This document shows positions 1 to 64,000 of a stretch of DNA of 64,000 nucleotides, in pieces. Where the stretch lies: positions 124,001 through 188,000 of the forward strand of contig JANQRZ010000006.1 of NCBI GenBank assembly GCA_028284265.1. Direction: 5' to 3'. Made by a program: the position numbers and the translations under genes. The notes under the pieces are model-generated. The model saw only the letters and a list, made by a program, of their open reading frames with translations, searched no databases and was not told where the DNA came from. The DNA is from Rhodothermales bacterium (GTDB taxonomy: Bacteria; Bacteroidota; Rhodothermia; Rhodothermales; JANQRZ01). Within the stretch, counting starts at the first letter, position 1, and every line of letters begins with the position of its first letter.

Positions 1-1118
1 ACTGCGACGTGCGGGTGATCCTCGACGAACCCGCGACGTTCGAGCGCGAGGGCGTGGCGCAGCTTTTTCCGCTGGAGCACACGCCGCTCATCAAGCGCCG
101 TCCGTGGCACCAGCTCGTCGGCCTGCCGGGATTCCGACCCGACATTACGGTGATGGACAACCGGGTGCCGCTCCGGGCACCGTCGCGGGCCGGGCTGATG
201 CTGTGGCACGGCTTCGGGTGGCGAGGTCCGAACGCAGCAGATACGGACTTCGCGTGGCTGCACCGGTCGATCCGCCAAGCCTTCGGCGATGCCCGCGCAC
301 CGAACCCACGCTTCCGCTGGCAGTGCTTCGGCCCGTGGGACTTCGAGCATCGCACGGAGGTCAGCGGCTTCGCCCCGGCCAACTGCCGCCAGATCGGCGC
401 GGTCAGCCACGACGATCTCCGCGTGCCGCTGGACCGAAGCCTCGCGCAGCCGTTCTACCCGTTCGACGTGGTGAACCGGAAGACCGTGCTGATCGCCCCG
501 ACGTGGCACTACGGTGAGGTGTTCGCCCATTGGGGCCGCGACGCCGATCTCTTCGACCGACTCCTCGGCCACCTCCATCGCCGCGAGACCAACGTCATCC
601 TTCGACTCCATGACTCGTTCCGATTCGAGAAGCCCTACCGCCGGTTCCTCGACGACCTCGCCCGGCGCTACCCGAACGTGCTCCTCAAGTTCAAGGACCA
701 GCACCCGGACAATTTCCTCGACCTTCAGGTGGCCGATGTGCTCGTGACCAACTTCTCCTCCATCGCCAACCTGTTCTACGCGACGCTTCGCCCGACCGTC
801 CACGTTTACCCGGTGGCGAGCGCCGACGAGGCGTTCATGGACCGGCAGTACACCGTCTTCGGCGTGCGGGAAAAGGAGGTCGATTCGGCGCGGTTCATCT
901 GGAAGCTGCCACCGGAAGACAACGGCGGTCTGCTCGCGCACGGCTTCGACGAGATGATGCAGCAAATCGACCGGGGCCTCGACGAGCCGACCTGCTGCCG
1001 CGAGACCGCCCAAGACTTCCTCGACCGACATATGCTCGGAGCCGACGGGAAAAATGCCGGGCGGGCGTGGGCTGCGATGCAGGAGGTGGCTGCGTCGGCG
1101 AAGGCTGTGAGGCGATGA
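1..1118 (+). CDS. TagB/TagF-like glycerophosphotransferase family protein, 5' partial
   Basis: The frame is open to the left edge. The first start inside is GTG at 9, but the codons before it continue without a stop, so the N-terminus is probably missing. The visible 369 residues carry signatures of the CDP-glycerol:poly(glycerophosphate) glycerophosphotransferase family (GT-B fold): LWHGFGW with the HG pair (about 65-71), APTWH (163-167) and the nucleotide-binding LVTNFSS (245-251). Family members move a glycerol-phosphate or similar polyol-phosphate unit from a CDP-linked donor to a surface polymer at the inner face of the membrane. The next two genes probably make CDP-inositol, so the donor here may not be CDP-glycerol; that is inference. 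No signal peptide or membrane segment is visible in the part present. Confidence 0.75.
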   Translation, partial: CDVRVILDEPATFEREGVAQLFPLEHTPLIKRRPWHQLVGLPGFRPDITVMDNRVPLRAPSRAGLMLWHGFGWRGPNAADTDFAWLHRSIRQAFGDARAPNPRFRWQCFGPWDFEHRTEVSGFAPANCRQIGAVSHDDLRVPLDRSLAQPFYPFDVVNRKTVLIAPTWHYGEVFAHWGRDADLFDRLLGHLHRRETNVILRLHDSFRFEKPYRRFLDDLARRYPNVLLKFKDQHPDNFLDLQVADVLVTNFSSIANLFYATLRPTVHVYPVASADEAFMDRQYTVFGVREKEVDSARFIWKLPPEDNGGLLAHGFDEMMQQIDRGLDEPTCCRETAQDFLDRHMLGADGKNAGRAWAAMQEVAASAKAVRR

Positions 1119-1172
1119 CGTGAGGATGGGCTGAATTGCAGAGATGCTGGCAACCGCCGGGAGCGCGCCCGG

Positions 1173-1180
1173 TATATTCG
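1173..1180 (+). promoter_or_regulatory. Promoter -7 box candidate for the inositol-phosphate genes
   Basis: TATATTCG lies 45 nt upstream of the GTG at 1226 and differs by one base from the Bacteroidota -7 consensus TAnnTTTG. No clear TTG is seen about 20 nt further upstream, so support is weak. Confidence 0.3.
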
Positions 1181-1225
1181 TGAGCTTTATCTCCTTTGTT
1201 TTCGCGCCACCAACCGGCTCCCACC

Positions 1226-2553
<1,328 letters not shown>

Positions 2554-2557
<4 letters not shown>

Positions 2558-3282
2558 GTGCGCGAACCGGCGTGGTGCTCGCGGCGGGCTTCGGGTCACG
2601 GCTCGAAGGCGCCAGTGCTGAGACCACGCTCAAACCGCTGACGCCGGTGGCGGGCGTGCCGCTGATCCAGCGAACGCTCCGCAGTCTGGAGGTCGCCGGA
2701 TGCGAGCGGATCGTCGTTGTGGTCGGGCATGGTGCGGACGAGGTGGAAGCCGCCGCCCGGTCGGTGCATGAGGGCGGGGCCGAATTGCGCTTTGTAGTGA
2801 ACGAGCGGTACGACCTCGCCAACGGCGTCTCAGTCCTCGCCGCCCGTGAATGGATCGACGGCCCCTTCCTCCTCACGATGGCCGACCACGTCTTCAGCGA
2901 CGACGTGATGCGCCTCGCCGGATCACACTCGCCGCCCGAGCACGGCGCAACCCTCCTCGTGGACTACGACATCGACGGCGTCTTCGACCTCGACGATGCG
3001 ACGAAGGTGCTGGAGGCGCAGGGTCGGATCGCCGACATCGGCAAGCAGATCGCGGACTACAACTGCATCGACACGGGCCTCTTTGTCTGCACGCCCGCCC
3101 TGCTCGATGCGCTCGCCGACGTGTACCACGAGCGCGGTGATGCCTCACTCTCCGACGGCATCGGGCACCTCGCCACGGCGGGCCGGATGACCGTGCTCGA
3201 CATCGGCGATGGGTTCTGGCAGGACGTGGACACCCCCGCCATGCTCGCCGAAGCCGAGCGGCGGCTGGCAACCCTTTCGTAG
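2554..3282 (+). CDS. Sugar nucleotidyltransferase, probable CTP:inositol-1-phosphate cytidylyltransferase
   Basis: A 242-residue nucleotidyltransferase fold with the N-terminal signature VVLAAGFGSRL (residues 6-16). Features that favour the inositol-1-phosphate cytidylyltransferase (IPCT) subfamily over hexose-1-phosphate enzymes are LANGVSVLAA, TMADHVFSDD, DIDGVFDLDDATKV, YNCIDTGLF and FWQDVDTP. These resemble the IPCT half of the bifunctional IPCT/DIPPS enzymes of di-myo-inositol-phosphate producers. The CDP-alcohol phosphatidyltransferase (DIPPS) half is absent here. The GTG start overlaps the ino1 stop (GTGA). Expected reaction: CTP + inositol phosphate gives CDP-inositol + PPi. Substrate assignment rests on motifs and on the ino1 coupling. 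A generic NTP-transferase role remains possible. Confidence 0.78.
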
Positions 3283-3379
3283 CGCGAAGAAAAAACGGAA
3301 CGCCGTGATCAAGTCGGCGATGGGATGACGCGACAGGAAGTGTAGGGCTTTCCTCCCGTCCACTCATCTCTCCCCGACC

Positions 3380-3808
3380 ATGCTCTTTCAACCCACTACC
3401 ATCGACCAAGTCCAGACGACGTGGCGCGAGGTCGAGCAGATCGCTCCCATCGCGGCGGCGCTGTTCTACGACCATCTGTTCGCCGCCGACCCGAGCCTGC
3501 GCCCCATGTTTCGGGGCGATATGACCGAGCAGGGCGAGAAACTGATGCAGATGATCGGCGCAGCGGTCCAGAAGCTCGACAAACCGCGCGCGCTCGTCCA
3601 TGTGCTCGAAGCCCTCGGTCGGCGGCACCACGACTATGGGGTGCGCCCGTCGCACTATGACACGGTCGGGGCCGCCTTGCTCCAGACGCTGTCGATGGGC
3701 TTGGGCGATCAGTTCACGCCTGCGGTCGAACAGGCTTGGGTCGAAGTCTACGGCGTGATGGCCGAGACGATGATGGCCGCTGCCGACTCCAGCAACATGG
3801 CGGCTTAG
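3380..3808 (+). CDS. Single-domain bacterial globin (Vitreoscilla haemoglobin / flavohaemoglobin type)
   Basis: A 142-residue globin without a reductase domain. Family landmarks are Phe44 (CD1, in PMFRGD), Gln51 at distal position E7, the proximal His83 in LGRRHHDYGV, and the helices SHYDTVGAALL and AWVEVYGVMAE, which align with Vitreoscilla haemoglobin. Such proteins bind O2 and NO in the cytoplasm. They are linked to NO detoxification or oxygen supply and depend on a separate reductase. The gene stands alone between ino1/IPCT and the M36 protease. The 97 nt before it hold no obvious hairpin. The ATG is followed directly by a normal globin A-helix, so this start is secure. Confidence 0.88.
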   Translation: MLFQPTTIDQVQTTWREVEQIAPIAAALFYDHLFAADPSLRPMFRGDMTEQGEKLMQMIGAAVQKLDKPRALVHVLEALGRRHHDYGVRPSHYDTVGAALLQTLSMGLGDQFTPAVEQAWVEVYGVMAETMMAAADSSNMAA

Positions 3809-3818
3809 GTGCTAAAGG

Positions 3819-3849
3819 TTGTGGTCGGCGGGATGTGGCGGTATCATAG
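3819..3849 (+). promoter_or_regulatory. Promoter candidate for the M36 protease (TTG-N20-TATCATAG)
   Basis: TTG at 3819-3821 and TATCATAG at 3842-3849 are 20 nt apart, like the TTTG / TAnnTTTG spacing of Bacteroidota promoters. They lie about 40 nt upstream of the ATG at 3887. The TTG is close behind the globin stop. Confidence 0.35.
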
Positions 3850-3886
3850 CGTTACGCCTTTCCCTCACCTACCTCCTTTAGGACGA

Positions 3887-6535
3887 ATGACCTACCGCTA
3901 TCTCGGCACCTTCGTGGTCGCCCTCCTGTTCGCCTCTGGTGCGTTCGCACAGCGCGCTGCCGACGAGGCCGCCGACCACCTGCAGCGCACCGCCAGCCGG
4001 TACGGCCTCACGGCTGACGACCTCGCCGACCTGGCTGTCACTGACGCCTATGAGAGCCGCCAGTCGGGAACGCAACACGTCTACCTCCAGCAGACGGCCA
4101 ATGGCATCCCGGTCGTCGGAGGCGAGTTCACGGTGGCCATCGGTCGGGATGGCGAGGTCGCGCACGCGACGGGCCGAGGCGTGGCCCTCGCGAACCAGCG
4201 CCTCGCGTACTCCCCGGCGCTCAGTGCGCCTGCTGCCGCGCTGGCCCTAGCCCAAGACGCTGACCTCGCGCCGAAGGAAGCGTTCCGCGTCCTCACGCTG
4301 GAAGGCAACCGCGCCCCTGTCGCCACGCTGTCGGAAGCGGGCATCGCCGAGGAGCCGGTCCAAGCTCGGCTGGTCTACTATCGCGCGGAAGAGGATGACC
4401 TCGTCCTCGCGTGGGAAGTCGGACTCTACGAGATCGGCGCGCAGCACTACTGGCAGGGCTACGTGGATGCCGCGACCGGCACCGTCCTCGCCCGGCGCGA
4501 CCTCGTGGTCCACGACACGTTCGGCTTCGCCCCGGCTTCCGGTGCTCCCGAGACGGTGAGCCTCGCCCCCATCGCCGAGGCTTCGGCCCCGGCCCTCGCG
4601 CCAGTCGCCCTCGCGGGGTCGTACCGTGTCTATGAACTCCCCGACGAAAGCCCGCTGCACGCCAACGGGCGGCGGCTCGTCACCAACCCGGACGACGCGG
4701 CAGCCTCGCCCTTTGGCTGGCACGACACGAACGGGTCGCCCGGTGCGGAATACACCGTCACGCGCGGCAACAACGTCCACGCCTACACCGACCGCCGGAG
4801 CAACAACAACCCCGGCACCGGAAACGACGCTGAGGGCGGCCCCGGCCTCGTCTTCGACTTCCCGATCAACTTCAATCAGGGACCGGAGACGTACAGCGAC
4901 GCAGCCGTGACCAACCTGTTCTACGTCAACAACGTCATCCACGACGTGCTCTGGCGCTATGGCTTCGACGAGGCGGCGGGCAACTTCCAGCAGAACAACT
5001 ACGGCAACGGCGGAGCCGGGGGCGACTACGTCCGCGCCGAGGCTCAGGACGGAGCCGATCGCTGCCGACCGATTCCGCTGCCGATTTTCTGCCTCAACAA
5101 CGCCAACTTCTTCACGCCCGCCGACGGCAGCCGCCCCCGGATGCAGATGTTCGAGTGGGATGAGACCAACCCCCGCCGCGACGGCGACCTCGATAACGGG
5201 ATCATCCTCCACGAGTACGGCCACGGTGTCTCGAACCGGCTCACCGGCGGTCCGAGCAACGTCTCCTGCCTCGGCAACGCGGAGCAGATGGGCGAGGGCT
5301 GGAGCGACTACTTCACCGTGCTCTTCACCATCAAGTCCGGCGACACGCGGACGATGAACCGGGGGGTCGGCAACTACCCGCTCGGGTTAGACGAGGACGG
5401 TACCGGCATCCGTGAGTACCCCTACAACACCAACTTCGCGGTCAACCCGCAGACCTATGGGTTCAGCCGGACGGCCGTCGCGCCGCACGGCGTCGGCTCG
5501 GTGTGGACCTCGATCCTGTGGGAAGCGACGTGGGATATGATCGATGCGTTCGGCTTCGATCCCAACCTCTACAACGCGGACGGCACCGCAGGGAATCAGG
5601 TGATGCTCAAGCTCGTGCTGGCCGGGATGAAGCTTCAGCCCTGCAACCCCGGCTTCGTCGATGGCCGCGATGCCATCCTCGCCGCCGACCAACTGCTCTA
5701 TGGCGGTATGCACACCGACGTGCTGTGGGCCGCCTTCGCCCGCCGAGGCCTCGGCCTCAACGCCGACCAAGGATCGAGCAACAGCAATAACGACAACACC
5801 GAGGACTTCACCGTCCCGCCGAGCCAGTCGGTGTCGCTCTCCCTCGCGCTGCAAAACCCGCCTGCCATCGTACCGCGCGGTGGCACCGTCGCCTACACCG
5901 CCACCCTCTCGACCCCCACAGCATCGAGCTTCGACTACTGGGCGGAGGCAATACTCCCCGACGGCTCCACGCTCCGTGTCTTCGGACCCGGCTCAGTGGA
6001 CGTTCCGGCGGGCACCTTTATGACCTCGCTCTCGCAGCAGGTGCCCGGCAACGCACCGCTCGGTGACTACACCTACACGCTGAAGGTCGGGACCTACCCG
6101 AACACCGTCGTGGCGCTGGACAGTTTCGACGCTACGGTGACGGCGGCCAATCGTACCGCCGATGCCGCGGGTACCCTGTGGCGGCTCTTCGATGCCGACG
6201 GTCTCGAACTCACCGAAGGCTCCACGCTCGACCTGCAGCAAACGGTCACGGCTGCCTCGACAGGCCTGCCAGAGACCTCGGCTTTGCAGGCGGCCTATCC
6301 GAACCCGTTCGCCGAGCGGGCGACGATCCCCTACACCCTTGCTGAAACTGGGCCGGTGCGGCTCGTAGTCTACGACCTGTTGGGCCGTGAACTGGCCGTG
6401 CTCGCCGACGGCCTGCACGAGGCCGGACACTTCAGCGCTACGCTCGATGCCCGCGTCTTCCCGGCGGGCGTCTACCTCGTGCGCCTGAGCGCGCCGGGCG
6501 TGGTGCAGACGCAGCGCATCACCGTGACCCACTAA
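3887..6535 (+). CDS. Secreted M36 (fungalysin) metallopeptidase with T9SS sorting domain
   Basis: An 882-residue secreted zinc endopeptidase. The ATG at 3887 gives a clean signal peptide (MTYRYLGTFVVALLFASGAFA, cut before QRA); an open frame upstream to 3809 lacks such a leader. Order of parts: signal peptide; FTP-type propeptide (about 25-170); fungalysin catalytic domain with HEYGH at 442-446 and the third ligand Glu in GEGWSDYF; a beta-sandwich linker; and a C-terminal type A T9SS domain (from AYPNPF, about 800-882, ending in a basic strand). The protein is therefore expected to cross the outer membrane by type IX secretion and be anchored or released. AGGA lies just ahead of the start. 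A hairpin follows the stop. Confidence 0.92.
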   Translation: MTYRYLGTFVVALLFASGAFAQRAADEAADHLQRTASRYGLTADDLADLAVTDAYESRQSGTQHVYLQQTANGIPVVGGEFTVAIGRDGEVAHATGRGVALANQRLAYSPALSAPAAALALAQDADLAPKEAFRVLTLEGNRAPVATLSEAGIAEEPVQARLVYYRAEEDDLVLAWEVGLYEIGAQHYWQGYVDAATGTVLARRDLVVHDTFGFAPASGAPETVSLAPIAEASAPALAPVALAGSYRVYELPDESPLHANGRRLVTNPDDAAASPFGWHDTNGSPGAEYTVTRGNNVHAYTDRRSNNNPGTGNDAEGGPGLVFDFPINFNQGPETYSDAAVTNLFYVNNVIHDVLWRYGFDEAAGNFQQNNYGNGGAGGDYVRAEAQDGADRCRPIPLPIFCLNNANFFTPADGSRPRMQMFEWDETNPRRDGDLDNGIILHEYGHGVSNRLTGGPSNVSCLGNAEQMGEGWSDYFTVLFTIKSGDTRTMNRGVGNYPLGLDEDGTGIREYPYNTNFAVNPQTYGFSRTAVAPHGVGSVWTSILWEATWDMIDAFGFDPNLYNADGTAGNQVMLKLVLAGMKLQPCNPGFVDGRDAILAADQLLYGGMHTDVLWAAFARRGLGLNADQGSSNSNNDNTEDFTVPPSQSVSLSLALQNPPAIVPRGGTVAYTATLSTPTASSFDYWAEAILPDGSTLRVFGPGSVDVPAGTFMTSLSQQVPGNAPLGDYTYTLKVGTYPNTVVALDSFDATVTAANRTADAAGTLWRLFDADGLELTEGSTLDLQQTVTAASTGLPETSALQAAYPNPFAERATIPYTLAETGPVRLVVYDLLGRELAVLADGLHEAGHFSATLDARVFPAGVYLVRLSAPGVVQTQRITVTH

Positions 6536-6554
6536 CCCGACCGTGTCACCTCAC

Positions 6555-6586
6555 GAGGGCGTGGCTACTTCGGTGGCCGCGCCCTC
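6555..6586 (+). terminator. Stem-loop after the M36 protease gene
   Basis: A 14-bp stem (GAGGGCGTGGCTAC with GTGGCCGCGCCCTC, two G-T wobbles) closes on a C-TTCG-G tetraloop, one of the most stable RNA loops. There is no T run after it, so it may be a Rho-assisted stop or 3'-end stabiliser rather than a classic intrinsic terminator. Confidence 0.6.
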
Positions 6587-6677
6587 GGCTTCTCAGGCAA
6601 GGCGGAGAGGCTCATAATTAGGCTTTAGCGCGTCACCTATCAAGCCGAGAACAGATTCGAGCGCGTTCAAATCATCG

Positions 6678-6720
6678 TATATTGGGTGCCCTGAATAGGA
6701 TCCATAAGCACCCTGAATAG
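6678..6720 (+). promoter_or_regulatory. Promoter-like box and 10-bp direct repeat upstream of the haloperoxidase gene
   Basis: TATATTGG (6678-6685) resembles a TAnnTTTG -7 box. Just downstream CCCTGAATAG occurs twice, at 6689-6698 and 6711-6720, 22 nt apart start to start (two helical turns). The repeats lie between the box and the ATG at 6734, a typical place for a repressor or 5'-UTR element. Confidence 0.4.
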
Positions 6721-6733
6721 AATTGCTTGACCC

Positions 6734-8095
6734 ATGCGTTTCCTAGTCTTACTTCTGCTCGCTATCGGCCTGACGAGTTGTGGAGGAGGTGATGCGTCCT
6801 ACGAGGCATCCGCACCCTCCGACCTTGGCGGGTCCTACCTCCACACTTGGCACGATGCACTGACGGACGTGCTCGTCACGGACATCGTCTCGCCGCCTGT
6901 GGCGAGCCGGATGTACGTCTATCCGCACATCGCCGCCTACGAGGTGCTGGCGAGCCTCGCCCCGGACTACCTCTCGCTGAGTGACCAACTCGGCTTCGAG
7001 GTGCCCGAGACACCGGAAGAGGCGGTAGACCCTGAACTCGCCAGCGTCACGGCGTTCGTGGGCGTCGCCGAGAAGCTCGTCTTCGGTCCGGCTCCGCTGC
7101 AAGCACAGGAAGCGGCCCTGCGAGAGCAGATGCAGAACCGCCTGTCCCGCGCGGTCTACGAGCGCTCGTTGGCCTATGGAGAGGCCGTAGCGTCCGCCGT
7201 GAATACCTACAGCGAGAGCGACAACTACGCGCAGACCCGCACGATGCCGGGCTATACGACCATCACCGAAGAGCCTGCGCGCTGGCAGCCCACACCGCCG
7301 GACTATCAAGGCGGCCTCGAACCGAACTGGAACGCCCTGCGCCCCTTCGCGCTGACCAGCGCCGATGAGTTCGCCCCGGACCCGCCGACGCCGTTCGACA
7401 CCACCCCCGGCTCCCCGTTCATGGAGGAGGTCATGCAGGTCTATGAGGCCGTCAACAACGCTACCGAGGAGCACCTCGAGATCGCCAAATTCTGGGACTG
7501 CAATCCGCTCGTCTCTTCCCACGACGGCCACTTCGTCTCCTTCAGCAAGAAGATCACGCCGGGCGGGCACTGGATGGCGATTGCCGGTATCGCGGCACGT
7601 AAGGTGGAGGCCAACGCGATGCGGGCGTCCGAAGCCTACACCCTCACCGCCCTCGCCCTCGCCGACGGGTTCATCTCCTGCTGGGATGAGAAGTACCGGA
7701 GCGTCCTGACGCGCCCGGTCACGGTCATCAACAAGCACATCGACCCGACGTGGGCACCGATCCTCCAGACCCCCGCCTTTCCCGAATACACGAGCGGGCA
7801 CAGCGTCGTCTCGGGCGCAGCCTCGACCATCCTGACCGAACTCTTCGGCGAGCCGTTTTCCTTCGCCGATTCGTCCGAGGTCGAGTTCGGGCTTCCGGTG
7901 CGGCACTTCGAGTCCTTCCGCCACGCGGCGGACGAAGCCGCCATCAGCCGCCTCTATGGCGGCATCCACTACCTACCGGCCATCGAGAACGGCGTCGCGC
8001 AAGGACGTGAGGTCGGGCAGCGGGTCCTCGAAACGATCCACACGCGCGAGAGCACCGTTCTGGCACAGCACGAGACCGCAGCGGACAACGAATGA
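6734..8095 (+). CDS. Lipoprotein of the vanadium haloperoxidase / PAP2 phosphatase superfamily
   Basis: A 453-residue exported lipoprotein; the lipobox LTSC puts the modified Cys at about residue 16. The C-terminal half has the PAP2 / vanadium-binding pattern: KKITPGGHW, TSGH with His356 (cf. PSGH), and SRLYGGIH with Arg406 and His412, the latter equivalent to the vanadate-linked histidine. Relatives act as vanadium-dependent haloperoxidases or acid phosphatases; which applies cannot be told from sequence. The gene overlaps the CRTAC1 gene by 4 nt (ATGA), and such pairs recur in Bacteroidota genomes, which hints at a joint extracytoplasmic role. A direct-repeat element precedes the start. Confidence 0.82.
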   Translation: MRFLVLLLLAIGLTSCGGGDASYEASAPSDLGGSYLHTWHDALTDVLVTDIVSPPVASRMYVYPHIAAYEVLASLAPDYLSLSDQLGFEVPETPEEAVDPELASVTAFVGVAEKLVFGPAPLQAQEAALREQMQNRLSRAVYERSLAYGEAVASAVNTYSESDNYAQTRTMPGYTTITEEPARWQPTPPDYQGGLEPNWNALRPFALTSADEFAPDPPTPFDTTPGSPFMEEVMQVYEAVNNATEEHLEIAKFWDCNPLVSSHDGHFVSFSKKITPGGHWMAIAGIAARKVEANAMRASEAYTLTALALADGFISCWDEKYRSVLTRPVTVINKHIDPTWAPILQTPAFPEYTSGHSVVSGAASTILTELFGEPFSFADSSEVEFGLPVRHFESFRHAADEAAISRLYGGIHYLPAIENGVAQGREVGQRVLETIHTRESTVLAQHETAADNE

Positions 8096-11000
8096 GCGAG
8101 GCACCCACGACCCACCGACTAGACGGAAAAGGCTGGGCGCTCGCCCTTATCACGCTCGTGGCGAGCGTCGGCATCGCAGGGTGTGCAACGGACGGCGAGA
8201 GCGACGAGGCTGAACCGAGCCAGACTCTCTTCGAGCGCGTCAGCTACGAGCAGTCCGGCGTCGGGTTTATCAACGGCATCCAAGAGACGCTGCAAGTCAA
8301 TATCCTCTCGTTCGAGTACCTCTACAACGGCGGGGGCGTCGCGGTCGGCGATGTGGACGGCGACGGATTGGCCGACCTGTTCTTCACCGCCACCCAGCTT
8401 CCCAACCGGCTCTACCGCAACCTCGGCGGCTTCCGCTTCGAAGACATCACCGAGCAGGCGGGCGTCGCCGGGCGCGATTCGTCGATGACGACCGGGGCCA
8501 CCTTCGCCGACGTGGACGGCGACGGCGACCTCGACCTCTACGTGTGCCAGACCGGCAAACCGGAGTGGCCCTTCGACCGGCGCAACCTCCTCTACCTCAA
8601 CGACGGGACCGGCGCGTTCACCGAGCAGGCCGAAGCGTGGGGCATCGCCTCGACCAACTACTCGAACCAGGCGACGTTCTTCGACTACGACCACGACGGC
8701 GACCTCGACCTATACCTCCTCAACCACCCGTACAACTTCAAGGCGGGCAACGAGGTGATCCTCGGGCAAACCGACCTCGACCCTGCGACCAGCGACCAGT
8801 TTTTCCGCAACGACGGGAGCCGGTTCACCGAGGTTTCGGAGCAAGCCGGCATCCGCAACGAGGCGTTCGGCCTCTCGGCCACAGCGCTGGACTACGACAA
8901 CGACGGGTGGCTCGATGTCTACGTCGCTAACGACTACGTGCAGCCCGACTACCTCTACCAGAACGAGGGCGACGGCACGTTCACGAGCGTTGGGCCGGAA
9001 GCGCTCGCGCACACCAGCCACTTTGGGATGGGGGCCGATGCCGCCGACATCAACAACGACGGCGATCTCGACCTGATCGTGCTCGACATGATGGCTGAGG
9101 ACGCCCGTCGCCAGCGCCTCCTCGGCTCAGTGATGAACTACGAACGGTTCACCCTCCAGCAGGAGGTCGGCATGGGCGCGCAGGTGATGCGAAACATGCT
9201 TCAGGTCAACACGGGCGATGGCGATTTCGCCGAGGTCGGCCAGCTCGCCGGGGTCTCCACAACCGACTGGAGCTGGGGACCGCTCCTCGCCGACTTCGAC
9301 CTCGACGGCTTCCGCGACCTCTTCGTCGCCAACGGCTACCGCCGCGACGTAACGAACCTCGACTACATGCAGTTCACCATCGACTCACTGCGGCGGGCCG
9401 GGGGCGGACGGGTCAACGTCAGCAACATCTACGAGTACCTCGACGAGGTGCCGTCGGAGCCGATTCCCAACTACGCCTATCGCAACCGCGGCGACCTCTC
9501 CTTCGAGGACGTCTCCCGGCAGTGGGGCGTCGCCGAACCGTCGTTCTCGAACGGCGCGGCCTATGCCGACCTCGACAACGACGGCGATCTCGACCTCATC
9601 GTCAACGACATTGACGCACACGCGAGACTCTACCGCAACCGGGCCGATGTGTTGATGCCCGAGCGCCACTGGCTCCGCGTCGCGTTCGAGGGCATGGACG
9701 GCAACCCCTTCGGTATCGGCGCGCGCGTCACGGTTGAGACTGACGCGGGGCAACAGGTCGGCGAGAACGTCATGACGCGGGGGTTCTACTCCTCCGTCGA
9801 GCCAGCCCTGTATTTCGGACTAGGCCCTGACTCGACGGCGACCGTGTCGGTTCGCTGGCTCGACGGCACAGTTCAGCGGCTCGAAGGCGTCGCGGCCAAC
9901 CAGCAACTCACGCTTCGCCACACCGACGCCGCCGACGCCCCGACCACCTCCTCACCGGCAGCGCCCCTCTTCGCCGAGGTGACCGGCATCGGCCTCGACT
10001 TCGTCCACGATGAAGACCCCTTCGTCGACTTCAAGCGCGATGGGCTGATACCGCACAAGCACTCGCGCGAAGGCCCGGCGCTCGCCACCGCCGACGTGAA
10101 TGGCGACGGGCTGGGCGATCTCTACATCGGGGGCGCGGTCGGACAGGCAGGCGTGCTCTACCGCCAGACCAACAGCGGACGCTTCACTCCGCTCGACGGG
10201 CCGTGGCAGGAAGACGCTGCCCAAGAAGATGTCCGCGCCCTCTTCTTCGATGCCGATGGTAACGGGACGTCTGACCTACTCGTCGCCTCCGGCGGCAACC
10301 ACATCGCGGGGACGGGCGAGGACGCAGTGGCAGCTTACGCGGCCCGACTCTACTATGGCGATGGGACCGGCGGCTTCACGAAGGCTCCCGCTGACGCGCT
10401 GCCCGCAACGCCCTACCCGACTGGAGCCGTGGACGCCGCGGACATCGACAGCGACGGCGACCTCGACCTTTTCATCGGGAGCCGCCTCGCGTCGGGCCGG
10501 TACCCGGAGGCACCGAGAAGCTATCTCTTCATCAACGACGGCCAAGGCCGCTTCACGGACGCTACGGCGGAGCAAGCCCCCGACCTTATGGCGCTCGGCC
10601 TCGTCTCCGGTGCCCGCTGGGCCGACCTCGACGGCGACGACCGCCCCGAACTCGTCATGGTGGGCGAGTGGATGGCCCCCAGCATCTGGCAAGCGGATGC
10701 CGCCGGTCGCTACGCCCGCGTGACCTCCCCGGCACTCGACAACCTCACCGGCTGGTGGAATGCCGTCACCGCGACCGACCTCGACGGCGACGGCGACCTC
10801 GACCTATTGGCGGGCAACCTAGGTCTCAACAGCCGCATCCAAGCAACGCCTGAGCAGCCGGTTCGCGTCCACGCCAAGGACTACGACAACAACGGCAGCC
10901 TCGACCCGGTCCTATCGCTCTACTACCCTGACGGGCGCGCCTACCCCATCCATCGCCGGGAGTCGCTGATGAAGCAGTTGCCCTATCTCCAGCAGCGGTT

Positions 11001-11454
11001 CCCCCGGTATGGTCGGTACGCTGCCTCGTCGCTTGACGAGGTGTTCGGCGATGAACTTGAGGGTGCGCTCGTCCGCGAGGCCACCACGTTCGCGTCCATG
11101 TGGTTCGAGAACGACGGACAGGGCGAGTTCACCCCGCACTGGCTGCCGGTTGAGGCACAGGTGGCTCCACTGCACGTCCTCGATGCACACGATGCCGACG
11201 GCGACGGAAACCAAGACCTCCTTCTCGCTGGCAACGACCGAGGGGCGGCTGTCGAGAGCGGCCCCTATGACGCGCTGCGCGGGCTTGTGCTGCGCCAGAC
11301 GGATGCGCAGTGGGAACCGCTATCGCCACAGTCGAGCGGCCTGCGTTTGCCGGGGGATGTCACCGGGATGGTGTGGGTCGAGACGGCGGGTGTGCCCCTC
11401 CTCGTCGCAGCCGTGAGCGACGGCGCGCCGCGTGTCTTTCGGCGCGCCGAGTGA
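8092..11454 (+). CDS. CRTAC1-type lipoprotein with FG-GAP/VCBS repeats and ASPIC/UnbV domain
   Basis: A 1120-residue exported protein. A long n-region precedes a hydrophobic stretch and lipobox GIAGC (Cys about residue 31). Many Ca-binding-type D-x-D-x-D-G blades (DVDGDGLADL, DYDNDGWLDV, DIDSDGDLDLF) form two beta-propeller sets, at about residues 70-500 and 660-1100. Between them lies an ASPIC/UnbV domain (about 525-610, with GIGARVTVET and LYFGLG). No catalytic motif is visible; the family is thought to work in adhesion or binding. The start overlaps the haloperoxidase-like gene by 4 nt, so both are translated from one mRNA. Twin tRNA genes on the other strand begin 16 nt after its stop. 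Confidence 0.88.
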   Translation: MSEAPTTHRLDGKGWALALITLVASVGIAGCATDGESDEAEPSQTLFERVSYEQSGVGFINGIQETLQVNILSFEYLYNGGGVAVGDVDGDGLADLFFTATQLPNRLYRNLGGFRFEDITEQAGVAGRDSSMTTGATFADVDGDGDLDLYVCQTGKPEWPFDRRNLLYLNDGTGAFTEQAEAWGIASTNYSNQATFFDYDHDGDLDLYLLNHPYNFKAGNEVILGQTDLDPATSDQFFRNDGSRFTEVSEQAGIRNEAFGLSATALDYDNDGWLDVYVANDYVQPDYLYQNEGDGTFTSVGPEALAHTSHFGMGADAADINNDGDLDLIVLDMMAEDARRQRLLGSVMNYERFTLQQEVGMGAQVMRNMLQVNTGDGDFAEVGQLAGVSTTDWSWGPLLADFDLDGFRDLFVANGYRRDVTNLDYMQFTIDSLRRAGGGRVNVSNIYEYLDEVPSEPIPNYAYRNRGDLSFEDVSRQWGVAEPSFSNGAAYADLDNDGDLDLIVNDIDAHARLYRNRADVLMPERHWLRVAFEGMDGNPFGIGARVTVETDAGQQVGENVMTRGFYSSVEPALYFGLGPDSTATVSVRWLDGTVQRLEGVAANQQLTLRHTDAADAPTTSSPAAPLFAEVTGIGLDFVHDEDPFVDFKRDGLIPHKHSREGPALATADVNGDGLGDLYIGGAVGQAGVLYRQTNSGRFTPLDGPWQEDAAQEDVRALFFDADGNGTSDLLVASGGNHIAGTGEDAVAAYAARLYYGDGTGGFTKAPADALPATPYPTGAVDAADIDSDGDLDLFIGSRLASGRYPEAPRSYLFINDGQGRFTDATAEQAPDLMALGLVSGARWADLDGDDRPELVMVGEWMAPSIWQADAAGRYARVTSPALDNLTGWWNAVTATDLDGDGDLDLLAGNLGLNSRIQATPEQPVRVHAKDYDNNGSLDPVLSLYYPDGRAYPIHRRESLMKQLPYLQQRFPRYGRYAASSLDEVFGDELEGALVREATTFASMWFENDGQGEFTPHWLPVEAQVAPLHVLDAHDADGDGNQDLLLAGNDRGAAVESGPYDALRGLVLRQTDAQWEPLSPQSSGLRLPGDVTGMVWVETAGVPLLVAAVSDGAPRVFRRAE

Positions 11455-11470
11455 CACGCGAACGATGGTG

Positions 11471-11545
11471 TGGGCAGTGAGGGACTCGAACCCCCGACCC
11501 CCTCGGTGTAAACGAGGTGCTCTAAACCAACTGAGCTAACCGCCC
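11471..11545 (-). tRNA. tRNA-Val (anticodon UAC)
   Basis: On the minus strand a full cloverleaf can be folded: acceptor GGGCGGT/ACTGCCC, D arm with AGCTCAGTTGGTTTAGAGC, anticodon stem CCTCG/CGAGG with loop TTTACAC (anticodon TAC, Val) and T arm GGGGGTTCGAGTCCCTC. The discriminator is A and CCA is not encoded. It lies 15 nt downstream of the tRNA-Gly gene, probably in the same transcript. Confidence 0.95.
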
Positions 11546-11560
11546 AAAAGAAACACATGG

Positions 11561-11633
11561 AGCGGGAAACGGGACTCGAACCCGCGACCCTCAGCTTGGG
11601 AAGCTGATGCTCTACCAACTGAGCTATTCCCGC
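11561..11633 (-). tRNA. tRNA-Gly (anticodon CCC)
   Basis: Minus-strand cloverleaf: acceptor GCGGGAA/TTCCCGC, D arm GCTCAGTTGGTAGAGC, anticodon stem TCAGC/GCTGA with loop TTCCCAA (anticodon CCC, reads GGG), T arm GCGGGTTCGAGTCCCGT. The discriminator T is usual for tRNA-Gly; CCA is not encoded. It is first in a Gly-Val pair transcribed away from rpmH. The 217 nt between it and rpmH must hold divergent promoters; only a TATCTTTT box at 11746-11753 stands out, for rpmH. Confidence 0.95.
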
Positions 11634-11850
11634 ACGCTAGCATCGGTCCCAGAGAGGCTTCCCGCAGGCCGACGAACGAGGGATCAACTTAATCGCATTC
11701 TCTGCGAAAGTCAACCAGTCCGGGCGCTCTGCCTCACCCCTTCCGTATCTTTTCAAGCTCCGCTCGCCACATCCCGTAGTAACCCTCACCGGACTGTGAG
11801 CGCTGACCGGAAAGCTACCACACTGCTTCGCACCAAGCTTTACATCTGTC

Positions 11851-12006
11851 ATGAAGAGAACCTACCAACCGAGCCGCCGCAAGCGCGCCAACAAACACGG
11901 CTTCCGCGCACGGATGGCCTCCAAGAATGGCCGCAGCCTCCTCGCCCGCCGTCGCGCCAAAGGCCGTAAGCGCCTCACCGTCAGCGACTCCAAGTCCGGT
12001 AAGTGA
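11851..12006 (+). CDS. rpmH: Large ribosomal subunit protein bL34
   Basis: A small basic protein of 51 residues beginning [20 protein letters not shown], with [21 protein letters not shown]: the full bL34 signature at normal length. It is part of the 50S subunit near the 23S rRNA 5' end. It opens the origin-linked order rpmH-rnpA-yidC-mnmE-mnmG-rsmG on the + strand. A short tail (TVSDSKSGK) extends past the conserved region. The rnpA frame is already open inside this gene. Confidence 0.97.
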
Positions 12007-12010
12007 TCCG

Positions 12011-12457
12011 GTGGCCGAGGCGTCGGCTGACCCGCCCGGTCGGAACCGGTTTTCGCGAGCGGCTCGGCTCAAGCGGCAGCGTCTGATCCGCCCGCTCTTC
12101 GACCGCCACCGGAAGGACGTTCATGCTGTCCGCGTCGGTACGCTGCTCGTGCGCTACCGACTCGTCGCGTCACAGGAGGTCGGTCAGGATGTACCGCTTC
12201 AGATCGGGTTCGCTGTCGGGCGAGGCTTCGGGACAAAACCCGACCGTAACCGAATTAAGCGACTCCTGCGCGAGAGCTTCCGGCTCCACCAGCACACCCT
12301 TGTGGACCTCCTTGCTGACCGACCGGAGACGCTCACGCTGATGGTGCTCTACCGAGGCCATACCGACGGTGCCAGCCTCGCCATCCGCCGCGACCTTCCC
12401 AACGCTCTCCGGCGCATCCCATCTGATTTGGAGAAGCGGCTGAACCCGGAGGCGTGA
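12011..12457 (+). CDS. rnpA: Ribonuclease P protein component
   Basis: The protein subunit that helps the RNase P RNA bind and cut the 5' leader of pre-tRNA. The signature GRGFGTKPDRNRIKRLLRESFR holds the conserved RNR motif; the basic helix RFSRAARLKRQ starts the fold. A GTG at 12011, 4 nt after the rpmH stop, gives 148 residues. The frame is open back to an ATG at 11927 inside rpmH, which would add a 28-residue Ala/Ser/Pro-rich leader. An rpmH/rnpA overlap is known from Thermus, so the upstream start cannot be excluded, but that leader resembles out-of-frame translation of rpmH. Identity is secure, the start is not. Confidence 0.9.
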   Translation: MAEASADPPGRNRFSRAARLKRQRLIRPLFDRHRKDVHAVRVGTLLVRYRLVASQEVGQDVPLQIGFAVGRGFGTKPDRNRIKRLLRESFRLHQHTLVDLLADRPETLTLMVLYRGHTDGASLAIRRDLPNALRRIPSDLEKRLNPEA

Positions 12458-12517
12458 ACTTTCCGCCGGGGTGGAACAGCGACTTAGAGGTCCCGTACCG
12501 CGCCGAGTCCTCTGTCC

Positions 12518-14362
12518 TTGCAGAGGCAGCGACCAGCGACATTTGACCCAACGACTTTGAATCAGGAACAAGGGCTAGACCGCAGCGGCGTCATCGGGAT
12601 CGTGCTCATCACGATCATCATGGGCGTGTGGATGGTCTACTTCACGCCCCGCCCGCCCGTCGAACCCACCGAGCCGGTCGCAGCAGACTCCGTCGAGACC
12701 CTCGTTCCAGAAATCGGGCCAGACGAAGGCTTGGTGGCCCCTGTCGATTCGGCTTTTGCTGCCGTCACGACCGGCGACGCGCGCACCATCACCGTCGAGA
12801 CCGACCGCTACCGGGCAGAGTTCTCGACGAAAGGCGCGACGTTCACCTCGTTCCTGCTGAAGAACTACAACGTCTCGAACGTCTCGGGCGAGGACGCACG
12901 ACCTGTCGAGATGATATCGTCGGAGGACGGTGCCCTCGCGCTCGCCTTTACGCCGCCGCAGGGTCGCTACCTCGACTCGCGCTCGCTGTTCTACGAGACA
13001 CCCGGCCTTGATGGTGTCTCGCTTGAGGTGACCGACACGCCGCGTGAGTTGGCTTTCGAGGTGGCCGTTCCCGGTGGGACACTCCGGCAGACCTACACCT
13101 TCACGCCGGAGAGCTACGAGATCGGCCTGCGCGTCGAGGAGGTTGGAGGCAACCTCCTCTCGTCGTCCGGCGGCTATGAACTCGTGTGGGACGGGGCGAT
13201 CCCCTTTGCCGAGGAGTTGAGTAGCCTCGACGCGACCGCGTCGGGTACCTACGCGCACAGCGGCGGGGAAGTCGAGAAGATCAACCTCGCGTCCGACGCG
13301 ACCGGATCGCAACGACTCAACGGCGCGGTCGATTGGATCGCGGTCAAGAACAAATATTTCGTCGCGGCGATTCGCCCCGAGCAGCCCGCCGACGGAGCCG
13401 AGATCGAAGGCGAGCGGGTCGGTGAAGTCGGCGACATTGAGTTCGAGGAGTACTTCGCCGCCCGACTCGACATGCCGCGACCGCGTGGCGAGGTCAACGA
13501 CTTTCGCCTCTACGTCGGCCCGATGGAGTTCGACCGGATCGCAGCCTTCGATCCTGATCTGTACGACGTGGTGGACTATGGCTTTGGCGCGTTCATGACG
13601 CGGCCCATCGCCAAGTATATCATCTCGCCCTCGTTCCGTTTTCTCGGCGGCCTCCTCCCGAACTACGGCCTTGTTATTATTCTCTTTGCCATCCTCGTCA
13701 AGCTGCTGCTTTATCCGCTGACCAAGGTGTCCTACAAGAACACGGCGCGGATGCGGGAGCTACAGCCGAAGATGGAGGTCATCAAGGAGAAGTACGGCGA
13801 CGACCCGCAGAAGCAGCAGGAGGCGATGATGAAGATGTACCGCGAGACGGGCGTCAACCCGCTTGCTGGCTGCCTCCCGCTCCTCTTGCAGTACCCAATC
13901 ATCATCGCACTCTGGCGCTACTTCCAGAACTCCATCGTCATCCGGCAGGAGCCGTTCCTCTGGGCCGCCGACCTCTCGGCCCCGGACCCCATCCTCAGCC
14001 TTCCGTTCGCCATACCGTTCTACGGCGATTTCGTCGCGGGCTTCACGCTCATCATGGGCCTTGCGATGATCGTGCAGATGAAGGTCTCGATGCCCGACAG
14101 TGGCGGGACGCAGCAGAAGGTGATGATGTACTTCCTGCCGCTGATCCTCTTTGTGGTCTTCAACCGCCTCGCCTCGGGCCTCAGCCTCTACTACCTGACG
14201 TTCAACGTTCTGACGATCATCCAGCAGAAGCTGATCAACAAGGAGGTCGAAGAAGCCACTGCGGCGGGCGAGTCTGACTCAAAGAAACCAAGCCGAAACG
14301 GGCGCGCCCGAACGAACGGCCAAGCGGGTAAGTCGAAGCGCAAGGGCGCGAAGAAGTCGTAG
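12518..14362 (+). CDS. yidC: Membrane protein insertase YidC/Oxa1
   Basis: Inserts and folds inner-membrane proteins, alone or with SecYEG. About 614 residues from a TTG at 12518; a second TTG at 12557 would give a more typical short N-tail before the first membrane segment (SGVIGIVLITIIMGVWMVYF). A large periplasmic beta-domain (about 90-340) follows. The Oxa1 core starts around residue 370 with PNYGLVIILFAILVKLLLYPLT, the cytoplasmic coiled region MRELQPKMEVIKEKY, then NPLAGCLPLLLQYPIIIALW and two more membrane segments. The basic C-terminus (KSKRKGAKKS) suits ribosome contact. No yidD gene fits between rnpA and yidC, though many genomes have one. mnmE starts 5 nt downstream. Confidence 0.95.
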   Translation: MQRQRPATFDPTTLNQEQGLDRSGVIGIVLITIIMGVWMVYFTPRPPVEPTEPVAADSVETLVPEIGPDEGLVAPVDSAFAAVTTGDARTITVETDRYRAEFSTKGATFTSFLLKNYNVSNVSGEDARPVEMISSEDGALALAFTPPQGRYLDSRSLFYETPGLDGVSLEVTDTPRELAFEVAVPGGTLRQTYTFTPESYEIGLRVEEVGGNLLSSSGGYELVWDGAIPFAEELSSLDATASGTYAHSGGEVEKINLASDATGSQRLNGAVDWIAVKNKYFVAAIRPEQPADGAEIEGERVGEVGDIEFEEYFAARLDMPRPRGEVNDFRLYVGPMEFDRIAAFDPDLYDVVDYGFGAFMTRPIAKYIISPSFRFLGGLLPNYGLVIILFAILVKLLLYPLTKVSYKNTARMRELQPKMEVIKEKYGDDPQKQQEAMMKMYRETGVNPLAGCLPLLLQYPIIIALWRYFQNSIVIRQEPFLWAADLSAPDPILSLPFAIPFYGDFVAGFTLIMGLAMIVQMKVSMPDSGGTQQKVMMYFLPLILFVVFNRLASGLSLYYLTFNVLTIIQQKLINKEVEEATAAGESDSKKPSRNGRARTNGQAGKSKRKGAKKS

Positions 14363-14367
14363 CTGCC

Positions 14368-15816
14368 GTGCTCCCGGTCGCCGACACCATCGCCGCGATT
14401 GCTACTGCGCGGGGCCGCGCCGCGCTCGCCATCGTCCGCTGTTCCGGCCCCGAGGCCATCGCCATCGCCGACCGGCTGTTCCCGTCGAAGGACCTTGCTG
14501 CCGCCGATTCCCACACGGCCCACGTTGGGTTTGTCACCACGCCGAAGGATGAGCGAATCGACCAAGTCGTGGTGACGCTGTTTCGTACCCCGCGCTCGGC
14601 GACGGGTGAGGATATCGTTGAGGTCACCTGTCACGGTGGCGACGTGGCTCCGCAACTCATCCTCAAAGCGCTGCTCGATGCCGGGGCACGCCTCGCCCGC
14701 CCCGGCGAGTTCACCGAACGTGCTTTCCTGAACGGCAAGCTCGACCTCGCCCAAGCCGAGGCCGTCGCCGATCTGATCCACGCCCAATCGTCGCTCGCGC
14801 ACCGCGTCTCGCTGAACCACTTGCAAGGGCGCTACTCGGAAGCCGTCGCCGCTGTCCGGCAGGAGCTACTCCAGACCTGTGCCCTCGTCGAGTTGGAGTT
14901 GGACTTCGCCGAGGAGGATGTCGAGTTCGCCGACAAGGCCCAGCTCGAAGCGCTGCTCGAACGCACCTCCCTCCTACTGGAACGCTTGCTCAACTCCTAC
15001 CGCCTCGGCATGCTCGTGCGCGACGGCGTCCGCGTGGTCATCGGGGGCCGCCCGAACGCCGGTAAGTCGACACTCCTCAACGCGCTCGTTGGACGAGACC
15101 GCGCCATCGTCAGCCCGACCCCCGGCACGACCCGCGACGAGATCGAAGCCGAGGTTGAGATCGGCGGCCTCTCGTTCCGGTTCGTTGACACGGCGGGCCT
15201 GCGTGAGACTGAGGATCTGATCGAAGCCGAAGGCGTCCGTCGCACGCACGACGCTATCGCCCACAGCGACGCCTTACTCTATGTCTTCGACGCAACGCTC
15301 GGTCTCGATGCGGAGGAACGCGACTGGCTCGGTAGCTTGACTTCGCCGAACGAGCCTGCGGATCGTTTCACCGTGAAACGTAGTGACGCGAAGTTCAGCG
15401 GAGCTAAACAGTCGGAGCTGCCAACCTTGCTGATTGCCAACAAGCAAGACTTGCTCGGCGAGACCTCCGGCGTTTCTACTGATGGCCTCTCCCCGCTTGC
15501 CATCTCGGCGCACCATGCCCTCGCTGACGGAGATACGCTGAACCCACTGCGGTCTTGGCTCGTTGATGCCGTGGCGGGCGATCTGTCCGACTCCGAGGCT
15601 ACGCCGATTGTGGTCAATCAGCGGCACCGCCAGCACCTCGCCCAAGCGCTCGACGCCGTGCGAGCAGCCAAGCAAGCCTTAGCAACCGGAGCCTCCGGGG
15701 ATACGCTCGCGCTCGACCTCCGCACGGCGCTGCACGAACTCGGAGCCATCACCGGCGAGATCACCAACGACGATGTGCTCGGCACCATCTTCTCCCAGTT
15801 CTGCATCGGGAAATGA
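14368..15816 (+). CDS. mnmE: tRNA modification GTPase MnmE
   Basis: With MnmG it installs the cmnm5/nm5 group on U34 of tRNAs that read two-codon boxes. At 482 residues it is normal length. Parts in order: N-terminal tetrahydrofolate-binding domain with TIAAIATARGRAALAIVR and RPGEFTERAFLNGKLDL; helical domain; G domain with P-loop GRPNAGKSTLLN (about 226-237), TPGTTRDE, DTAGLRE and NKQD; and the invariant C-terminal CIGK. The GTG start is 5 nt after yidC. A 17-nt parS-like palindrome lies inside the coding region at 15364-15380 and another just after the stop. Confidence 0.96.
   Translation: MLPVADTIAAIATARGRAALAIVRCSGPEAIAIADRLFPSKDLAAADSHTAHVGFVTTPKDERIDQVVVTLFRTPRSATGEDIVEVTCHGGDVAPQLILKALLDAGARLARPGEFTERAFLNGKLDLAQAEAVADLIHAQSSLAHRVSLNHLQGRYSEAVAAVRQELLQTCALVELELDFAEEDVEFADKAQLEALLERTSLLLERLLNSYRLGMLVRDGVRVVIGGRPNAGKSTLLNALVGRDRAIVSPTPGTTRDEIEAEVEIGGLSFRFVDTAGLRETEDLIEAEGVRRTHDAIAHSDALLYVFDATLGLDAEERDWLGSLTSPNEPADRFTVKRSDAKFSGAKQSELPTLLIANKQDLLGETSGVSTDGLSPLAISAHHALADGDTLNPLRSWLVDAVAGDLSDSEATPIVVNQRHRQHLAQALDAVRAAKQALATGASGDTLALDLRTALHELGAITGEITNDDVLGTIFSQFCIGK
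15364..15380. other. Odd-length parS-like palindrome inside mnmE
   Basis: CGTTTCACCGTGAAACG is a perfect 8+1+8 palindrome. It equals the parS core GTTTCACGTGAAAC with one extra C at the centre. The half-sites are intact but shifted by one base, so ParB binding is uncertain. Confidence 0.4.
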
Positions 15817-15827
15817 ACGCCTCGATC

Positions 15828-15844
15828 TGTTTCACGGTGAAACA
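15828..15844. other. Odd-length parS-like palindrome between mnmE and mnmG
   Basis: TGTTTCACGGTGAAACA matches the parS consensus TGTTTCACGTGAAACA except for one inserted G in the centre. It starts 12 nt after the mnmE stop in a 124-nt intergenic region that also holds the perfect palindrome GGAACGCGTTCC (15902-15913). Confidence 0.45.
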
Positions 15845-15940
15845 CGACCATACAGAGGTCCGGTGCGACATTACCAAAAGTAGTCCCTCCTTAAATAGTT
15901 AGGAACGCGTTCCCAAAACAGTCTTTACGAATTAACCGTT

Positions 15941-17857
15941 ATGACTCATTCTGACGCGTTTGACGTGATTGTGGTCGGTGGCGGGCACGCCGGAGCCGAG
16001 GCAGCGCATGCCGCCGCCCGTATGGGAGCGCGCACGCTGCTCATCACGATGAGCCTTGAAGCGCTCGGCCGGATGTCGTGCAATCCGGCCATCGGCGGGA
16101 TCGGCAAAGGACAGATCGTCCGCGAGATCGATGCGCTCGGCGGGTTGATGGGTCGCGTGGCCGACCACTCGGGCCTCCAGTTTCGGATGCTGAACCGCAG
16201 CAAAGGCCCGGCGGTGTGGAGTCCCCGCGCCCAGAGCGACCGCACGCTCTATGCCGCTGCTGTCCGCGAAGTGCTCGAAGCCGCCCCTACCCTCTCCTTC
16301 CGCCAAGACATGGCGACAGAGGTGCTCGTCGAGGATGGTCATGTGATGGGCGTGCAGACCCAGACCGGGCAGGTCTTCCGCGCCCGGTGCGTCATTCTCA
16401 CGAGCGGCACCTTCCTCAACGGCACCATCCATATCGGTGAGCAGCAGCACGGCGGCGGTCGCGCTGGTGAGCGTGCGGCGACCGGCATCAGCGCAAGCTT
16501 GGAGAAGCTCGGCTTCGAGGTCGGGCGACTCAAGACTGGCACTCCACCCCGTGTCGATGGCCGCACAATCGACTACGCCGGACTCGAAGAGCAGCCCGGC
16601 GACGAGACCCCTAGCCCCTTCTCGTTTATGACCGATGCCCTCCCGACGGAGCAGCGGTCCTGCTGGCTGACCTACACCTCCCCTGCCGTTCACGAGACAC
16701 TCCGCGCGGGATTCGACCGAAGCCCGATGTTTGCCGGGCGGATTCAGGGCGCGGGCCCGCGCTACTGTCCGTCGATTGAGGACAAGATCGACCGCTTCGC
16801 CGACAAGGACCAGCACCAGCTTTTCCTCGAACCGGAGGGCTGGACCACCTACGAGGTCTACGTCAACGGCTTCTCGACCTCGCTGCCCGAGGAGGTACAG
16901 ATTGAGGCGATGCGTCAGGTGCCGGGTTTGGAGCAGGTGCATATGCTTCGCCCTGGCTATGCCATCGAGTACGACTACTTCCCGCCCTATCAACTCCGTT
17001 ACAGCCTCGAAACCAAGTCCATCGCAGGCCTCTTCTTCGCCGGACAAATCAACGGAACGACGGGCTATGAGGAAGCCGCTGCACAGGGCCTCATCGCGGG
17101 CATCAATGCCGTACAGCGGTTGCGCGATGCCGAGCCGCTCGTCCTCCCGCGCTCGCAGGCCTATATCGGCGTACTCGTCGATGACCTCGTGGCGAAAGGC
17201 ACCGAGGAGCCCTACCGTATGTTCACATCGCGCGCCGAGCACCGGCTCCTGCTCAGGCAGGACAACGCCGACCAGCGCCTAACGCAACTGGGCTACGACC
17301 TCGGCCTCGCCTCACGTGAGCGCCTCGACCGGATGCACCAGAAGCAGGCAGCGCTGACAGCCACCATCGGCGCGCTTCGGGAAACGCCTGTGACACCCAG
17401 CGAAGTCAACGGCTTCCTTGAATACGTCGGTACTGCCCCGATCGCCACCCCCGTCCGGCTTGATCGACTAGTCCCCCGTCCTGAGATCTCGCTTACAGCC
17501 TTGCTACAGGCTCTTGGACGGGAAGACCTCGTGACGGACGCTCCGGGCTTGGAGCCAGTTGAGCACCTTGCCGAGGTGGAACTCAAGTACAAAGGCTACC
17601 TCGACCGGGAGCAAGAGATGGTCGAGAAAATGCACCGGATGGAGAGTTGGAAGATCCCTCCCGGCGTGGAGTACAACGCCATCAGCAGTATCACATTGGA
17701 GGCGCGCGAGAAGCTGACGCGCATTCAGCCCGACACACTGGGCCAGGCCTCGCGCATCAGCGGCGTCAGCCCCGCCGACATCTCGGCACTCATGGTGCTG
17801 CTCAAAAGCAGTCGTTTCACGCCGAACGAGACGACTGTTTCACGTGAAACGGCATGA
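15941..17857 (+). CDS. mnmG: tRNA uridine-5-carboxymethylaminomethyl synthesis enzyme MnmG
   Basis: FAD- and NADH-dependent partner of MnmE in U34 modification. The 638-residue length is typical. The dinucleotide fold VVGGGHAGAEAA is at residues 11-22, followed by MSCNPAIGGIGKGQ, KGPAVWSPRAQSDR, and the GidA signature GTFLNGTIHIGEQ and PPRVDGRTIDY. The C-terminal helical region (YKGYLDREQEMVEKM, IPPGVEYN) binds MnmE and tRNA. The ATG at 15941 immediately precedes the conserved FDVIVVGGG. The last codons form a parS-like site, and the stop lies 14 nt inside the rsmG frame if rsmG starts at GTG 17844. Confidence 0.97.
   Translation: MTHSDAFDVIVVGGGHAGAEAAHAAARMGARTLLITMSLEALGRMSCNPAIGGIGKGQIVREIDALGGLMGRVADHSGLQFRMLNRSKGPAVWSPRAQSDRTLYAAAVREVLEAAPTLSFRQDMATEVLVEDGHVMGVQTQTGQVFRARCVILTSGTFLNGTIHIGEQQHGGGRAGERAATGISASLEKLGFEVGRLKTGTPPRVDGRTIDYAGLEEQPGDETPSPFSFMTDALPTEQRSCWLTYTSPAVHETLRAGFDRSPMFAGRIQGAGPRYCPSIEDKIDRFADKDQHQLFLEPEGWTTYEVYVNGFSTSLPEEVQIEAMRQVPGLEQVHMLRPGYAIEYDYFPPYQLRYSLETKSIAGLFFAGQINGTTGYEEAAAQGLIAGINAVQRLRDAEPLVLPRSQAYIGVLVDDLVAKGTEEPYRMFTSRAEHRLLLRQDNADQRLTQLGYDLGLASRERLDRMHQKQAALTATIGALRETPVTPSEVNGFLEYVGTAPIATPVRLDRLVPRPEISLTALLQALGREDLVTDAPGLEPVEHLAEVELKYKGYLDREQEMVEKMHRMESWKIPPGVEYNAISSITLEAREKLTRIQPDTLGQASRISGVSPADISALMVLLKSSRFTPNETTVSRETA
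17836..17851. other. parS centromere site at the mnmG/rsmG junction
   Basis: TGTTTCACGTGAAACG matches 15 of 16 bases of the conserved chromosomal parS consensus TGTTTCACGTGAAACA. The position at the gidA/gidB (mnmG/rsmG) junction near the origin is typical. It lies in the 3' end of mnmG and contains the GTG that may start rsmG. ParB would load here and organise the origin domain; parA and parB are not in this window. Confidence 0.8.
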
Positions 17858-18509
17858 TGCTCTTCGCAAGATGATAGACCCCTCCACTGCACAACCCCTG
17901 AACGCCCACCAGCGCGAGAGGCTGATTGAGCTAGAGGCGATGGCCCTGCGCCTGAACCAGCGGTTGAACCTGTACTCCGAAGAAAGCACTCAGCATTTCC
18001 AAGAGCGCCACCTGCTACACAGCCTCACACTCGCGTCGCATCCTTTTCCGCCTGGCGCTCATGTTGTGGACTGGGGCACCGGCGGCGGTATGCCGGGCCT
18101 CCCCCTCGCCATCGCGTTCCCCGAGACCACTTTCCATCTCGTCGACTCGGTTGGCAAAAAGATCAAAGCCGTCGAGACGATGGCACGCCGTCTCAAACTG
18201 TCGAACGTACACGCCTATCACGGGAGAGCCGAGGCGTGGGAAGGGCAAATCGCCTACAGTGTTTCACGTGCAACAGCGTCCCTCTCTACGCTATGGGCCT
18301 GGCATAGGCGCTGCTTCTCCCCCCTCAATGTCCCTTCCAGCTACTGGAAGCCCGGCCTGATCTGCCTAAAAGGTGGCGATTTGGACAGCGAGATCGCCTC
18401 TCTCAACGCTGCCTATCCCGGCTTGACGGTTGAATGCTCCCCCCTTCTACCCATCCTGAAAACTCCCTACTTCCAAGACAAGGTGATCGTCGCAGTCAGC
18501 GAAGGATGA
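17844..18509 (+). CDS. rsmG: 16S rRNA (guanine-527-N7)-methyltransferase RsmG
   Basis: SAM-dependent methylation of G527 in 16S rRNA. The SAM-binding loop HVVDWGTGGGMPGLPLA lies at about residues 73-89, followed by HLVDSVGKKIKAVE; the C-terminal strand is YFQDKVIVAV. The usual DxGsGaGfPG appears here as DWGTGGGMPG. Two starts are possible: GTG at 17844 inside the parS site, overlapping mnmG (221 aa), or ATG at 17871 (212 aa). A second parS-like site lies within the gene at 18260. The next gene is convergent, 10 nt away; the parA-parB pair often found after rsmG is missing. Confidence 0.93.
   Translation: MKRHDALRKMIDPSTAQPLNAHQRERLIELEAMALRLNQRLNLYSEESTQHFQERHLLHSLTLASHPFPPGAHVVDWGTGGGMPGLPLAIAFPETTFHLVDSVGKKIKAVETMARRLKLSNVHAYHGRAEAWEGQIAYSVSRATASLSTLWAWHRRCFSPLNVPSSYWKPGLICLKGGDLDSEIASLNAAYPGLTVECSPLLPILKTPYFQDKVIVAVSEG
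18260..18275. other. Second parS-like site, inside rsmG
   Basis: TGTTTCACGTGCAACA matches 15 of 16 consensus parS bases, with one A to C change in the right half. It lies 424 nt from the first site; chromosomal parS sites commonly cluster like this. Confidence 0.65.
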
Positions 18510-18519
18510 TAGACCCATC

Positions 18520-19149
18520 TTAGAGGTTCAGCCCGACGAACAGGGAAAAGGTGCTGGTGAGCACACTGGACGACCGACCTTCAGCCGCTACACTCGGTTC
18601 GAGCAAGTTCCTCACCCCACGGGCGTATCGTGCGCCAAGGACCACTTCCAGCGTGCCCAGCGATAGGTTTAGATCACTGCCGATCATGAAGCCCGCATCC
18701 GGGGATACAAGGTTGTCCGTCTGCTCCGACGTGCCGTCCCCCACCTCGTCGATGCGGAGCCGCTCGGAAAGCTCAAAGCCGACAAAAGGTCCGGCGTAGG
18801 GGTCGAGGCGTAGCGAGCCGAGATAGACAGGATACTTGAGGAGCACCGGCATTTCGATATAGGTCAACTCCACGGTTGGCTCCGTATCGCTGACCGAGAC
18901 CGAATCCGTGGGCTTGAATCCTTTCTGCGTGTAGAGAATCTCCGGTTGGAGCATGAAGCCGTACCGCAGTGGTATCGCCCCGTAGATACCGACGACCAGC
19001 CCCACCCTCTGCTCGGCACCATCTGCCGAAAAGAAGTCGCCCGTGAGTGTGGCGGCGCTGACGCCAGCCCGCACTCCAAACGTGTTCTGCGCGAGGGATG
19101 GCGAACTACAGGCTAACAGGATGAAAGCGAAGACTAGGCGAGGTCGCAT
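18520..19149 (-). CDS. PorT-like outer-membrane beta-barrel protein
   Basis: A 209-residue exported protein with signal peptide MRPRLVFAFILLACSSPSLA, cut before QNTFGVRAG. The mature part alternates hydrophobic strands with short turns, as in the OMP_b-brl_2 (PorT) family: GVRAGVSAATLTGDF, FMLQPEILYTQKGF, YIEMPVLLKYP, DPYAGPFVGFEL, ARYARGV and a final SLFVGLNL. The last residue is Leu rather than Phe. An acidic loop (RIDEVGDGTSEQTDN) is likely extracellular. Its job is unknown. It converges on rsmG with only 10 nt between the stops. Confidence 0.8.
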   Translation of the reverse strand: MRPRLVFAFILLACSSPSLAQNTFGVRAGVSAATLTGDFFSADGAEQRVGLVVGIYGAIPLRYGFMLQPEILYTQKGFKPTDSVSVSDTEPTVELTYIEMPVLLKYPVYLGSLRLDPYAGPFVGFELSERLRIDEVGDGTSEQTDNLVSPDAGFMIGSDLNLSLGTLEVVLGARYARGVRNLLEPSVAAEGRSSSVLTSTFSLFVGLNL

Positions 19150-19268
19150 AGGTCAAATGAGACAGAGCGATGGGCTAGGAAGTGAAGACACTGAAATAAA
19201 CCACCAGAACCGGCAAAAAAGGACGGGGCATCGGCTTTTGCCCGTGAACCGAATCCCACTCTGAGCGT

Positions 19269-19284
19269 TGACACTTTACTGTCA
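19269..19284. promoter_or_regulatory. Inverted repeat upstream of the WYL regulator gene
   Basis: TGACA-N6-TGTCA (TGACACTTTACTGTCA) lies 19 nt before the start codon at 19303, and its left arm overlaps a TTGACA -35-like hexamer. A dimeric HTH regulator could bind here; autoregulation by the adjacent gene is the simple guess. Confidence 0.4.
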
Positions 19285-19302
19285 CACCCCGCCCCAATCC
19301 CG

Positions 19303-20301
19303 ATGCCCCAGTCCGACCGCACGCTGAACAAAACAGAGCGCCTGTTTGCCCTCGTCCTGCTGCTCCAGAACCGCCCCAACATGACCTCGAAGGACCTCGC
19401 GGAGTACTTTGAGGTCAGCCGACGGACCATCTTCCGCGACCTCCGAACGCTCGGCGAATCCGGCGTGCCGCTGACCTATGCGGACGGAGGCGGCTACGAA
19501 ATCCTCGAAGGCTATCAGCTCCCACCGCTGATGTTCACCGCCCGTGAGGCGGCCACTCTCCTCGTCGGTACAGCGTTCACGAAGCTTCAGCCGGATCAAT
19601 CACTCCGCACCGACGCCGACGAGGTGGCCCTGAAGATCCGCTCCGTCCTCCCCGGCCCGATCCGCGACTACATCGACCGCTTGCAGGAGAGCACCGTCAT
19701 CGCCCCTTACATCCGCAACCTCGAACCGGGCCAAGGCGCGCACGACGATGAGGGCCGGTGGTATGACCTCAGTGAGGCCGTAGCCAAGCAGCGCAGCGTC
19801 TACATGGACTACTACGTTGCCAGCCGCGACGAACTGACGAAGCGCAAGGTGGACCCGCTCGGGCTGGTCTACTATTCCGACTCTTGGAACCTGATCGCCT
19901 ACGACCACCTCCGCAAGGACGTCCGCAACTTCCGCCTCGACCGGATCAAGAAGATGCGGATGCTGATGGACGTCTTCAAGCGCCCCGCGGACTTTAACCT
20001 AGAGGACTATCTCAAGGAGAAAGGCTCGAACCCTCGGAGCGAACGGATCACCCTCCGCTTCAATCCCCGCGCCTACCGATGGGCCAAGCGCGGCATCCCC
20101 GCCGAGATCGAGGAAGAGGTCGAGACCGACGACGGCGTGCGCGTCACGTTCTACTTCGAGAACCTAGGCTACATCGCACACTGGCTCCTCCGCTATGGCA
20201 CCGACGTGGAGGCCCTCGAACCGGCCGCGCTGCGCGAGACCCTCCGCGAACGAGCGACGCGCCTCGCCGAGCACTATAGCGCGGAACCTTTTGGTGTTTA
20301 A
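19303..20301 (+). CDS. HTH-WYL domain transcriptional regulator (YafY/DeoR-like)
   Basis: A 332-residue cytoplasmic regulator. The N-terminal winged helix (about 8-65: TERLFALVLLLQNRPNMTSKDLAEYF, then VSRRTIFRDLRTL) is followed by a WYL ligand-sensing domain (about 150-230, DYYVASRDELTKRKVDPLGLVYYSDSWNLIAYD) and a WCX-type C-terminal extension (about 245-325). WYL regulators often respond to nucleic acid or nucleotide ligands and stress. The target is unknown; mfd lies convergent downstream. An inverted repeat just upstream may be its own operator. The ATG at 19303 follows a short GC-rich leader with no strong ribosome-binding site. Confidence 0.85.
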   Translation: MPQSDRTLNKTERLFALVLLLQNRPNMTSKDLAEYFEVSRRTIFRDLRTLGESGVPLTYADGGGYEILEGYQLPPLMFTAREAATLLVGTAFTKLQPDQSLRTDADEVALKIRSVLPGPIRDYIDRLQESTVIAPYIRNLEPGQGAHDDEGRWYDLSEAVAKQRSVYMDYYVASRDELTKRKVDPLGLVYYSDSWNLIAYDHLRKDVRNFRLDRIKKMRMLMDVFKRPADFNLEDYLKEKGSNPRSERITLRFNPRAYRWAKRGIPAEIEEEVETDDGVRVTFYFENLGYIAHWLLRYGTDVEALEPAALRETLRERATRLAEHYSAEPFGV

Positions 20302-20349
20302 TTCCTTGTTATTCTAAAATATACGGGGTACACTTTCGTCAAAACGACT

Positions 20350-20377
20350 GTCCGCAAAAACGGCTTATCTCGCGGAC
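20350..20377. terminator. Hairpin between convergent WYL regulator and mfd genes
   Basis: GTCCGC and GCGGAC pair across a 16-nt loop in an otherwise AT-rich 99-nt gap between two converging genes. It may end transcription from either side. The stem is short, so support is modest. Confidence 0.3.
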
Positions 20378-20400
20378 GTATCCCTATGGGAAAACCGTAG

Positions 20401-23400
20401 TCATAGGACGACTTCTTCGATGGGCCGAAGCCGCTCCAGTAGGCGCTTCGCAGTGGCAAGGTCAGGTACCTCTTGGATGATCGCACGGAGCTTGCCACCG
20501 GTCGTCTCCTTCATCACATAGCGCCGGTCGAGACCGCCGAGCCGTTCGAGCAGCGGATGGAAGACAGCCTCGTAAAAATGCGGGTCGGCATCCTGCGTGG
20601 GGAGGTCGAGGAAGAGGCGCTGGTTCTTGAACTGGATACGGGGGAGCCGGAGCGATTGGGCATCGGCCTTCATCTCGGCGGCGATGAGTAGCGCATCTAC
20701 CTCGGGCGGGATTGAACCGAAGCGGTCGCCTAGCTCCTGCCGGAAGGCGGCTAACTCTTCGGGTGCGCGGAGATCGGCGAGGCGGCGGTAGAGGTTCATC
20801 CGCTCGGTGCCGTTCGAGACATAGTCGGTGGGGATGAATGCGTCCTCGGCCACATCGATCGTCGCATCGCCGGAGGGGGGAGGGGCTTCGCCCGCGAAGA
20901 GGTCGCTGAACTCTTCGCTGCGTAGCTCCTGCACAGCCTCTTCCAGAATCCGGTGGTAGGTCTCATAGCCGAGATCCTCGATGAACCCGCTCTGCTCGGC
21001 CCCGAGCATCGCCCCGGCCCCGCGAATATCCATGTCGCGCATGGCGATGTTGAACCCGCTGCCGAGATCGGAGAATTCCTCGACGGCTTGGAGGCGCATC
21101 CGAGCCTCGCGGGTCAGCGTGTGGACGCTCGGCACGAGGAGGTAGCAGAACGCCTTCTGCGCGCTTCGCCCGACGCGCCCACGTAGCTGGTGGAGGTCAG
21201 CCAACCCGAACCGCTCGGCCCGGTCGATAATCATGGTGTTGGCATTCGTCACGTCGATCCCGCTTTCGACGATGTTGGTCGAGACGAGTACGTCGAACTT
21301 GTGCTGAATGAAGTCGTGCATCACATTTTCGAGGTCGCTGGCCCTCATCTGACCGTGGGCAACTTTTATGCGAACGTCTGGGACAAGCGCCCGAATCATC
21401 GCCGATACCTCTTCGATAGTCTGCACCCGATTGTGCACGAAGAAGACTTGACCACCCCGATTTACTTCGTACAGAATAGAATCGCGAATCAAATCACGAT
21501 CAAAGGTATGAATCTCGGTAACGACCGGCTGCCTATTCGGCGGCGGAGTGTTCATGATTGAGAGGTCACGCACGCCGAGAAGGGAGAACTGGAGAGTACG
21601 TGGGATCGGCGTCGCGGTGAGCGTGAGCGTGTCTACTTCGGCGCGCATCGCTCGAAGCCGTTCCTTGACCGCAACGCCGAAGCGCTGCTCCTCGTCAATG
21701 ATGAGCAGCCCAAGGTTTTTGAACCTAACCTTCTTGCCCGCGAGCCGCTGCGTCCCGATGACGATGTCCACCTCGCCACGCTCAATTTGAGTGAGCGTTT
21801 CCTTCTGCTCGGCGGTGGTGGCGAAGCGGGAAAGTTGAGCGATGCGAACTGGATACCGGCCTAAACGCTCCGAAAACGTCTCGAAGTGCTGGAGCGAGAG
21901 GATGCTCGTCGGGACAAGCACGGCGACCTGCTTGCCGTCCTGTACGGCCTTGAACGCGGCGCGCACCGCGACCTCCGTCTTGCCGAACCCGACATCGCCA
22001 CAGACGAGCCGGTCCATCGGTACCGAGGCTTCCATGTCCTCCTTGACGGCGCTCGCTGCAAGGGCCTGATCCGGCGTGTCTTCCCACTTGAATGAGGCTT
22101 CTAGCTCGCGCTGCCAAATCGAATCGGGCGAGAAGCCAAACCCCGGACTCGCCTTGCGCTTGGCGTAGATTTTGACCAAGTCACGGGCGATGTCTTTGAC
22201 CCGTTTCTTGGTCCGGCTCTTCGTCTTCTCCCACTGCCCGCTACCGAGCTTGGTCAGCTTCGGCTGATGCCCCTCTTTTCCTGAATACTTATGCAGCTTA
22301 TGCAGGGCATTAACATTGACAAATAGCTCATCGCCACCGAGGAACTGAAGCTTAACCGCCTCCTGTTTCTTGTCGCGGACGGTGATCGTGTGCAGCCCGC
22401 TAAAGCGTCCGATGCCATAATCAATGTGGACGACGAAGTCTCCGGGGGAAAGGCCCTGGAGGTCGCGGAGGGAGAGGCCGCCGCGGACGCGCTTCCGCTT
22501 GCGGGCCGTAGGGCGGTGGTAACGGTTGAAGACCTGATGGTCAGTGTAGACGGCGAGCCGCTCGTCGGGGAGGACGAACCCCTCGTGGAGCGACTCGACG
22601 GTGAGCGTGGCGTCCGGCTCGTGGTCTTCATCGCCCAAGAGTTCGCGGAGGCGGGCACGCTGGCCCTGACTGTCGCAGAGGACGTGGGCCTCGAAGCCTC
22701 GGTCTTTCAACTCGGCAAGGTGCTCACGGAGGCGGCGCACGTCCGCGTTGAAGTCCGGCTGCGGCTGGGCATCAAGGGTAAGCGTGTGGGCAGCATCATC
22801 GGAGAACGTGCCGAAGAGGAGAGCAGGGCAAGCCGACAGCTTCTCGCGGAGCGCATCGCCCGTGAGGTAGAGTCGGTCAGGTGATGGGGTATCGTCTTCT
22901 TCGAGCGCATCGAAGGCCTGAGTGGCCTCGGCATACACGGCCTCGGCGCGCTCGGCGAGCCGGGCAGAGTCGAACAGGGCGAGGAGGGTGCCGTCCGGGA
23001 AGTAGTCGAGGAGGGCGACATGCTCTACCTCGTCGTAGGTCGGTGCGTCGAGGTTGGGGACGATTCGGGCCTGCGTCAGGCGACTCACCGAGCGTTGCGT
23101 CTGCGGGTCGAACTCTCGGATCGAGTCGATGTCATCGCCGAAGAACTCGATGCGAACGGGGTAGTCGCCTGCGAACGGGTACACATCGAGGATGCCGCCG
23201 CGCAGCGCGATCTCGCCCGGCAGCCCGACGAACTCGACCGCCCCAAAGCCCTGCCCGACGAGCCGTTCCATGAGGGTCTCTGGTCCGACCTCGTCGCCGA
23301 CGCGGATGGTGAGCGTTTCCTGCGCCACTGTCTCGGGTGGGGCGACGAGTTCGGCGACCGCTTCTACGCTCGTCACGATGGTCCCGGCGAACCCTTCCTG

Positions 23401-23817
23401 CAACCGCTGGAGCACATCAGCCCGTCGGATCAGCGCAGCGCTCTCGGCGACCTGCTCGCGGTCGTAGGGCTTCTGGCCCGTTGGCGGGAAGAGGAGCACC
23501 TCGATGTCTTCGCCAAGGAGTTGTTCGAGGTCGCTCTGGAGATACGTCGCCGACTCGTGCTCGGGGAGGAGACAGCACAGCGGTGTGCCCGCGTCCGCGA
23601 GATCGGAGAGAGCAAAAGCGGGGAGGGAACCGACTGTGCCTTTCAGTCGGAGTTGGTCGCCGGGGTTGAGTTGCGAGGCTTCGCGGCGAAGCTGGACGAA
23701 GAACGGCACGGCGGCGACGCGGGTGCGAATCGAGAGGAGAGACACAAAAGCAGGGGAGAGGTGAAACACAGCGAGGGGCACAGCCGCGCTGCGCCCCTTG
23801 GGTTGAGTGCTTTGCAA
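20401..23817 (-). CDS. mfd: Transcription-repair coupling factor Mfd
   Basis: A DNA translocase that removes stalled RNA polymerase and recruits UvrA. About 1138 residues from a TTG at 23817; a shorter start nearer RTRVAAVPFFVQLRREA is possible. Parts: UvrB-homology module (LPGEIALRGGILDVYPF, PVRIEFFGDDIDSIREF); RNA-polymerase interaction domain (GDFVVHIDYGIGRFSGL); superfamily 2 helicase core with Walker A CGDVGFGKTEVAVRAA, DEEQ box IIDEEQRFGV and TATPIPRTLQ; TRG region SIMNTPPPNRQPV; then helicase motif VGRSAQKAFCYLL and the C-terminal D7 domain. It is convergent with the WYL regulator gene, and murQ lies upstream on the same strand. Confidence 0.96.
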   Translation of the reverse strand: MQSTQPKGRSAAVPLAVFHLSPAFVSLLSIRTRVAAVPFFVQLRREASQLNPGDQLRLKGTVGSLPAFALSDLADAGTPLCCLLPEHESATYLQSDLEQLLGEDIEVLLFPPTGQKPYDREQVAESAALIRRADVLQRLQEGFAGTIVTSVEAVAELVAPPETVAQETLTIRVGDEVGPETLMERLVGQGFGAVEFVGLPGEIALRGGILDVYPFAGDYPVRIEFFGDDIDSIREFDPQTQRSVSRLTQARIVPNLDAPTYDEVEHVALLDYFPDGTLLALFDSARLAERAEAVYAEATQAFDALEEDDTPSPDRLYLTGDALREKLSACPALLFGTFSDDAAHTLTLDAQPQPDFNADVRRLREHLAELKDRGFEAHVLCDSQGQRARLRELLGDEDHEPDATLTVESLHEGFVLPDERLAVYTDHQVFNRYHRPTARKRKRVRGGLSLRDLQGLSPGDFVVHIDYGIGRFSGLHTITVRDKKQEAVKLQFLGGDELFVNVNALHKLHKYSGKEGHQPKLTKLGSGQWEKTKSRTKKRVKDIARDLVKIYAKRKASPGFGFSPDSIWQRELEASFKWEDTPDQALAASAVKEDMEASVPMDRLVCGDVGFGKTEVAVRAAFKAVQDGKQVAVLVPTSILSLQHFETFSERLGRYPVRIAQLSRFATTAEQKETLTQIERGEVDIVIGTQRLAGKKVRFKNLGLLIIDEEQRFGVAVKERLRAMRAEVDTLTLTATPIPRTLQFSLLGVRDLSIMNTPPPNRQPVVTEIHTFDRDLIRDSILYEVNRGGQVFFVHNRVQTIEEVSAMIRALVPDVRIKVAHGQMRASDLENVMHDFIQHKFDVLVSTNIVESGIDVTNANTMIIDRAERFGLADLHQLRGRVGRSAQKAFCYLLVPSVHTLTREARMRLQAVEEFSDLGSGFNIAMRDMDIRGAGAMLGAEQSGFIEDLGYETYHRILEEAVQELRSEEFSDLFAGEAPPPSGDATIDVAEDAFIPTDYVSNGTERMNLYRRLADLRAPEELAAFRQELGDRFGSIPPEVDALLIAAEMKADAQSLRLPRIQFKNQRLFLDLPTQDADPHFYEAVFHPLLERLGGLDRRYVMKETTGGKLRAIIQEVPDLATAKRLLERLRPIEEVVL

Positions 23818-23850
23818 CGACCAGATAGTCCGACGGGTCCCTCGAAAAAG

Positions 23851-24771
23851 TCACCCTGCAATCGCCTGCCGGACGAACCCGTCGGCCGCGTCGATTCGCT
23901 GCCGCGCCTCGTCCGCCGAGGCCTCGGCAAGGATCATCACGAGCGCCGTCTTGACGTGCCCGTCGGCGGCGGCGAGCACGCGAGCGGCCTCTTCATAGTC
24001 CACCCCCGTCGCCGTCATCACGATACGCTTCGAGCGCTCCTTCAGCTTCTCGTTCGTCATCTGGAGGTCGATCATCATGTTCTCGTAGACCTTTCCGAGC
24101 CGGACGAACGTGGCGGTGGTGAGCATGTTGAGGACGAGCTTTTGCGCCGTCCCGCTCTTCATCCGCGTGGACCCCATGATGACCTCCGGCCCGACCGCCG
24201 GGCACATCGCCACGTCGACAAACTCATGGAGGTCGAATGCTTCGCGCGGATTGCAAGTCACGAACAGCGTCTTGCAACCGAGCGACTTGGCGTGCTTGAC
24301 CGCCCCGACTACGAAAGGCGTCCGACGACTCGCCGCTATACCGCAGATGACATCCTTCGGTGTCACGGCTGCCTCTTCGAGCGCGTCGCGCCCGTTCGAC
24401 TCGTGATCTTCGGCTCCTTCCTGCGCGACGAACATCGCCGCTTTGCCGCCCGCGATCAGCCCCTGCACCAACTCCGGCGGCGAGCCGAACGTCGGCGGGC
24501 ACTCGGCGGCGTCGATCACCCCGAGCCGACCGCTCGTTCCGGCCCCGGCATAGATCAGCCGCCCGCCGTTCTTGAATGCTTCGACGATGAGTTCGACCGC
24601 CTCGGCGATGTACGGCAACTCGGCGCGGACGGCGGGGACGACGCGGGCATCCTCGTCGTTGATGATGCGGAGGATATCCTCGGTCGAGGCCGCGTCGATC
24701 CGCATCGAGCGCGGGTTGCGGGTCTCCGTGGTGAGCGATTGCAACTCGCGGAACAGGGCGGATTCGGCCAT
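23851..24771 (-). CDS. murQ: N-acetylmuramic acid 6-phosphate etherase MurQ
   Basis: Cleaves the lactyl ether of MurNAc-6-P to give GlcNAc-6-P and D-lactate, in cell-wall recycling. The ATG at 24771 gives 306 residues, the family size. The SIS fold is marked by RLIYAGAGTSGRLGVIDAAECPPTF, GLIAGGKAAM, the catalytic-region AEDHESNGRDAL, CGIAASRRTPFVVG and GPEVIMGSTRMKSGTAQKL. An open extension upstream overlaps the CHAT gene and is not needed. It sits 17 nt after the CHAT protease gene on the same strand, so both may share a transcript. No PTS transporter or anhMurNAc kinase is adjacent. Confidence 0.95.
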   Translation of the reverse strand: MAESALFRELQSLTTETRNPRSMRIDAASTEDILRIINDEDARVVPAVRAELPYIAEAVELIVEAFKNGGRLIYAGAGTSGRLGVIDAAECPPTFGSPPELVQGLIAGGKAAMFVAQEGAEDHESNGRDALEEAAVTPKDVICGIAASRRTPFVVGAVKHAKSLGCKTLFVTCNPREAFDLHEFVDVAMCPAVGPEVIMGSTRMKSGTAQKLVLNMLTTATFVRLGKVYENMMIDLQMTNEKLKERSKRIVMTATGVDYEEAARVLAAADGHVKTALVMILAEASADEARQRIDAADGFVRQAIAG

Positions 24772-24788
24772 CGGTGGGAGAGAGGTCG

Positions 24789-27449
24789 TCAGCGGAAGCG
24801 CTGGAGCGTGCGGGGCAGGAGAAGGGCGGCGGCGATGAGGACAAGCCCGATGATCCACCACCACAGGTTCGATCCCGTTGGGAGGTCTAACGGACTCGGA
24901 TCGCCATAGAGCATCGGAGCGGCCCAGAAGAAGGGGCTACCGCGCAGCCCGTCGTGGGTTTCGAGGTAGTCGAGTTGCGCCCGCTGGAGGGCCACGTCCT
25001 TACGCTCGCCGCGGGCGAGATGCTCGTAGAAGCGGTCCATCAGTTCGACCGTCGCGGCGTCGTCCACGCGCCAGAGTGTGCCGAGGGTACTCGCGGCCCC
25101 GGCGGCGCGGACGGCATACTGCAACCCGAGTACGCCTTCGCCGAGAAGGTCGCGCCCCCGCGCCGTGCGGCAGCCACTCAGCACGACCAGCGCGGCGTTC
25201 AGCGGCTGCTGCATCAGTTCATAGAGATAGAGCCGCCCGTCTTCCGTGCCGTCGGGATCAGGGAAAAGTTGGAGGTAGCTGCCGAGCGGGTTGGCATCCT
25301 CCACGAAAGCGTGCGACGCGAGGTGGAGCAAACGCGCGCCCCCCAGCCGCTCGTAGAACAACGACTCCGTCGCCTCCTCATTGAGCGCGACGAGCGCCGA
25401 GGGGAAGCGGCGACCGAGGTCGTCCAGTTCGCGCACCACGCTCGGCAGGTCCGGCGGCGCACCCTCGTCATAGACCGAGCGCAGCGGGGAGTCGGCCTCG
25501 ACCCCGCCGAAGTCGCTCCGACCGAAGGCGACGAAGTCGGAGCCATTGCCAGCAACCTGATCCTCCACCAGCAGCGCGGCGGCTAGTTCGGTTGAGATCG
25601 CATGGCGGCGCAGCAGAAAGGGGGCCTCGGCCAACTGGTAGCTGTCGGTGGGAGCCTCTTCGAGCAGGAGCGAGAACGGAAGGTGCGCCAGCGGTCCTTC
25701 GGGCACGACGACGAGCGCCGAACCTTCGGGCAGATGCGGCGCGACCGGAGCCATGAGGAGATCGTAGAGCGTCTTCAGCGGAGCCGGATCGAACGAAAGG
25801 TTCGAGGTAGCCACAGGGCCGCCGCCCTCGACCCAGAGCGGGCTGACCGCCGCCATTAGCGCTTCGATCCGGGCGAAGTCGAGCGTCGGGTCGAGCGGCA
25901 CGGCAACGAGCGTGTCGGGCCGAAGCACGAAGGCGTGGTGCGGCGTTTTGAGGTGGTAGGTAAGCAGCACCTGACCGCGCGCACCGAGCGCCTCCTGCAT
26001 CCGATCGAGGCCGGACGAGGCGGTGTCGCGTTCATCACCGAGCAGGGTTGCTCGGTCTGCTTCCAGCCCTTCGATCTCCCCACGAAGCCGCAGCCGCTCC
26101 ACCGGATCAAGGTCCGGCTCGGCGAAGCGGCGGTGGAGGGTTTCAAGCGCGGTAGCGAGGCTGTCGACACGCTGTCGCGTCTCGGGTGCCAGGTCGCCAA
26201 GTAGGAGGCGGCGACGCCGGAGGTCGCGCAAGACGCGGGCGCGGGCTTCGTCGAGGGCGAGGAACGCCTCGGTCGGGCGCTGCTGCGCGAGGAGCAGACT
26301 CACCCGCGTGAGGTAGGTGGCATACCACGTCCCGGCGCGACTCGCCTCCACCTCGGCGCTGAGGCCCGCCCGCTCTGCCTCGACGAGGCGGAGCGCCTGC
26401 CCGACGAGCGAGTCGGCACGGGCGAAGTCGCCGAGGTGGATCGACACGGACGCGAGCCAGTCGAGCAGTGCCGGACGACGGGCCTGCACGCCGTACTGGT
26501 CGCCCAGCCTCAGCGCCTCCTCGAACGCTGCTTGGGCCTCCTCGTATTGGTGCAGCGCGTGGTAGGTTTTGCCGACCGCCTCCCAACTCGTGATCTCCGC
26601 GCTGCGCGAGGGTCGCTGCAATCGCCCCGCGAGATCGGCTGCGGCCTGCACCACGACGAGGGCCGAGTCTGCCTGCCCGTGGGCGAGGTAGGCATCGGCA
26701 AGGGTGATCCGGGCGAAGACGAGGTAATGCTCGGCACGGGGCGAGTCGAGGCCGCTGAGTATATCCCTCGCCGTGCGTGCGGCGACCAGGCTCCGGGCAA
26801 CGGTCTCTGGACGATGGGTCTGGAGCAGCCGCAGTTCGGCCTCCTGCGTGTAGGCGCGGGCGAGGCTGACGCTCAGTTGCAACTCCAAGTCTGGTTCCGC
26901 CCCGAGCGTCTGTTGGACCGTCTCATAGATGGCGAGCGCCTCGTCCCACTGCCCAAGCCGGTCGTAGGCCCCGGCCAGCCCCATCCAGATGCGCGTGCGG
27001 ACGGCAGGCGTCGAAGAAGCGGCATAGTCGAGCAGGCGAAGTCGGGCGCGCAACCCCTCTTCAGTCCGGCCCTGCTGATCCAGAATGAAGGCCTGAAACT
27101 CTAGCAAGTAGCGCACGCCGGAGGAATCGGCCCGAAGGTATGGCCCCTCGAAGAAGGTGTCGATGAGCGCCGCCACTTCGTCGATCCGTCCGGTCTCCAG
27201 CAGAATCTGCGCGTCGCGCCCATAGGCTCGGGCGACGTAGTTGGCCCCAGTGCTGTCGAGCGCAGGGAGGGCGGCATAGCACGTCCGAGCGTCCGCGAAC
27301 GCCGACCGGGTGGCCGCGATGGCTAGGGAGTCCGCCATCCGCGTATCGAGTTCGGCGAATGAGGCTTGGGCTTGCTCGAAGAGCGCGTTGCAATCCGGCT
27401 GCGCCACCGCACCGGACGAGAGCAAGAGGATAAAAGCAAGGAAACGCAT
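24789..27449 (-). CDS. Exported TPR protein with C-terminal CHAT (caspase-like) protease domain and membrane anchor
   Basis: An 886-residue protein. The ATG at 27449 gives a signal peptide (MRFLAFILLLSSGAVA, then QPDCN); a longer open frame lacks one. TPR-like helices run from about 60 to 400 (AYDRLGQWDEALAIYETV, YHALHQYEEAQAAFEEAL), a helical linker follows, and a CHAT domain occupies about 560-855. The catalytic dyad is present: His713 in LLHLASHAF and Cys760 in LSGCRTARG, 47 residues apart as usual. A final segment WWWIIGLVLIAAALLLP (about 862-880) should anchor it. With both a signal peptide and this anchor the catalytic part would be periplasmic. CHAT proteases are clan CD cysteine peptidases. 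The substrate is unknown. Confidence 0.85.
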   Translation of the reverse strand: MRFLAFILLLSSGAVAQPDCNALFEQAQASFAELDTRMADSLAIAATRSAFADARTCYAALPALDSTGANYVARAYGRDAQILLETGRIDEVAALIDTFFEGPYLRADSSGVRYLLEFQAFILDQQGRTEEGLRARLRLLDYAASSTPAVRTRIWMGLAGAYDRLGQWDEALAIYETVQQTLGAEPDLELQLSVSLARAYTQEAELRLLQTHRPETVARSLVAARTARDILSGLDSPRAEHYLVFARITLADAYLAHGQADSALVVVQAAADLAGRLQRPSRSAEITSWEAVGKTYHALHQYEEAQAAFEEALRLGDQYGVQARRPALLDWLASVSIHLGDFARADSLVGQALRLVEAERAGLSAEVEASRAGTWYATYLTRVSLLLAQQRPTEAFLALDEARARVLRDLRRRRLLLGDLAPETRQRVDSLATALETLHRRFAEPDLDPVERLRLRGEIEGLEADRATLLGDERDTASSGLDRMQEALGARGQVLLTYHLKTPHHAFVLRPDTLVAVPLDPTLDFARIEALMAAVSPLWVEGGGPVATSNLSFDPAPLKTLYDLLMAPVAPHLPEGSALVVVPEGPLAHLPFSLLLEEAPTDSYQLAEAPFLLRRHAISTELAAALLVEDQVAGNGSDFVAFGRSDFGGVEADSPLRSVYDEGAPPDLPSVVRELDDLGRRFPSALVALNEEATESLFYERLGGARLLHLASHAFVEDANPLGSYLQLFPDPDGTEDGRLYLYELMQQPLNAALVVLSGCRTARGRDLLGEGVLGLQYAVRAAGAASTLGTLWRVDDAATVELMDRFYEHLARGERKDVALQRAQLDYLETHDGLRGSPFFWAAPMLYGDPSPLDLPTGSNLWWWIIGLVLIAAALLLPRTLQRFR

Positions 27450-27587
27450 ACAAATAGCCAGAGCCGAAACCCAATCTATCTCTCTCGGCCCAAACAAATA
27501 GCGCAATCGGTATGCGCTTTGGGCGACGCGGCCCACCGAACCCATCGGGCAAGCGGCGGTATCATCTGCGCTCCTCCCAACGCCCGC

Positions 27588-28748
27588 ATGCGCCTCCGCT
27601 CACTTCGTCTGCTCTCCTTCCGCGCCCACGCCGAGACCGAGGTGGTCTTCGCGCCCGGCGTCAACCTGATCGTCGGACCGAACGGGGCAGGGAAGACGAA
27701 CCTGCTAGAGGCCGTCCACTACCTCTGCCTGACCAAGAGCTTCCTCACCTCAACCGACACGCACGCGCTCCGACAAGGCTGCCCGTACTTCGAGGTCGAG
27801 GGAGATTTCGAGGGCGAGCAGCGGCCTCATCTCGCCGCCCGGTTGGTCTACGTCCCCGACGAAGGCAAGCGGCTGTTTCTCAACAAAGCGCCCCTCGACC
27901 GGCTCTCCGAAATCGTCGGGCAGTTGCCGGTGGTCGTGCTCGCTCCGGCGGATGGGGCGCTGACGGCGGGCGGGCCGGAGGAGCGCCGTCGATTTCTCGA
28001 CAACACGCTGAGCCAGGCGCGCCCTACGTATCTCGGCGATCTGATGGGCTACCGGCGGGCGCTGAAGCAGCGCAACGCGCTCCTGCTGCACCACCGCCGG
28101 ACCCGCACCGCACCCGACCCCGCTGCACTCGAAGCGTGGAACGAAGAACTGGTCACGCTCGGGGCACGGCTGATCGAGCGGCGGCGGCAGTTCATCGATG
28201 AGTTCGCCGGGTTTCTGGCCGAGGCCTACGAACGGATCGAGGCGGTGGGGGAGGAGCCGAGCATCGAGTATCAGACCGCCGTGCCGCTCGCAGAGGACAC
28301 GACGGAGGCCGACATCGCCGAGGCGTTCCGCGAAGCCCTGCACCGCCTCGCCCGGCGCGAGCGCGAGCGGGGCCGCACCCTCGCTGGTCCACACCGCGAT
28401 GAGTTGGTGTTCCGGCTCAACACGTTCGAGGTGCGCCCCTATGCCTCACAAGGCCAACATCGCACCTTCGGCCTCGCCCTCAAGCTCGCCAAGTACTTCT
28501 ACCTCCGCGACCGCCTCGACGAGACGCCGCTCCTCCTCCTCGACGACGTGTTCGGCGACCTCGACCCGCGCCGCGCCGATATCTTCCTCCAGCTTCTGCA
28601 GTCCGACGCCGTCGGCCAAAGCCTGATTACCGCCGCCCGAAGCGAGCCGTTCGATGACGCCGTGGACTTCGGCGCGGAAACTCATCGGGCGATCCGCATC
28701 GTACACGGAGGCGTCGCCGAAGCAGTAGGCGATTCGCTGATTAGGTGA
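27588..28748 (+). CDS. recF: DNA replication and repair protein RecF
   Basis: An SMC-like ATPase that loads RecA at gaps with RecO and RecR. The ATG at 27588 begins MRLRSLRLLSFRAH, the standard RecF N-terminus; 386 residues. Walker A GPNGAGKTNLLEAVHYL (about 33-49); then LAPADGALTAGGPEERRRFLDN; ABC signature region ASQGQHRTFGLALKLA; Walker B LLLLDDVFGDLDPRRA. It is divergent from the CHAT gene with 138 nt between them, where TATCATCT (27560-27567) may be a promoter box. recF often follows dnaA and dnaN; here it is alone, about 16 kb from the putative origin. Confidence 0.96.
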   Translation: MRLRSLRLLSFRAHAETEVVFAPGVNLIVGPNGAGKTNLLEAVHYLCLTKSFLTSTDTHALRQGCPYFEVEGDFEGEQRPHLAARLVYVPDEGKRLFLNKAPLDRLSEIVGQLPVVVLAPADGALTAGGPEERRRFLDNTLSQARPTYLGDLMGYRRALKQRNALLLHHRRTRTAPDPAALEAWNEELVTLGARLIERRRQFIDEFAGFLAEAYERIEAVGEEPSIEYQTAVPLAEDTTEADIAEAFREALHRLARRERERGRTLAGPHRDELVFRLNTFEVRPYASQGQHRTFGLALKLAKYFYLRDRLDETPLLLLDDVFGDLDPRRADIFLQLLQSDAVGQSLITAARSEPFDDAVDFGAETHRAIRIVHGGVAEAVGDSLIR

Positions 28749-28790
28749 GGCTACACACACTCCCCTTCTCCCACCATCTCCCTTCCTGCT

Positions 28791-30275
28791 ATGAACCACC
28801 ACCTCCGGCCTCTCTTCTTCGTGCTCCTGCTCATCACGCTGCCCCTCATCGGGTGTGGCACGGCCTCGACTAACCTCATCACCGGCGAGACGGTGCGCGG
28901 CGCGTATACCTGGCAGGAGGAGGTCCAGATCGGCACCGAGGCAGACCAGCAGATCATCGCGCAGTACGGCCTCTACGATAACGCGGGGCTGGCAGCCTAC
29001 GTCGAGCGGCTGGGGCAGGAGGTGCTCCAAACGAGTGCCTACACGGACCCGACCACGCCTGCCGAGATTCGCAACACACCGTTCTACTTCCGAGTGCTCG
29101 ATAGCGACGTGGTCAATGCCTTCGCCCTACCGGGGGGCTACACGTACATCACGCGCGGCCTGCTGGCCCACCTCGAAAACGAGGCCCAGCTTGCCGTCGT
29201 CCTCGGGCATGAGATCGGACATGTCCTCGGGCGGCATTCCTCGCAGCGGGCGCTGAAGGCACAGCAGGGACAGCTCGGGCTGATCGGTGCTGCTGTCCTC
29301 GGGGGGGTCGTCGGTGGAGGCGGCGTGGCCGAGGGGATCCTCAACTATGGCGGGACCGGCGTTCAGCTTCTCTTCCTCGCCAACGGGCGCGACGCCGAGC
29401 GCGAGTCCGACCGGGCGGGCGTGGCCTACGCCGAGTTCGCAGGCTATGACGGAGCCGAGGCGGCCTCGTTTTTCCGCTCTCTCGGTCGTCTCAGCGCACA
29501 GGCGGGCGGCAGCCTCCCGTCGTTCCTCTCGACCCACCCTGATCCCGGCGAGCGCGAGCAGACGATCCCCCAACTCGCCGCGCAGTACGACACCGGCACC
29601 CGAGTCAACAGCGCCGAGTATCTCCAGCAGATCGACGGCATCGTGCTCGGCACCAACCCGCGCCAGGGCTTCACCGAGAACAGCGTGTTCTACCACCCTG
29701 ATCTCCGCTTCGAGTTCGACGTTCCGAATGGCTGGCAGGTCGCCAACGGCGCGGCGGCGGTGCAGATCGGCGAGCCGAACGGGCAAGCCATCATCCAGTT
29801 CACCTTCGCGCAGGAGTCGTCGGCGCAGGCCGCCGGACGGGCGTTTGCCGGACAGGAAGGACTGCAAGTGTCCGACCAAGGCGGCACGCGCATCAACGGC
29901 AACACGGCCTACACCGTCTCCGGGACCGCTAACACTCAGCAGGGCGAACTGGCCCTCCTCGCCACGTTCGTCGAGTACGATGGCGAGGTCTTCCAATTCC
30001 TCGGCTACACCGGAGCCAGCAGTTTCAGCACCTACCGCGATGAGTTCCAGTCCACCGCCGGAAGCTTCACACGCCTCACCGACTCCGACAAGCTGAACCG
30101 CCAGCCCGTCCGCCTCGACGTGGTCCAGGCCAACCGGACAGCCTCGTTCCAGAGCTTCCTCAGTGGCCGCCCGATGCCCTACGGGATGGACGCCAACGGC
30201 CTCGCCATCATGAACGAGGTCCAACTCAACGAGCAGATCCCGTCCGGCACCGCCCTCAAGCTGCCGCAGAACTGA
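28791..30275 (+). CDS. M48-family zinc metalloprotease lipoprotein (BepA/LoiP-like)
   Basis: A 494-residue lipoprotein. Lipobox LIGC with Cys22 follows a clear hydrophobic core. The peptidase domain (about 45-270) has HEIGH at 140-144 and the third zinc ligand Glu203 in DAERESDRAG, plus the family motif NAFALPGGYTYITRGLL. A second domain (about 295-430) of predicted beta strands begins YHPDLRFEFDVPNGW, and a short C-terminal module (PYGMDANGLAIMNEV) resembles domains found after some M48 lipoproteins. Homologues degrade misfolded outer-membrane proteins or help their assembly in the periplasm. It probably begins a short + strand unit after recF. Confidence 0.88.
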   Translation: MNHHLRPLFFVLLLITLPLIGCGTASTNLITGETVRGAYTWQEEVQIGTEADQQIIAQYGLYDNAGLAAYVERLGQEVLQTSAYTDPTTPAEIRNTPFYFRVLDSDVVNAFALPGGYTYITRGLLAHLENEAQLAVVLGHEIGHVLGRHSSQRALKAQQGQLGLIGAAVLGGVVGGGGVAEGILNYGGTGVQLLFLANGRDAERESDRAGVAYAEFAGYDGAEAASFFRSLGRLSAQAGGSLPSFLSTHPDPGEREQTIPQLAAQYDTGTRVNSAEYLQQIDGIVLGTNPRQGFTENSVFYHPDLRFEFDVPNGWQVANGAAAVQIGEPNGQAIIQFTFAQESSAQAAGRAFAGQEGLQVSDQGGTRINGNTAYTVSGTANTQQGELALLATFVEYDGEVFQFLGYTGASSFSTYRDEFQSTAGSFTRLTDSDKLNRQPVRLDVVQANRTASFQSFLSGRPMPYGMDANGLAIMNEVQLNEQIPSGTALKLPQN

Positions 30276-30287
30276 GCAGAGAAAAGC

Positions 30288-30668
30288 ATGATCCTGCGAG
30301 TAGTTCTCTCCCTATTCGCCATCTTGAGCACGGCATGGGCCGGTGTCGTGTTCGCCTACACCCGTCTTTACCTTGCTGGGTCGTTCTATTCAATATCGGA
30401 GCCGACGTATTCTGTGCAGTTGGCGCGACATCAGGCTTGGAAAGATTGGGTCTACGGCGGGTACCCATCTATCATCCTAGGAGTCCTACTTGCGTGGGCA
30501 GCTATCTATGTAGCAAAAAAGCTCGACCGAGTGACAGCACAAGAGAAGGGTCTATCACATGTATCTAGTCGCAGAGTCGAGACTGCACTTGCACTCATTC
30601 CTACTTTCTACGCCATCGTCTTTTTCTTCTACGCCCCATTCGTCTTGAACCACATTTTTCTGGAGTAG
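30288..30668 (+). CDS. Small integral membrane protein of unknown function
   Basis: A 126-residue protein with three likely membrane segments: about 3-25 (LRVVLSLFAILSTAWAGVVFAY), 58-76 (YPSIILGVLLAWAAIYVA) and 102-122 (LALIPTFYAIVFFFYAPFVL). No family was recognised. The gene follows the M48 gene by 12 nt and has AGAGAAAAGC before its ATG. Its base composition is visibly more AT-rich than its neighbours and it uses codons such as cta, tta-like and aaa that are rare around it. It may be a recent acquisition, or simply a weakly selected gene. Confidence 0.6.
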   Translation: MILRVVLSLFAILSTAWAGVVFAYTRLYLAGSFYSISEPTYSVQLARHQAWKDWVYGGYPSIILGVLLAWAAIYVAKKLDRVTAQEKGLSHVSSRRVETALALIPTFYAIVFFFYAPFVLNHIFLE

Positions 30669-30677
30669 CTACCAGCA

Positions 30678-30703
30678 CTACTCCTCCGGCGGGATGACGA
30701 AAG
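30678..30703 (+). repeat. 26-bp sequence repeated at the 3' end of the MaoC gene
   Basis: This intergenic 26-mer matches 32363-32388 at 24 of 26 positions in the same orientation. The other copy is the last codons and stop of the minus-strand MaoC gene. Read on the minus strand, this copy would also end a peptide FVIPPEE-stop. It may be a remnant of a duplicated gene end. Confidence 0.5.
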
Positions 30704-30739
30704 AGTAGCGATGTTGTCCGTCTCGGCTACCTTCATGCC

Positions 30740-32317
30740 ATGAAACGACTCCTCGGTATCGTCACGGTCATGCTCGTACTCGCCGCTCTCGCGGTCGTCC
30801 TATGGCTCTATCCGAGGGAAACCATTCGCCGCCCTCCGGTTGAGGTGGACGTGGTGCCGTTCGAGGAGGTCGCGGTAGACTTCGTGCACCAGTGGACGGA
30901 CGAGCAGACCTTTCCCTTTCTCGGCGCGGCCGTGATCGACATCGAGGGCGACGGAATGTGGGAGGTATTCGTCGGTGGCGCGGCGGGCCAGCCGGACGCT
31001 CTCCTCAGCTACCGGGACGGCGCGCTACACAACCGGATCGACGGCTCCGGCCTCTCGGCCCTCACGGCCACCTACGGCGCGACGGCCCTCGACTTCGACG
31101 CTGACGGCGACTCCGACCTCCTCGTTGCACGCAACGATGGTGTCTTCCTCTACACGAATACGGGCGGCGTCTTCTCCGGTGAACGCCTCCCCGTAAACCT
31201 CGACGCCGACGCCGTGCCGTTCGCGGTGGCGGTCTCCGACATCGACGGCGATGGAGATGGCGATCTCTACATCAGCGCGTTCGTTGCCATCCACACTTTC
31301 CGGAGCGCGACGTTCAACGACCCCGAGCACGCAAAGCAGAACGTGCTGCTACGCAACGACGGGACCGGGTTTACGGATATCACCTCGTCGTCCGGCACGG
31401 CCTCAGCGCAGAACACCTTTCTCTCTGTCTTCGTGGACCTAGACGGCGACCGCTTGCAGGACCTCGTCGTGGCTCAGAACACGGGTGAGGTCGAGGTCTT
31501 CCGCAACCTCGGTGGCACCGCGTTCGAGCCTGTCCCCACGAACACCGGCTATGGCTTCTGGATGAGCCTCGCCGTGGGCGACATCGACAATGACGGCGAC
31601 CAAGACCTCTTCTTCAGCAACGCGGGCAACTCCGTCCCCGACTTTCTGCTGCGAGGCGACCTCCGCGACGACCAACGGCTGGCGACCGACTGGCTGCTCC
31701 TTCGCAACGACGGCGACTTCTCCTTTACCGACGTGAGCTATGCCTATGGCCTTCGAGATTTCGCCTTTGCTTGGGGGGCTGTCTTCGAGGACCTCGATCT
31801 CGATGGGCGGCTCGACTTGCTCGTGGCGCAAAACTATCTCAAGCTGCCCAACTTCAAGCTGCGCCGCGTCCCCGGCAAGGTGATGCGGCAGGTGACGAAC
31901 GGCGAGGGTGCGGGCTTCTACCATCTCGACGAGTGGGGACTCAATAACTCGAACTACGCACACGCCCCGCTCATCGTGGACCTTGACGGGGACGCGCGGC
32001 CCGATGTCCTCTGGCTCAACATGGACGGCCCGGCGCGAGCGTTCCTGAATCGATCCGAGGCGAACTTCGTGACCGTCGTACTCCCGGACAACGTCGCGGC
32101 GCTCGGCACGAGGGTGAACGTGGCGGACGGCAGCGGCGAGCGCTACACGCGGGAGGCGGTCGCCGGGGTCGGCCTGATGACGGACCAGACGCCGGAGCTT
32201 GTGTTCGGGCTGGCCGCATCACAGGGTCCGTTAACGGTGACGGTAGAGCGGCCGGACGGAACGGCGACGGTGATCGATTCCGTAGCCCTCGGCGAGCGCG
32301 TGGTTGTCGCCTTCTGA
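30740..32317 (+). CDS. CRTAC1-type FG-GAP/VCBS repeat protein with N-terminal membrane anchor
   Basis: A 525-residue protein with an N-terminal hydrophobic segment (about 4-24, LLGIVTVMLVLAALAVVLWLY) that lacks a clear signal-peptidase site, so it is probably an anchor with the rest in the periplasm. FG-GAP-type blades with D-x-D-x-D-G loops (DIEGDGMWEVFVG, DFDADGDSDLLV, DIDGDGDGDLYI, DIDNDGDQDLFF, DLDLDGRLDLLV, DLDGDARPDVLW) form one propeller, followed by an ASPIC-like tail (LGTRVNVADGSGERYTREA, PELVFGLAASQGP). It is half the length of the haloperoxidase-linked relative at 8092. No enzyme motif is visible. A 26-bp repeat flanks the gene on both sides. Confidence 0.82.
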   Translation: MKRLLGIVTVMLVLAALAVVLWLYPRETIRRPPVEVDVVPFEEVAVDFVHQWTDEQTFPFLGAAVIDIEGDGMWEVFVGGAAGQPDALLSYRDGALHNRIDGSGLSALTATYGATALDFDADGDSDLLVARNDGVFLYTNTGGVFSGERLPVNLDADAVPFAVAVSDIDGDGDGDLYISAFVAIHTFRSATFNDPEHAKQNVLLRNDGTGFTDITSSSGTASAQNTFLSVFVDLDGDRLQDLVVAQNTGEVEVFRNLGGTAFEPVPTNTGYGFWMSLAVGDIDNDGDQDLFFSNAGNSVPDFLLRGDLRDDQRLATDWLLLRNDGDFSFTDVSYAYGLRDFAFAWGAVFEDLDLDGRLDLLVAQNYLKLPNFKLRRVPGKVMRQVTNGEGAGFYHLDEWGLNNSNYAHAPLIVDLDGDARPDVLWLNMDGPARAFLNRSEANFVTVVLPDNVAALGTRVNVADGSGERYTREAVAGVGLMTDQTPELVFGLAASQGPLTVTVERPDGTATVIDSVALGERVVVAF

Positions 32318-32362
32318 ACCGCCGATGAGGAACCAGCCTGTCGCTACCCGACCTCGTGAGTG

Positions 32363-32388
32363 CTACTCCTTCGGCGGGATGACGACAG
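32363..32388 (+). repeat. 26-bp repeat copy at the MaoC gene 3' end
   Basis: Partner of 30678-30703 (24 of 26 identical, direct orientation). It covers the stop codon and last eight or so codons of the minus-strand MaoC gene. Confidence 0.5.
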
Positions 32389-32782
32389 CCTCGCCGCCGA
32401 GAGCGGTCTTGCCTGCCGCGTTGTAGGCCGTGATCCGGCAGCGGACGTGCCCGAAACGCTCGATCTTCTCGGCCACCTTCACCTCGATGCGGACCTCAGA
32501 ATCGATGGGGATGGGGCGGAGGAACTTGGCGGACAGCGAGACGGCGACGCTGCCGTGCCCTGGGTAGTCGCGCCCGAGCACCTTCGAGACGACGCCGAGC
32601 AGGAACGCGCCGTGGACTATGGGCTGGCCGAAGGGCGTCGTCGCGGCGTACTCAGGGTCGAGGTGGAGCGGGTTGTCATCGCCCGAGACATCGGCGTAGG
32701 CCTGCACGTCGGCGGCGGAGATGTGGCGGCTCCACTCGAACGTGTCGCCGACTTCCATCGAATCGTAGGTGTGCTTGGACAT
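32363..32782 (-). CDS. MaoC-family (R)-specific enoyl-CoA hydratase-like protein
   Basis: A 139-residue hot-dog-fold protein. The MaoC/PhaJ hydratase signature is intact: ADVSGDDNPLHLDPEYA with catalytic Asp and His, then FGQPIVHGAFLLG. Such enzymes hydrate trans-2-enoyl-CoA to (R)-3-hydroxyacyl-CoA. They feed polyhydroxyalkanoate or lipid pathways, but no PHA synthase is nearby, so the substrate is open. The ATG at 32782 is preferred; a longer open frame upstream only overlaps the DCC gene. The DCC-type thiol protein gene lies 31 nt upstream on the same strand, so the two likely form one transcript. Confidence 0.87.
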   Translation of the reverse strand: MSKHTYDSMEVGDTFEWSRHISAADVQAYADVSGDDNPLHLDPEYAATTPFGQPIVHGAFLLGVVSKVLGRDYPGHGSVAVSLSAKFLRPIPIDSEVRIEVKVAEKIERFGHVRCRITAYNAAGKTALGGEAVVIPPKE

Positions 32783-32813
32783 GAGAAGCGAAGGAGGTGG
32801 ATGAGGCAAGAAG

Positions 32814-33248
32814 TTACGCCGCGTCGGTTTCCAGAAAGCGGCTCCGCAGGTCGGGCGTCGGCAGACGGCAGGCGTCGCGCTGACCGAACCATCGGTAGCG
32901 GTTGCGCGCGATGACACGATAGACCGCATCGCGGAGCGGGGACGGGACGACGAGCAGCACAGAGAGCATGGGCCACACCCCGCTGAGTCGGCGGGCGATC
33001 CGCAGCGCCGCCGTCGAGCGCACGAAGCACCGCCCGTCCTCAATGAGCACCATCGTCTCGATCTTGTCGCTGGCGATGCCGCACTGCTCGGTCAACGCCT
33101 GCCCGATGTCCGACTGAAGCGGGGCGAACCGGAAGGCGCTCTCAGGATCGCGGTCGATGATGAAGTTGACCGCTGCGTTGCACAGGTTGCAGACGCCATC
33201 GAACAGGATGACGGGGTGCCCGGCTGATACTAATTCCTTGGTCTGCAT
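32814..33248 (-). CDS. DCC-family thiol-disulfide oxidoreductase-like protein (DUF393)
   Basis: A 144-residue protein with the defining motif FDGVCNLCNAAVNF (DxxCxxC, about residues 17-30), followed by DRDPESAFRFAPLQS and a C-terminal YRVIARNRYRWFGQRDACRLP, all typical of PF04134. The CxxC suggests redox activity, but the function of the family is poorly defined. It is upstream of the MaoC gene on the minus strand and divergent from chrA, with about 70 nt for two promoters. Confidence 0.85.
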   Translation of the reverse strand: MQTKELVSAGHPVILFDGVCNLCNAAVNFIIDRDPESAFRFAPLQSDIGQALTEQCGIASDKIETMVLIEDGRCFVRSTAALRIARRLSGVWPMLSVLLVVPSPLRDAVYRVIARNRYRWFGQRDACRLPTPDLRSRFLETDAA

Positions 33249-33318
33249 CGGGGAACGGCGTTGCGAGCCGTGCGGTTACGGGAGCAGTCGCTCCGTCTAC
33301 CCGTAGCCCCGCCCTCAG

Positions 33319-34485
33319 TTGCAAAACGAATCGCCCCCTTCGTCCGACGGCCTGGGTGTCCTTGCCCGCGTCTTCTTCAAGCTCGGCGTGATCGGCTTCG
33401 GCGGTCCGGCAGCGCACATCGCCATGATGGAGGACGAGGTCGTCGAGCGGCGCGGCTGGCTCTCGCGGCAGCACTTCCTTGACCTGATCGGCGCGACGAA
33501 CCTCATCCCCGGCCCGAACTCGACGGAGATGACGATGCACGTCGGCTACGAGCGGGCGCGGTGGCCGGGCCTCTTCGTGGCGGGCGGGTCGTTCATCTTC
33601 CCCGCCGCGCTCTCGACCGGCCTGCTGGCATGGCTGTACGTCCGATACGGCGAGGTCCCGGCGGTCGCACCATTTCTGGCGGGTATCAAGCCCGCGGTGA
33701 TGGCCGTTATCCTCGGGGCACTGTGGCGACTCGGCAAGAAGGCCGGCAAGAGTTGGACGCTGGCGTTTCTCGGACTCGCGGTCGGAGCCGCGCTCGCGCT
33801 CGGGTTGGGCGAGTTGTGGGCGCTGCTGGCGGGCGGGATCATCGGGATGGCGGTGCTGGCGCTGTGGAAGAAAAGGGGAGAGGAGGGCGAGAGGGCGAAG
33901 GTCGTTTTTCCGGTCGTGCCGCAAGACTCCCTCGTAGTTGCAGCCGGGGCGACGGGTGCGGCGGCGGGCGTCTCGCTGTGGGCGCTCGGGCTGTTCTTCC
34001 TCAAGGTTGGGGCCATCCTCTACGGCTCGGGTTATGTGCTCATCGCGTTCCTCGAAGGCGGCCTCGTGCAGGACTACGGCTGGCTCACCGAGCAGCAACT
34101 CCTCGACGCCATCGCCATCGGGCAGTTCACACCAGGTCCCGTACTCACGACGGCGACATTCATCGGCTATGTTCTCGGCGGCGTCCCCGGCGCGGTGGTC
34201 GCCACGCTCGGCATCTTCCTGCCCGCGTTCGTCTTCGTCGGCATCCTGAACCCCATCGTGCCGAGGCTGCGTGAGTCGAAGTGGTCGGCGGCATTTCTCG
34301 ACGCGGTGAACGTGAGCGCAGTCGCGCTGATGGCAGTCGTGACGCTGGAGCTAGGTGCCGGTGTACTCGTCAGTCCGGGCGCGTGGGTGATCTTCGCTGT
34401 GGCGACGGTGCTGGCGCTGCGGTTCAAGGTCAACGCCGCATGGATCGTCCTCGGCGGGGCACTGGCCGGGTGGCTGCTGATTTGA
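33319..34485 (+). CDS. chrA: Chromate transporter (ChrA, CHR family)
   Basis: A long-chain CHR protein of about 388 residues with two homologous halves. The first has FFKLGVIGFGGPAAHIAMMEDEVVERRGWLS and LIGATNLIPGPNSTEM; the second repeats the pattern in FFLKVGAILYGSGYVLIAFLEG and AIAIGQFTPGPVLTTATFIGY. About ten membrane segments are likely. Family members export chromate or act on sulfate-like anions. Start uncertain: the frame allows TTG at 33319 (MQNESPPSSDGLG), with no good ribosome-binding site. A charged KKRGEEGERAK stretch in the middle is the cytoplasmic linker between the halves. Confidence 0.9.
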   Translation: MQNESPPSSDGLGVLARVFFKLGVIGFGGPAAHIAMMEDEVVERRGWLSRQHFLDLIGATNLIPGPNSTEMTMHVGYERARWPGLFVAGGSFIFPAALSTGLLAWLYVRYGEVPAVAPFLAGIKPAVMAVILGALWRLGKKAGKSWTLAFLGLAVGAALALGLGELWALLAGGIIGMAVLALWKKRGEEGERAKVVFPVVPQDSLVVAAGATGAAAGVSLWALGLFFLKVGAILYGSGYVLIAFLEGGLVQDYGWLTEQQLLDAIAIGQFTPGPVLTTATFIGYVLGGVPGAVVATLGIFLPAFVFVGILNPIVPRLRESKWSAAFLDAVNVSAVALMAVVTLELGAGVLVSPGAWVIFAVATVLALRFKVNAAWIVLGGALAGWLLI

Positions 34486-34587
34486 ACCCGCTACGGCATC
34501 CGGCGTATCCGTGCCGCCTTCGCGCCGGTTTCATGTGACCTTACGCGGCCCGGCGTCGGCTTCTGCCCGGCTCTCAACCCGATTTCT

Positions 34588-37077
34588 GTGGAACGCTTCT
34601 TCGACGCCCTCCGCCCGCTCATCCGCACCGTGGTCCGGCACCCGCTCGCGGTCGTCCTCCTCGGCCTCGCACTGTCCGTTGTCGGCTTCTTCTCGGCCTC
34701 CGACCTGAAGATCGACACGGACCTCGCCAATCTGCTTCCCGAGGACTATGCGAGCGTCCAGGCCCTCGAACGGCTGCGTCAGACCGTTGGCTCGGAGACG
34801 CCGGTCGATGTCGGGATCGAAAGCCCGTTGTTCGAGGCCAACCTTGCGTTCGCCGAGGCGCTGATCCCCGAGGCCCTCGCGATGCGGCGTGGCGACGAGT
34901 CCCTGTTCTCCCGCGCCGAGTTCAGGAAGGACACGACGTTCCTCGCTTTCAATGCGCTCTACTTCGCCTCTGCCGACGAGCTAGACCAACTCGAAGCCTT
35001 CCTCGAAACCGAGGCCGAGGACGCCCGCCTCGAAGCCAACCCGTTCTTCGTGGACCTCGACGATGACTTCGGACTGGAGGACGAGGAAGAAGACACCGAG
35101 GGTCTCGAAGCCGCCCTCGAAAACCTGCAGGTTCGGGAGTACCCGGTCTCCGAAGACTCGACCGTCCTCGCCGTCCGTCTTTTCCCAACGGGCGCGCAGT
35201 CCAACATCGGTGGCATCCGCACGACGTACCAGCGACTTGACTCGCTCGTCGCAGCACTCGGCCCCACGAGTTTCCATCCTGAGATGGAGGTGACGACGGC
35301 GGGGCGGCTCCTGCGGCAGCAGGTCGAGATCGACGCGATCACGGACGACGTGCGCGGGAGCTTCGGGTTGGGCGCAACGGCGGTGCTGCTGTTCGTGGTG
35401 CTCTACTTTTTCTACAAGGCCCTGCAAGTGCGCGGCGTCCGGCGCGAGACCATCCTCAGCGAACTAGCGCGGCTCCCGGTGACGGCGCTCCTGATTGGGT
35501 TGCCGCTCGTGATGAGCCTCGCGTGGACGTTCGGGGTTGCCGGGGTCGCCTTCGGGACGCTGAATCTGATGACCTCAACGCTCGCGCTCGTCCTCTTCGG
35601 GCTGGGGATCGACTACGGCATCCACTTCTATGCCCGCTATGCCGAGGAGCGCGGGGCAGGTCGCACCGTCGAAGATGCCGCCGAGACCACCTTCGTCTCG
35701 ACCGGCCTCGCGGTCGCCGTGAGTGCCGCCACGACGGCGGTTGCCCTCTTCGCCCTCACCATCGCCGACTTCCGCGGGTTCAGCGAGTTTGGGCTGATCG
35801 GCGGCGTGGGCATCCTGTTCGCGCTCGTGGCGATGCTGCTCGTCCTCCCGGCGCTCCTCGCTCTCGCCGAGCGCTGGGGCTTGCTCCGGCTCGACCCGCG
35901 CTCGGGCGAGGCCGTCTTCACCTCCGATCCGCGCCCGTTCCCGGCGGTGAAACCGATCCTCGCGCTGAGTGCCATCGCCGTCGTGCTGTCGATCTGGGCA
36001 CTTCCGCGGGAGCGGTTCGAGTACAACTTCAGCAAGCTGGAGCCGACCTACGAGGCGTACTACGACCGCGCTGCTCGCATCAGTCCGGCACTCCGTGGCT
36101 CCAGCCGTCGCAACCCGGCCTACCTCGTCCTGAATGACACCGCCGATGTGCAGCCTGTCGTGGACGAACTCAGACGACGTGCCGAGGAGGATACCCTGAT
36201 CCTCGCCGTCGAGAGTTTGCAGGAGCGCTTCCCGACCACGCCCGCTGCCGAGCGAGCCAAGCTAGACCGGGTCGCTGACATTCGTGACCTGACCAACGAT
36301 GCGTTTCTGAGTCAGGACACGACGGGCCAGATCGCCCGTATCCGCCGCGCCGCGAGCACGACGGAGCCGATCCCGCTCGCCGAGGTGCCCGACGATCTCA
36401 AGCGGACATTCACCTCGAAGTCCGGCGAGGTCGGCACGTTCGTCATCGTCTACCCGGCGGTCAACCTCTCCGAAGACGCCCGCCTGTCGATGGCCTTCGC
36501 CGACGAAGTGGGCACGGTCGAGGCCAATGGGACAACCTACCACGCGGGTTCGACCTCGATTGTGGCCGCCGAGATGCTGCGTCTGATGCTCGCCGAAAGC
36601 CCGTTGATGATCGGCATCACGTTTGCACTTATTGCGCTGCTCATGCTCCTCGTCTTCCGCTCGCTGAAGTGGACGCTGCTGGCGCTCCTGCCGCTCGTGG
36701 TCGGGATTCTGTGGATGCTGGGGATGACGGTACTAACCGGCGTCTCGCTCACGTTTTACAACCTAGTGGTGCTGCCTGCCGTGCTCGGGATCGGAAATGA
36801 CTGCGGAGTTCACCTCGTCCATCGCTACCGCGAGGAGGGCCCCGGATCGCTCCGCGATGTGCTTCGCTCGACCGGCGAACACGTCACGATGGGCGCATTG
36901 ACAACCATGATCGGCTTCTCCGGCCTCCTGTTCTCGTTCCACCCCGGCCTCCGGTCCATCGGCCTCCTCGCCGTAATCGGGATCGGGACCACGCTCCTCG
37001 CCGCTCTCCTTTTTCTGCCTGCTCTCCTGCAATGGCTCGAAGACCGACACGCTGCCGATCCCGAGCCAGCTTCCTGA
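34588..37077 (+). CDS. RND/MMPL-superfamily exporter (hopanoid-transporter HpnN-like)
   Basis: An 829-residue transporter with two sets of membrane segments. An N-terminal helix (about 13-37) is followed by a large periplasmic domain, a five-helix bundle at about 255-425 (with LVLFGLGIDYGIHFYARY), a second periplasmic domain, and a last bundle at about 675-820 (with VLGIGNDCGVHLVHRYREEG). The acidic residues in the GIDYGIHF and GNDCGVHL motifs match proton-relay positions of MMPL proteins. Relatives move lipids such as hopanoids. An unusual acidic run DLDDDFGLEDEEEDTEGLE sits in the first periplasmic domain. The stop overlaps the next start (TGATG). Confidence 0.87.
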   Translation: MERFFDALRPLIRTVVRHPLAVVLLGLALSVVGFFSASDLKIDTDLANLLPEDYASVQALERLRQTVGSETPVDVGIESPLFEANLAFAEALIPEALAMRRGDESLFSRAEFRKDTTFLAFNALYFASADELDQLEAFLETEAEDARLEANPFFVDLDDDFGLEDEEEDTEGLEAALENLQVREYPVSEDSTVLAVRLFPTGAQSNIGGIRTTYQRLDSLVAALGPTSFHPEMEVTTAGRLLRQQVEIDAITDDVRGSFGLGATAVLLFVVLYFFYKALQVRGVRRETILSELARLPVTALLIGLPLVMSLAWTFGVAGVAFGTLNLMTSTLALVLFGLGIDYGIHFYARYAEERGAGRTVEDAAETTFVSTGLAVAVSAATTAVALFALTIADFRGFSEFGLIGGVGILFALVAMLLVLPALLALAERWGLLRLDPRSGEAVFTSDPRPFPAVKPILALSAIAVVLSIWALPRERFEYNFSKLEPTYEAYYDRAARISPALRGSSRRNPAYLVLNDTADVQPVVDELRRRAEEDTLILAVESLQERFPTTPAAERAKLDRVADIRDLTNDAFLSQDTTGQIARIRRAASTTEPIPLAEVPDDLKRTFTSKSGEVGTFVIVYPAVNLSEDARLSMAFADEVGTVEANGTTYHAGSTSIVAAEMLRLMLAESPLMIGITFALIALLMLLVFRSLKWTLLALLPLVVGILWMLGMTVLTGVSLTFYNLVVLPAVLGIGNDCGVHLVHRYREEGPGSLRDVLRSTGEHVTMGALTTMIGFSGLLFSFHPGLRSIGLLAVIGIGTTLLAALLFLPALLQWLEDRHAADPEPAS

Positions 37078-38129
37078 TGATGCGACTTTCTCTCTTTCTT
37101 TTTGCTGGTCTGCTCCTCACCGCAGGCACCATCGCCGCACCCGTCGATGACCGTGTGACGGTGCCGACCGGCGGCGAGCGCGGCCTGACCGTCGCTGACC
37201 TCCGCCCGCACCCGGCGAGTGGCAACACCTACAACGAGGCGTGGTCCTACACCTTCGTCCTCAACGACGGCATGCAGGCCACACTCAGTCTGTCCCGCGC
37301 CAACCTCGGCAGTCTGATGTCGCCGGTCTCTGGGGCCGAGTTCTCGATCTCTGGCTTCAACGGCCAGACGTACCGGGCTGCGAAGCAGTACGATGCTGAG
37401 GACTTGGTCTTTTCCGAATCTGACCACCGGCTTCAAGTCCGTCCGGATATCTACTTCGAGGGTACGCTTCCGCAGCGGCATCGCGTCCGCTTCAAAGCGG
37501 GCAAGAACGGGACGGAGTACGAGGTTGATCTGTCATTCTCCGACATCGCCGCCGGGCTGACATGGGGCGACGGGGTTTTCCGTCTCGGCGATGAACGGGT
37601 CGGGATGTTCCTCCACATCCCCTACGCTCGCGTCTCGGGCACCGTGACGGTCGATGGGCGCACCGAGCAGGTGTCCGGCACGGCTACGATGGACCACACG
37701 TTCCAGACCAACTTTGCGCCGAAGCTCATCCGCTCGGCCTACCGCTATGTGCAGCACAGCGACGACGCTCAGGTCGGCTACTTCATCCGCCCAGCCGACC
37801 GATTCGAGGATCGTGTCATCGGCCTCGCCGCCGTCCGTGAGAACGGACGCTTCCGCCTTCGTCGTCCCGAGTCGCTCCAGATCGTCTCGACGCGGCGGGC
37901 GCAGGGGGCTGAGGTGCCGCGGCAACTCGCTGTCCAGTACGTGGGCGGCGGGCAGACGATCCTCAACCGCGAGCGTGACCAGCAGACCTTCTCGGTGTTC
38001 GACGAACTGAGCGGTCTACAGAAAACGCTTGCCCGACGGTATGTCGGCGGCGAGGTCGTCGTCTTTCGAGGGCGCGGCACTACCAACCAGCGCGGGCGCA
38101 TCGTCTACGACTACCTCGTCGTGAAGTAG
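37077..38129 (+). CDS. Secreted protein of unknown function, possibly AttH/Svf1-like lipocalin fold
   Basis: A 350-residue protein with signal peptide MMRLSLFLFAGLLLTAGTIAA (ATG at 37077 or 37080). The rest looks all-beta: SYTFVLNDGMQATLSLSRANLG, DIYFEGTLPQRHRVRFKAGKNG, a conserved-looking GTATMDHTFQTNFAPKLIRSAYRYVQH, and an extreme C-terminal GRIVYDYLVVK. The MDHTFQ element is reminiscent of AttH/CrtC-like lipocalin proteins, but I cannot confirm the family. Coupling to the RND exporter by a 1-nt overlap suggests a periplasmic lipid-handling partner; that is inference. Confidence 0.6.
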   Translation: MMRLSLFLFAGLLLTAGTIAAPVDDRVTVPTGGERGLTVADLRPHPASGNTYNEAWSYTFVLNDGMQATLSLSRANLGSLMSPVSGAEFSISGFNGQTYRAAKQYDAEDLVFSESDHRLQVRPDIYFEGTLPQRHRVRFKAGKNGTEYEVDLSFSDIAAGLTWGDGVFRLGDERVGMFLHIPYARVSGTVTVDGRTEQVSGTATMDHTFQTNFAPKLIRSAYRYVQHSDDAQVGYFIRPADRFEDRVIGLAAVRENGRFRLRRPESLQIVSTRRAQGAEVPRQLAVQYVGGGQTILNRERDQQTFSVFDELSGLQKTLARRYVGGEVVVFRGRGTTNQRGRIVYDYLVVK

Positions 38130-38143
38130 CCGACTATCCGGCT
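38128..38143. terminator. Short hairpin between converging genes
   Basis: AGCCG-ACTATC-CGGCT forms a 5-bp stem across the stop of the secreted protein gene and the 4-nt gap to the convergent small membrane protein gene. It is a weak terminator candidate for both. Confidence 0.25.
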
Positions 38144-38391
38144 CGGCGCGCACGAAGGCTTCGCACGATGCCGATCAGGCTGATGGCGACCCAGAATGCC
38201 TCGATAATGAAGGCGGACAGGTTGAAGTCGAACCACAGCGACACGAGGACGAGCGCCGCCCCGACCGCGTTCATCGCCGAGTAGGCGAGACTCCGTCCGT
38301 CGAGCTTGCCGAGTTGGAGCGCGAGGTAAGCGAGGATGATGAGCGCGACGCCGACGTTCCCCACGAAGTCAGGCCATCCGTATCCGGTCAT
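38134..38391 (-). CDS. Small membrane protein (CBU_0592-like)
   Basis: An 85-residue protein with three predicted membrane segments: FVGNVGVALIILAYLALQL, SLAYSAMNAVGAALVLVSLW and FIIEAFWVAISLIGIVRSL, and a basic C-terminus RARRAG. The arrangement resembles a family of short bacterial membrane proteins annotated after CBU_0592. No function is known. The ATG at 38391 is preferred over an upstream start that would add nine polar residues. It follows the GNAT gene at 8 nt on the same strand. Confidence 0.65.
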   Translation of the reverse strand: MTGYGWPDFVGNVGVALIILAYLALQLGKLDGRSLAYSAMNAVGAALVLVSLWFDFNLSAFIIEAFWVAISLIGIVRSLRARRAG

Positions 38392-38398
38392 CGTTTTG

Positions 38399-39004
38399 CT
38401 AGCGGTTGAGCTTGGCAATGAGGTTCGCCTCGACGCGCGGCCACTCGTCGTCGGTGATGCTGAAGTAGACGGTGTCCCGAACGCGACCGCTCGCTGTCAC
38501 CATGTGCTTGCGAAGCGTGCCTTCCTCGGTGGCTCCAAGTCGGAGGATCGCCCGGCGTGAGCGCTCGTTGAGGGCGTCCGTCTTGAACTCGACGCGGTGG
38601 CACCCGAGTGGCCCGAAGGCGTGGCGCAGCATAAGGAGCTTAGCCTCCGTGTTCACCGCCGTCCGCTGCCACGGCGCGGCGATCCACGTCCACCCGATCT
38701 CGACCCGGCGATGGGCGAGCGCAACATTCCCGAACCGCGTGCTCCCGATGACGGTGCCCGAGGCTCGCTCGACCGTGGCAAACGGCAGCATCGTGCCCTG
38801 CGCCTGCCCGTCGAGTGCCGTCTGGATGTAGGCTGCCATATCGTCGCGGGACTGAACCGGCGTCGGGGTCAAGCGCCAGAGGTCCTCGTCGAGACCGACT
38901 TCAATGAGCGCGTCGAGGTGATCCAGCGAGAGCGGTTCGAGCCGGACATACTGGCCTTCAAGGATGAGAGGATTGAGCACGGATTTCAGTCCTAAAGCAC
39001 TCAC
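38399..39004 (-). CDS. GNAT-family N-acetyltransferase (RimJ/RimL type)
   Basis: About 201 residues. Acetyl-CoA-binding GNAT core of the RimJ/RimL kind: YVRLEPLSLDHLDALIEVG at the N-terminus, SGTVIGSTRFGNV, VEIGWTWIAAPWQRTAVNTEAKLLMLRHAF, CHRVEFKTDALNERSRRAILRLGATEEGTLRKH, and the C-terminal DTVYFSITDDEWPRV. Members acetylate protein N-termini or small amines; the substrate is unknown. The first start is GTG at 39004; GTG at 38980 (VLNPLILEG) fits family N-termini better. The AraC regulator stop lies about 40 nt upstream on the same strand. Confidence 0.87.
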   Translation of the reverse strand: MSALGLKSVLNPLILEGQYVRLEPLSLDHLDALIEVGLDEDLWRLTPTPVQSRDDMAAYIQTALDGQAQGTMLPFATVERASGTVIGSTRFGNVALAHRRVEIGWTWIAAPWQRTAVNTEAKLLMLRHAFGPLGCHRVEFKTDALNERSRRAILRLGATEEGTLRKHMVTASGRVRDTVYFSITDDEWPRVEANLIAKLNR

Positions 39005-39043
39005 TCTGGTATCGTTGGTGAATAACAGACCGCAGCAAAACTG

Positions 39044-39946
39044 TTATACAGTTGGGGGCACAACGGAGGCGCTGGCCTTCGTGAGACGGGGCTGTTCACC
39101 GAACTTACGCGAGTACTCCCGGCTGAACTGCGTCGGGCTTTCGTACCCGACTCTAAACGCTGTGCTGGAGACCGTGTGGCCTTCGCTGACGAGCAGTCGG
39201 CGCGCCTCTATGAGTCTCAAGTCCTTCTGGTACTGGAGCGGGGTCGTGGCCGTGAGCGCCTTGAACTGCGTGTAAAACGACGAGGGGCTCATCCCCACTT
39301 CTCTTGCCAACTCCGGCACCGGAAGCGACATCGCAAAGTCCCGTTTGATACGACCGATGGCTCGGGCGATACGATCGGCATGACTCCCGCGTTGGAGCAG
39401 GTGGCGGAGCGTGTTGCTGTGTCCTTCGAGCAAAAGGCGGAAATGGATCTCACGCCGGATGAGTGGGGCCAGCACTGCCGCTTCTCGAGGTCGGTCAACC
39501 AAGTCAAAGAAGCGCCCGATCGCGTCGACGAGCGCCGCGTCCGTCGGCCCCGCTTCAAGCGCATGAGTGGTGGCCTCTTTCGCCAGCATGTTGCCGACTT
39601 CGGCATCAAGGCTTCGGAGCATGCCCAGGTCCAACGTCAGAACGAGGGCAAGGTAGGGGGTCGTCTGACTCGCTTCCGTGACGCGGGAGAGGACGGGGAG
39701 ATCGTGGCTCACAACTAATGACTCGCCGGGGCCGAACCGGACGCAGTGGCTTCCTGAATAGGTCTCTTTCTCTCCCTGTAGAATGAGGCAGATCAGTGGT
39801 TGGTAAACCACTGCTTCGATGGGGTAAGGGCTCCGGTGGCACAGGACCAGCAGCCCATCAAGGGGAGACGCGCAAACCCCTTCGCTGGTACCTTGGTGTT
39901 CTAGCCAGCCAGTGACTCGGTCAGCAAGATCGTGTAGTGCTATCAC
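39044..39946 (-). CDS. AraC-family transcriptional regulator (AraC_N type)
   Basis: A 300-residue regulator. The N-terminal AraC-type ligand domain (about 25-180: YQPLICLILQGEKETYSGSHCVRFGPGESLVVSHDLPV) is followed by a C-terminal double helix-turn-helix (about 195-290: LARAIGRIKRDF-like start, LAREVGMSPSSFYTQFKALTATTPLQYQKDLRLIEARRLL, and VGYESPTQFSREYSRKFGEQP). It is divergent from two SDR genes across 169 nt, a common layout in which the regulator activates the oxidoreductases. GTG start at 39946. Confidence 0.9.
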   Translation of the reverse strand: MIALHDLADRVTGWLEHQGTSEGVCASPLDGLLVLCHRSPYPIEAVVYQPLICLILQGEKETYSGSHCVRFGPGESLVVSHDLPVLSRVTEASQTTPYLALVLTLDLGMLRSLDAEVGNMLAKEATTHALEAGPTDAALVDAIGRFFDLVDRPREAAVLAPLIRREIHFRLLLEGHSNTLRHLLQRGSHADRIARAIGRIKRDFAMSLPVPELAREVGMSPSSFYTQFKALTATTPLQYQKDLRLIEARRLLVSEGHTVSSTAFRVGYESPTQFSREYSRKFGEQPRLTKASASVVPPTV

Positions 39947-39963
39947 AGGACTCGGCAGGGTAT

Positions 39964-40069
39964 GGTGGACTAGGTGGACGCAGAACGTACGATAGCATCA
40001 TGTGATAATCCCAATTCTTGTAGGATCGGGCAGGTTTTTCAGAGCATGTGGCAGGGGCCTTACGTCCAC
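39964..40069. promoter_or_regulatory. Candidate AraC operator half-sites in the divergent intergenic region
   Basis: GGTGGAC occurs twice in direct orientation at 39964-39970 and 39973-39979, and its inverted partner GTCCAC lies at 40064-40069. AraC-type proteins bind direct repeats and can loop to a distant site, so these are reasonable half-site candidates. An ATCATGTGAT near-palindrome is also present around 40000. None of this is verified. Confidence 0.3.
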
Positions 40070-40115
40070 TTGGTTCGATGTTGGAACATCCCCAGTCACC
40101 AACCCCAGCAGGATC

Positions 40116-40994
40116 ATGTCCCAGAAAATCATCATCACCGGAGCGAGCGGTGGGCTCGGTGCCCCGATCTGCACAGCGCTTGCTGCTGCCGGACACCACG
40201 TCGTCGGAACGATGCGCTCGACAGGCGGCAAGAACGAGGCTGTCGCTCAGGCACTCGGCGAACAGGGTGTCCATCTCGTCGAACTGGACGTGACGGACGA
40301 CGCGAGCGTGGAGCGGGGCGTCGAAGAAGCCATCTCCTACCTCGGCGGCCTCGACGTCGTGTTCAACAACGCTGGCATCGGCTCATACGGCCTTCAGGAA
40401 CTGTTCACGCCCGAGGATATGCAGCGCGTGTTCGAGGTCAACGTGCTCGGCGTGCAGCGCGTCATGCGCGCCGTCCTACCCACTCTTCGTGCGCAGGGTC
40501 GAGGCACGGTCCTCTACACGTCGAGCCTGATCGGGCGCATCGCCTCACCCTTCTACGGAACCTACAGCGCGTCGAAGTGGGCCTTGGAGGCCATGGCGGA
40601 GAACTACCGGACGGAGCTGTCCGGCTTCGGGATCGAGACCTGCATCGTCGAGCCGGGCGCGATGCCGACAGCCTTCCTCGACGGGATGCTTGTGCCCAGC
40701 GACCCAGACCGCGAGGCGGCGTACGGCGACCTCGCCCGCGCGGTGGAGCCTGCCCTCGCTGGGCTCCAACAGGCGCTGGAAGCTACCCCCGATCAGCGGC
40801 CCGAGCGGGTCGTGGAGGCCGTCGTTCAGCTACTGGCGATGCCCTACGGCGAGAAGCCGTTCCGAACCGTCGTCGACGCCATGGGTATCGGATCCCTCAT
40901 CGAGCGGTACAACGCCGAACTGGCGGACGTCACCCGCGATGTCCATTCGATGTTCGGCACCGAGGCGATGCTCAGCATGAACACCCCGTCCTAG
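40116..40994 (+). CDS. Short-chain dehydrogenase/reductase (SDR)
   Basis: A 292-residue classical SDR. The NAD(P) loop is TGASGGLG (residues 9-16), followed by LDVTDDAS, NNAGIGSYG, and the catalytic set: Ser in YTSSLIGR and YSASK (Tyr and Lys). Typical SDR reactions are alcohol/ketone conversions with NAD(P)H; the substrate is unknown. The ATG at 40116 has AGCAGG 5 nt ahead and starts the first beta strand; an open frame further upstream runs through the regulatory region. It is followed at 12 nt by a second SDR and is divergent from the AraC regulator. Confidence 0.9.
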   Translation: MSQKIIITGASGGLGAPICTALAAAGHHVVGTMRSTGGKNEAVAQALGEQGVHLVELDVTDDASVERGVEEAISYLGGLDVVFNNAGIGSYGLQELFTPEDMQRVFEVNVLGVQRVMRAVLPTLRAQGRGTVLYTSSLIGRIASPFYGTYSASKWALEAMAENYRTELSGFGIETCIVEPGAMPTAFLDGMLVPSDPDREAAYGDLARAVEPALAGLQQALEATPDQRPERVVEAVVQLLAMPYGEKPFRTVVDAMGIGSLIERYNAELADVTRDVHSMFGTEAMLSMNTPS

Positions 40995-41006
40995 CCCCGA
41001 CCTACT

Positions 41007-41825
41007 ATGACCCAGACCGTCCTCGTCACCGGCTCGTCGAGTGGCATCGGCAAGGCAACAGCACGCCGATTCCAGTCTGCGGGCTGGAACGTCATCGCCA
41101 CCATGCGCTCGCCTGATGCAGCGACCGAACTCGCAGCCCTTGACCGTGTGCTCGTCGTCCGCCTCGACGTGACGGACGCGGCCTCGATCAAGGCTGCCGT
41201 CGCGGCAGGCATCGACCGCTTCGGCCGGATCGACGCGCTCGTCAACAATGCAGGCTATGGGGCCTACGGCCCGCTCGAAGCATTCGACATGGCAGGCATT
41301 CGTCGCCAGTTCGATACCAACGTGATCGGTCTCCTAGAAGTGACGAAGGCTGTGCTCCCCGGTCTGCGTGCGCAGGGCTCTGGGACCATCGTCAATATAT
41401 CTTCCATCGGCGGTCGGATCGCGTTCCCGCTAGGTGCGCTCTACCACGGGACTAAGTTCGCCGTCGAGGGTCTGTCCGAAGCGCTCCACTACGAGCTTGC
41501 GGCGGTTGGCGTCCGCGTCAAGATCATTGAGCCCGGCCTCGTTGCCACCGACTTCGGCGGGCGATCCTTCGATTTTCGTCCGGGTGACATCCCAGCGTAC
41601 CGACCGCTCGTTGAAGGGCAGAGTGCGGGGTTCGGCACCATCGCAGCCGAGCACGGCGTGTCGAGTCCCGCCGAGGTGGCCGAGGTCGTCTATCAGGCCG
41701 TAACCGATGGGACGACGACCCTCCGGTACACCGCGGGGGCGGACGCCGCAGCCCTGCTCGCAGAACGAACGTCGAGCGACGACGAGACATTCATCGGGAG
41801 TATCCAGACCCGCTTTGGCCTCTGA
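41007..41825 (+). CDS. Short-chain dehydrogenase/reductase (SDR), second of pair
   Basis: A 272-residue classical SDR. NAD(P) loop TGSSSGIGKAT (residues 8-18), RLDVTDAAS, NNAGYGAYG, active-site Ser in NISSIGGR and the YHGTK Tyr-Lys pair. It resembles the first SDR but is shorter at the C-terminus, so the two are paralogues rather than a recent duplication. It is likely co-transcribed with the first SDR under the AraC-type regulator. A complex inverted-repeat region lies about 50 nt after the stop. Confidence 0.9.
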   Translation: MTQTVLVTGSSSGIGKATARRFQSAGWNVIATMRSPDAATELAALDRVLVVRLDVTDAASIKAAVAAGIDRFGRIDALVNNAGYGAYGPLEAFDMAGIRRQFDTNVIGLLEVTKAVLPGLRAQGSGTIVNISSIGGRIAFPLGALYHGTKFAVEGLSEALHYELAAVGVRVKIIEPGLVATDFGGRSFDFRPGDIPAYRPLVEGQSAGFGTIAAEHGVSSPAEVAEVVYQAVTDGTTTLRYTAGADAAALLAERTSSDDETFIGSIQTRFGL

Positions 41826-41862
41826 ATGGTACTCGTACCCCTAAGTTTCGCACAGTAGGCCG

Positions 41863-41979
41863 TATAATAGACGACTGCTAACCGCGAAGGGCACAGTGGC
41901 GGAACGAAGCGAGAGTAGCGCCGAAGCTAGCACGGAGTCAAGACCGTGCAGCCCTTCGTCGGCGTGCAGCCGCGGGTTA
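41863..41979. other. Candidate structured RNA or complex terminator between SDR and rtcB-like genes
   Basis: A perfect TATAAT at 41863-41868 precedes nested inverted repeats: TAACCGCG (41879-41886) with CGCGGGTTA (41971-41979, one bulge); CGAAGGGC (41885-41892) with GCCCTTCG (41951-41958); GGCG (41898-41901) with CGCC (41919-41922); and GCACGG (41930-41935) with CCGTGC (41944-41949). The 8-bp stem thus encloses two hairpins, a three-way junction. It could fold on either strand. On the minus strand it would lie directly downstream of the RtcB-like gene. It may be a non-coding RNA, or only a two-way terminator. Confidence 0.4.
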
Positions 41980-42004
41980 TGTGGAGCACTTGGGGCACAC
42001 GCCG

Positions 42005-42931
42005 TCAGAGGTGTCCCATATAGCCGATCACCGCGAAGCGCTCGACTTCTTCGATGTAGCCGTCAAGCAGCGCGAGGCAGGCGGCGAGGTCGCGGTACGC
42101 AAATGGCCCGTCGGTGCGTAGCGAGGCGTTTTCCAAACCGGTCGGAAGCAGCACCCGCTCGCGCAGACCGGCGAAGTTATAGGACGCGGCGAGGGGCTTA
42201 CAGTCCGCCCGCGACATGGCTCTGCCCGTACCGTGACTGAGTGAGCAAAGCGACTCGCGGACACGCTCCGTTGCTCGAACGAGCGCGACGTCCCCTGACA
42301 TATGGGACGGTATGATGTTGAGGTCGCCCGGTTCGACGTGTACCGATCCCTTGCGAATGATCGCACCGCCGTCGTCCAGCCTCTCAAAAGTATTGTGCGG
42401 GAGGTCCAGCACGAGTTCGAGTGGGCCGAGCGCGGAGGCCGCCGCCTCATGTATTGCGGCCCGGTTCGCTTCGGCCCACTCCACCATCCGGTCGAACTCG
42501 GCATCGAACGCCTCCGGTTCGTCCACGAAGGCGTCAACGTGACCGGACTCGGCGCGCGAGCCGGTGTGGATGAGAAGGTGAAGTTGATCCCCTTCGTACG
42601 GAGCGAGCGCGTCGAGGAAATGGTTCCCCCCGCCGAGGTCGCCCAAGTTGCCCTTGTTCTGCCGCAGAGTGTCCGCGATGGTATCCCAAGCTTCGCGCGT
42701 GAGGTCGGCGGGACTCAGTTTGCCACGAACGAGCCGCATGCCGCAACCACAATCGCTTACGGCGAAGCGCCGCCAGTCGGGCTGGCGCGTGAGGACAGCC
42801 GTTCCAGTCGGCAGCGGAGACTTGCCGGGGCATGCGTCGGGCAGAAACACGACGGTCTCTGCCGTGAGGTCGTGCGGTAGCCAATCGTAGAGCTTGCCGA
42901 GTGGTTCAGCCGAGAGGTTGACGATCTCCAT
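42005..42931 (-). CDS. Compact RtcB-family RNA ligase-like protein
   Basis: A 308-residue member of PF01139, against 400-480 for usual RtcB. RtcB ligases join 2',3'-cyclic phosphate or 3'-phosphate RNA ends to 5'-OH using GTP and Mn. The metal and guanylylation residues appear kept: DCGCGM (Asp60, Cys63), GGNHF (His104), IHTGSR (His122), PHNTFE (His179) and SHGTGRAMSR (His233, matching the guanylylated His). In contrast, the usual KGSVSAxxGxxxIIPGSMGT segment here reads KGSVHVEPGDLNIIPSHMSGD, and the last residues are VIGYMGHL instead of the KPxGVIKG type. Function as an active ligase is plausible but unproven. ATG at 42931. Confidence 0.8.
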   Translation of the reverse strand: MEIVNLSAEPLGKLYDWLPHDLTAETVVFLPDACPGKSPLPTGTAVLTRQPDWRRFAVSDCGCGMRLVRGKLSPADLTREAWDTIADTLRQNKGNLGDLGGGNHFLDALAPYEGDQLHLLIHTGSRAESGHVDAFVDEPEAFDAEFDRMVEWAEANRAAIHEAAASALGPLELVLDLPHNTFERLDDGGAIIRKGSVHVEPGDLNIIPSHMSGDVALVRATERVRESLCSLSHGTGRAMSRADCKPLAASYNFAGLRERVLLPTGLENASLRTDGPFAYRDLAACLALLDGYIEEVERFAVIGYMGHL

Positions 42932-43120
42932 AGCGCCAGCAGGGGCGTGCTCTACATAACCAGTAATTGAGTGTCGAACCGACGCAATGTAAAACGTCTG
43001 TCGGACACATAGTAAACCGTGCCGGGGTTATAGGCAAGGCGCTCTTTTGTCTATACAAGCCCTTTTGTACGGTTTCACCTCCGGCGCTTTTGCATCCAAC
43101 CGCCACCTAGTATGCCGCCG

Positions 43121-43978
43121 CTAGTGGTACAGAAACAGCGGAATCTCGGCTTCGTCGATGAGACCGGTGGTGGTGGAGCCGAAGAGGAACTTCGACAGGC
43201 CGGTCTTGGCGTGCGCTCCGGCCACGATGAGGTCGGCGCGGCTGCGGTCGGCGTGGTCGAGGAGCACGTCTTTCGGGCTTTGTCCGGCGATGCTGGTGCC
43301 CACCACCGAGGCAAAGCCGTAGGCGTTGAGGTACGACGTAGCCAAGCCCAGCATCAGCTCGGACTCAGAGCGGGCGTTGTCATCGTCATCGCGGACGTTG
43401 ACGATTTCCACCTCGACGTGCTCGGTGTCAAAGGCGTTTAGCTCAGCGAACTTCTGCATGGCGCGGGCCGCGCTCACGCTCCGGTCGTAGGCCACCATCA
43501 CCCGGCGGATCGGGCGGTAGGCTGGCTCCACGATGAGTGTTGCCGCCGCACCCTTCTCGACCACCTCGTCCATGCAGTGGGTGCGCTTGTCGCGGTCGGG
43601 ATAGAAAAAGTGCGACTCAGCTCCGGCGATGAGCAGGTCGTGGTACTTCATATCCTCGACGATCCGCTCGAACGGGACGCCTTCCCCGATGTGGTCGCTC
43701 CCGTGCTGGACCCCAGCGCGTTCGATCTCATCAGCGAAGCCACGAAGGAGGTGCTGCGCTTGGGCGCGGGCTTCAGAGGAGAGTTTGTGCTGGAGCTTCT
43801 CGGCATAGTACATCGCTCCGAGGCCGGCTCCCGAAGACTCAGACTCAATGCCCTTGCTATCCACGAGCGCGAGGCCTGTGACTTCAGCATCGCACCGCTG
43901 GGCGATCTCTATGGCATAGCGCGTAGCAACGGAAGTGTCAGAGTCGAAGTCGAGAGCAACGAGGATGCGCTTGAGCAT
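43121..43978 (-). CDS. Tandem universal stress protein (UspA x2)
   Basis: A 285-residue protein with two Usp domains. The first starts MLKRILVALDFDSDTSVATRYAIEIAQ (1-145). The second runs from RRVMVAYDRSVSAARAMQKFAEL (about 155) to the C-terminus, with the ATP-binding pattern GAHAKTGLSKFLFGSTTTGLI (G-x2-G-x9-G-S/T). The first domain lacks this loop, so only the second may bind nucleotide. The ATG at 43978 is preferred; the open frame upstream runs into the origin region. It is transcribed away from the putative oriC. The 142 nt between it and the RtcB-like gene start show only short inverted repeats. Confidence 0.88.
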   Translation of the reverse strand: MLKRILVALDFDSDTSVATRYAIEIAQRCDAEVTGLALVDSKGIESESSGAGLGAMYYAEKLQHKLSSEARAQAQHLLRGFADEIERAGVQHGSDHIGEGVPFERIVEDMKYHDLLIAGAESHFFYPDRDKRTHCMDEVVEKGAAATLIVEPAYRPIRRVMVAYDRSVSAARAMQKFAELNAFDTEHVEVEIVNVRDDDDNARSESELMLGLATSYLNAYGFASVVGTSIAGQSPKDVLLDHADRSRADLIVAGAHAKTGLSKFLFGSTTTGLIDEAEIPLFLYH

Positions 43979-44051
43979 GGTAAGTCGGGAGAAGAGGGCG
44001 GAGAAGGGGAAGGTACGGCACACACGCTGTTCCGTCTGCTCAAGGCTCGAT

Positions 44052-44068
44052 TGGTATATGCTGGTATA
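44052..44068. repeat. TGGTATA direct repeat beside the origin unwinding region
   Basis: TGGTATA at 44052-44058 and 44062-44068, one helical turn apart. It lies between the usp start and the AT-rich segment and could be a usp promoter element or a site for an origin-binding protein. Confidence 0.35.
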
Positions 44069-44093
44069 CACGGTTGATCTGTCTTCCACACGC

Positions 44094-44160
44094 TCTATTT
44101 ATATAGAGTATTTAATAAATGATGTTAATGTAGTAGTAGGGCCTGTGGACATGTGGAAAA
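44094..44160 (+). other. Origin basal unwinding system: AT-rich region, DnaA-trios, DnaA boxes
   Basis: In + strand order: an AT-rich segment with the inverted repeat CTCTAT-TTAT-ATAGAG, then TAGTAGTAG (44131-44139, three DnaA-trio units), a GGCC spacer (40-43), and two adjacent boxes TGTGGACAT (44144-44152) and TGTGGAAAA (44152-44160). The order and relative orientation equal the unwinding element described for Bacillus subtilis, where DnaA moves from the boxes onto the trios of one strand. Confidence 0.75.
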
Positions 44161-44187
44161 GCAAGAAGCGAACACGATGTGGAGACG

Positions 44188-44196
44188 TGTGCATAA
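44188..44196 (-). promoter_or_regulatory. DnaA box (exact TTWTNCACA match)
   Basis: TGTGCATAA on +, TTATGCACA on -, an exact fit to the relaxed DnaA-box consensus. It lies 28 nt beyond the first box pair. Confidence 0.7.
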
Positions 44197-44322
44197 GAAG
44201 GCGGGGTTATCCGCGCTTCTGTCCACAAGCGAAGGTCGCTACAAAGCTGCGAGAAGGGGCTTACATGGTGATTGAGTTACGTTGTCCACGTATCCACGCT
44301 CGTCCACATTGAGGAGGTGGGT

Positions 44323-44361
44323 TCATCCACACGATGTCCACCGCCGTACCCCTGTGGATCA
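44323..44361. promoter_or_regulatory. DnaA box pair, inverted (one mismatch each)
   Basis: TCATCCACA at 44323-44331 (+) and TGTGGATCA at 44353-44361 (- as TGATCCACA). Each differs by one base from TTATCCACA. Weaker TCCAC-core sites lie at 44219, 44282, 44290, 44300 and 44334. Confidence 0.6.
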
Positions 44362-44453
44362 GTGTTGGATATCGCGTGGACGATTCGGGCTTGACAAACA
44401 GCTTTTTCTGGCAGGTCGGCGAGGCATCAAGATTTTCCCCGACGTGTCCACCG

Positions 44454-44484
44454 TTCTCCACAATCTTCTCCACAGGGTGGAAAA
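44454..44484. promoter_or_regulatory. DnaA box cluster at the right end of oriC
   Basis: TTCTCCACA occurs at 44454-44462 and again at 44466-44474 (12-nt spacing, same strand), followed by GGTGGAAAA at 44476-44484 on the opposite strand. Each is one base from TTATCCACA or TTTTCCACA. Confidence 0.65.
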
Positions 44485-44595
44485 ACTCTTTGGTTGCGCG
44501 GTACGAGGCTGAGGTCATAGCACGTTCATCGAACATGGCAAAACACGACGGGCTTCCTCTCGTTAGAGTACAACCACGCTGCACCCCGACCTCGC

Positions 44596-45258
44596 ATGGT
44601 TCGCCTCCTCTTCCTGCTGACGCTCCTCGTTCTTCCGTTCGATGTACTCGCACAGTCCAGCGAGTATGACGTGACGATTGCTCGTGTCAAGTATGGCGGT
44701 GGCGGCGACTGGTACAGCGGCGAAGAGTCGCTCCCGACCCTCCTCGCCTTCGTCCGCCAGAACACGCTCCTCGACGTGGCTCCGAGCGAAGACATCGTCG
44801 AGCTGACGAGCGACAAGCTGTTCCAGTATCCGTACCTCTACCTCAACGGGCACGGCACGGTCCGCTTCACCGACCGCGAGGCGGAGCGGCTGCGGCGGTA
44901 TCTCCTCGGCGGCGGCTTCCTTCATGTCAACGACGACTACGGCCTTGACGCCACGCTCCGGCAGGAGATCAAGAAGGTGTTCCCCGACCAGGACTTCGTC
45001 CGTGTTCCGTTCGATCACCCTATATATAGCGCGCACTTCCAGTTTCCGAATGGCCTCCCCAAAATCCACGAGCACAACGGCCAGCCCGCCGAAGGCCTCG
45101 GCCTGTTCCACGAAGGCCGACTCGTTGTCTTCTACTCCTACGAGAGCGACCTCGGCGATGGGTGGGAGCCGGAGGGCGTTCATGACAACCCGCCGGAGAA
45201 GCGGCAGGCCGCGCTACGGATGGGCACCAACCTCCTCGTTTACGCCATGACCAACTGA
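44596..45258 (+). CDS. DUF4159 domain secreted protein
   Basis: A 220-residue protein with signal peptide MVRLLFLLTLLVLPFDVLA (cut before QSSEYD). The rest matches the DUF4159 family: IARVKYGGGGDWYSGEESLPTLL, PYLYLNGHGTVRFTDREAERLRRYLLGGGFLHVNDDYG, FDHPIYSAHFQFPNGLPKIHEHNG, and a C-terminal GVHDNPPEKRQAALRMGTNLLVYAM. The domain is related in fold to glutamine-amidotransferase-like proteins and often occurs with BatA/VWA/MoxR genes, which are not adjacent here. The function is unknown. It is the first gene to the right of the putative origin, and a DUF4359 gene follows at 4 nt. Confidence 0.85.
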   Translation: MVRLLFLLTLLVLPFDVLAQSSEYDVTIARVKYGGGGDWYSGEESLPTLLAFVRQNTLLDVAPSEDIVELTSDKLFQYPYLYLNGHGTVRFTDREAERLRRYLLGGGFLHVNDDYGLDATLRQEIKKVFPDQDFVRVPFDHPIYSAHFQFPNGLPKIHEHNGQPAEGLGLFHEGRLVVFYSYESDLGDGWEPEGVHDNPPEKRQAALRMGTNLLVYAMTN

Positions 45259-45262
45259 CCCT

Positions 45263-45586
45263 ATGCGCTTGCTATTACTCATTGCCCTCCTCATCGTGCT
45301 GGCTGTGACGAACCCCGGCCAAGACGACTTTGTCGAGTACGCCGAAGAGAACGTCGCCGAACAAATCGAGGCGGAGATGGAAGAAGCGCCAGTGGGCGGC
45401 CTCTTGGGAGAGTTGGGCGGCTTCGCGGCGGGGCAGCTTGTCCAGCGCTTCGCACACCGGGATAACTACCTCGTGGCGAGCGTGTATACCTTAGACTTTG
45501 ACGGGCGAGCGAGCGAGGAGGAAGACTGGCGGTTCCTCGGGATCGCCGGGCTGTTCTTCGAGATCAGCCGCCCGGACAGCTTCTGA
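45263..45586 (+). CDS. DUF4359 family protein
   Basis: A 107-residue protein. N-terminal hydrophobic segment MRLLLLIALLIVLAVTNP leads into the family element NPGQDDFVEYAEENV; the C-terminal part has YLVASVYTLDFDG and WRFLGIAGLFFEI. This is the DUF4359 pattern: short proteins with an N-terminal membrane segment and an exported body. No function is known. It lies 4 nt after the DUF4159 gene and 24 nt before glyA, so the three may form one transcript. Confidence 0.75.
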   Translation: MRLLLLIALLIVLAVTNPGQDDFVEYAEENVAEQIEAEMEEAPVGGLLGELGGFAAGQLVQRFAHRDNYLVASVYTLDFDGRASEEEDWRFLGIAGLFFEISRPDSF

Positions 45587-45610
45587 CTCCCGACTCTTGA
45601 CGCACCCCCA

Positions 45611-46909
45611 ATGGACGACCTTCGCACCCAAGACCCCGACCTCTATTCCATCATCCAGCGCGAGATCGACCGGCAGAACGACGGCCTCGAACTGATCGCG
45701 TCGGAGAACTTTGTCTCCAAGGCTGTGCTTCAGGCGATGGGCACGCCGCTGACCAACAAGTACGCTGAGGGCCGCCCCGGCAAGCGCTACTATGGCGGGT
45801 GTGAGGTCGTGGACGAAGCCGAGGTGCTCGCGCAGGAGCGGGCCAAGAAGCTATTCGATGCCGACTGGGTCAACGTCCAGCCCCACTCCGGCGCGACGGC
45901 CAACCACGCCATCTACCTTTCGATGATGGAGCCGGGCGACCGGCTTCTCGGGCTCGACCTCGCGCACGGCGGGCACCTCACGCACGGCTCGCCGGTCAAC
46001 TTCTCCGGTATCCTCTACGACGCGCACTTCTACGGCGTCGAGCAGGACACGGGCCGGATCGACATGGACAAGGTCCGCGACAAGGCGAAGGCGGTGCAGC
46101 CGAAGATGCTCTCGGTGGGGGCGAGCGCCTACAGCCGCGACTTCGATTTTGCCACCTTCCGCGCTATCGCCGACGAGGTCGGGGCGATCCTGTGGGTGGA
46201 CATGGCTCACCCGGCAGGGTTGATTGCCGCCGACCTGTTGAACGACCCGCTCCCGCACGCCCACGTCGTCTCAACGACGACGCACAAGACGCTGCGTGGC
46301 CCGCGCGGCGGGATGCTCCTCGTTGGCAACGACACCGAGAACCCGTTTGGCAAGACGTGGAAGAGTGGCAAGCCGAAGATGATCAGCGAACTGCTTGACT
46401 CGGCGGTCTTCCCCGGTGTGATCGGGGGGCCGCTGATGCACGTCATCGCCGCCAAAGCCGTTGCCTTCGGCGAAGCGCTGGAGTCGGGCTTCGTGGACTA
46501 CCAGCAGCGGGTCATCGAGAACGCGCAGGCGATGGCCGAGGCGTTCGTTGAGCGCGGATACGGCGTGATCTCGGGTGGTACCGACAACCACCTCATGCTG
46601 ATCGATCTCCGCTCGAAGGGGCTGACCGGCAAAGAGGCTGAGGCGCTCCTCGGCGAGGCCGACATCACGGTGAACAAAAACATGGTACCCTACGATACCG
46701 AGAGTCCGTTCGTGACGAGCGGCATCCGCGTCGGCACCCCAGCGCTGACCACACGCGGCTTTGGGCCGGACGAGTTTCGCCACGTCGTCGACCTGATCGA
46801 CCGCGTGCTCTCGAAGCGAGATAGCGAGGGTGCCCGTGAACTCGTTCGCCGCGAAGTTTTTGTCCTCACCGAACAGTTTCCGCTCTACGATCACAGCGTC
46901 TTGGCGTAG
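45611..46909 (+). CDS. glyA: Serine hydroxymethyltransferase
   Basis: PLP enzyme that interconverts serine and glycine with tetrahydrofolate, the main source of one-carbon units. At 432 residues it is full length. Seen: [58 protein letters not shown], the PLP lysine Lys226 in [15 protein letters not shown], and the C-terminal [19 protein letters not shown] at 45611. After the stop comes a region of imperfect inverted repeats built from CGTTTCT / AGAAACG, which may end the transcript. Confidence 0.97.
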
Positions 46910-46918
46910 GGGGGTCTC

Positions 46919-47020
46919 GTTTTCCGTTTCTAGTTCGATAAGAACGACCGGGTATGGTCAACCAGAAACGAGGAACAGCAAACGAGAAACGGATAGCCGG
47001 AACGAATGTCGGGGGCAACG
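46919..47020. repeat. Imperfect inverted repeats after glyA
   Basis: CGTTTCTAGTT and AACCAGAAACG pair with one mismatch, and TCCGTTTCT pairs with AGAAACGGA further out, so the 194-nt glyA to PRTase gap can form alternative hairpins. It may be a terminator-like element; there is no ORF. Confidence 0.35.
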
Positions 47021-47103
47021 GTTTTTCAAGGACGCCGCCGCGCTTATGCACGTAGCTTATAGCTCCCCGCGACCCCGGCTCGGCCCGATGATTCCTTCTT
47101 TTC

Positions 47104-47718
47104 ATGGCTAACGATTTCAGTTCGGTTCCAGAGTCGGCGCTGGCGCGGTTGGGGCACCAGCTCTACCAGCGTGCGCTCGTCCGCCGCGACCAGGAGCCGA
47201 TCACCGATCCGCGCGGGCAGCCCATCGGCTGGCTGCTCGACACGCGGATGCCGATGCTCGAAGGCGAGGTCTTCGACGAGATCGGCGATGTGCTCGCCGA
47301 GCGACTGCGGGCGCGAGGCATCGGGCAGGTCGCGGGTTTCGGCTACGGGTCCTTCCCGATAGTGTGCTCGATTCTCGGTGCGTCGGCAGAGGAAGGACAG
47401 GCGAAGTTCAAAGGGGGTTTCGTCCGCGAGCGTCGCAAGGCCTACGGTCGGCGTCGCCTCATCGAAGGCCCCATTGAGCGGGATCAACCCGTGGTGCTCG
47501 TTGATGATATTCTCAATAGCGGGCGCAGCGCGGCCCGCGCTATCGCGCTTCTTCGCAGCGATGGTTTCCAAGTCCCTGGCGTACTGACCCTCTTCAACTT
47601 CACTTGGAGTGGCGGCAAGTCCCGCATCGAAGGCGAGGGGCTGTGGGTGGAGAGCTTACTGGAGTTGAACCTCCGCGATGGGTCCCGCGCCGCCACCACC
47701 TCCGGCGACCGACGTTAA
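47104..47718 (+). CDS. Phosphoribosyltransferase, orotate PRTase-like
   Basis: A 204-residue PRTase-fold protein. The PRPP-binding loop is VVLVDDILNSGRSAARAIALL (about 131-151), preceded by RARGIGQVAGFGYGSFPIVCSIL and the basic stretch GGFVRERRKAYGRRRLIEG, where orotate PRTases have the flexible catalytic loop. The layout resembles PyrE, but the substrate pocket is not typical enough for a firm name, so nucleobase salvage or orotate use both remain possible. The N-terminal LGHQLYQRALVRRDQEPI is unusual. A purine/pyrimidine hairpin region separates it from tatC. Confidence 0.72.
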   Translation: MANDFSSVPESALARLGHQLYQRALVRRDQEPITDPRGQPIGWLLDTRMPMLEGEVFDEIGDVLAERLRARGIGQVAGFGYGSFPIVCSILGASAEEGQAKFKGGFVRERRKAYGRRRLIEGPIERDQPVVLVDDILNSGRSAARAIALLRSDGFQVPGVLTLFNFTWSGGKSRIEGEGLWVESLLELNLRDGSRAATTSGDRR

Positions 47719-47806
47719 GAGAAAAGAGGGAGGAGAACGAAGAGTATAGAAAAGAGAGCCGCTCTTTCTTCTTCCTTTTCCCTCTCCTCTTTCTCTTCTC
47801 TCATTC
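47717..47806. repeat. Polypurine then polypyrimidine hairpin between PRTase and tatC
   Basis: A purine-rich run (47717-47758) is followed, after GCCG, by a pyrimidine-rich run (47763-47806). The two halves are largely complementary (for example GAAAAGAGAGC with GCTCTTTC around the centre), so the transcript would fold into a long imperfect hairpin. The central GAGAGCCGCT also occurs at 58576-58585. Confidence 0.5.
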
Positions 47807-47811
47807 CCACC

Positions 47812-48720
47812 GTGCTCGATCTCAAGTCCAAGTTCTCGCGCATCGCCCGCGTCGCCGCGCCTTCAGGGGACGGCGCGTCCTCGGTTGTGGACGGGATCGC
47901 CGCCGAGATGGGATTCCTTGACCATCTCGAAGAGCTTCGCTGGCGGATCATCAAGGCGCTGGCGGCCATCGTCCTCTCGGCCATCGCGTGCCTCTTCTTC
48001 ACCGACTGGGTGATCGAAGAGTTGCTGATGGCCCCGACGCGGCCAGACTTCTTCATGTACGGCGTCTTCAAGATGGACGCCACCGAACTGGTCCTCCAGA
48101 ACCGGACGATCACGGGGCAATTCTTCGCCTACTTCGGGACCGTCCTCGCGGTCGGCATCATCCTCGCCATGCCGGTGGTGCTGTACCAGGCGTGGGCGTT
48201 CGTTGAGCCGGGGCTGTACGCGCACGAGCGCAAGGGCCTGCGGTTCATCTCGGTCTTCGCCACGATGTTCTTCGTGACGGGCGTCGCCTTCGGGTACCTC
48301 ATCCTGACGCCGCTCGCGCTCCAGTTCTTCGCCAACTTCCAGATCTCGGAGCAGATCATCAATGAGTTCGACATCGCGCGCTACTTCTCGATGATCCTGA
48401 TGTGGACGTTCGGGGCCGGGGCGCTGTTCGAGCTTCCGGTGGTGGTCTACTTTCTCGCCAAGCTGGGGGTGGTGACGCCGCAGAAGCTGCGGCAGGTGCG
48501 GAAGTTCGCGCTCGTCATCATCCTCATCATCTCGGCGTTCTTCACGCCGCCGGACCCGCTGAGCCAGATCATCATGGCCGTCCCGATCCTCGGGCTGTAC
48601 GAGGGGTCGATCTGGATCGCCACCGTCGTCGAGCGCCGCCGTCTCCGCGCCGAGGCCAAGCGACGGAAGGAAGAGGAAAAGGAGCGATTGGAGAAAGAGC
48701 GTGGGGAGCAGGGAGGGTAA
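47812..48720 (+). CDS. tatC: Sec-independent protein translocase TatC
   Basis: The receptor subunit of the Tat pathway, which exports folded twin-arginine proteins. At 302 residues it has an N-terminal extension of about 40 residues before the conserved start MGFLDHLEELRWRIIKAL. Six membrane segments follow, with GQFFAYFGTVLAVGIILAMPVVLYQAWAFVEPGLYAHERKG, FGYLILTPLALQFFANF and SAFFTPPDPLSQIIMAVPILGLYEGSIWIA. A long charged tail (RRKEEEKERLEKERGEQGG) ends the protein. The start is GTG at 47812. No tatA is adjacent. Past the stop GGGAGGGT and CCCTCCCC tracts again form a purine/pyrimidine hairpin. Confidence 0.95.
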   Translation: MLDLKSKFSRIARVAAPSGDGASSVVDGIAAEMGFLDHLEELRWRIIKALAAIVLSAIACLFFTDWVIEELLMAPTRPDFFMYGVFKMDATELVLQNRTITGQFFAYFGTVLAVGIILAMPVVLYQAWAFVEPGLYAHERKGLRFISVFATMFFVTGVAFGYLILTPLALQFFANFQISEQIINEFDIARYFSMILMWTFGAGALFELPVVVYFLAKLGVVTPQKLRQVRKFALVIILIISAFFTPPDPLSQIIMAVPILGLYEGSIWIATVVERRRLRAEAKRRKEEEKERLEKERGEQGG

Positions 48721-48810
48721 GGAGGGTACATTGGAAGGGTACGGATGCGATTCCCTCCCCGCCCTCCGTTCTTCCCACGCCGGACCTACTGAAATTCAAC
48801 CGGACGCGCC

Positions 48811-50478
48811 ATGAAACGCTCCCTCCGCATCGCCCGATCGCACACGATCGCCGTCTTCGTTGTCGCCCTCGCGCTTGGCCTCTTCGCCGGGTCGTTCATG
48901 CCGCCGGACGACGACTTCTTCGCCATCAAGAAGAACTTTACCATCTTCGGCAAGATCTACGAAGAGCTATCGACGGGCTACGTGGATGACCTCGACGCCG
49001 AGCAGCTCATGCGGACCGGGATCGATGCGATGCTCCAGACGCTCGACCCGTACACCGTCTTCATCGACGAGGCCGACAACGAGGACATCGAGATCATCAC
49101 ACGCGGGCGGTACGGCGGTGTGGGTGTTTCGGTCGGTCAGCGCGGGGGACGAACCGTCGTGCTCGATGTGTTCGAAGATGCGAGCGCGTTCGAGCAGGGC
49201 GTCCGCACCGGCGACATCATCCTAGAGATCGCGGGCACGCCGACCGATGGTCTCGACTCGGACCAGATTCGCGACCTCTTCCGCGGCGATCCGGGCACGA
49301 CGGTGAGCGTCCGCATCGAGCGCGAAGGCGAGATGGAGCCGCTCGACTTCCGCCTGACACGCTCGACCGTCCAACTCAAGAACGTGACCTACGCCGAGTA
49401 CGTGAACGACGGCGTGGGCTACGTCAAGCTGGAGCGCTTCGCCCGCGAGGCAGCGTCCGAGGTGGAGACGGCGGTGCGGAAGCTGCAAGAGACCGGCGAC
49501 TTGCAGGGCCTTGTGCTCGACCTGCGCGGCAACCCCGGCGGCCTCCTCGAAGCGGCGGTCGATATCTCCGGCCTCTTCCTGCCCGAAGGCTCGACGGTCG
49601 TCTCGACACGCGGTCGCGTAGCTGAGACCGAGCGGCTCTACCGCAGCCGCCACGCGCCGATTGCGCCAGACCTGCCGCTCATCGTACTCGTAGACGGCAG
49701 CAGTGCCTCGGCGAGCGAGATCGTGGCCGGTGCCATGCAGGACCACGACCGGGGCATCGTCGTCGGCGAGCGGACCTTCGGCAAGGGCCTCGTGCAGATC
49801 ATCCGGGGGTTGCCGTACCACACGTCGCTCAAAATGACGACAGCGAAATACTACACGCCGAGCGGGCGGCTGATTCAGGCCGTAGAGTATTCCCGTGACG
49901 GAGCCGGGGGCCGCGCCGTTGAGGTGGCTGACTCGCTCCGCCGGGCCTACACGACCAACGGCGGGCGCGTGGTCTACGACGGCAAAGGGATCGAGCCGGA
50001 CGTGGAAGAGAGCCTCGGCCCGATGAGTGAGTTGGAGGAGGCGCTTGTCCGGCAGGCCGCGTTCTTCCTCTTCGCCAACCGCTACGCCGCCACGCACGAA
50101 GACCCCGGCGATGCACTTACCGTGAGCGATGCCGACCTCCGTGAGTTCCACGACTGGGTCGATGCCGAGGGTATCGTCTATCGCACCCGCGCCGAGCAGG
50201 CCCTCGATGCCCTCGCCGACGACCTTGATGGGGCAGGCTACGCGGAGACCGCCGACGAGATCGACGCGCTCCGCGCCGAAGTCACCGACGAAAAAGAGGC
50301 CGACTTCGAGCGGCACGCGCCGCGCCTCAAGGAGCGCCTCCGCCGCGAAATCCTCGCCCGCTACCTCGGCGAGAGCGCCCAGATCGAAGCCTCCTTCCGC
50401 GACGACTTCCAGCTCAACCGGGGCCTTGCGTTGCTGGCCGATGATGCGGCGTACCGGGCGGTGCTTTCGGGGAGCTAG
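48811..50478 (+). CDS. S41-family C-terminal processing peptidase (CtpA-like)
   Basis: A 555-residue peptidase. N-terminal membrane segment (about 12-30, TIAVFVVALALGLFAGSFM); N-terminal helical part with ELSTGYVDDLDAEQLMRTGIDAMLQTLDPYTVFI; PDZ domain (about 95-190, GVGVSVGQRGGRTVVLDVFEDASAFEQGVRTGD); S41 catalytic domain with LRGNPGGLL, the serine motif DGSSASASEI (298-304 region) and the lysine in GERTFGKGLVQ. A longer than usual C-terminal region (about 400-555) is mostly helical. Expected role: cleaving C-terminal tails of periplasmic proteins. A strong intrinsic terminator follows. Confidence 0.92.
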   Translation: MKRSLRIARSHTIAVFVVALALGLFAGSFMPPDDDFFAIKKNFTIFGKIYEELSTGYVDDLDAEQLMRTGIDAMLQTLDPYTVFIDEADNEDIEIITRGRYGGVGVSVGQRGGRTVVLDVFEDASAFEQGVRTGDIILEIAGTPTDGLDSDQIRDLFRGDPGTTVSVRIEREGEMEPLDFRLTRSTVQLKNVTYAEYVNDGVGYVKLERFAREAASEVETAVRKLQETGDLQGLVLDLRGNPGGLLEAAVDISGLFLPEGSTVVSTRGRVAETERLYRSRHAPIAPDLPLIVLVDGSSASASEIVAGAMQDHDRGIVVGERTFGKGLVQIIRGLPYHTSLKMTTAKYYTPSGRLIQAVEYSRDGAGGRAVEVADSLRRAYTTNGGRVVYDGKGIEPDVEESLGPMSELEEALVRQAAFFLFANRYAATHEDPGDALTVSDADLREFHDWVDAEGIVYRTRAEQALDALADDLDGAGYAETADEIDALRAEVTDEKEADFERHAPRLKERLRREILARYLGESAQIEASFRDDFQLNRGLALLADDAAYRAVLSGS

Positions 50479-50506
50479 AGCGACGGTATCTTCCGGTTCC
50501 GTCCGA

Positions 50507-50540
50507 TAGGGGCACAGTGTGCTGTGCCCCTACCTTTTTT
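50507..50540 (+). terminator. Intrinsic terminator after the S41 peptidase gene
   Basis: TAGGGGCACAG and CTGTGCCCCTA form a perfect 11-bp stem with loop TGTG, followed by CC and six T residues: a textbook Rho-independent terminator. The tauE-like gene starts 17 nt later. A TATCTTCC box (50487-50494) lies upstream of the hairpin, so a tauE transcript from there would have to pass the terminator. Confidence 0.9.
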
Positions 50541-50557
50541 CCTGCACCTCCGAACGC

Positions 50558-51388
50558 ATGGACCCGGTCAATATTCTCATCCTCGGTGCGGCGGGCGTGG
50601 TCGGCGGGTTTGTGGCGGGGCTGCTCGGGGTCGGGGGCGGGATCATCTTTGCGCCGGTGCTCTTCTTTTTCTACAGCGCGACGGGCGTGGCCCTCGACCT
50701 CATCGCGCCGCTCACGCTTGGGACGAGTCTGTTCTGCACGCTCGTGACGGCGCTTGCGGGGACGTGGACCCACCGAGGCGACGGGCTGATCCGGCAGCGG
50801 GTGGCCCTCGTCGTCGGGGCGTTCAGCGCGGCGGCGGTGGTGGCGATGACGCTGTTCGTGACGACGCAGCCGTGGTACAGCGGGCGGGTCTTTCAGATCG
50901 TCCTCGCGGTGATCCTGCTGCTGGCGGTCTACCGGATGGTGACGGGCAAGCGCCCGCAGCGAACCTCGGGCTGGCGCGACCGACTGCGGACGGATACGCC
51001 GTTCCTCGCCGCGACGGGTGCGGCTGCCGGAGCCGTGGCGAGTGCGGCGGGCGTCGGTGGCGGGATCGTGCTCGTCCCGGTCTACAACCAGTTGCTCCGC
51101 CTCCCGCTCAAATCCGCCACCGCGACCTCGCTTGCCACCATCATCCTCGTCTCACTCAGCGGCGTGGTGATGTATGTTGTCACCGGCCTCGGAGCCGAAA
51201 CGCTGCCGACGGCGCTGGGGTATGTCGATTTCGGGCACGCCGTCTGGATGGTCGTGCCTGCGCTCCTGACGGCTCGGCTGGGTGTGAAGACGGCGGATCG
51301 CGTCAACGTCAGGCTGATCCGGTTTTGCTTCGCGGGCCTCGCGGTGCTCGTCGCCGGGCGGTTGCTCTGGCGAGCCTTCGGAGGGTAG
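50558..51388 (+). CDS. TauE/SafE-family anion exporter
   Basis: A 276-residue permease with about eight membrane segments in two repeats. The first has GGFVAGLLGVGGGIIFAPVLFFFYSATG, the second GAVASAAGVGGGIVLVPVYNQLLRLPLKSATATS, the paired glycine-rich motifs of the family. A charged linker (TGKRPQRTSGWRDRLRTD) separates the halves. Members export sulfite, sulfoacetate or similar anions. The ATG at 50558 is preferred because the open frame upstream runs through the terminator hairpin. The stop is joined directly to the next start (TAGATG). Confidence 0.88.
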   Translation: MDPVNILILGAAGVVGGFVAGLLGVGGGIIFAPVLFFFYSATGVALDLIAPLTLGTSLFCTLVTALAGTWTHRGDGLIRQRVALVVGAFSAAAVVAMTLFVTTQPWYSGRVFQIVLAVILLLAVYRMVTGKRPQRTSGWRDRLRTDTPFLAATGAAAGAVASAAGVGGGIVLVPVYNQLLRLPLKSATATSLATIILVSLSGVVMYVVTGLGAETLPTALGYVDFGHAVWMVVPALLTARLGVKTADRVNVRLIRFCFAGLAVLVAGRLLWRAFGG

Positions 51389-52648
51389 ATGCTGCGCGAT
51401 CTCATCGAAACGTGGAAGCGCGAGCCGGTGCTGGGCCTGCTGGCTGGGTTGAGTGCAGGGCTGCTGGCGCTGTATCCGTTCTGGCTCTCGGCACGGGTCT
51501 ATCTCCCGGTGCTCTCGGGTGCACAGGAAACGGTGGCCGACTTCTCGTTCTACTACGATGCCGCCGAGCGCTTCGTGGCGGGCGCGGCGCTCTACCCCGA
51601 TGCCTACGGGTTCATGTACCCGCCGCCGAGCATCGTGCTGTTTGCGCCGCTCGCCGCGTTGCCCATGCCGGTCGGGTTCATCCTGTCGGTGATCGGAATT
51701 GCCTTGCTCTCGGCCTTGTGCGTCTGGCTCACACTGTGGCTGTGGGAAGAGGCCAGCGGCGAGGTACTGGCGCAGCCGGTCAAGGTGTCGCTCCTGCTGA
51801 TCGGGCTGGCGACGGCTCCGGTGTTTCAGAACTTGAAGTACGCCCAGGTCAACGTCCTCGTCCTGTTGACCGGGTTAGGGTTCCTCGCGCTGCTGCGCGC
51901 CGACCGACCCTTCGCGGCGGCGCTCGTGCTGAGCGGTGGGTTCTGGCTGAAGCTCTATCCGCTCGCGCTCGCGCTCCTCGGCCTGCGCCGGGGACAGGCG
52001 CTGAAGCTGATCGCAGGCTTCGCCGTCGGTCTCGTCGTGGTGCCGGTCGTGCTGCTGCCTTTGGTGCCGCTGGAGCTGTACCGGCAGTATGCCTTCGACC
52101 TCGTGCCATTCTGGTCGGGCATCACCAATATGGACGCGCTCAACCAGTCGATAGTCGGCGTGCTGGAGCACATCAAACAGCCGGTCACGGACTACCTCCG
52201 CTCGCACGACACGACACTCGCGTCGAGCACGAAGCTGGTCAACTTCCTCGCGACGGGCGGACTGCTCGGCGGGTTCTACGCAGCCTACTTCCTCGGCAGG
52301 TTGTCGCGCCCGGTCGTCGGCGTGGCGATTCTCGCGGTGACGCCGGTGATCTCGGGGCTGGGCTGGGAGCACACCTACGTCCTTGCGCTCCCGCTCTTCC
52401 TGTTCATTCTGCTGGCAGCCCGAAATCGAGGTCGCGTGGCTCAGGTGTTCGCCGCGGCGAGCGTGTTCGTCTTTATGATCCCGAAGCTCCCATCGCCCGT
52501 CATCGACTGGTCGCTTTCCACATGGCCGCGTCCGGTGGTGGACGTGTTCTACGCCCGTTTCCTGATCGTCACGCTTGTGCTGCTCATCGTGCTCGCGGTG
52601 TGGCTCTGGCGGCGGGCACCACAAACGACGAGCGCCCCGGCAGCCTAA
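51389..52648 (+). CDS. GT87-family (DUF2029) membrane glycosyltransferase
   Basis: A 419-residue polytopic protein with about ten membrane segments. The N-terminal FSFYYDAAERFVAGAALYPDAYGFMYPPPSIVLFAPLAALP is typical of the family, with a catalytic Asp in DFSFYYDA at the outer face. Members are polyprenol-phosphate-mannose or -arabinose-dependent transferases. A short soluble loop (NMDALNQSIVGVLEHIK) and repeated Leu/Val helices follow. The C-terminus ends at a strong hairpin that overlaps the stop codon. The ATG immediately follows the tauE-like stop. Confidence 0.85.
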   Translation: MLRDLIETWKREPVLGLLAGLSAGLLALYPFWLSARVYLPVLSGAQETVADFSFYYDAAERFVAGAALYPDAYGFMYPPPSIVLFAPLAALPMPVGFILSVIGIALLSALCVWLTLWLWEEASGEVLAQPVKVSLLLIGLATAPVFQNLKYAQVNVLVLLTGLGFLALLRADRPFAAALVLSGGFWLKLYPLALALLGLRRGQALKLIAGFAVGLVVVPVVLLPLVPLELYRQYAFDLVPFWSGITNMDALNQSIVGVLEHIKQPVTDYLRSHDTTLASSTKLVNFLATGGLLGGFYAAYFLGRLSRPVVGVAILAVTPVISGLGWEHTYVLALPLFLFILLAARNRGRVAQVFAAASVFVFMIPKLPSPVIDWSLSTWPRPVVDVFYARFLIVTLVLLIVLAVWLWRRAPQTTSAPAA

Positions 52649-52661
52649 GCCGCCGGGGCGC
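52632..52661. terminator. Strong GC hairpin at the GT87 stop, between converging genes
   Basis: GCGCCCCGGC (52632-52641) and GCCGGGGCGC (52652-52661) pair perfectly with a 10-nt loop that contains the GT87 TAA. It can serve transcription from both sides (GT87 on +, dodecin on -). No T tract follows on the + side. Confidence 0.65.
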
Positions 52662-52683
52662 ATCGAAGAAGGGAAAGCCCGAG

Positions 52684-52887
52684 CTAGCTGTTCACAATGA
52701 ACGAGACCTTGCAGGCGGTTCGGTAGAGATAACTGCCGTCCTCCTTGACGATGATTTCCATGTCCTTGACCCAGAGATGCTTGACGTTGTTGACGGTCTT
52801 GCCGACTTCCTTGAGGGCGTTCTGGGCGGCGTCCTCGAAGCTCTGGGTGGACTCGGAGCTGATCTCGATTACTTTAGCGATAGACAT
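52684..52887 (-). CDS. Dodecin (flavin-binding protein)
   Basis: A 67-residue protein starting MSIAKVIEISSESTQSFEDAA, then LKEVGKTVNNVKHLWVKDMEIIVK and ending YRTACKVSFIV: the dodecin pattern and length. Bacterial dodecins form dodecamers that store flavins in paired stacks between tryptophans; the single Trp is in KHLWVKD. The ATG at 52887 is chosen because upstream codons only add a Pro/His-rich extension. It is divergent from a methyltransferase gene with 26 nt between the starts. Confidence 0.92.
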   Translation of the reverse strand: MSIAKVIEISSESTQSFEDAAQNALKEVGKTVNNVKHLWVKDMEIIVKEDGSYLYRTACKVSFIVNS

Positions 52888-52913
52888 GCGCGGTAGGGGT
52901 TGAGGTGAATGGG

Positions 52914-53576
52914 ATGAGAACGGATGATACGGCACGAACCGCCGATGGGGTCCGCCGAGGTCTGAGCGCCCGGTGGTTCGCGTGGCTCCTCTCCCACGGC
53001 GAAGGCTTCGACCGGGAGATGTACGGCGCGTGGAAGCGTGACCTCCTCGGTCCGCTCACCGGCACGGTCGTCGAGGTCGGGCCGGGCGGTGGTGTGAATC
53101 TGCCGTACTACGACGCGGACGTCCAGTGGATCGGCGTCGAGCCGAACGTGCATTTCCACCCACGCCTGCGGAAAAAGGCGGCGGAGCTTGGTCTCGATGC
53201 CGATGTGCGCTCCGGTCTCGCTGAGCGGATCGACCTGCCCAATGCCAGCGCAGATGCCGTGGTATCGACGCTCGTCCTCTGCTCGGTAAACGACCTGGAT
53301 GCCGCCCTCGCCGAGATTCGCCGTGTGCTCAAGCCGGGCGGCGTGTTCGTCTTCATCGAGCACGTTGCCGCCCCCGAGGCGTCGAGGTTGTGCCGCCTGC
53401 AGCGTGCCATCAAGCCGCTGTGGGGCGTGATCGCCGACGGCTGTCGACCTGACCGCGAGACGGGTCGCCGGATCGAAGCCGCAGGGTTCGAGGACGTGCA
53501 GATCGAGCGGTTCGAGGCCGAGATGCCGTTGCCGGTCGTCCGGCCGCACATCGCCGGGACTGCGCGCAAGGCGTGA
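52914..53576 (+). CDS. Class I SAM-dependent methyltransferase
   Basis: A 220-residue methyltransferase. ATG at 52914 has GAGGTG about 6 nt upstream; the GTG at 52905 is less likely. SAM loop VVEVGPGGGVNLPYYD (about 51-66), IGVEPNVHFHP (motif II region), then DAVVSTLVLCSVNDLDAALAEIRRVLKPGGVFVFIEHV, typical of UbiE/METTL7-type enzymes. Its C-terminal LWGVIADGCRPDRETGRRIEAAGF is also METTL7-like. The substrate is unknown. It lies about 100 nt upstream of an ArsM-like gene, separated by a hairpin. Confidence 0.87.
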   Translation: MRTDDTARTADGVRRGLSARWFAWLLSHGEGFDREMYGAWKRDLLGPLTGTVVEVGPGGGVNLPYYDADVQWIGVEPNVHFHPRLRKKAAELGLDADVRSGLAERIDLPNASADAVVSTLVLCSVNDLDAALAEIRRVLKPGGVFVFIEHVAAPEASRLCRLQRAIKPLWGVIADGCRPDRETGRRIEAAGFEDVQIERFEAEMPLPVVRPHIAGTARKA

Positions 53577-53599
53577 CCCGTGCGATGTGATAGAAATTG

Positions 53600-53639
53600 G
53601 ATACGAAGGGGGCATCCAGCCAGCCTCGCTTTTCGTATC
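53600..53639. promoter_or_regulatory. Inverted repeat upstream of the arsM-like gene
   Basis: GATACGAA (53600-53607) and TTCGTATC (53632-53639) are perfect inverted repeats with a 24-nt spacer, ending 41 nt before the ATG at 53681. It may be a terminator of the upstream methyltransferase gene or an operator. ArsR operators are usually shorter, so the assignment is open. Confidence 0.35.
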
Positions 53640-53680
53640 GTGCCCGTCCATTCTCACACTCGCTCAGCCGATTCTATCCG

Positions 53681-54733
53681 ATGGAAGCCACGCCCACCGT
53701 CCGCGATCAGGTCCGCGACTACTACGGCCAGACCCTCCAGTCCAACGCCGACCTCAAGACCAGCGCCTGCTGCACCGACGAGGACCTATCGCCGCACCAC
53801 AAGGCCATCCTCGCTGACATCGCCGACGAAGTCCTCGCCCGGTTCTACGGTTGTGGCTCGCCGCTGCCGCCTGCGCTCGACGGCTGCACGGTGCTCGACC
53901 TCGGCTGCGGGACGGGCCGCGATGCGTTTCTCGCTGCCAAGCTCGCTGGCCCGACAGGCCGTGTGATCGGGGTCGATATGACGGAGGAACAGCTTGAGGT
54001 GGCACGCCGGTACGAGGCCGAGCAAGCCGAGCGGTTCGGGTTCGACACGCCCAACACCAGCTTCCGGCTCGGTCAGATCGAAGACCTTGCGGCGGCAGGC
54101 GTCGAGGATGAGAGCGTGGACGTGGTGATCTCCAACTGTGTCATCAACCTGTCCGATGACAAGCAGGCCGTGTTCGAGGAAATCTTCCGCGTCCTCAAGC
54201 CCGGCGGCGAACTCTACTTCGCCGATGTCTTCGCCGACCGGCGCATCCCGGTCCACGTCGCCGCCGATCCGGTGCTCTATGGCGAGTGCCTCGGCGGAGC
54301 GCTCTACGCCGAAGACTTCCGCCGCATGATGGAGGCCGTCGGCTGCGCCGACCACCGCGTCGTCACGAGCCGCCCGCTCACTATCGACGACCCAACGCTC
54401 GCCGCGAAGCTCGGCAACGTGCAGTTCTCATCGGTCACGGTGCGGGCCTTCAAGCTCGCCTTGCTCGAAGATCGCTGCGAGGACTTCGGTCAGGTGGCCT
54501 ACTATGAGGGCACGATTCCCGAGCACCCGCACGCCTTCATACTCGACGATCACCACGTCTTCGAGACGGGTCGCCCGATGCTCGTCTGCGGCAACTCGGC
54601 AGCGATGGTAGAGGAGACGCGCTATGGGCAGCACTTCTGCGTCGTCGGCGACCGCTCGGTCCACTACGGCCTGTTCGACTGCGCGCCCGCTCCGGCGGCA
54701 TCCGAGGGCGAGGCTAGCGGCAGGTGTTGCTGA
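53681..54733 (+). CDS. arsM: Arsenite methyltransferase-like protein (ArsM)
   Basis: A 350-residue SAM enzyme. Seen: an N-terminal pair SACCTDE (about 28-34); SAM loop VLDLGCGTGRDAFLAAKL; GVDMTEEQLEVARRY; NCVINLSDDKQAVFEEIFRVLKPGGEL, where NCVINL holds the conserved ArsM Cys; and GECLGGALYAEDF with the next conserved Cys. The ArsM C-terminal domain follows, and the protein ends GRCC. The cysteines match the arsenic-binding set of ArsM; the CC at both ends fits As(III) capture. No arsR, acr3 or arsC is nearby. The ATG at 53681 follows GATTCTATCCG; no clear ribosome-binding site. Confidence 0.85.
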   Translation: MEATPTVRDQVRDYYGQTLQSNADLKTSACCTDEDLSPHHKAILADIADEVLARFYGCGSPLPPALDGCTVLDLGCGTGRDAFLAAKLAGPTGRVIGVDMTEEQLEVARRYEAEQAERFGFDTPNTSFRLGQIEDLAAAGVEDESVDVVISNCVINLSDDKQAVFEEIFRVLKPGGELYFADVFADRRIPVHVAADPVLYGECLGGALYAEDFRRMMEAVGCADHRVVTSRPLTIDDPTLAAKLGNVQFSSVTVRAFKLALLEDRCEDFGQVAYYEGTIPEHPHAFILDDHHVFETGRPMLVCGNSAAMVEETRYGQHFCVVGDRSVHYGLFDCAPAPAASEGEASGRCC

Positions 54734-54859
54734 GAGGGGTAGGGGAGTTGCACGCTATCGTCGTCCGCGCCATACCTTGCGCGGACCCTCTCCACACCCT
54801 CTCCGCTCTCCATTCCTTCCACGCCCCCATCTGTCCTCTACCGCGCCCTCGTCAGTGTC

Positions 54860-56278
54860 GTGCGGTTTGTGCTGCGCGTGTTCTTCCGCGAGATCGCGGT
54901 GGAAGGCACGGCGCACATCCCGCGTGACCGAGGCGGACTGCTCGTGGCGTGGCATCCCAACGGGTTGATCGACCCGGCGCTGATTATCACCCACTTCCCC
55001 GGTCGCATAGTCTTCGGGGCACGCGACGGACTCTTGCGCTGGCCGCTGATCGGGTGGATGATGCGGCGGCTCGGGACGGTGCCGATCTACCGCGCTGCCG
55101 ACCAAGCAGGCATGAGCGACGAGGCGCGCCGCGAAGCCAACGCCCGCAGCCTCGCCGCCCTCGCCGATGAACTGGCAGGCGGGTCGTTCTCTGCTCTCTT
55201 TCCCGAGGGCCAGAGCCACGACCAGCCGTTCGTGACCGAGGTCAAGTCGGGCGCGGCCCGGCTGTTTCTCCGCGCCCTCGACCGGGCCGATGAGCAGGCT
55301 TCGATGCCCGTCGTGATCCCCGTTGGGCTGCACTACGACCGCAAGCACCTCTTTCGCTCCGATGTGCTCGTGACGTTCCACCCGCCGCTTGCGTTGCCGC
55401 CGGACCTCGGGGCGATGGATAACGACGAGGCTGCCGAGGTGCTCACCGACCGCATTGAGGCATCGCTCGTCGAGGTGGTCCGCGCCACCGACGACTGGGC
55501 GTTGCACCGGCTGATGCACCGCGCCCATGCGCTGCTTCGCGCCGAGGATGCTGCTCGCTCCGGTACCCGCGCTGACAGCGGCGATGTCGTCGAGCGCAAC
55601 CTCGGCTTCGCGCAGATATGGCATGGCTACCGCCTCCGCCGCGACAGCCACGCCGATGAGATCGCCGACCTCCGTCACGACCTCACGCGCTACGACCGGC
55701 TCCTCCGCACCCTCGAACTCGATGATGCCGACCTTGATGCGCCACCGCCGCACCGGCTGGTGTGGGACACGCTGGCACTCTTAGCACGCACCGTGGCCGT
55801 CTATCTTTTCTTACCGCCGATCCTGCTATTCGGTTTGCTCATGAACGGGCCGGTACACCTGCTCATTGGGGCAGCGGCACGGCGCTACTCGGGAGCGATC
55901 AAAGACACGGCGACGGTCAAGATTCTCGTCGGGTTCGTGCTCTATCCGCTCGCGTGGATCGTGGCGGGTGTGCTCGCTGCGCTCGGCCATGCGGGGTTGC
56001 ACGCGGTCTATCCTGGTCTCCCCGATACGCCGCTCTTGACCGGGCTGCTCGTCACCGTGCTGGCGTTCGTGAGTGGCGTGCTCGTGTTGCAGTCGGTGGG
56101 GTGGGAGCGGCTGACGCGGCAGCGCCTGCGCGCCTACTTCGCCCGCCGCCGCCGGGGTGATTTCATCGCCGAGCTACGGACGCTGCGCTCGAACCTCTAC
56201 GCTCGGTTCCTATCGCTCCGCGAGGGCCTCGACCTCCCGGACAACGTGACCGACACCGAAAGCCGTGTCGTCAACTAA
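54860..56278 (+). CDS. Glycerolipid acyltransferase (LPLAT) with C-terminal membrane domain
   Basis: About 472 residues. N-terminal acyltransferase domain: WHPNGLIDPAL with the catalytic His and Asp (HPNxxID pattern), FGARDGLLRWPLIGWMMRRLGTVPI, and FPEGQSHDQP (the EGxS motif). A helical region of about 120 residues follows, and a C-terminal domain with three or four membrane segments (about 310-415, VAVYLFLPPILLFGLLM and LLVTVLAFVSGVLVLQSVGW). Members acylate glycerol-3-phosphate or lysophosphatidate. The start is uncertain: GTG at 54860 cuts into a likely SVLYRALVSVVRFVLR leader that is open upstream without a normal start codon. Confidence 0.85.
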   Translation: MRFVLRVFFREIAVEGTAHIPRDRGGLLVAWHPNGLIDPALIITHFPGRIVFGARDGLLRWPLIGWMMRRLGTVPIYRAADQAGMSDEARREANARSLAALADELAGGSFSALFPEGQSHDQPFVTEVKSGAARLFLRALDRADEQASMPVVIPVGLHYDRKHLFRSDVLVTFHPPLALPPDLGAMDNDEAAEVLTDRIEASLVEVVRATDDWALHRLMHRAHALLRAEDAARSGTRADSGDVVERNLGFAQIWHGYRLRRDSHADEIADLRHDLTRYDRLLRTLELDDADLDAPPPHRLVWDTLALLARTVAVYLFLPPILLFGLLMNGPVHLLIGAAARRYSGAIKDTATVKILVGFVLYPLAWIVAGVLAALGHAGLHAVYPGLPDTPLLTGLLVTVLAFVSGVLVLQSVGWERLTRQRLRAYFARRRRGDFIAELRTLRSNLYARFLSLREGLDLPDNVTDTESRVVN

Positions 56279-56852
56279 CGCGCTCGCGCAGTAGCCGCCA
56301 GTAGATCAGGCCATGCGTGACGAGGATCAGCGGGACGATAAACGTCGGGATCAGCCCGAGCGGAAACTGGGTGAGTGGAAACAACGGGTTCAGGTCACCG
56401 CCGACGAGGCTGATCGCGCTGCCGAGGACGAACAGGATATCGAGCAGACCAAACGTGTTCCACGCGAGCACGGCCTGCCATCGACCCCGGCTCGTGACAG
56501 GGCAGGCCATGAACGCAACGGGCAGAGCGAGTGCGGCTACCGCGATGTCGCCCCAGCCAGCGGGCACGGCCCATTCCGCCGCTAACCATCCTTGCGCTGC
56601 GCCGATCAGGAAGACGATCCCTACGAACCGGACCGTGTGATAGAGCACGAGCGGTCGCAATGAGACCGTTTCTGCCCAAGCCCGCAGCGTGGGGGTGAGC
56701 GCGAGCGCAGCGAGAGCGAGGACGGTGAACCCGAACGCGAAGACAGGCGGCAGGACACGCGCCATGATGCCGCTCAGGCTGAGTACGATGGCAATGACGA
56801 ACCATACGCCGAGGATCGTCCAGAGAAGGCGGGGAGAGCGAGTCGCAGCCAT
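56271..56852 (-). CDS. Polytopic membrane protein of unknown function
   Basis: A 193-residue protein with six likely membrane segments, for example LLWTILGVWFVIAIVLSLSG, VFAFGFTVLALAALALT, FVGIVFLIGAAQGWLAAEW, GDIAVAALALPVAFMAC, NTFGLLDILFVLGSAISLV and GLIPTFIVPLILVTHGLIYW. No family recognised. The stop overlaps the end of the convergent acyltransferase gene by 8 nt. A good TTG-N19-TATCTTCG promoter-like pair lies upstream. Confidence 0.7.
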   Translation of the reverse strand: MAATRSPRLLWTILGVWFVIAIVLSLSGIMARVLPPVFAFGFTVLALAALALTPTLRAWAETVSLRPLVLYHTVRFVGIVFLIGAAQGWLAAEWAVPAGWGDIAVAALALPVAFMACPVTSRGRWQAVLAWNTFGLLDILFVLGSAISLVGGDLNPLFPLTQFPLGLIPTFIVPLILVTHGLIYWRLLRERVS

Positions 56853-56884
56853 CGGGGGCAGGAGATAGGTGGAACTGACGGGTG

Positions 56885-56914
56885 CGAAGATATGGTATAT
56901 CTGAGCACTGTCAA
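56885..56914 (-). promoter_or_regulatory. Promoter candidate for the polytopic membrane protein gene
   Basis: On the minus strand TTGACA (56914-56909) is followed by TATCTTCG (56892-56885). The spacing from TTG to the TA box is 19 nt, the Bacteroidota -33/-7 distance. The start codon is 32 nt further on. Confidence 0.5.
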
Positions 56915-56922
56915 GTTCTGCC

Positions 56923-57273
56923 TTATCCTTCGACGGTCTCGATACGCCGGTTCAACTCATCAACGAAGTCTTCGGTGTCAAGCCGGTGCTTGCGGGGGAT
57001 GCGAAGCGCGACCTCGCGGGTGTGATCGCCGGGGACAGCTTTGAGTAGGTCTACCTTCTTCGGCGCGAGGAAGAGTTTGTCGCGGACCATGCCCGTCTTG
57101 AGCCATGCTTCATGGAGCGCACTCGGCGCGACCTTGATCGTCGTCTCCTCTTTGTCCATGATCCCCGCAACGGCCGTCTCTAGGTCGATGATCAGAAACT
57201 CGCCTTCTAGCGAGACGAAGCCCTTGACCTCGCGGAGGCCGACATCGGGAAGAGTAAAGGGGAGTCGATGCAT
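56923..57273 (-). CDS. Conserved-looking hypothetical protein
   Basis: A 116-residue soluble protein (MHRLPFTLPDVGLREVKGF, EFLIIDLETAVAGIMDKEETTIKV, MVRDKLFLAPKKVDLLKAVPG, and a helical C-terminus DTEDFVDELNRRIETVEG). The mix of short strands and one helix would fit a small alpha/beta or PH-like fold, but no family was recognised. The ATG at 57273 is preferred; the frame is open further upstream through what should be the htrA promoter. It is divergent from the htrA-like gene with 87 nt between the starts. Confidence 0.6.
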   Translation of the reverse strand: MHRLPFTLPDVGLREVKGFVSLEGEFLIIDLETAVAGIMDKEETTIKVAPSALHEAWLKTGMVRDKLFLAPKKVDLLKAVPGDHTREVALRIPRKHRLDTEDFVDELNRRIETVEG

Positions 57274-57360
57274 GGCAACGGGGGCTGGGTAGAAACTGAG
57301 AAGAGGAGCCGCCGTATAGCGGACGTGCTGCTCCGTTCCCTGTTGCAACCCGTCCGTGCT

Positions 57361-58530
57361 ATGCCAGCGCTTTCACCGTTTCTGAAAAGTACGCTTCTCG
57401 TCGCTGTTCTGCTGATCGGGTCCGGGTGTCGGCAGCCCGCACAGTCGCAGGAGGTTGATGGGATGCCGCCCCCGCAGCGCGTCGCGCCGCCGTCCAGCAG
57501 CGCCGATGAGATTTACGCCAGCCGACAGACGGCGATCACGCGGGCCGTCGAGAACGTCGCCCCGGCGGTTGTGTCGATCAATGTCATTGAGGTTCGGCAG
57601 GTGCGCGTCCGCGATCCGTTCGCGGGCGACCCGTTCTACGAGTACTTCTTTGGGCAGCGCCGCAGCCGGGTGCAGCAGCAGCAGGTGCAGGGCGTCGGCA
57701 GCGGCTTCGTCGTCTCGCCGGACGGCTACATCGTCACCAATGATCACGTCGCGGGCAACGCCGCGAAGATCACGGTCAGCTTCCCCGACGGACGCGAACT
57801 CGAAGGCCGCCTCATCGGGACCGACCCGGAGAGCGACCTCGCACTCGTCAAGGTAGAGCCGACGGAACCGCTGCCGTACCTCGCATTTTCCCAGAGCGAG
57901 GACGTGTACGTCGGCGAGTGGGCCATCGCGCTTGGCAATCCCTTCGGGCTGTTCGAGGCCGCCGAGCCGACGGTGACGGTCGGGGTCGTGAGCGCAGTCG
58001 GGCGGGACTTCGCGCCGCAGGAGGGCCGCGTCTTCCGCGACATGATCCAGACCGACGCCTCGATCAACCGGGGCAACTCGGGCGGGCCGCTCGTCAACGC
58101 GCTCGGCGAGGTGATCGGAGTCAACACGTTCATCTTCTCGCGCTCGGGTGGTTCCGTCGGAATCGGGTTTGCGACGCCCGCGTGGCGCGTCCGACGGATC
58201 GTCGATGAACTCAGGACGACGGGGACCGTGGCGCGGCCCGCGCCGCCCGGCCTCAACGTCCGCGCCCTCAACGCCCGTGCGGCCAAGATGCTCGGCCTCG
58301 ACGTGAGCGAAGGGCTTCTCGTCATCAGCGTGGACGCCGGGTCGCCCGCCGCTGAAGCCGGTGTGCTGCCCTACGACGTGATCCTCGAAATCGACGGCCA
58401 AGGCGTGGCCGACTCGAACGCCGCGAGTGCGCTGCTGCGGAGCCGTCGCCCCGGCGAGACGGTCATGCTCCGCGTCCTCCGCGACGGGCAGGAGCGCGAG
58501 ATGCCGATGCTGCTGACGGGGGGGGCGTGA
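57361..58530 (+). CDS. Deg/HtrA-family serine protease, lipoprotein form
   Basis: A 389-residue periplasmic protease-chaperone. The ATG at 57361 gives signal peptide with lipobox LIGSGC (Cys about 20), so it is probably membrane-tethered. Trypsin-like domain with triad His in TNDHVAG, Asp in SDLALVK and Ser in RGNSGGPL. One PDZ domain follows (about 295-385, GLLVISVDAGSPAAEAGVLPYDVILEIDG). A single PDZ makes it DegS/HhoA-like rather than DegP-like. An upstream in-frame extension lacks a leader. The stop overlaps the next gene's start (4 nt with GTG 58527). Confidence 0.9.
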   Translation: MPALSPFLKSTLLVAVLLIGSGCRQPAQSQEVDGMPPPQRVAPPSSSADEIYASRQTAITRAVENVAPAVVSINVIEVRQVRVRDPFAGDPFYEYFFGQRRSRVQQQQVQGVGSGFVVSPDGYIVTNDHVAGNAAKITVSFPDGRELEGRLIGTDPESDLALVKVEPTEPLPYLAFSQSEDVYVGEWAIALGNPFGLFEAAEPTVTVGVVSAVGRDFAPQEGRVFRDMIQTDASINRGNSGGPLVNALGEVIGVNTFIFSRSGGSVGIGFATPAWRVRRIVDELRTTGTVARPAPPGLNVRALNARAAKMLGLDVSEGLLVISVDAGSPAAEAGVLPYDVILEIDGQGVADSNAASALLRSRRPGETVMLRVLRDGQEREMPMLLTGGA

Positions 58531-59615
58531 GAATGAGGGCAGAGAAACAAGAGAGGAGGGAGAACAGAAGGAGGAGAGAGCCGCTATCTCTTCTATCTCT
58601 TCTATCTCTTCTATCTCTTCTTGTCACCGGCTGCCTCCCGTCCTCGAATCAGCGCAAGCTGGACCGGACGCTCTTTCCGTCGGATTCCCTCTCGCGGGAG
58701 ATTGCCGAGGCTGCGCCGGTCGATACGCTCCAGTTCGTTCGCCGCGTTGAGGCACCGGCTGAGTCGGAGCTAGAGTATCCGACGAGCTTTGGGCTGACGA
58801 GCGACGGGGTCGTCGTCGCCGCCACCCGGCTCGGTGCGCTCGTCTGGTTCGACGCCGAGGGGGGGTACGTGCGGACGCAGAAAGGGCGGGTGTTCAGCTA
58901 TCCATTCTTGGCAGGCGTGCAAGGGGACACCGTCGCTGTCCTGAATCGGGGCACGCACCGCGTCGACCTCGTGGTCGGCGACCGGTCGGTGCAGCAGGTC
59001 GACGTGCCCGAGGTGCGCAACGGCAACGCGCTGCTGACCGAGCGCGGCCTGTTCTATAAAACCGCCGCTGAGGGTGAAGTCGCGACACTACACCACTTCG
59101 ACCTCGACGGCACCGAGCGGGCGCGTTACGATCTCGCCGGACCCTACTGGCGGCACCTCGGGTTTCTGAGGACTTGGGGCGACTCGCTCCTCGTCCTCTC
59201 TGGCTACCGGCCCGTCGTCGACGTGCTCACACCTGATACACGGAGCGGAGCCGTGCTCGACACCCTCGCCCTCACCGGGTTCGACTCGCCCCAGCTAGCG
59301 CGCAGCCGACTCTGGGCCGCTGGCGAGGTCGATGAGCCGCCGCTCCTTACGCCCGCATCCGCCGCGCTCGGCGACCGCCTGTTCGTCCTCAACGCCCGCC
59401 CCGGCTGGGTCCGCATCGACGTGTTCCGCCGCGATGAGGGACCGGACGGGCCGCGCCTACTGCTGGAGCGCGCTCTCGTCGAGCCAAACCCTGCGATGGA
59501 CAGCAACCTCCTGTTCGTAGACCTTGCCGCTCGCCGCGTCTCCGACGGCATCGAGTTCATCGTGCTGACGACGAAGCCGCAACCGGGGCTGACCTTCTTG
59601 AAGTGGGTGCCATAG
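58527..59615 (+). CDS. Lipoprotein of unknown function with repeat-encoded signal peptide
   Basis: A 362-residue lipoprotein (GTG 58527 or ATG 58533). The n-region is very charged (RMRAEKQERRENRRRRE, encoded by a purine tract). The hydrophobic core is four copies of LSL encoded by a 9-bp tandem repeat, then lipobox LVTGC. The mature part looks all-beta: DGVVVAATRLGALVWFDAEGGYVRTQ, GDTVAVLNRGTHRVDLVVGD and GDSLLVLSGYRPVVDVL suggest a beta-propeller with 6-bladed-type repeats. It resembles BF3164-like/6-bladed lipoproteins of Bacteroidota, but I cannot name it. Overlap with htrA suggests they are made together. Confidence 0.65.
   Translation: MRMRAEKQERRENRRRREPLSLLSLLSLLSLLVTGCLPSSNQRKLDRTLFPSDSLSREIAEAAPVDTLQFVRRVEAPAESELEYPTSFGLTSDGVVVAATRLGALVWFDAEGGYVRTQKGRVFSYPFLAGVQGDTVAVLNRGTHRVDLVVGDRSVQQVDVPEVRNGNALLTERGLFYKTAAEGEVATLHHFDLDGTERARYDLAGPYWRHLGFLRTWGDSLLVLSGYRPVVDVLTPDTRSGAVLDTLALTGFDSPQLARSRLWAAGEVDEPPLLTPASAALGDRLFVLNARPGWVRIDVFRRDEGPDGPRLLLERALVEPNPAMDSNLLFVDLAARRVSDGIEFIVLTTKPQPGLTFLKWVP
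58535..58619 (+). repeat. Purine tract followed by four 9-bp tandem repeats
   Basis: Positions 58584-58619 are four perfect copies of CTATCTCTT; the 50 nt before are nearly all purines. The repeats encode the LSL units of the signal-peptide core. A change in copy number would lengthen or shorten that core by three residues without a frameshift. The join GAGAGCCGCT is also found in the hairpin before tatC. Confidence 0.85.
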
Positions 59616-59682
59616 AGGAACAGGCGCGTGTGCCTCGCGTGGTACGGAGTCCTTTCAGATTGCTTTGAAAATACTCCGCCAT

Positions 59683-61206
59683 ATGGCTGCTCCTCCTCGC
59701 ATCACCACCCTCGGCGTGCTCCGCGAATCCGGCTACCAGAGCCGCTCGGTCAAGGATGAACTGCGTGCCAACCTGATCGCCAAGCTGCGGGCGGGGGAGG
59801 AGGTCTTCCCCGGCATCCTCGGCTACGACCGGAGCGTGATTCCCCAACTCCAGAACGCCATCCTCGCCCGGCACGACGTCATCCTGCTCGGCCTCCGCGG
59901 TCAGGCTAAGAGCCGGATCGTCCGTCTCCTCACCGGGCTGATGGACGAGTGGCTGCCCGTCGTCGAAGGCTCCGAAGTCAACGACGATCCGCTCGACCCG
60001 GTCTCGAAATACGCCCGCGAACTCGTCGCCGAGCGCGGCGATGAGACGCCCGTGGCGTGGATCGGGCGCGACGCCCGGTACGGCGAGAAGCTCGCCACGC
60101 CCGACACCTCCATCGCCGACCTCATCGGCGACATCGACCCGATCAAGGCCGCGACCCAGAAGCTGACCTATGCGGATGAAGAGGTGATCCACTTCGGCAT
60201 CATCCCGCGCACCAACCGGGGCCTCTTCGCCATCAACGAACTGCCCGATCTCCAGCCGCGCATCCAGGTCGGCCTGCTCAACATTATGGAGGAGCGCGAC
60301 ATCCAGATTCGTGGCTTCAACGTCCGCATCCCGCTCGACCTCGCGTTCGTCTTCACGGCCAACCCCGAGGACTACACGAACCGGGGCAACATCATCACGC
60401 CGCTCAAGGACCGGATCGACAGCCAGATCATCACGCACTACCCGAAGACCGTCGAGATCGGCGTGGCGATCACTGAGCAGGAGGCATGGCAGGACCGGGG
60501 TGAGGCTGTCGCCGTAACGATCCCGCACTATTTCCGCGAGATCATCGAGCAGATCGCCTTCGAGGCCCGCGAGAGCGAGTACATCGACCAGAAGTCCGGC
60601 GTCTCGGCGCGCCTGACGCGGGCCGGGTTGGAAGACCTTATCTCGGCTGCCGAACGCCGTGCCCTCCTGAGCGGCGAGACTGAAACGACTGTCCGCATCG
60701 GCGACCTCGCCGCGGTCGAACCCGCGATCACGGGGAAGGTCGAATTGGTGTACGAGGGTGAGCAGGAGGGCGCGCAGAGCGTAGCCCAACTCCTCATCGG
60801 CAAGGCCGTCTCGACCATCTTCAAGCGCTACTTCCCTGACCCGTCGGACAAGGGCGAAGGCACGGGGCGCGCCGCCTACCAAAAAGTGCTCGGCTGGTTC
60901 TCGAAGGGCAACACGCTCGACCTCGCGCCCGACCTCTCGTTCGACGCCTACGCCAAGCGGCTCGACGCCGTGGATGGCTTGCGGGAGGTGGTGAAGCAGC
61001 ACTCGAACCCGTCCAGCCCAGCGGAGACGGCGAGTGCGATGGAGTTCGTCGTGGAGGCCCTGCACCAGCACTCGCTCGTCGGTAAAGATCGGGTGGACGC
61101 CGACTTCAAATACGCCGACATCATGGGGTCCGTCCTCGGCTCCATTGGCGGCTTCGACGACGATGACGACGACTTCGAAGACTACCGGCGGCGCTACGGC
61201 GGGTAG
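59683..61206 (+). CDS. AAA+ ATPase of the BchI/MoxR (magnesium chelatase-like) type
   Basis: A 507-residue ATPase. P-loop-type GLRGQAKSRIVRLL (about 72-85, with Lys-Ser), Walker B FAINELPDL with NELP in place of a D-E box, the RIQVGLLNIMEERDIQIRGF helix, and sensor region FVFTANPEDYTNRGNIITPLKDRI match magnesium-chelatase I-type and MoxR-like proteins. A long C-terminal domain (about 300-470) and an Asp-rich tail GGFDDDDDDFEDYRRRYGG follow. These proteins usually work with a von Willebrand A partner, which is not adjacent here. The ATG at 59683 is preferred over a TTG six codons earlier. The downstream gene is convergent. Confidence 0.83.
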   Translation: MAAPPRITTLGVLRESGYQSRSVKDELRANLIAKLRAGEEVFPGILGYDRSVIPQLQNAILARHDVILLGLRGQAKSRIVRLLTGLMDEWLPVVEGSEVNDDPLDPVSKYARELVAERGDETPVAWIGRDARYGEKLATPDTSIADLIGDIDPIKAATQKLTYADEEVIHFGIIPRTNRGLFAINELPDLQPRIQVGLLNIMEERDIQIRGFNVRIPLDLAFVFTANPEDYTNRGNIITPLKDRIDSQIITHYPKTVEIGVAITEQEAWQDRGEAVAVTIPHYFREIIEQIAFEARESEYIDQKSGVSARLTRAGLEDLISAAERRALLSGETETTVRIGDLAAVEPAITGKVELVYEGEQEGAQSVAQLLIGKAVSTIFKRYFPDPSDKGEGTGRAAYQKVLGWFSKGNTLDLAPDLSFDAYAKRLDAVDGLREVVKQHSNPSSPAETASAMEFVVEALHQHSLVGKDRVDADFKYADIMGSVLGSIGGFDDDDDDFEDYRRRYGG

Positions 61207-61210
61207 GGCC

Positions 61211-62146
61211 CTAGCGCCAGCGGCGTGCCATGAGCGACTCGGCAGGTGGGGTGGCCTCTTCGCCGTCCGGTGGACGCGGATCGAGGGCGTAGAGCGCGGT
61301 GAGCGTCTCGAACAACGCCGGGTGCCGCTGAGACAACGCGCTGGGCCGCTCGAAGAACACCTCAGTCGCCACGGCGAAGAACTCGGCGGCGTTGGTGGCG
61401 GCATAGCGGCGCAGCATGGACTGCCCGCGCCGGATGAGCGCCGTCTCTCGCTTCACGAGCGCCGTCCAGCTTTCGACCGAGCCGGGGTCGAGGAGCGACG
61501 GGACGCCGTCGGCGTAGAGGTCCTCGAAGTCGAAGAGGTGGGCGAGTTCATGGAGGATGACGTTCGAGCCGTCGGTTCGTGCCCAGCCTCGGCGAACCGC
61601 CGGGGCCGAGAAGATGACCGGTCCTTGCGGATGCACCATCCCGTCGTAATCCGGCTCCAGCGCCGTGTAGTCGTCCCCGAAGTGGCCGGGGTAGAAGAGG
61701 AAGGTGCGGTCGAGCGGAAGCTCCCAGTCGGGCCTACCGTGGAGCAGGAGGGCCGCGCCCGCCGCTACGCTGAGGCGAAGCTCGTCCGTGACCTCGACGC
61801 CGTCGACCCCCTCAAACCGGGCGTCGGCGAGGATGATTTGTACGTCGCGCTCGAACCGGGCACGGTCCGCCTCGTCGGCGCGGGCGTAGAGTGGGACGTG
61901 GGTGTGCAGCCAGTCGCGCCACGCGGAGGGAAAGGGGCGGCGCACCGCTCGCCACCGTCGCCCCGGTCGGCGCAGCCCGATCCCCAGTAGGAGCGCGAAG
62001 GCGACGAGGCCGAACCATGCCGTCCACAGCGGCAACCCTTCGGCCATCGCGGCGATAGCAGCGATGCCGCCGCCGAGGATGACAGCGAGCACGGCGTAGA
62101 AACCGACAGACGAGGGGTGGGCAACGCGCATGGCGAGGGAGAGCAC
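61211..62146 (-). CDS. mtfA: MtfA-like zinc peptidase
   Basis: A 311-residue protein with N-terminal hydrophobic segments (about 15-58, VGFYAVLAVILGGGIAAIAAMAEG and TAWFGLVAFALLLGIGL) and a cytoplasmic-type MtfA domain: HVPLYARADEADRARFERDVQIIL, DGSNVILHELAHLFDFEDL with the HEXXH zinc motif, and AATNAAEFFAVATEVFFERP with the third ligand Glu. Classic MtfA regulates the glucose phosphotransferase system through Mlc in E. coli, and lacks the membrane part seen here; the role in this organism may differ. It is convergent with the AAA+ gene with a 4-nt gap. ATG at 62146; 62131 is also possible. Confidence 0.87.
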   Translation of the reverse strand: MLSLAMRVAHPSSVGFYAVLAVILGGGIAAIAAMAEGLPLWTAWFGLVAFALLLGIGLRRPGRRWRAVRRPFPSAWRDWLHTHVPLYARADEADRARFERDVQIILADARFEGVDGVEVTDELRLSVAAGAALLLHGRPDWELPLDRTFLFYPGHFGDDYTALEPDYDGMVHPQGPVIFSAPAVRRGWARTDGSNVILHELAHLFDFEDLYADGVPSLLDPGSVESWTALVKRETALIRRGQSMLRRYAATNAAEFFAVATEVFFERPSALSQRHPALFETLTALYALDPRPPDGEEATPPAESLMARRWR

Positions 62147-62315
62147 TTCGGGAACGGTGTGGTGAGACGAAGGTAGCGACAGAACAGATGCAGACCTCTT
62201 GGGGGTATCCGACCGCTCCTCAACGTCTCTTCACCCGCGCGGTCGTTTCTTTTCGCATCCGGGCGGCGGCCTCTCCGTAGCCACCGCACTCATCACCCTT
62301 TCCGTTCTCGACGCC

Positions 62316-63029
62316 ATGTCTCTCGTTCGCAGCGTTACCATCACTCTGCTTCTGCTCCTTCTCATCCCCAGCGCCCGTGCTCAGAACGGGAGCGGCGGGG
62401 TTGATGCCGTGCTCGCCATTCCGCAGGGCCAGTTCGCCGAGCGGATCGACGGCATCGGATACGGTTTGGGCGGCGACATCGTGTTCCACATCCCGAATAC
62501 GCCCGTCGGCATTGGCCTGGAGGGGACGTTCGTCACCTACGGGCGCGAGACGATCCGCGAGCGCTTCGGCTCCGGGGCGCTCGGTCGGGTGGACGTAGAC
62601 GTGGTGACGACGAACAACATCTTTCTCGGGCACCTCTTGCTTCGGCTCCAACTGCCGACGGGCGCGTTCCGCCCCTACGGAGATGCGCTCGTCGGGATGA
62701 ACTACCTCTTTACGGAGAGCCGGATCGAGGATGTCGATTTCGGCGACGACCGGGACATCGCGTCCTCCACCAACTTCGACGATTTGGCCTTCTCCTATGG
62801 CATCGGGGGTGGCGTGATGGCCCAAGTGTATGCCGGGCAGTCGGGAAGCACAGGCCGGCCCTTTGAGGTGTTCATCGACGCCCGCCTCCGCTATCTCCTC
62901 GGCGGTAAGGCCGACTATCTCCGCGAAGGCGACATTGACGCCGACAACAATGGCAATCCGGTCTACAACGTCACCCGATCCAGCACGGACTTGCTGCTGC
63001 CGCAACTCGGCGTAACGATCCGGTTCTAG
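62316..63029 (+). CDS. Outer-membrane beta-barrel protein
   Basis: A 237-residue exported protein with signal peptide MSLVRSVTITLLLLLLIPSARA (cut before QNGSGG). The mature part alternates strands and turns (GLGGDIVFHIPNTPVGIGLEGTFVTYGRE, HLLLRLQLPTGAFRPYGDALVGMNYLF, FEVFIDARLRYLLGG) and ends in LGVTIRF with a C-terminal Phe, the usual signal for the BAM complex. The family is PorT/OMP_b-brl-like; function unknown. The ATG at 62316 is chosen because it starts the leader. The start is in an otherwise empty 169-nt gap from the divergent mtfA gene. Confidence 0.78.
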   Translation: MSLVRSVTITLLLLLLIPSARAQNGSGGVDAVLAIPQGQFAERIDGIGYGLGGDIVFHIPNTPVGIGLEGTFVTYGRETIRERFGSGALGRVDVDVVTTNNIFLGHLLLRLQLPTGAFRPYGDALVGMNYLFTESRIEDVDFGDDRDIASSTNFDDLAFSYGIGGGVMAQVYAGQSGSTGRPFEVFIDARLRYLLGGKADYLREGDIDADNNGNPVYNVTRSSTDLLLPQLGVTIRF

Positions 63030-63057
63030 GTACTCCTCAACGGGAATGGCTCCGGTC

Positions 63058-64000
63058 TCACTGTGACTTCGTGATCCAGTTAGGGAAGCGAGGGGCATCG
63101 GTCGACCGATCGGTCTCCTGATCGCTGCTCTCCACCCCGTGTAGCAGCGTAAGCACGACGGGCCGCACGCGCTCGAACTCGCGCTCCACCTCATGTAGCC
63201 CAGCGCTTGTTTCGTCGAAACCGCCTTCGAGCGCGTGTTCCTCCAACTCGGTGCATAGGCGAATGATCTCGTCGAACCCGAGGAGCGCACTGCTTGACCT
63301 CAGCGTGTGGGCAACGCGGGCCGCTTCATCGAGATCGCCGCTGGCGAGGCCGGTCCGTGCCCGGCTCAGGAGTTCTTCGGTGCTCTCGAGGTAGCTGCCC
63401 GTGATCTCGCGGACGAACTCGGGATCATTCTCCCCGATTTGGGCAGCCAGCGAGGACCACGCGGATTGCACATCGTCTTCAGACGCAGCAGCATGTCCCG
63501 CGATGGCGGCCATCTGGGGCGTGTCCGTGTATCGGCGCAGGGCCTCGTCCAGCGCGCGGACGTCGACGGGCTTGGCGAGGTAGGCATCGGTCCCCGCGTC
63601 GAGGCAGCGCTCACGGTCGCCCTGCATCGCGTTCGCCGTCAGCGCGATGATGTAGGGTTGCGATTCCGGAGCCATTTGCTCGCGGATCTTTCGCGTGGCT
63701 TCCAGTCCGTCCATCTCGGGCATCTGGACATCCATTAGAATGACATCGTAGGGCTGGCGGCGGAGCGACTGGAGGACTTCGAGTCCGTTGGCAGCCACAT
63801 CGGCGCGGTATCCGAGCCGCTTGAGGATGCGGAGGGCAACTTTCTGGTTGACGACGTTGTCCTCAGCGACTAGGATGCGAAGCGTGCCGTTGATCTCCCC
63901 GCTGGGTGTCTCGGCGAGCTTGCTGTCTATCTCAAAGGTTACAAGGGCTTCGGTGCTGGCTTGCCCGAAGACATTGAGGAGGGTGTCGTAGAGGCGGGCC
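63058..64000 (-). CDS. Hybrid sensor histidine kinase, C-terminal part (REC-HPt), 5' end outside window
   Basis: The minus-strand frame is open to the right edge, so only the C-terminal 313 residues or so are seen. The first residues ([13 protein letters not shown]) lie in the linker after an unseen receiver or kinase part. They are followed by a receiver domain [25 protein letters not shown] ... [12 protein letters not shown] with the phosphoacceptor Asp, and a C-terminal HPt domain with the His in [15 protein letters not shown]. This is the layout of BarA/TorS-like multistep phosphorelay kinases. The partner regulator is not in the window. Confidence 0.88.

Follow-up and report, generated by a model that had tools for sequence, protein, structure and literature searches.

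A predicted BUS-type chromosomal replication origin not linked to dnaA in Rhodothermales

The oriC of Escherichia coli is not adjacent to dnaA and has two arms of DnaA boxes, mostly opposite in orientation, beside one DNA unwinding element (DUE). Origins of the E. coli type are flanked by gidA and mioC (PMC10225481). The type case of the basal unwinding system (BUS) is incC of Bacillus subtilis (Richardson 2016; PMC6669920; PMC8287927). According to the published rule, a BUS has a box with ≤2 mismatches located ≤16 bp from ≥3 DnaA-trios, three trios being minimally required, and its GC-rich gap averages 4 bp (PMC8287927). Origins distant from dnaA are known in other bacteria (PMC10225481; PMC6323995); the oriC of Synechococcus lividus PCC 6715 (DoriC 10), a box cluster far from both dnaA and dnaN, has been reported as a one-strain exception (PMC6323995).

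We analyzed a 64,000-nt stretch (the window) of a Rhodothermales draft genome (3.69 Mb, 24 contigs), corresponding to positions 124001-188000 of the 457,999-base contig C23. The gap at 43979-44595 is predicted, with a probability of about 0.93, to be a chromosomal oriC of the BUS type, unlinked to dnaA. Like the B. subtilis-type BUS, it has tandem boxes, a 4-bp GC-rich spacer, at least three 3′-GAT-5′ trios and an AT-rich DUE in the same order; it differs in that the Rhodothermales site is not at dnaA/dnaN, its boxes span about 350 bp on one side, and its function is predicted from sequence. The likeness to E. coli oriC, drawn partly by inference, lies in the non-adjacent dnaA, the two oppositely oriented box arms and the single DUE, whereas the flanks here are DUF4159 and usp, with mnmG 26 kb away. 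The box cluster is far from dnaA as in S. lividus PCC 6715, but the dnaA-free position is common to the order Rhodothermales. While the BUS mechanism and origins away from dnaA in other bacteria are known, the order-wide dnaA-free locus is new. Among the papers searched, none relevant dealt with the origins of Rhodothermus or Salinibacter or with pgi/comEC flanking an origin, and none described an order-wide pgi-usp-comEC origin locus. The search did not extend to the DoriC tables or to the bulk of the subscription literature, where single origins from Rhodothermales may already be recorded.

The gene-free gap and its BUS core

The 617-bp gap is flanked by usp on the minus strand and a DUF4159 gene on the plus strand; the pair of diverging genes described in the initial annotation is confirmed. 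The features of the region are as follows.

43979-44595, no strand: oriC candidate, gene-free, carrying the DnaA-box cluster, BUS and DUE (box count and alignment of 3 family members)
43121-43978, minus: usp, universal stress protein (Pfam Usp, E=1.7e-25), a conserved origin neighbour, with an orthologue beside the box cluster in nine families
44596-45258, plus: DUF4159 gene (Pfam, E=1e-66), right neighbour in the home family and in one genus of family f12
27594-28631, plus: recF (TIGR00611, E=5e-96), origin-region context
11854-18509, plus: rpmH (11854), rnpA-like gene, yidC, mnmE, mnmG and rsmG, classical origin context
17836-17851 and 18260-18275, plus: two parS-like sites, 1 mismatch each (0.09 expected)

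The genes recF, mnmE/G, rsmG and rpmH, reported earlier as lying nearby together with parS, were all found, the parS sites being one mismatch short of exact. Both sites map to rsmG or its edge, some 26 kb away from the candidate origin, no further parS-like site with ≤2 mismatches occurs on the contig, and the ParB gene is on a different contig (C14). Two FG-GAP repeat/ASPIC-UnbV proteins are also encoded in this region, at 8092-11454 and 30740-32317 of the window.

DnaA boxes were scored at ≤2 mismatches to TTATCCACA, and the expectation was taken from 300 dinucleotide shuffles. The gap contains 15 boxes, against 1.6 ± 1.3 expected and a shuffle maximum of 7 (n=300), and the second-best 617-nt segment of the 64 kb contains 4. 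Six of the 15 are within 1 mismatch of TTATCCACA (0.12 expected), and TCCACA cores number 10 (0.36 expected). None of the 15 is an exact TTATCCACA, and the boxes are mostly imperfect. This count bears out the original estimate of over a dozen box-like 9-mers, and the two exact TTWTNCACA matches placed at 44152 and 44188 are both real.

The gap also harbors a complete BUS overlooked by the initial annotation: tandem boxes, then GGCC, three DnaA-trios and the AT-rich DUE. Read on the minus strand from 44160 to about 44100, the sequence is TTTTCCACATGTCCACA-GGCC-CTACTACTA-CATTAACATCATTTATTAAATACTCTATATA. The elements and the remaining boxes are listed below.

44152-44160, minus: trio-distal BUS box, TTTTCCACA, 1 mismatch, in tandem with the trio-proximal box (scan and sequence)
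44144-44152, minus: trio-proximal BUS box, ATGTCCACA, 2 mismatches (scan and sequence)
44140-44143, no strand: GC spacer GGCC between trios and box (sequence)
44131-44139, plus: three DnaA-trios, TAGTAGTAG (TAG x3; 3′-GAT-5′ x3 read from the box) (sequence)
44095-44138, no strand: AT-rich DUE (stability ranking; 24 relatives are also AT-rich at this position)
44082-44090, plus: DnaA box beyond the DUE, TCTTCCACA (box scan and family alignment)
44178-44196, minus: two more left-arm boxes, GTCTCCACA and TTATGCACA (box scan)
44207-44331, mostly plus: right-arm boxes at 44207, 44219, 44282, 44290, 44300 and 44323 (scan; conserved in the relatives G001 and G002)
44353-44484, mixed: distal right-arm boxes at 44353 (minus), 44454 (plus), 44466 (plus) and 44476 (minus) (scan; conserved in G001 and G002)

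As in the published rule, a box with ≤2 mismatches lies ≤16 bp from ≥3 NAN trios, with a 4-bp spacer and 3 TAG trios. The core pattern, including the trios and allowing 1 mismatch, matched exactly once in the home genome, and its reversed control did not match there at all. The AT-rich segment recognized at the outset proved to include, at 44095-44134, the 40-mer with the lowest stability anywhere in the 458-kb contig by nearest-neighbour energy; 60- and 100-bp windows around it likewise rank 1 for instability. The gap combines two marks of an oriC, a box cluster well above chance and an easily melted AT-rich DUE beside the boxes. When the gaps of three home-family members, including G001 and G002, were aligned, the conserved blocks were mainly boxes, trios and DUE, and non-box blocks were also conserved near both ends. 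One such block, TTGGTATANGCTGNTATA at 44052-44070 between usp and the DUE, is largely conserved in the three members and is a possible promoter or protein site.

By this layout, DnaA made from the distant dnaA locus would bind the clustered boxes. From the tandem pair at 44144-44160, a DnaA filament would be guided across GGCC onto the trios at 44131-44139, by analogy with B. subtilis (PMC6669920; PMC8287927). The filament on the trios would then melt the adjoining DUE (44095-44138) towards usp, and the melted DUE would allow helicase loading. The left-arm boxes are on the minus strand and those of the right arm mostly on the plus strand; the boxes outside the BUS, arranged in these two largely opposed arms, probably aid DnaA assembly, as in E. 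coli.

Conservation across Rhodothermales and beyond

The BUS core was matched in 24 of 114 Rhodothermales genomes. The matched cores sit in clusters of 6-22 boxes per 600 bp except for one (L076, in the Roseithermus sacchariphilus genome G009), which lacks a box cluster and was taken as a chance match. The loci of matched cores contain no dnaA, and across the order none occurs in the 1.5 kb or so around a BUS. In families with a more diverged core, the box cluster was located via usp, upstream of this gene; in G004 and G018, dnaA is at or near position 1, and usp and the box cluster come some 31 kb later. The separation of dnaA and the element ranges from 8 kb in Longimonas halophila (G077) to about 410 kb in G032; it measures 22-58 kb in several genomes, 73 kb in G002, 150 kb in the home genome and 231 kb in Roseithermus.

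The homologous site lies beside usp in nine families and between pgi and comEC in others. The arrangement found most often, pgi-[oriC]-usp-comEC, is on this comparison the predicted ancestral one; usp is absent in three lineages (pgi-[oriC]-comEC), and DUF4159 replaces the pgi side in the home family. As the home pgi locus (contig C2) contains no box cluster, the cluster stayed with usp, not pgi. We found no comEC on the home contig. An RtcB-like protein with a partial Pfam match is encoded at 42005-42931 of the window (minus), beyond usp, where relatives have comEC.

We also scanned 84,980 species genomes for CCACATNTCCACANNCYCTACTA, which the window contains exactly, and at least 119 loci matched. 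The phyla among the matches listed include Bacillota, Acidobacteriota, Deinococcota, Chloroflexota, Poribacteria, cyanobacteria and others. For 87 of the 119 matches listed, the fetched stretch also encodes a DnaA- or DnaN-like protein, in most cases no more than a few hundred bases away, and by our estimate about one match would be expected by chance; therefore the string marks real origins. Among these 119, the only loci with pgi adjoining the element were named as or resembled Rhodothermales.

Strand asymmetry and the dnaA locus

The dnaA ORF starts at C23:318322 and the candidate origin is at C23:168.1 kb. With this separation of 150 kb, dnaA is not next to the predicted origin, as had been noted at first. 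The dnaA gene adjoins dnaN and has 7 boxes within the 600 bp upstream, which make the next-best 600-bp cluster over 400 kb of C23. All 31 dnaA loci examined in the order lack a BUS core, and the home dnaA locus has no BUS.

Nucleotide skew, one check proposed by the initial annotation, came out partly in favour of the site. We regressed third-position skew on gene strand and replichore and fitted a change-point with bootstrap. On the home contig, raw GC skew alone is misleading, because the replichore effect (0.03) is several times smaller than the GC3 skew due to the coding strand (-0.18). The raw cumulative GC skew of C23 bottomed out in a plateau from 140 to 210 kb, lowest at 208 kb, which contains the site at 168 kb; dnaA lies high on the positive arm. 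The strand-corrected switch was best at 156 kb, with 166 kb nearly equal, and the site fitted about 3.8 log-likelihood units better than dnaA at 318 kb; the bootstrap range was wide (156-376 kb at 5-95%), and switches at 202 and 282 kb gave almost as good a fit. The complete chromosome of Roseithermus sacchariphilus gave a sharp match, with the corrected switch at 1.160 Mb and the BUS at 1.155 Mb, while dnaA at 0.924 Mb was about 23 log-likelihood units worse and was rejected. Less favourably, the raw skew of G032 was lowest near dnaA, the strand-corrected signal being weak with its best fit elsewhere, and in G025 (C1), under coarse sampling, the corrected switch at about 340-480 kb was offset by 100-250 kb from the BUS at 586 kb, an offset that a rearrangement could have produced.

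The G025 switch, as coarsely sampled, is nearer to a second dnaA paralogue (416 kb) than to the BUS. Two DnaA-like proteins are encoded in G025, G034, G041 and G048 (f14), in G014, G024, G047 and G075 (f13) and in G030, G058, G107 and G110 (f5), whereas the home family has one.

The true origin might instead lie upstream of dnaA, with the gap as an accessory cluster. The neighbouring dnaN, the 7 upstream boxes and the raw skew of G032 point that way, but the dnaA loci lack the BUS core, the least stable DNA of the contig sits at the gap, and the position is rejected strongly by the Roseithermus skew and mildly by that of the home contig. We consider this very unlikely, and discarded the dnaA upstream region as an origin for its few boxes and missing BUS; these boxes probably serve autoregulation. 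Still less probable is a datA/DARS-like locus for DnaA titration or reactivation, which would bind many DnaA molecules and not fire: dense boxes away from dnaA are what such a locus would show, but it needs neither trios nor DUE, and the gap has both, arranged as in described origins, while no comparable cluster was found elsewhere on the contig. The divergent genes and the conserved non-box blocks near both ends might also suggest that the gap has no part in an origin and is a promoter region under DnaA control, lying between usp and DUF4159. This has almost no probability, as the cluster and BUS persist where one or both neighbours are other genes (pgi, comEC).

Implications of the predicted origin locus

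The boxes, the DUE, the BUS, the order-wide conservation and the skew of a relative together support the initial reading of a replication origin in a region without dnaA. Universal stress proteins are an ATP-binding family. It is conceivable, though improbable, that the origin has been fixed at pgi-usp-comEC since the Rhodothermales ancestor, uncoupled from dnaA, and that the adjoining usp helps control initiation; if so, usp would have been kept in nine families because it takes part in this control.

As first supposed, a search next to dnaA would miss the site. The predicted origin of an order lies where the usual dnaA rule fails: dnaA is 150 kb away here, and most of the order has kept this arrangement. 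Correct origins are needed for coverage-based growth-rate estimates, strand-bias studies and genome start conventions. The predicted BUS keeps its sequence apart from dnaA, which supports the view of the BUS as an ancestral module.

Follow-up and report, generated by a model that had tools for sequence, protein, structure and literature searches.

A 617-bp intergenic gap (43979..44595) in the 64,000-nucleotide stretch of DNA analysed here (the window) is almost certainly the chromosomal replication origin, holding the whole of oriC, and the DnaA-trio element within it is probably its basal unwinding system (BUS). The element itself is a further case of a known and widely predicted kind. The part likely to surprise a specialist is a change from TAG to TTG at the same site in related genomes, where a function of the altered array as trios is putative.

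Trios and tandem boxes in the intergenic gap

The gap is flanked on the left by a universal stress protein gene (Pfam Usp; 43121-43978, minus strand) and on the right by a DUF4159 gene (Pfam DUF4159; 44596-45258, plus strand). On its plus strand, from left to right, an AT-rich segment (~44097-44130) is followed by three DnaA-trios, TAG-TAG-TAG (TAGTAGTAG, 44131-44139), by the GC-rich spacer GGCC (44140-44143), and by two tandem TGTGGA hexamers on the same strand as the trios (44144-44149 and 44152-44157; joint string TGTGGACATGTGGA, 44144-44157). Scored as 9-mers by their mismatches to TTATCCACA, the trio-proximal box ATGTCCACA (44144..44152, minus strand) has two mismatches, and the second tandem box TTTTCCACA (44152..44160, minus strand), 12 bp from the trios, has one. 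The trios number exactly three, the in-phase triplets upstream (ATG, TTA, ATG, ATG) having no middle A. The preliminary description had claimed a complete DnaA-trio element made of these four parts, and each was confirmed at these positions.

The arrangement stands out from its surroundings. In the 64-kb window TAGTAGTAG occurs once against 0.04 expected, and the tandem box motif TGTGGANNTGTGGA also occurs once, with none in 100 shuffles. Ten of the 36 TGTGGA sites of the window fall within the 390 bp of 44085-44474, and six of its seven boxes with at most one mismatch fall within 44060-44500. Apart from the tandem pair, a single box TCTTCCACA (44082..44090, plus strand) lies beyond the AT-rich element, and to the right of the pair follow GTCTCCACA and TTATGCACA on the minus strand and TTATCCGCG on the plus strand (44178..44215). 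A middle cluster (44219..44361) has plus-strand boxes at 44219-44227, 44282-44290, 44290-44298, 44300-44308 and 44323-44331 and a minus-strand box at 44353-44361, and a distal cluster (44454..44484) has TTCTCCACA twice on the plus strand and TTTTCCACC on the minus strand.

Published BUS rules ask for at least three 3'-NAN-5' trios, co-oriented boxes, a box with at most two mismatches and a spacer of at most 16 bp, and a second box with at most four mismatches. The element agrees with all of them, having three NAN trios, boxes of two and one mismatches, and spacers of 4 and 12 bp; the better-matching box is the distal one, and its 12-bp spacer falls within the published peak of 10-13 bp. The survey behind that peak predicted a BUS in 85% of 2070 origins, so that its presence in this group was to be expected. 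As in the oriC of B. subtilis (PMC6669920, PMC8287927, PMC10721633), an AT-rich side, 5'-TAG trios, a short GC-rich spacer and two co-oriented boxes, the distal one being the better match, follow each other in the same order and on the same strand. This supports the B. subtilis-like order and orientation that had been claimed for the element, and the spacer and the number of trios fit as well.

Unlike the origin of B. subtilis, which has six trios, this one has three and lies ~150 kb from dnaA. The DnaA proteins also differ. Arg202 and Asn187 of B. subtilis DnaA hydrogen-bond the G and the A of the trio, respectively, and belong to a pocket formed with Glu183, Ile190, Ile193 and Glu228; none of these residues is universally conserved according to the source paper. 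At the positions of Glu183/Asn187/Ile190/Ile193/Arg202/Glu228 the organism's own DnaA has E, T, V, I, S and E; with Thr and Ser at the Asn187 and Arg202 positions, the chemistry by which the trios are read may therefore differ.

Identity of the origin

The tests of origin identity (skew, box density, instability and parS) are correlational, and the related genomes are non-independent samples. No 40-mer in the surrounding 400 kb is less stable than the DNA unwinding element (44096..44135), whose nearest-neighbour dG is -38.4 kcal/mol against -43.8 for the runner-up. Over 400 kb of its own contig the gap is also the densest cluster of DnaA boxes, with 10 hexamers per 500 bp where the next best has 3. 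The cumulative GC skew of this draft contig has a shallow, broad minimum at ~150-210 kb, and the site lies at 168.1 kb. Two parS-like sites with one mismatch each (17836-17851 and 18260-18275, plus strand; 0.01 expected) are found 26 kb from oriC, in genes that we take from their sequences to be mnmG and rsmG.

In two relatives with single-contig chromosomes, the GC skew flips at the equivalent element. In G012, which carries a TAG array, the sign changes in the region of the 2374- and 2394-kb samples, and the element lies at 2394.1 kb; in G014, which carries a TTG array, a local minimum of the cumulative skew spans 10-15 kb, and the element lies at 13.0 kb.

The dnaA gene is located at 318.3 kb of the contig, ~150 kb away from the trio site, and in relatives with both on one contig the distance between origin and dnaA ranges from 8 to 230 kb. 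An origin beside dnaA was considered and rejected, as the dnaA locus has two scattered hexamers in 4.6 kb and no box cluster. Nor does DUF4159 serve as an anchor for the origin outside the organism's family: all 60 relatives have the gene, and its adjacency to the origin is confined to families f1 and f12. Separately, one close relative (G002:C16:71050, L097) carries about a dozen tandem TGTGGACG units away from oriC, possibly a DnaA-titrating or simple-repeat locus.

Conservation of the array and its probable mode of action

In three relatives (G001, G002, and G059 from another family) the same gap holds the same array, with TAGTAGTAG, a short spacer and tandem boxes. Identity across the gap in the three closest genomes extends to only 48% of positions. 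The longest invariant run, 44143-44157, comprises the tandem boxes and a single base of the spacer; among the longest are also other boxes and TAGTAGTAG, which is invariant in G000, G001, G002 and G059. Among the other boxes, 44085-44091 beyond the AT-rich element, 44189-44196 and 44206-44215 (in three relatives), several boxes of the middle cluster, and 44466-44474 and 44476-44484 in the distal cluster are invariant.

More widely, of 114 genomes of the order, 22 have the pattern TAGTAGN{3,9}TGTGGANNTGTGGA, in one place each, while the reversed control gave none. We take this order to be Rhodothermales, G014 being presumably Salinibacter ruber DSM 13855 and G018 presumably Rhodothermus marinus DSM 4252. 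In a sample of 394 genomes of the phylum, the 16 that match the strict pattern all belong to the same class (16/16), presumably Rhodothermia. So as not to select for TAG, we also searched for tandem boxes alone, splitting the sites by AT-richness further upstream and adding from the pattern searches four sites missed by the filter on the outermost base. TAG stands 3-5 nt from the box in 58 of 84 AT-rich tandem-box sites versus 2 of 27 others (Fisher p ~1e-8, with the kinship of the genomes ignored), and a 4-nt spacer is typical across the order. AT-rich sites without TAG are mostly chance-like sites in genes, or are of the TTG type. Conservation of TAG units in homologous gaps, which the preliminary description had proposed as a check, is seen in G001, G002 and G059 and beyond them; in the group at large it holds for many relatives but is not universal, TTG taking the place of TAG in Salinibacter.

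G032 and G072 (L139, L140) were examined as trio-less candidates and rejected, their trios being on the other strand of the same Usp-side gap, in the order AAGAAGTAGTAG-GGC-TGTGGA. The origin of both is GC-rich, and the AAGAAGTAGTAG trios with ~70 bp around them are near-identical between the two, the rest having diverged.

By analogy with experiments in other bacteria on DnaA binding, base capture and melting, DnaA would bind the tandem box pair beside the GGCC spacer, and its AAA+ domains would extend as an oligomer across the spacer onto the TAG-TAG-TAG strand, capturing bases of each trio, presumably two per trio. The adjoining AT-rich segment would then open for helicase loading, and the remaining boxes to the right would build a larger orisome. 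The view of the preliminary description on how the element works is, on this analogy, probably right. Counting against a BUS are the presence of only three trios, the Ser/Thr contact residues, TTG in some relatives, and the shallow skew.

The strongest competing explanation, which we nonetheless regard as unlikely, is that the gap is a true oriC in which the TAG strand is captured by DnaA at more distant boxes through looping, the recruitment to the single-stranded unwinding element known from E. coli and Thermotoga maritima. The eTrio of T. maritima likewise has three tandem TAG repeats in its unwinding element, bound by looping-type recruitment (PMC10316083), and here many further boxes lie 40-340 bp away. 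In T. maritima, unlike here, a further trio-like stretch lies between the repeats and the nearest box, and the DnaA that binds the repeats sits at boxes 3-5. The E. coli oriC also resembles the present one: its AT-rich element adjoins a same-strand box of the TGTGGA type, and it lies away from dnaA. In contrast to E. coli, the window has TAG trios, and neither TTGT nor TTATT occurs on the plus strand of 44090-44139; moreover, throughout the class a conserved tandem box pair keeps a constant distance of 3-5 nt to the trios, which is the geometry of a BUS.

Far less probable is an oriC for which AT-richness and boxes are enough and the TAG repeat goes unread. The TTG found at the same place in Salinibacter and its relatives does indicate that TAG is not indispensable in the order, but TAGTAGTAG is invariant where its flanking bases vary, and the 3-base period is kept even in the TTG replacement. 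A chance arrangement, or a promoter or regulatory site that is not an origin, would suit an intergenic gap upstream of two divergent genes, and is scarcely credible given the chance counts, the skew minimum, the extreme of instability, and the recurrence of the array beside other genes in many genomes.

TTG arrays in Salinibacter-type genomes

The Salinibacter genus (g14) and genera g39-g40 have TTGTTG(TTG/TTA) repeats beside the boxes, in the place and register of the TAG array (loci L110-L116, L141-L143 and L148-L153, from G014 and relatives). At the trio site the array reads TTGTTGTTG, some genomes having TTA; the middle base is T, the 3-base period is retained, and the single-stranded DNA motifs of E. 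coli, TTGT and TTATT, are present in these arrays (TTGTTATTATT). The TTG site of G014 is a real origin, by skew and box cluster. Within the family of Salinibacter, g41 and g42 are genera that retain TAGTAGTAG, and G077 has TTG-TTG-TAG-TAG-TAG, a sequence suggesting that a TTG unit already present distally has spread. In a DnaA tree (where G108 was counted as TTG), the Salinibacter-type genomes cluster and adjoin the TAG genus g41 (support 93/70).

The DnaA residues that contact the trios showed no covariation with trio type, being identical in G077 (TAG) and in G074, G075 and G014 (TTG), and Thr187 is found with both TAG and TTG arrays. Genomes with Asn187 and a known site have one or more middle-A trios close to the boxes, an association confounded by ancestry. 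In seven Salinibacter-type genomes a shift of register (TTAG or CTAG, followed by a 3-nt spacer) makes a single TAG readable, and these may use a single trio. Two DnaA copies are found in nearly all Salinibacter-type TTG genomes, and one in the TAG genera g41 and g42. A second DnaA, ~43-57% identical to the query DnaA, was observed in many genomes of the order (Salinibacter-type and families f2, f5, f9 and f14; L216-L226).

In B. subtilis, changing the middle A to T in trios 1-3 impairs initiation, and 'deviant trios' without a middle A were only suspected in the 2021 BUS survey. Our literature search, with supplements and subscription papers outside its reach, found no described array of this kind. 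DoriC annotates trios in bulk, so that individual predictions for Salinibacter-type genomes may exist. The TCG/TTG array of G108 was considered as a second deviant-trio case and rejected, since its four boxes form a hairpin on a contig of 3.8 kb. In this locus (G108:C83, L267) the hairpin consists of two inverted DnaA-box pairs beside the TCG/TTG repeat, and the site does not obviously look like a chromosomal origin.

We consider it possible, while leaning slightly against it, that the trio code changed within a single order, TTG/TTA replacing the TAG of sister genera with no change in the DnaA residues at the positions that contact trios in B. subtilis. Should the TTG arrays act as trios, origin recognition would not rest universally on the middle adenine and its contact with residue 187, and unwinding elements of the B. 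subtilis and the E. coli type would have a natural intermediate in the TTG/TTATT array. Sister genera with TAG or TTG at the same site and with the same contact residues provide a natural comparison for what DnaA reads in single-stranded DNA, one that bears on whether trios without a middle adenine function. For this little-studied lineage, the locus places the replication origin away from dnaA, where it is usually sought, and gives the DnaA-trio a further, sharp phylogenetic footprint.
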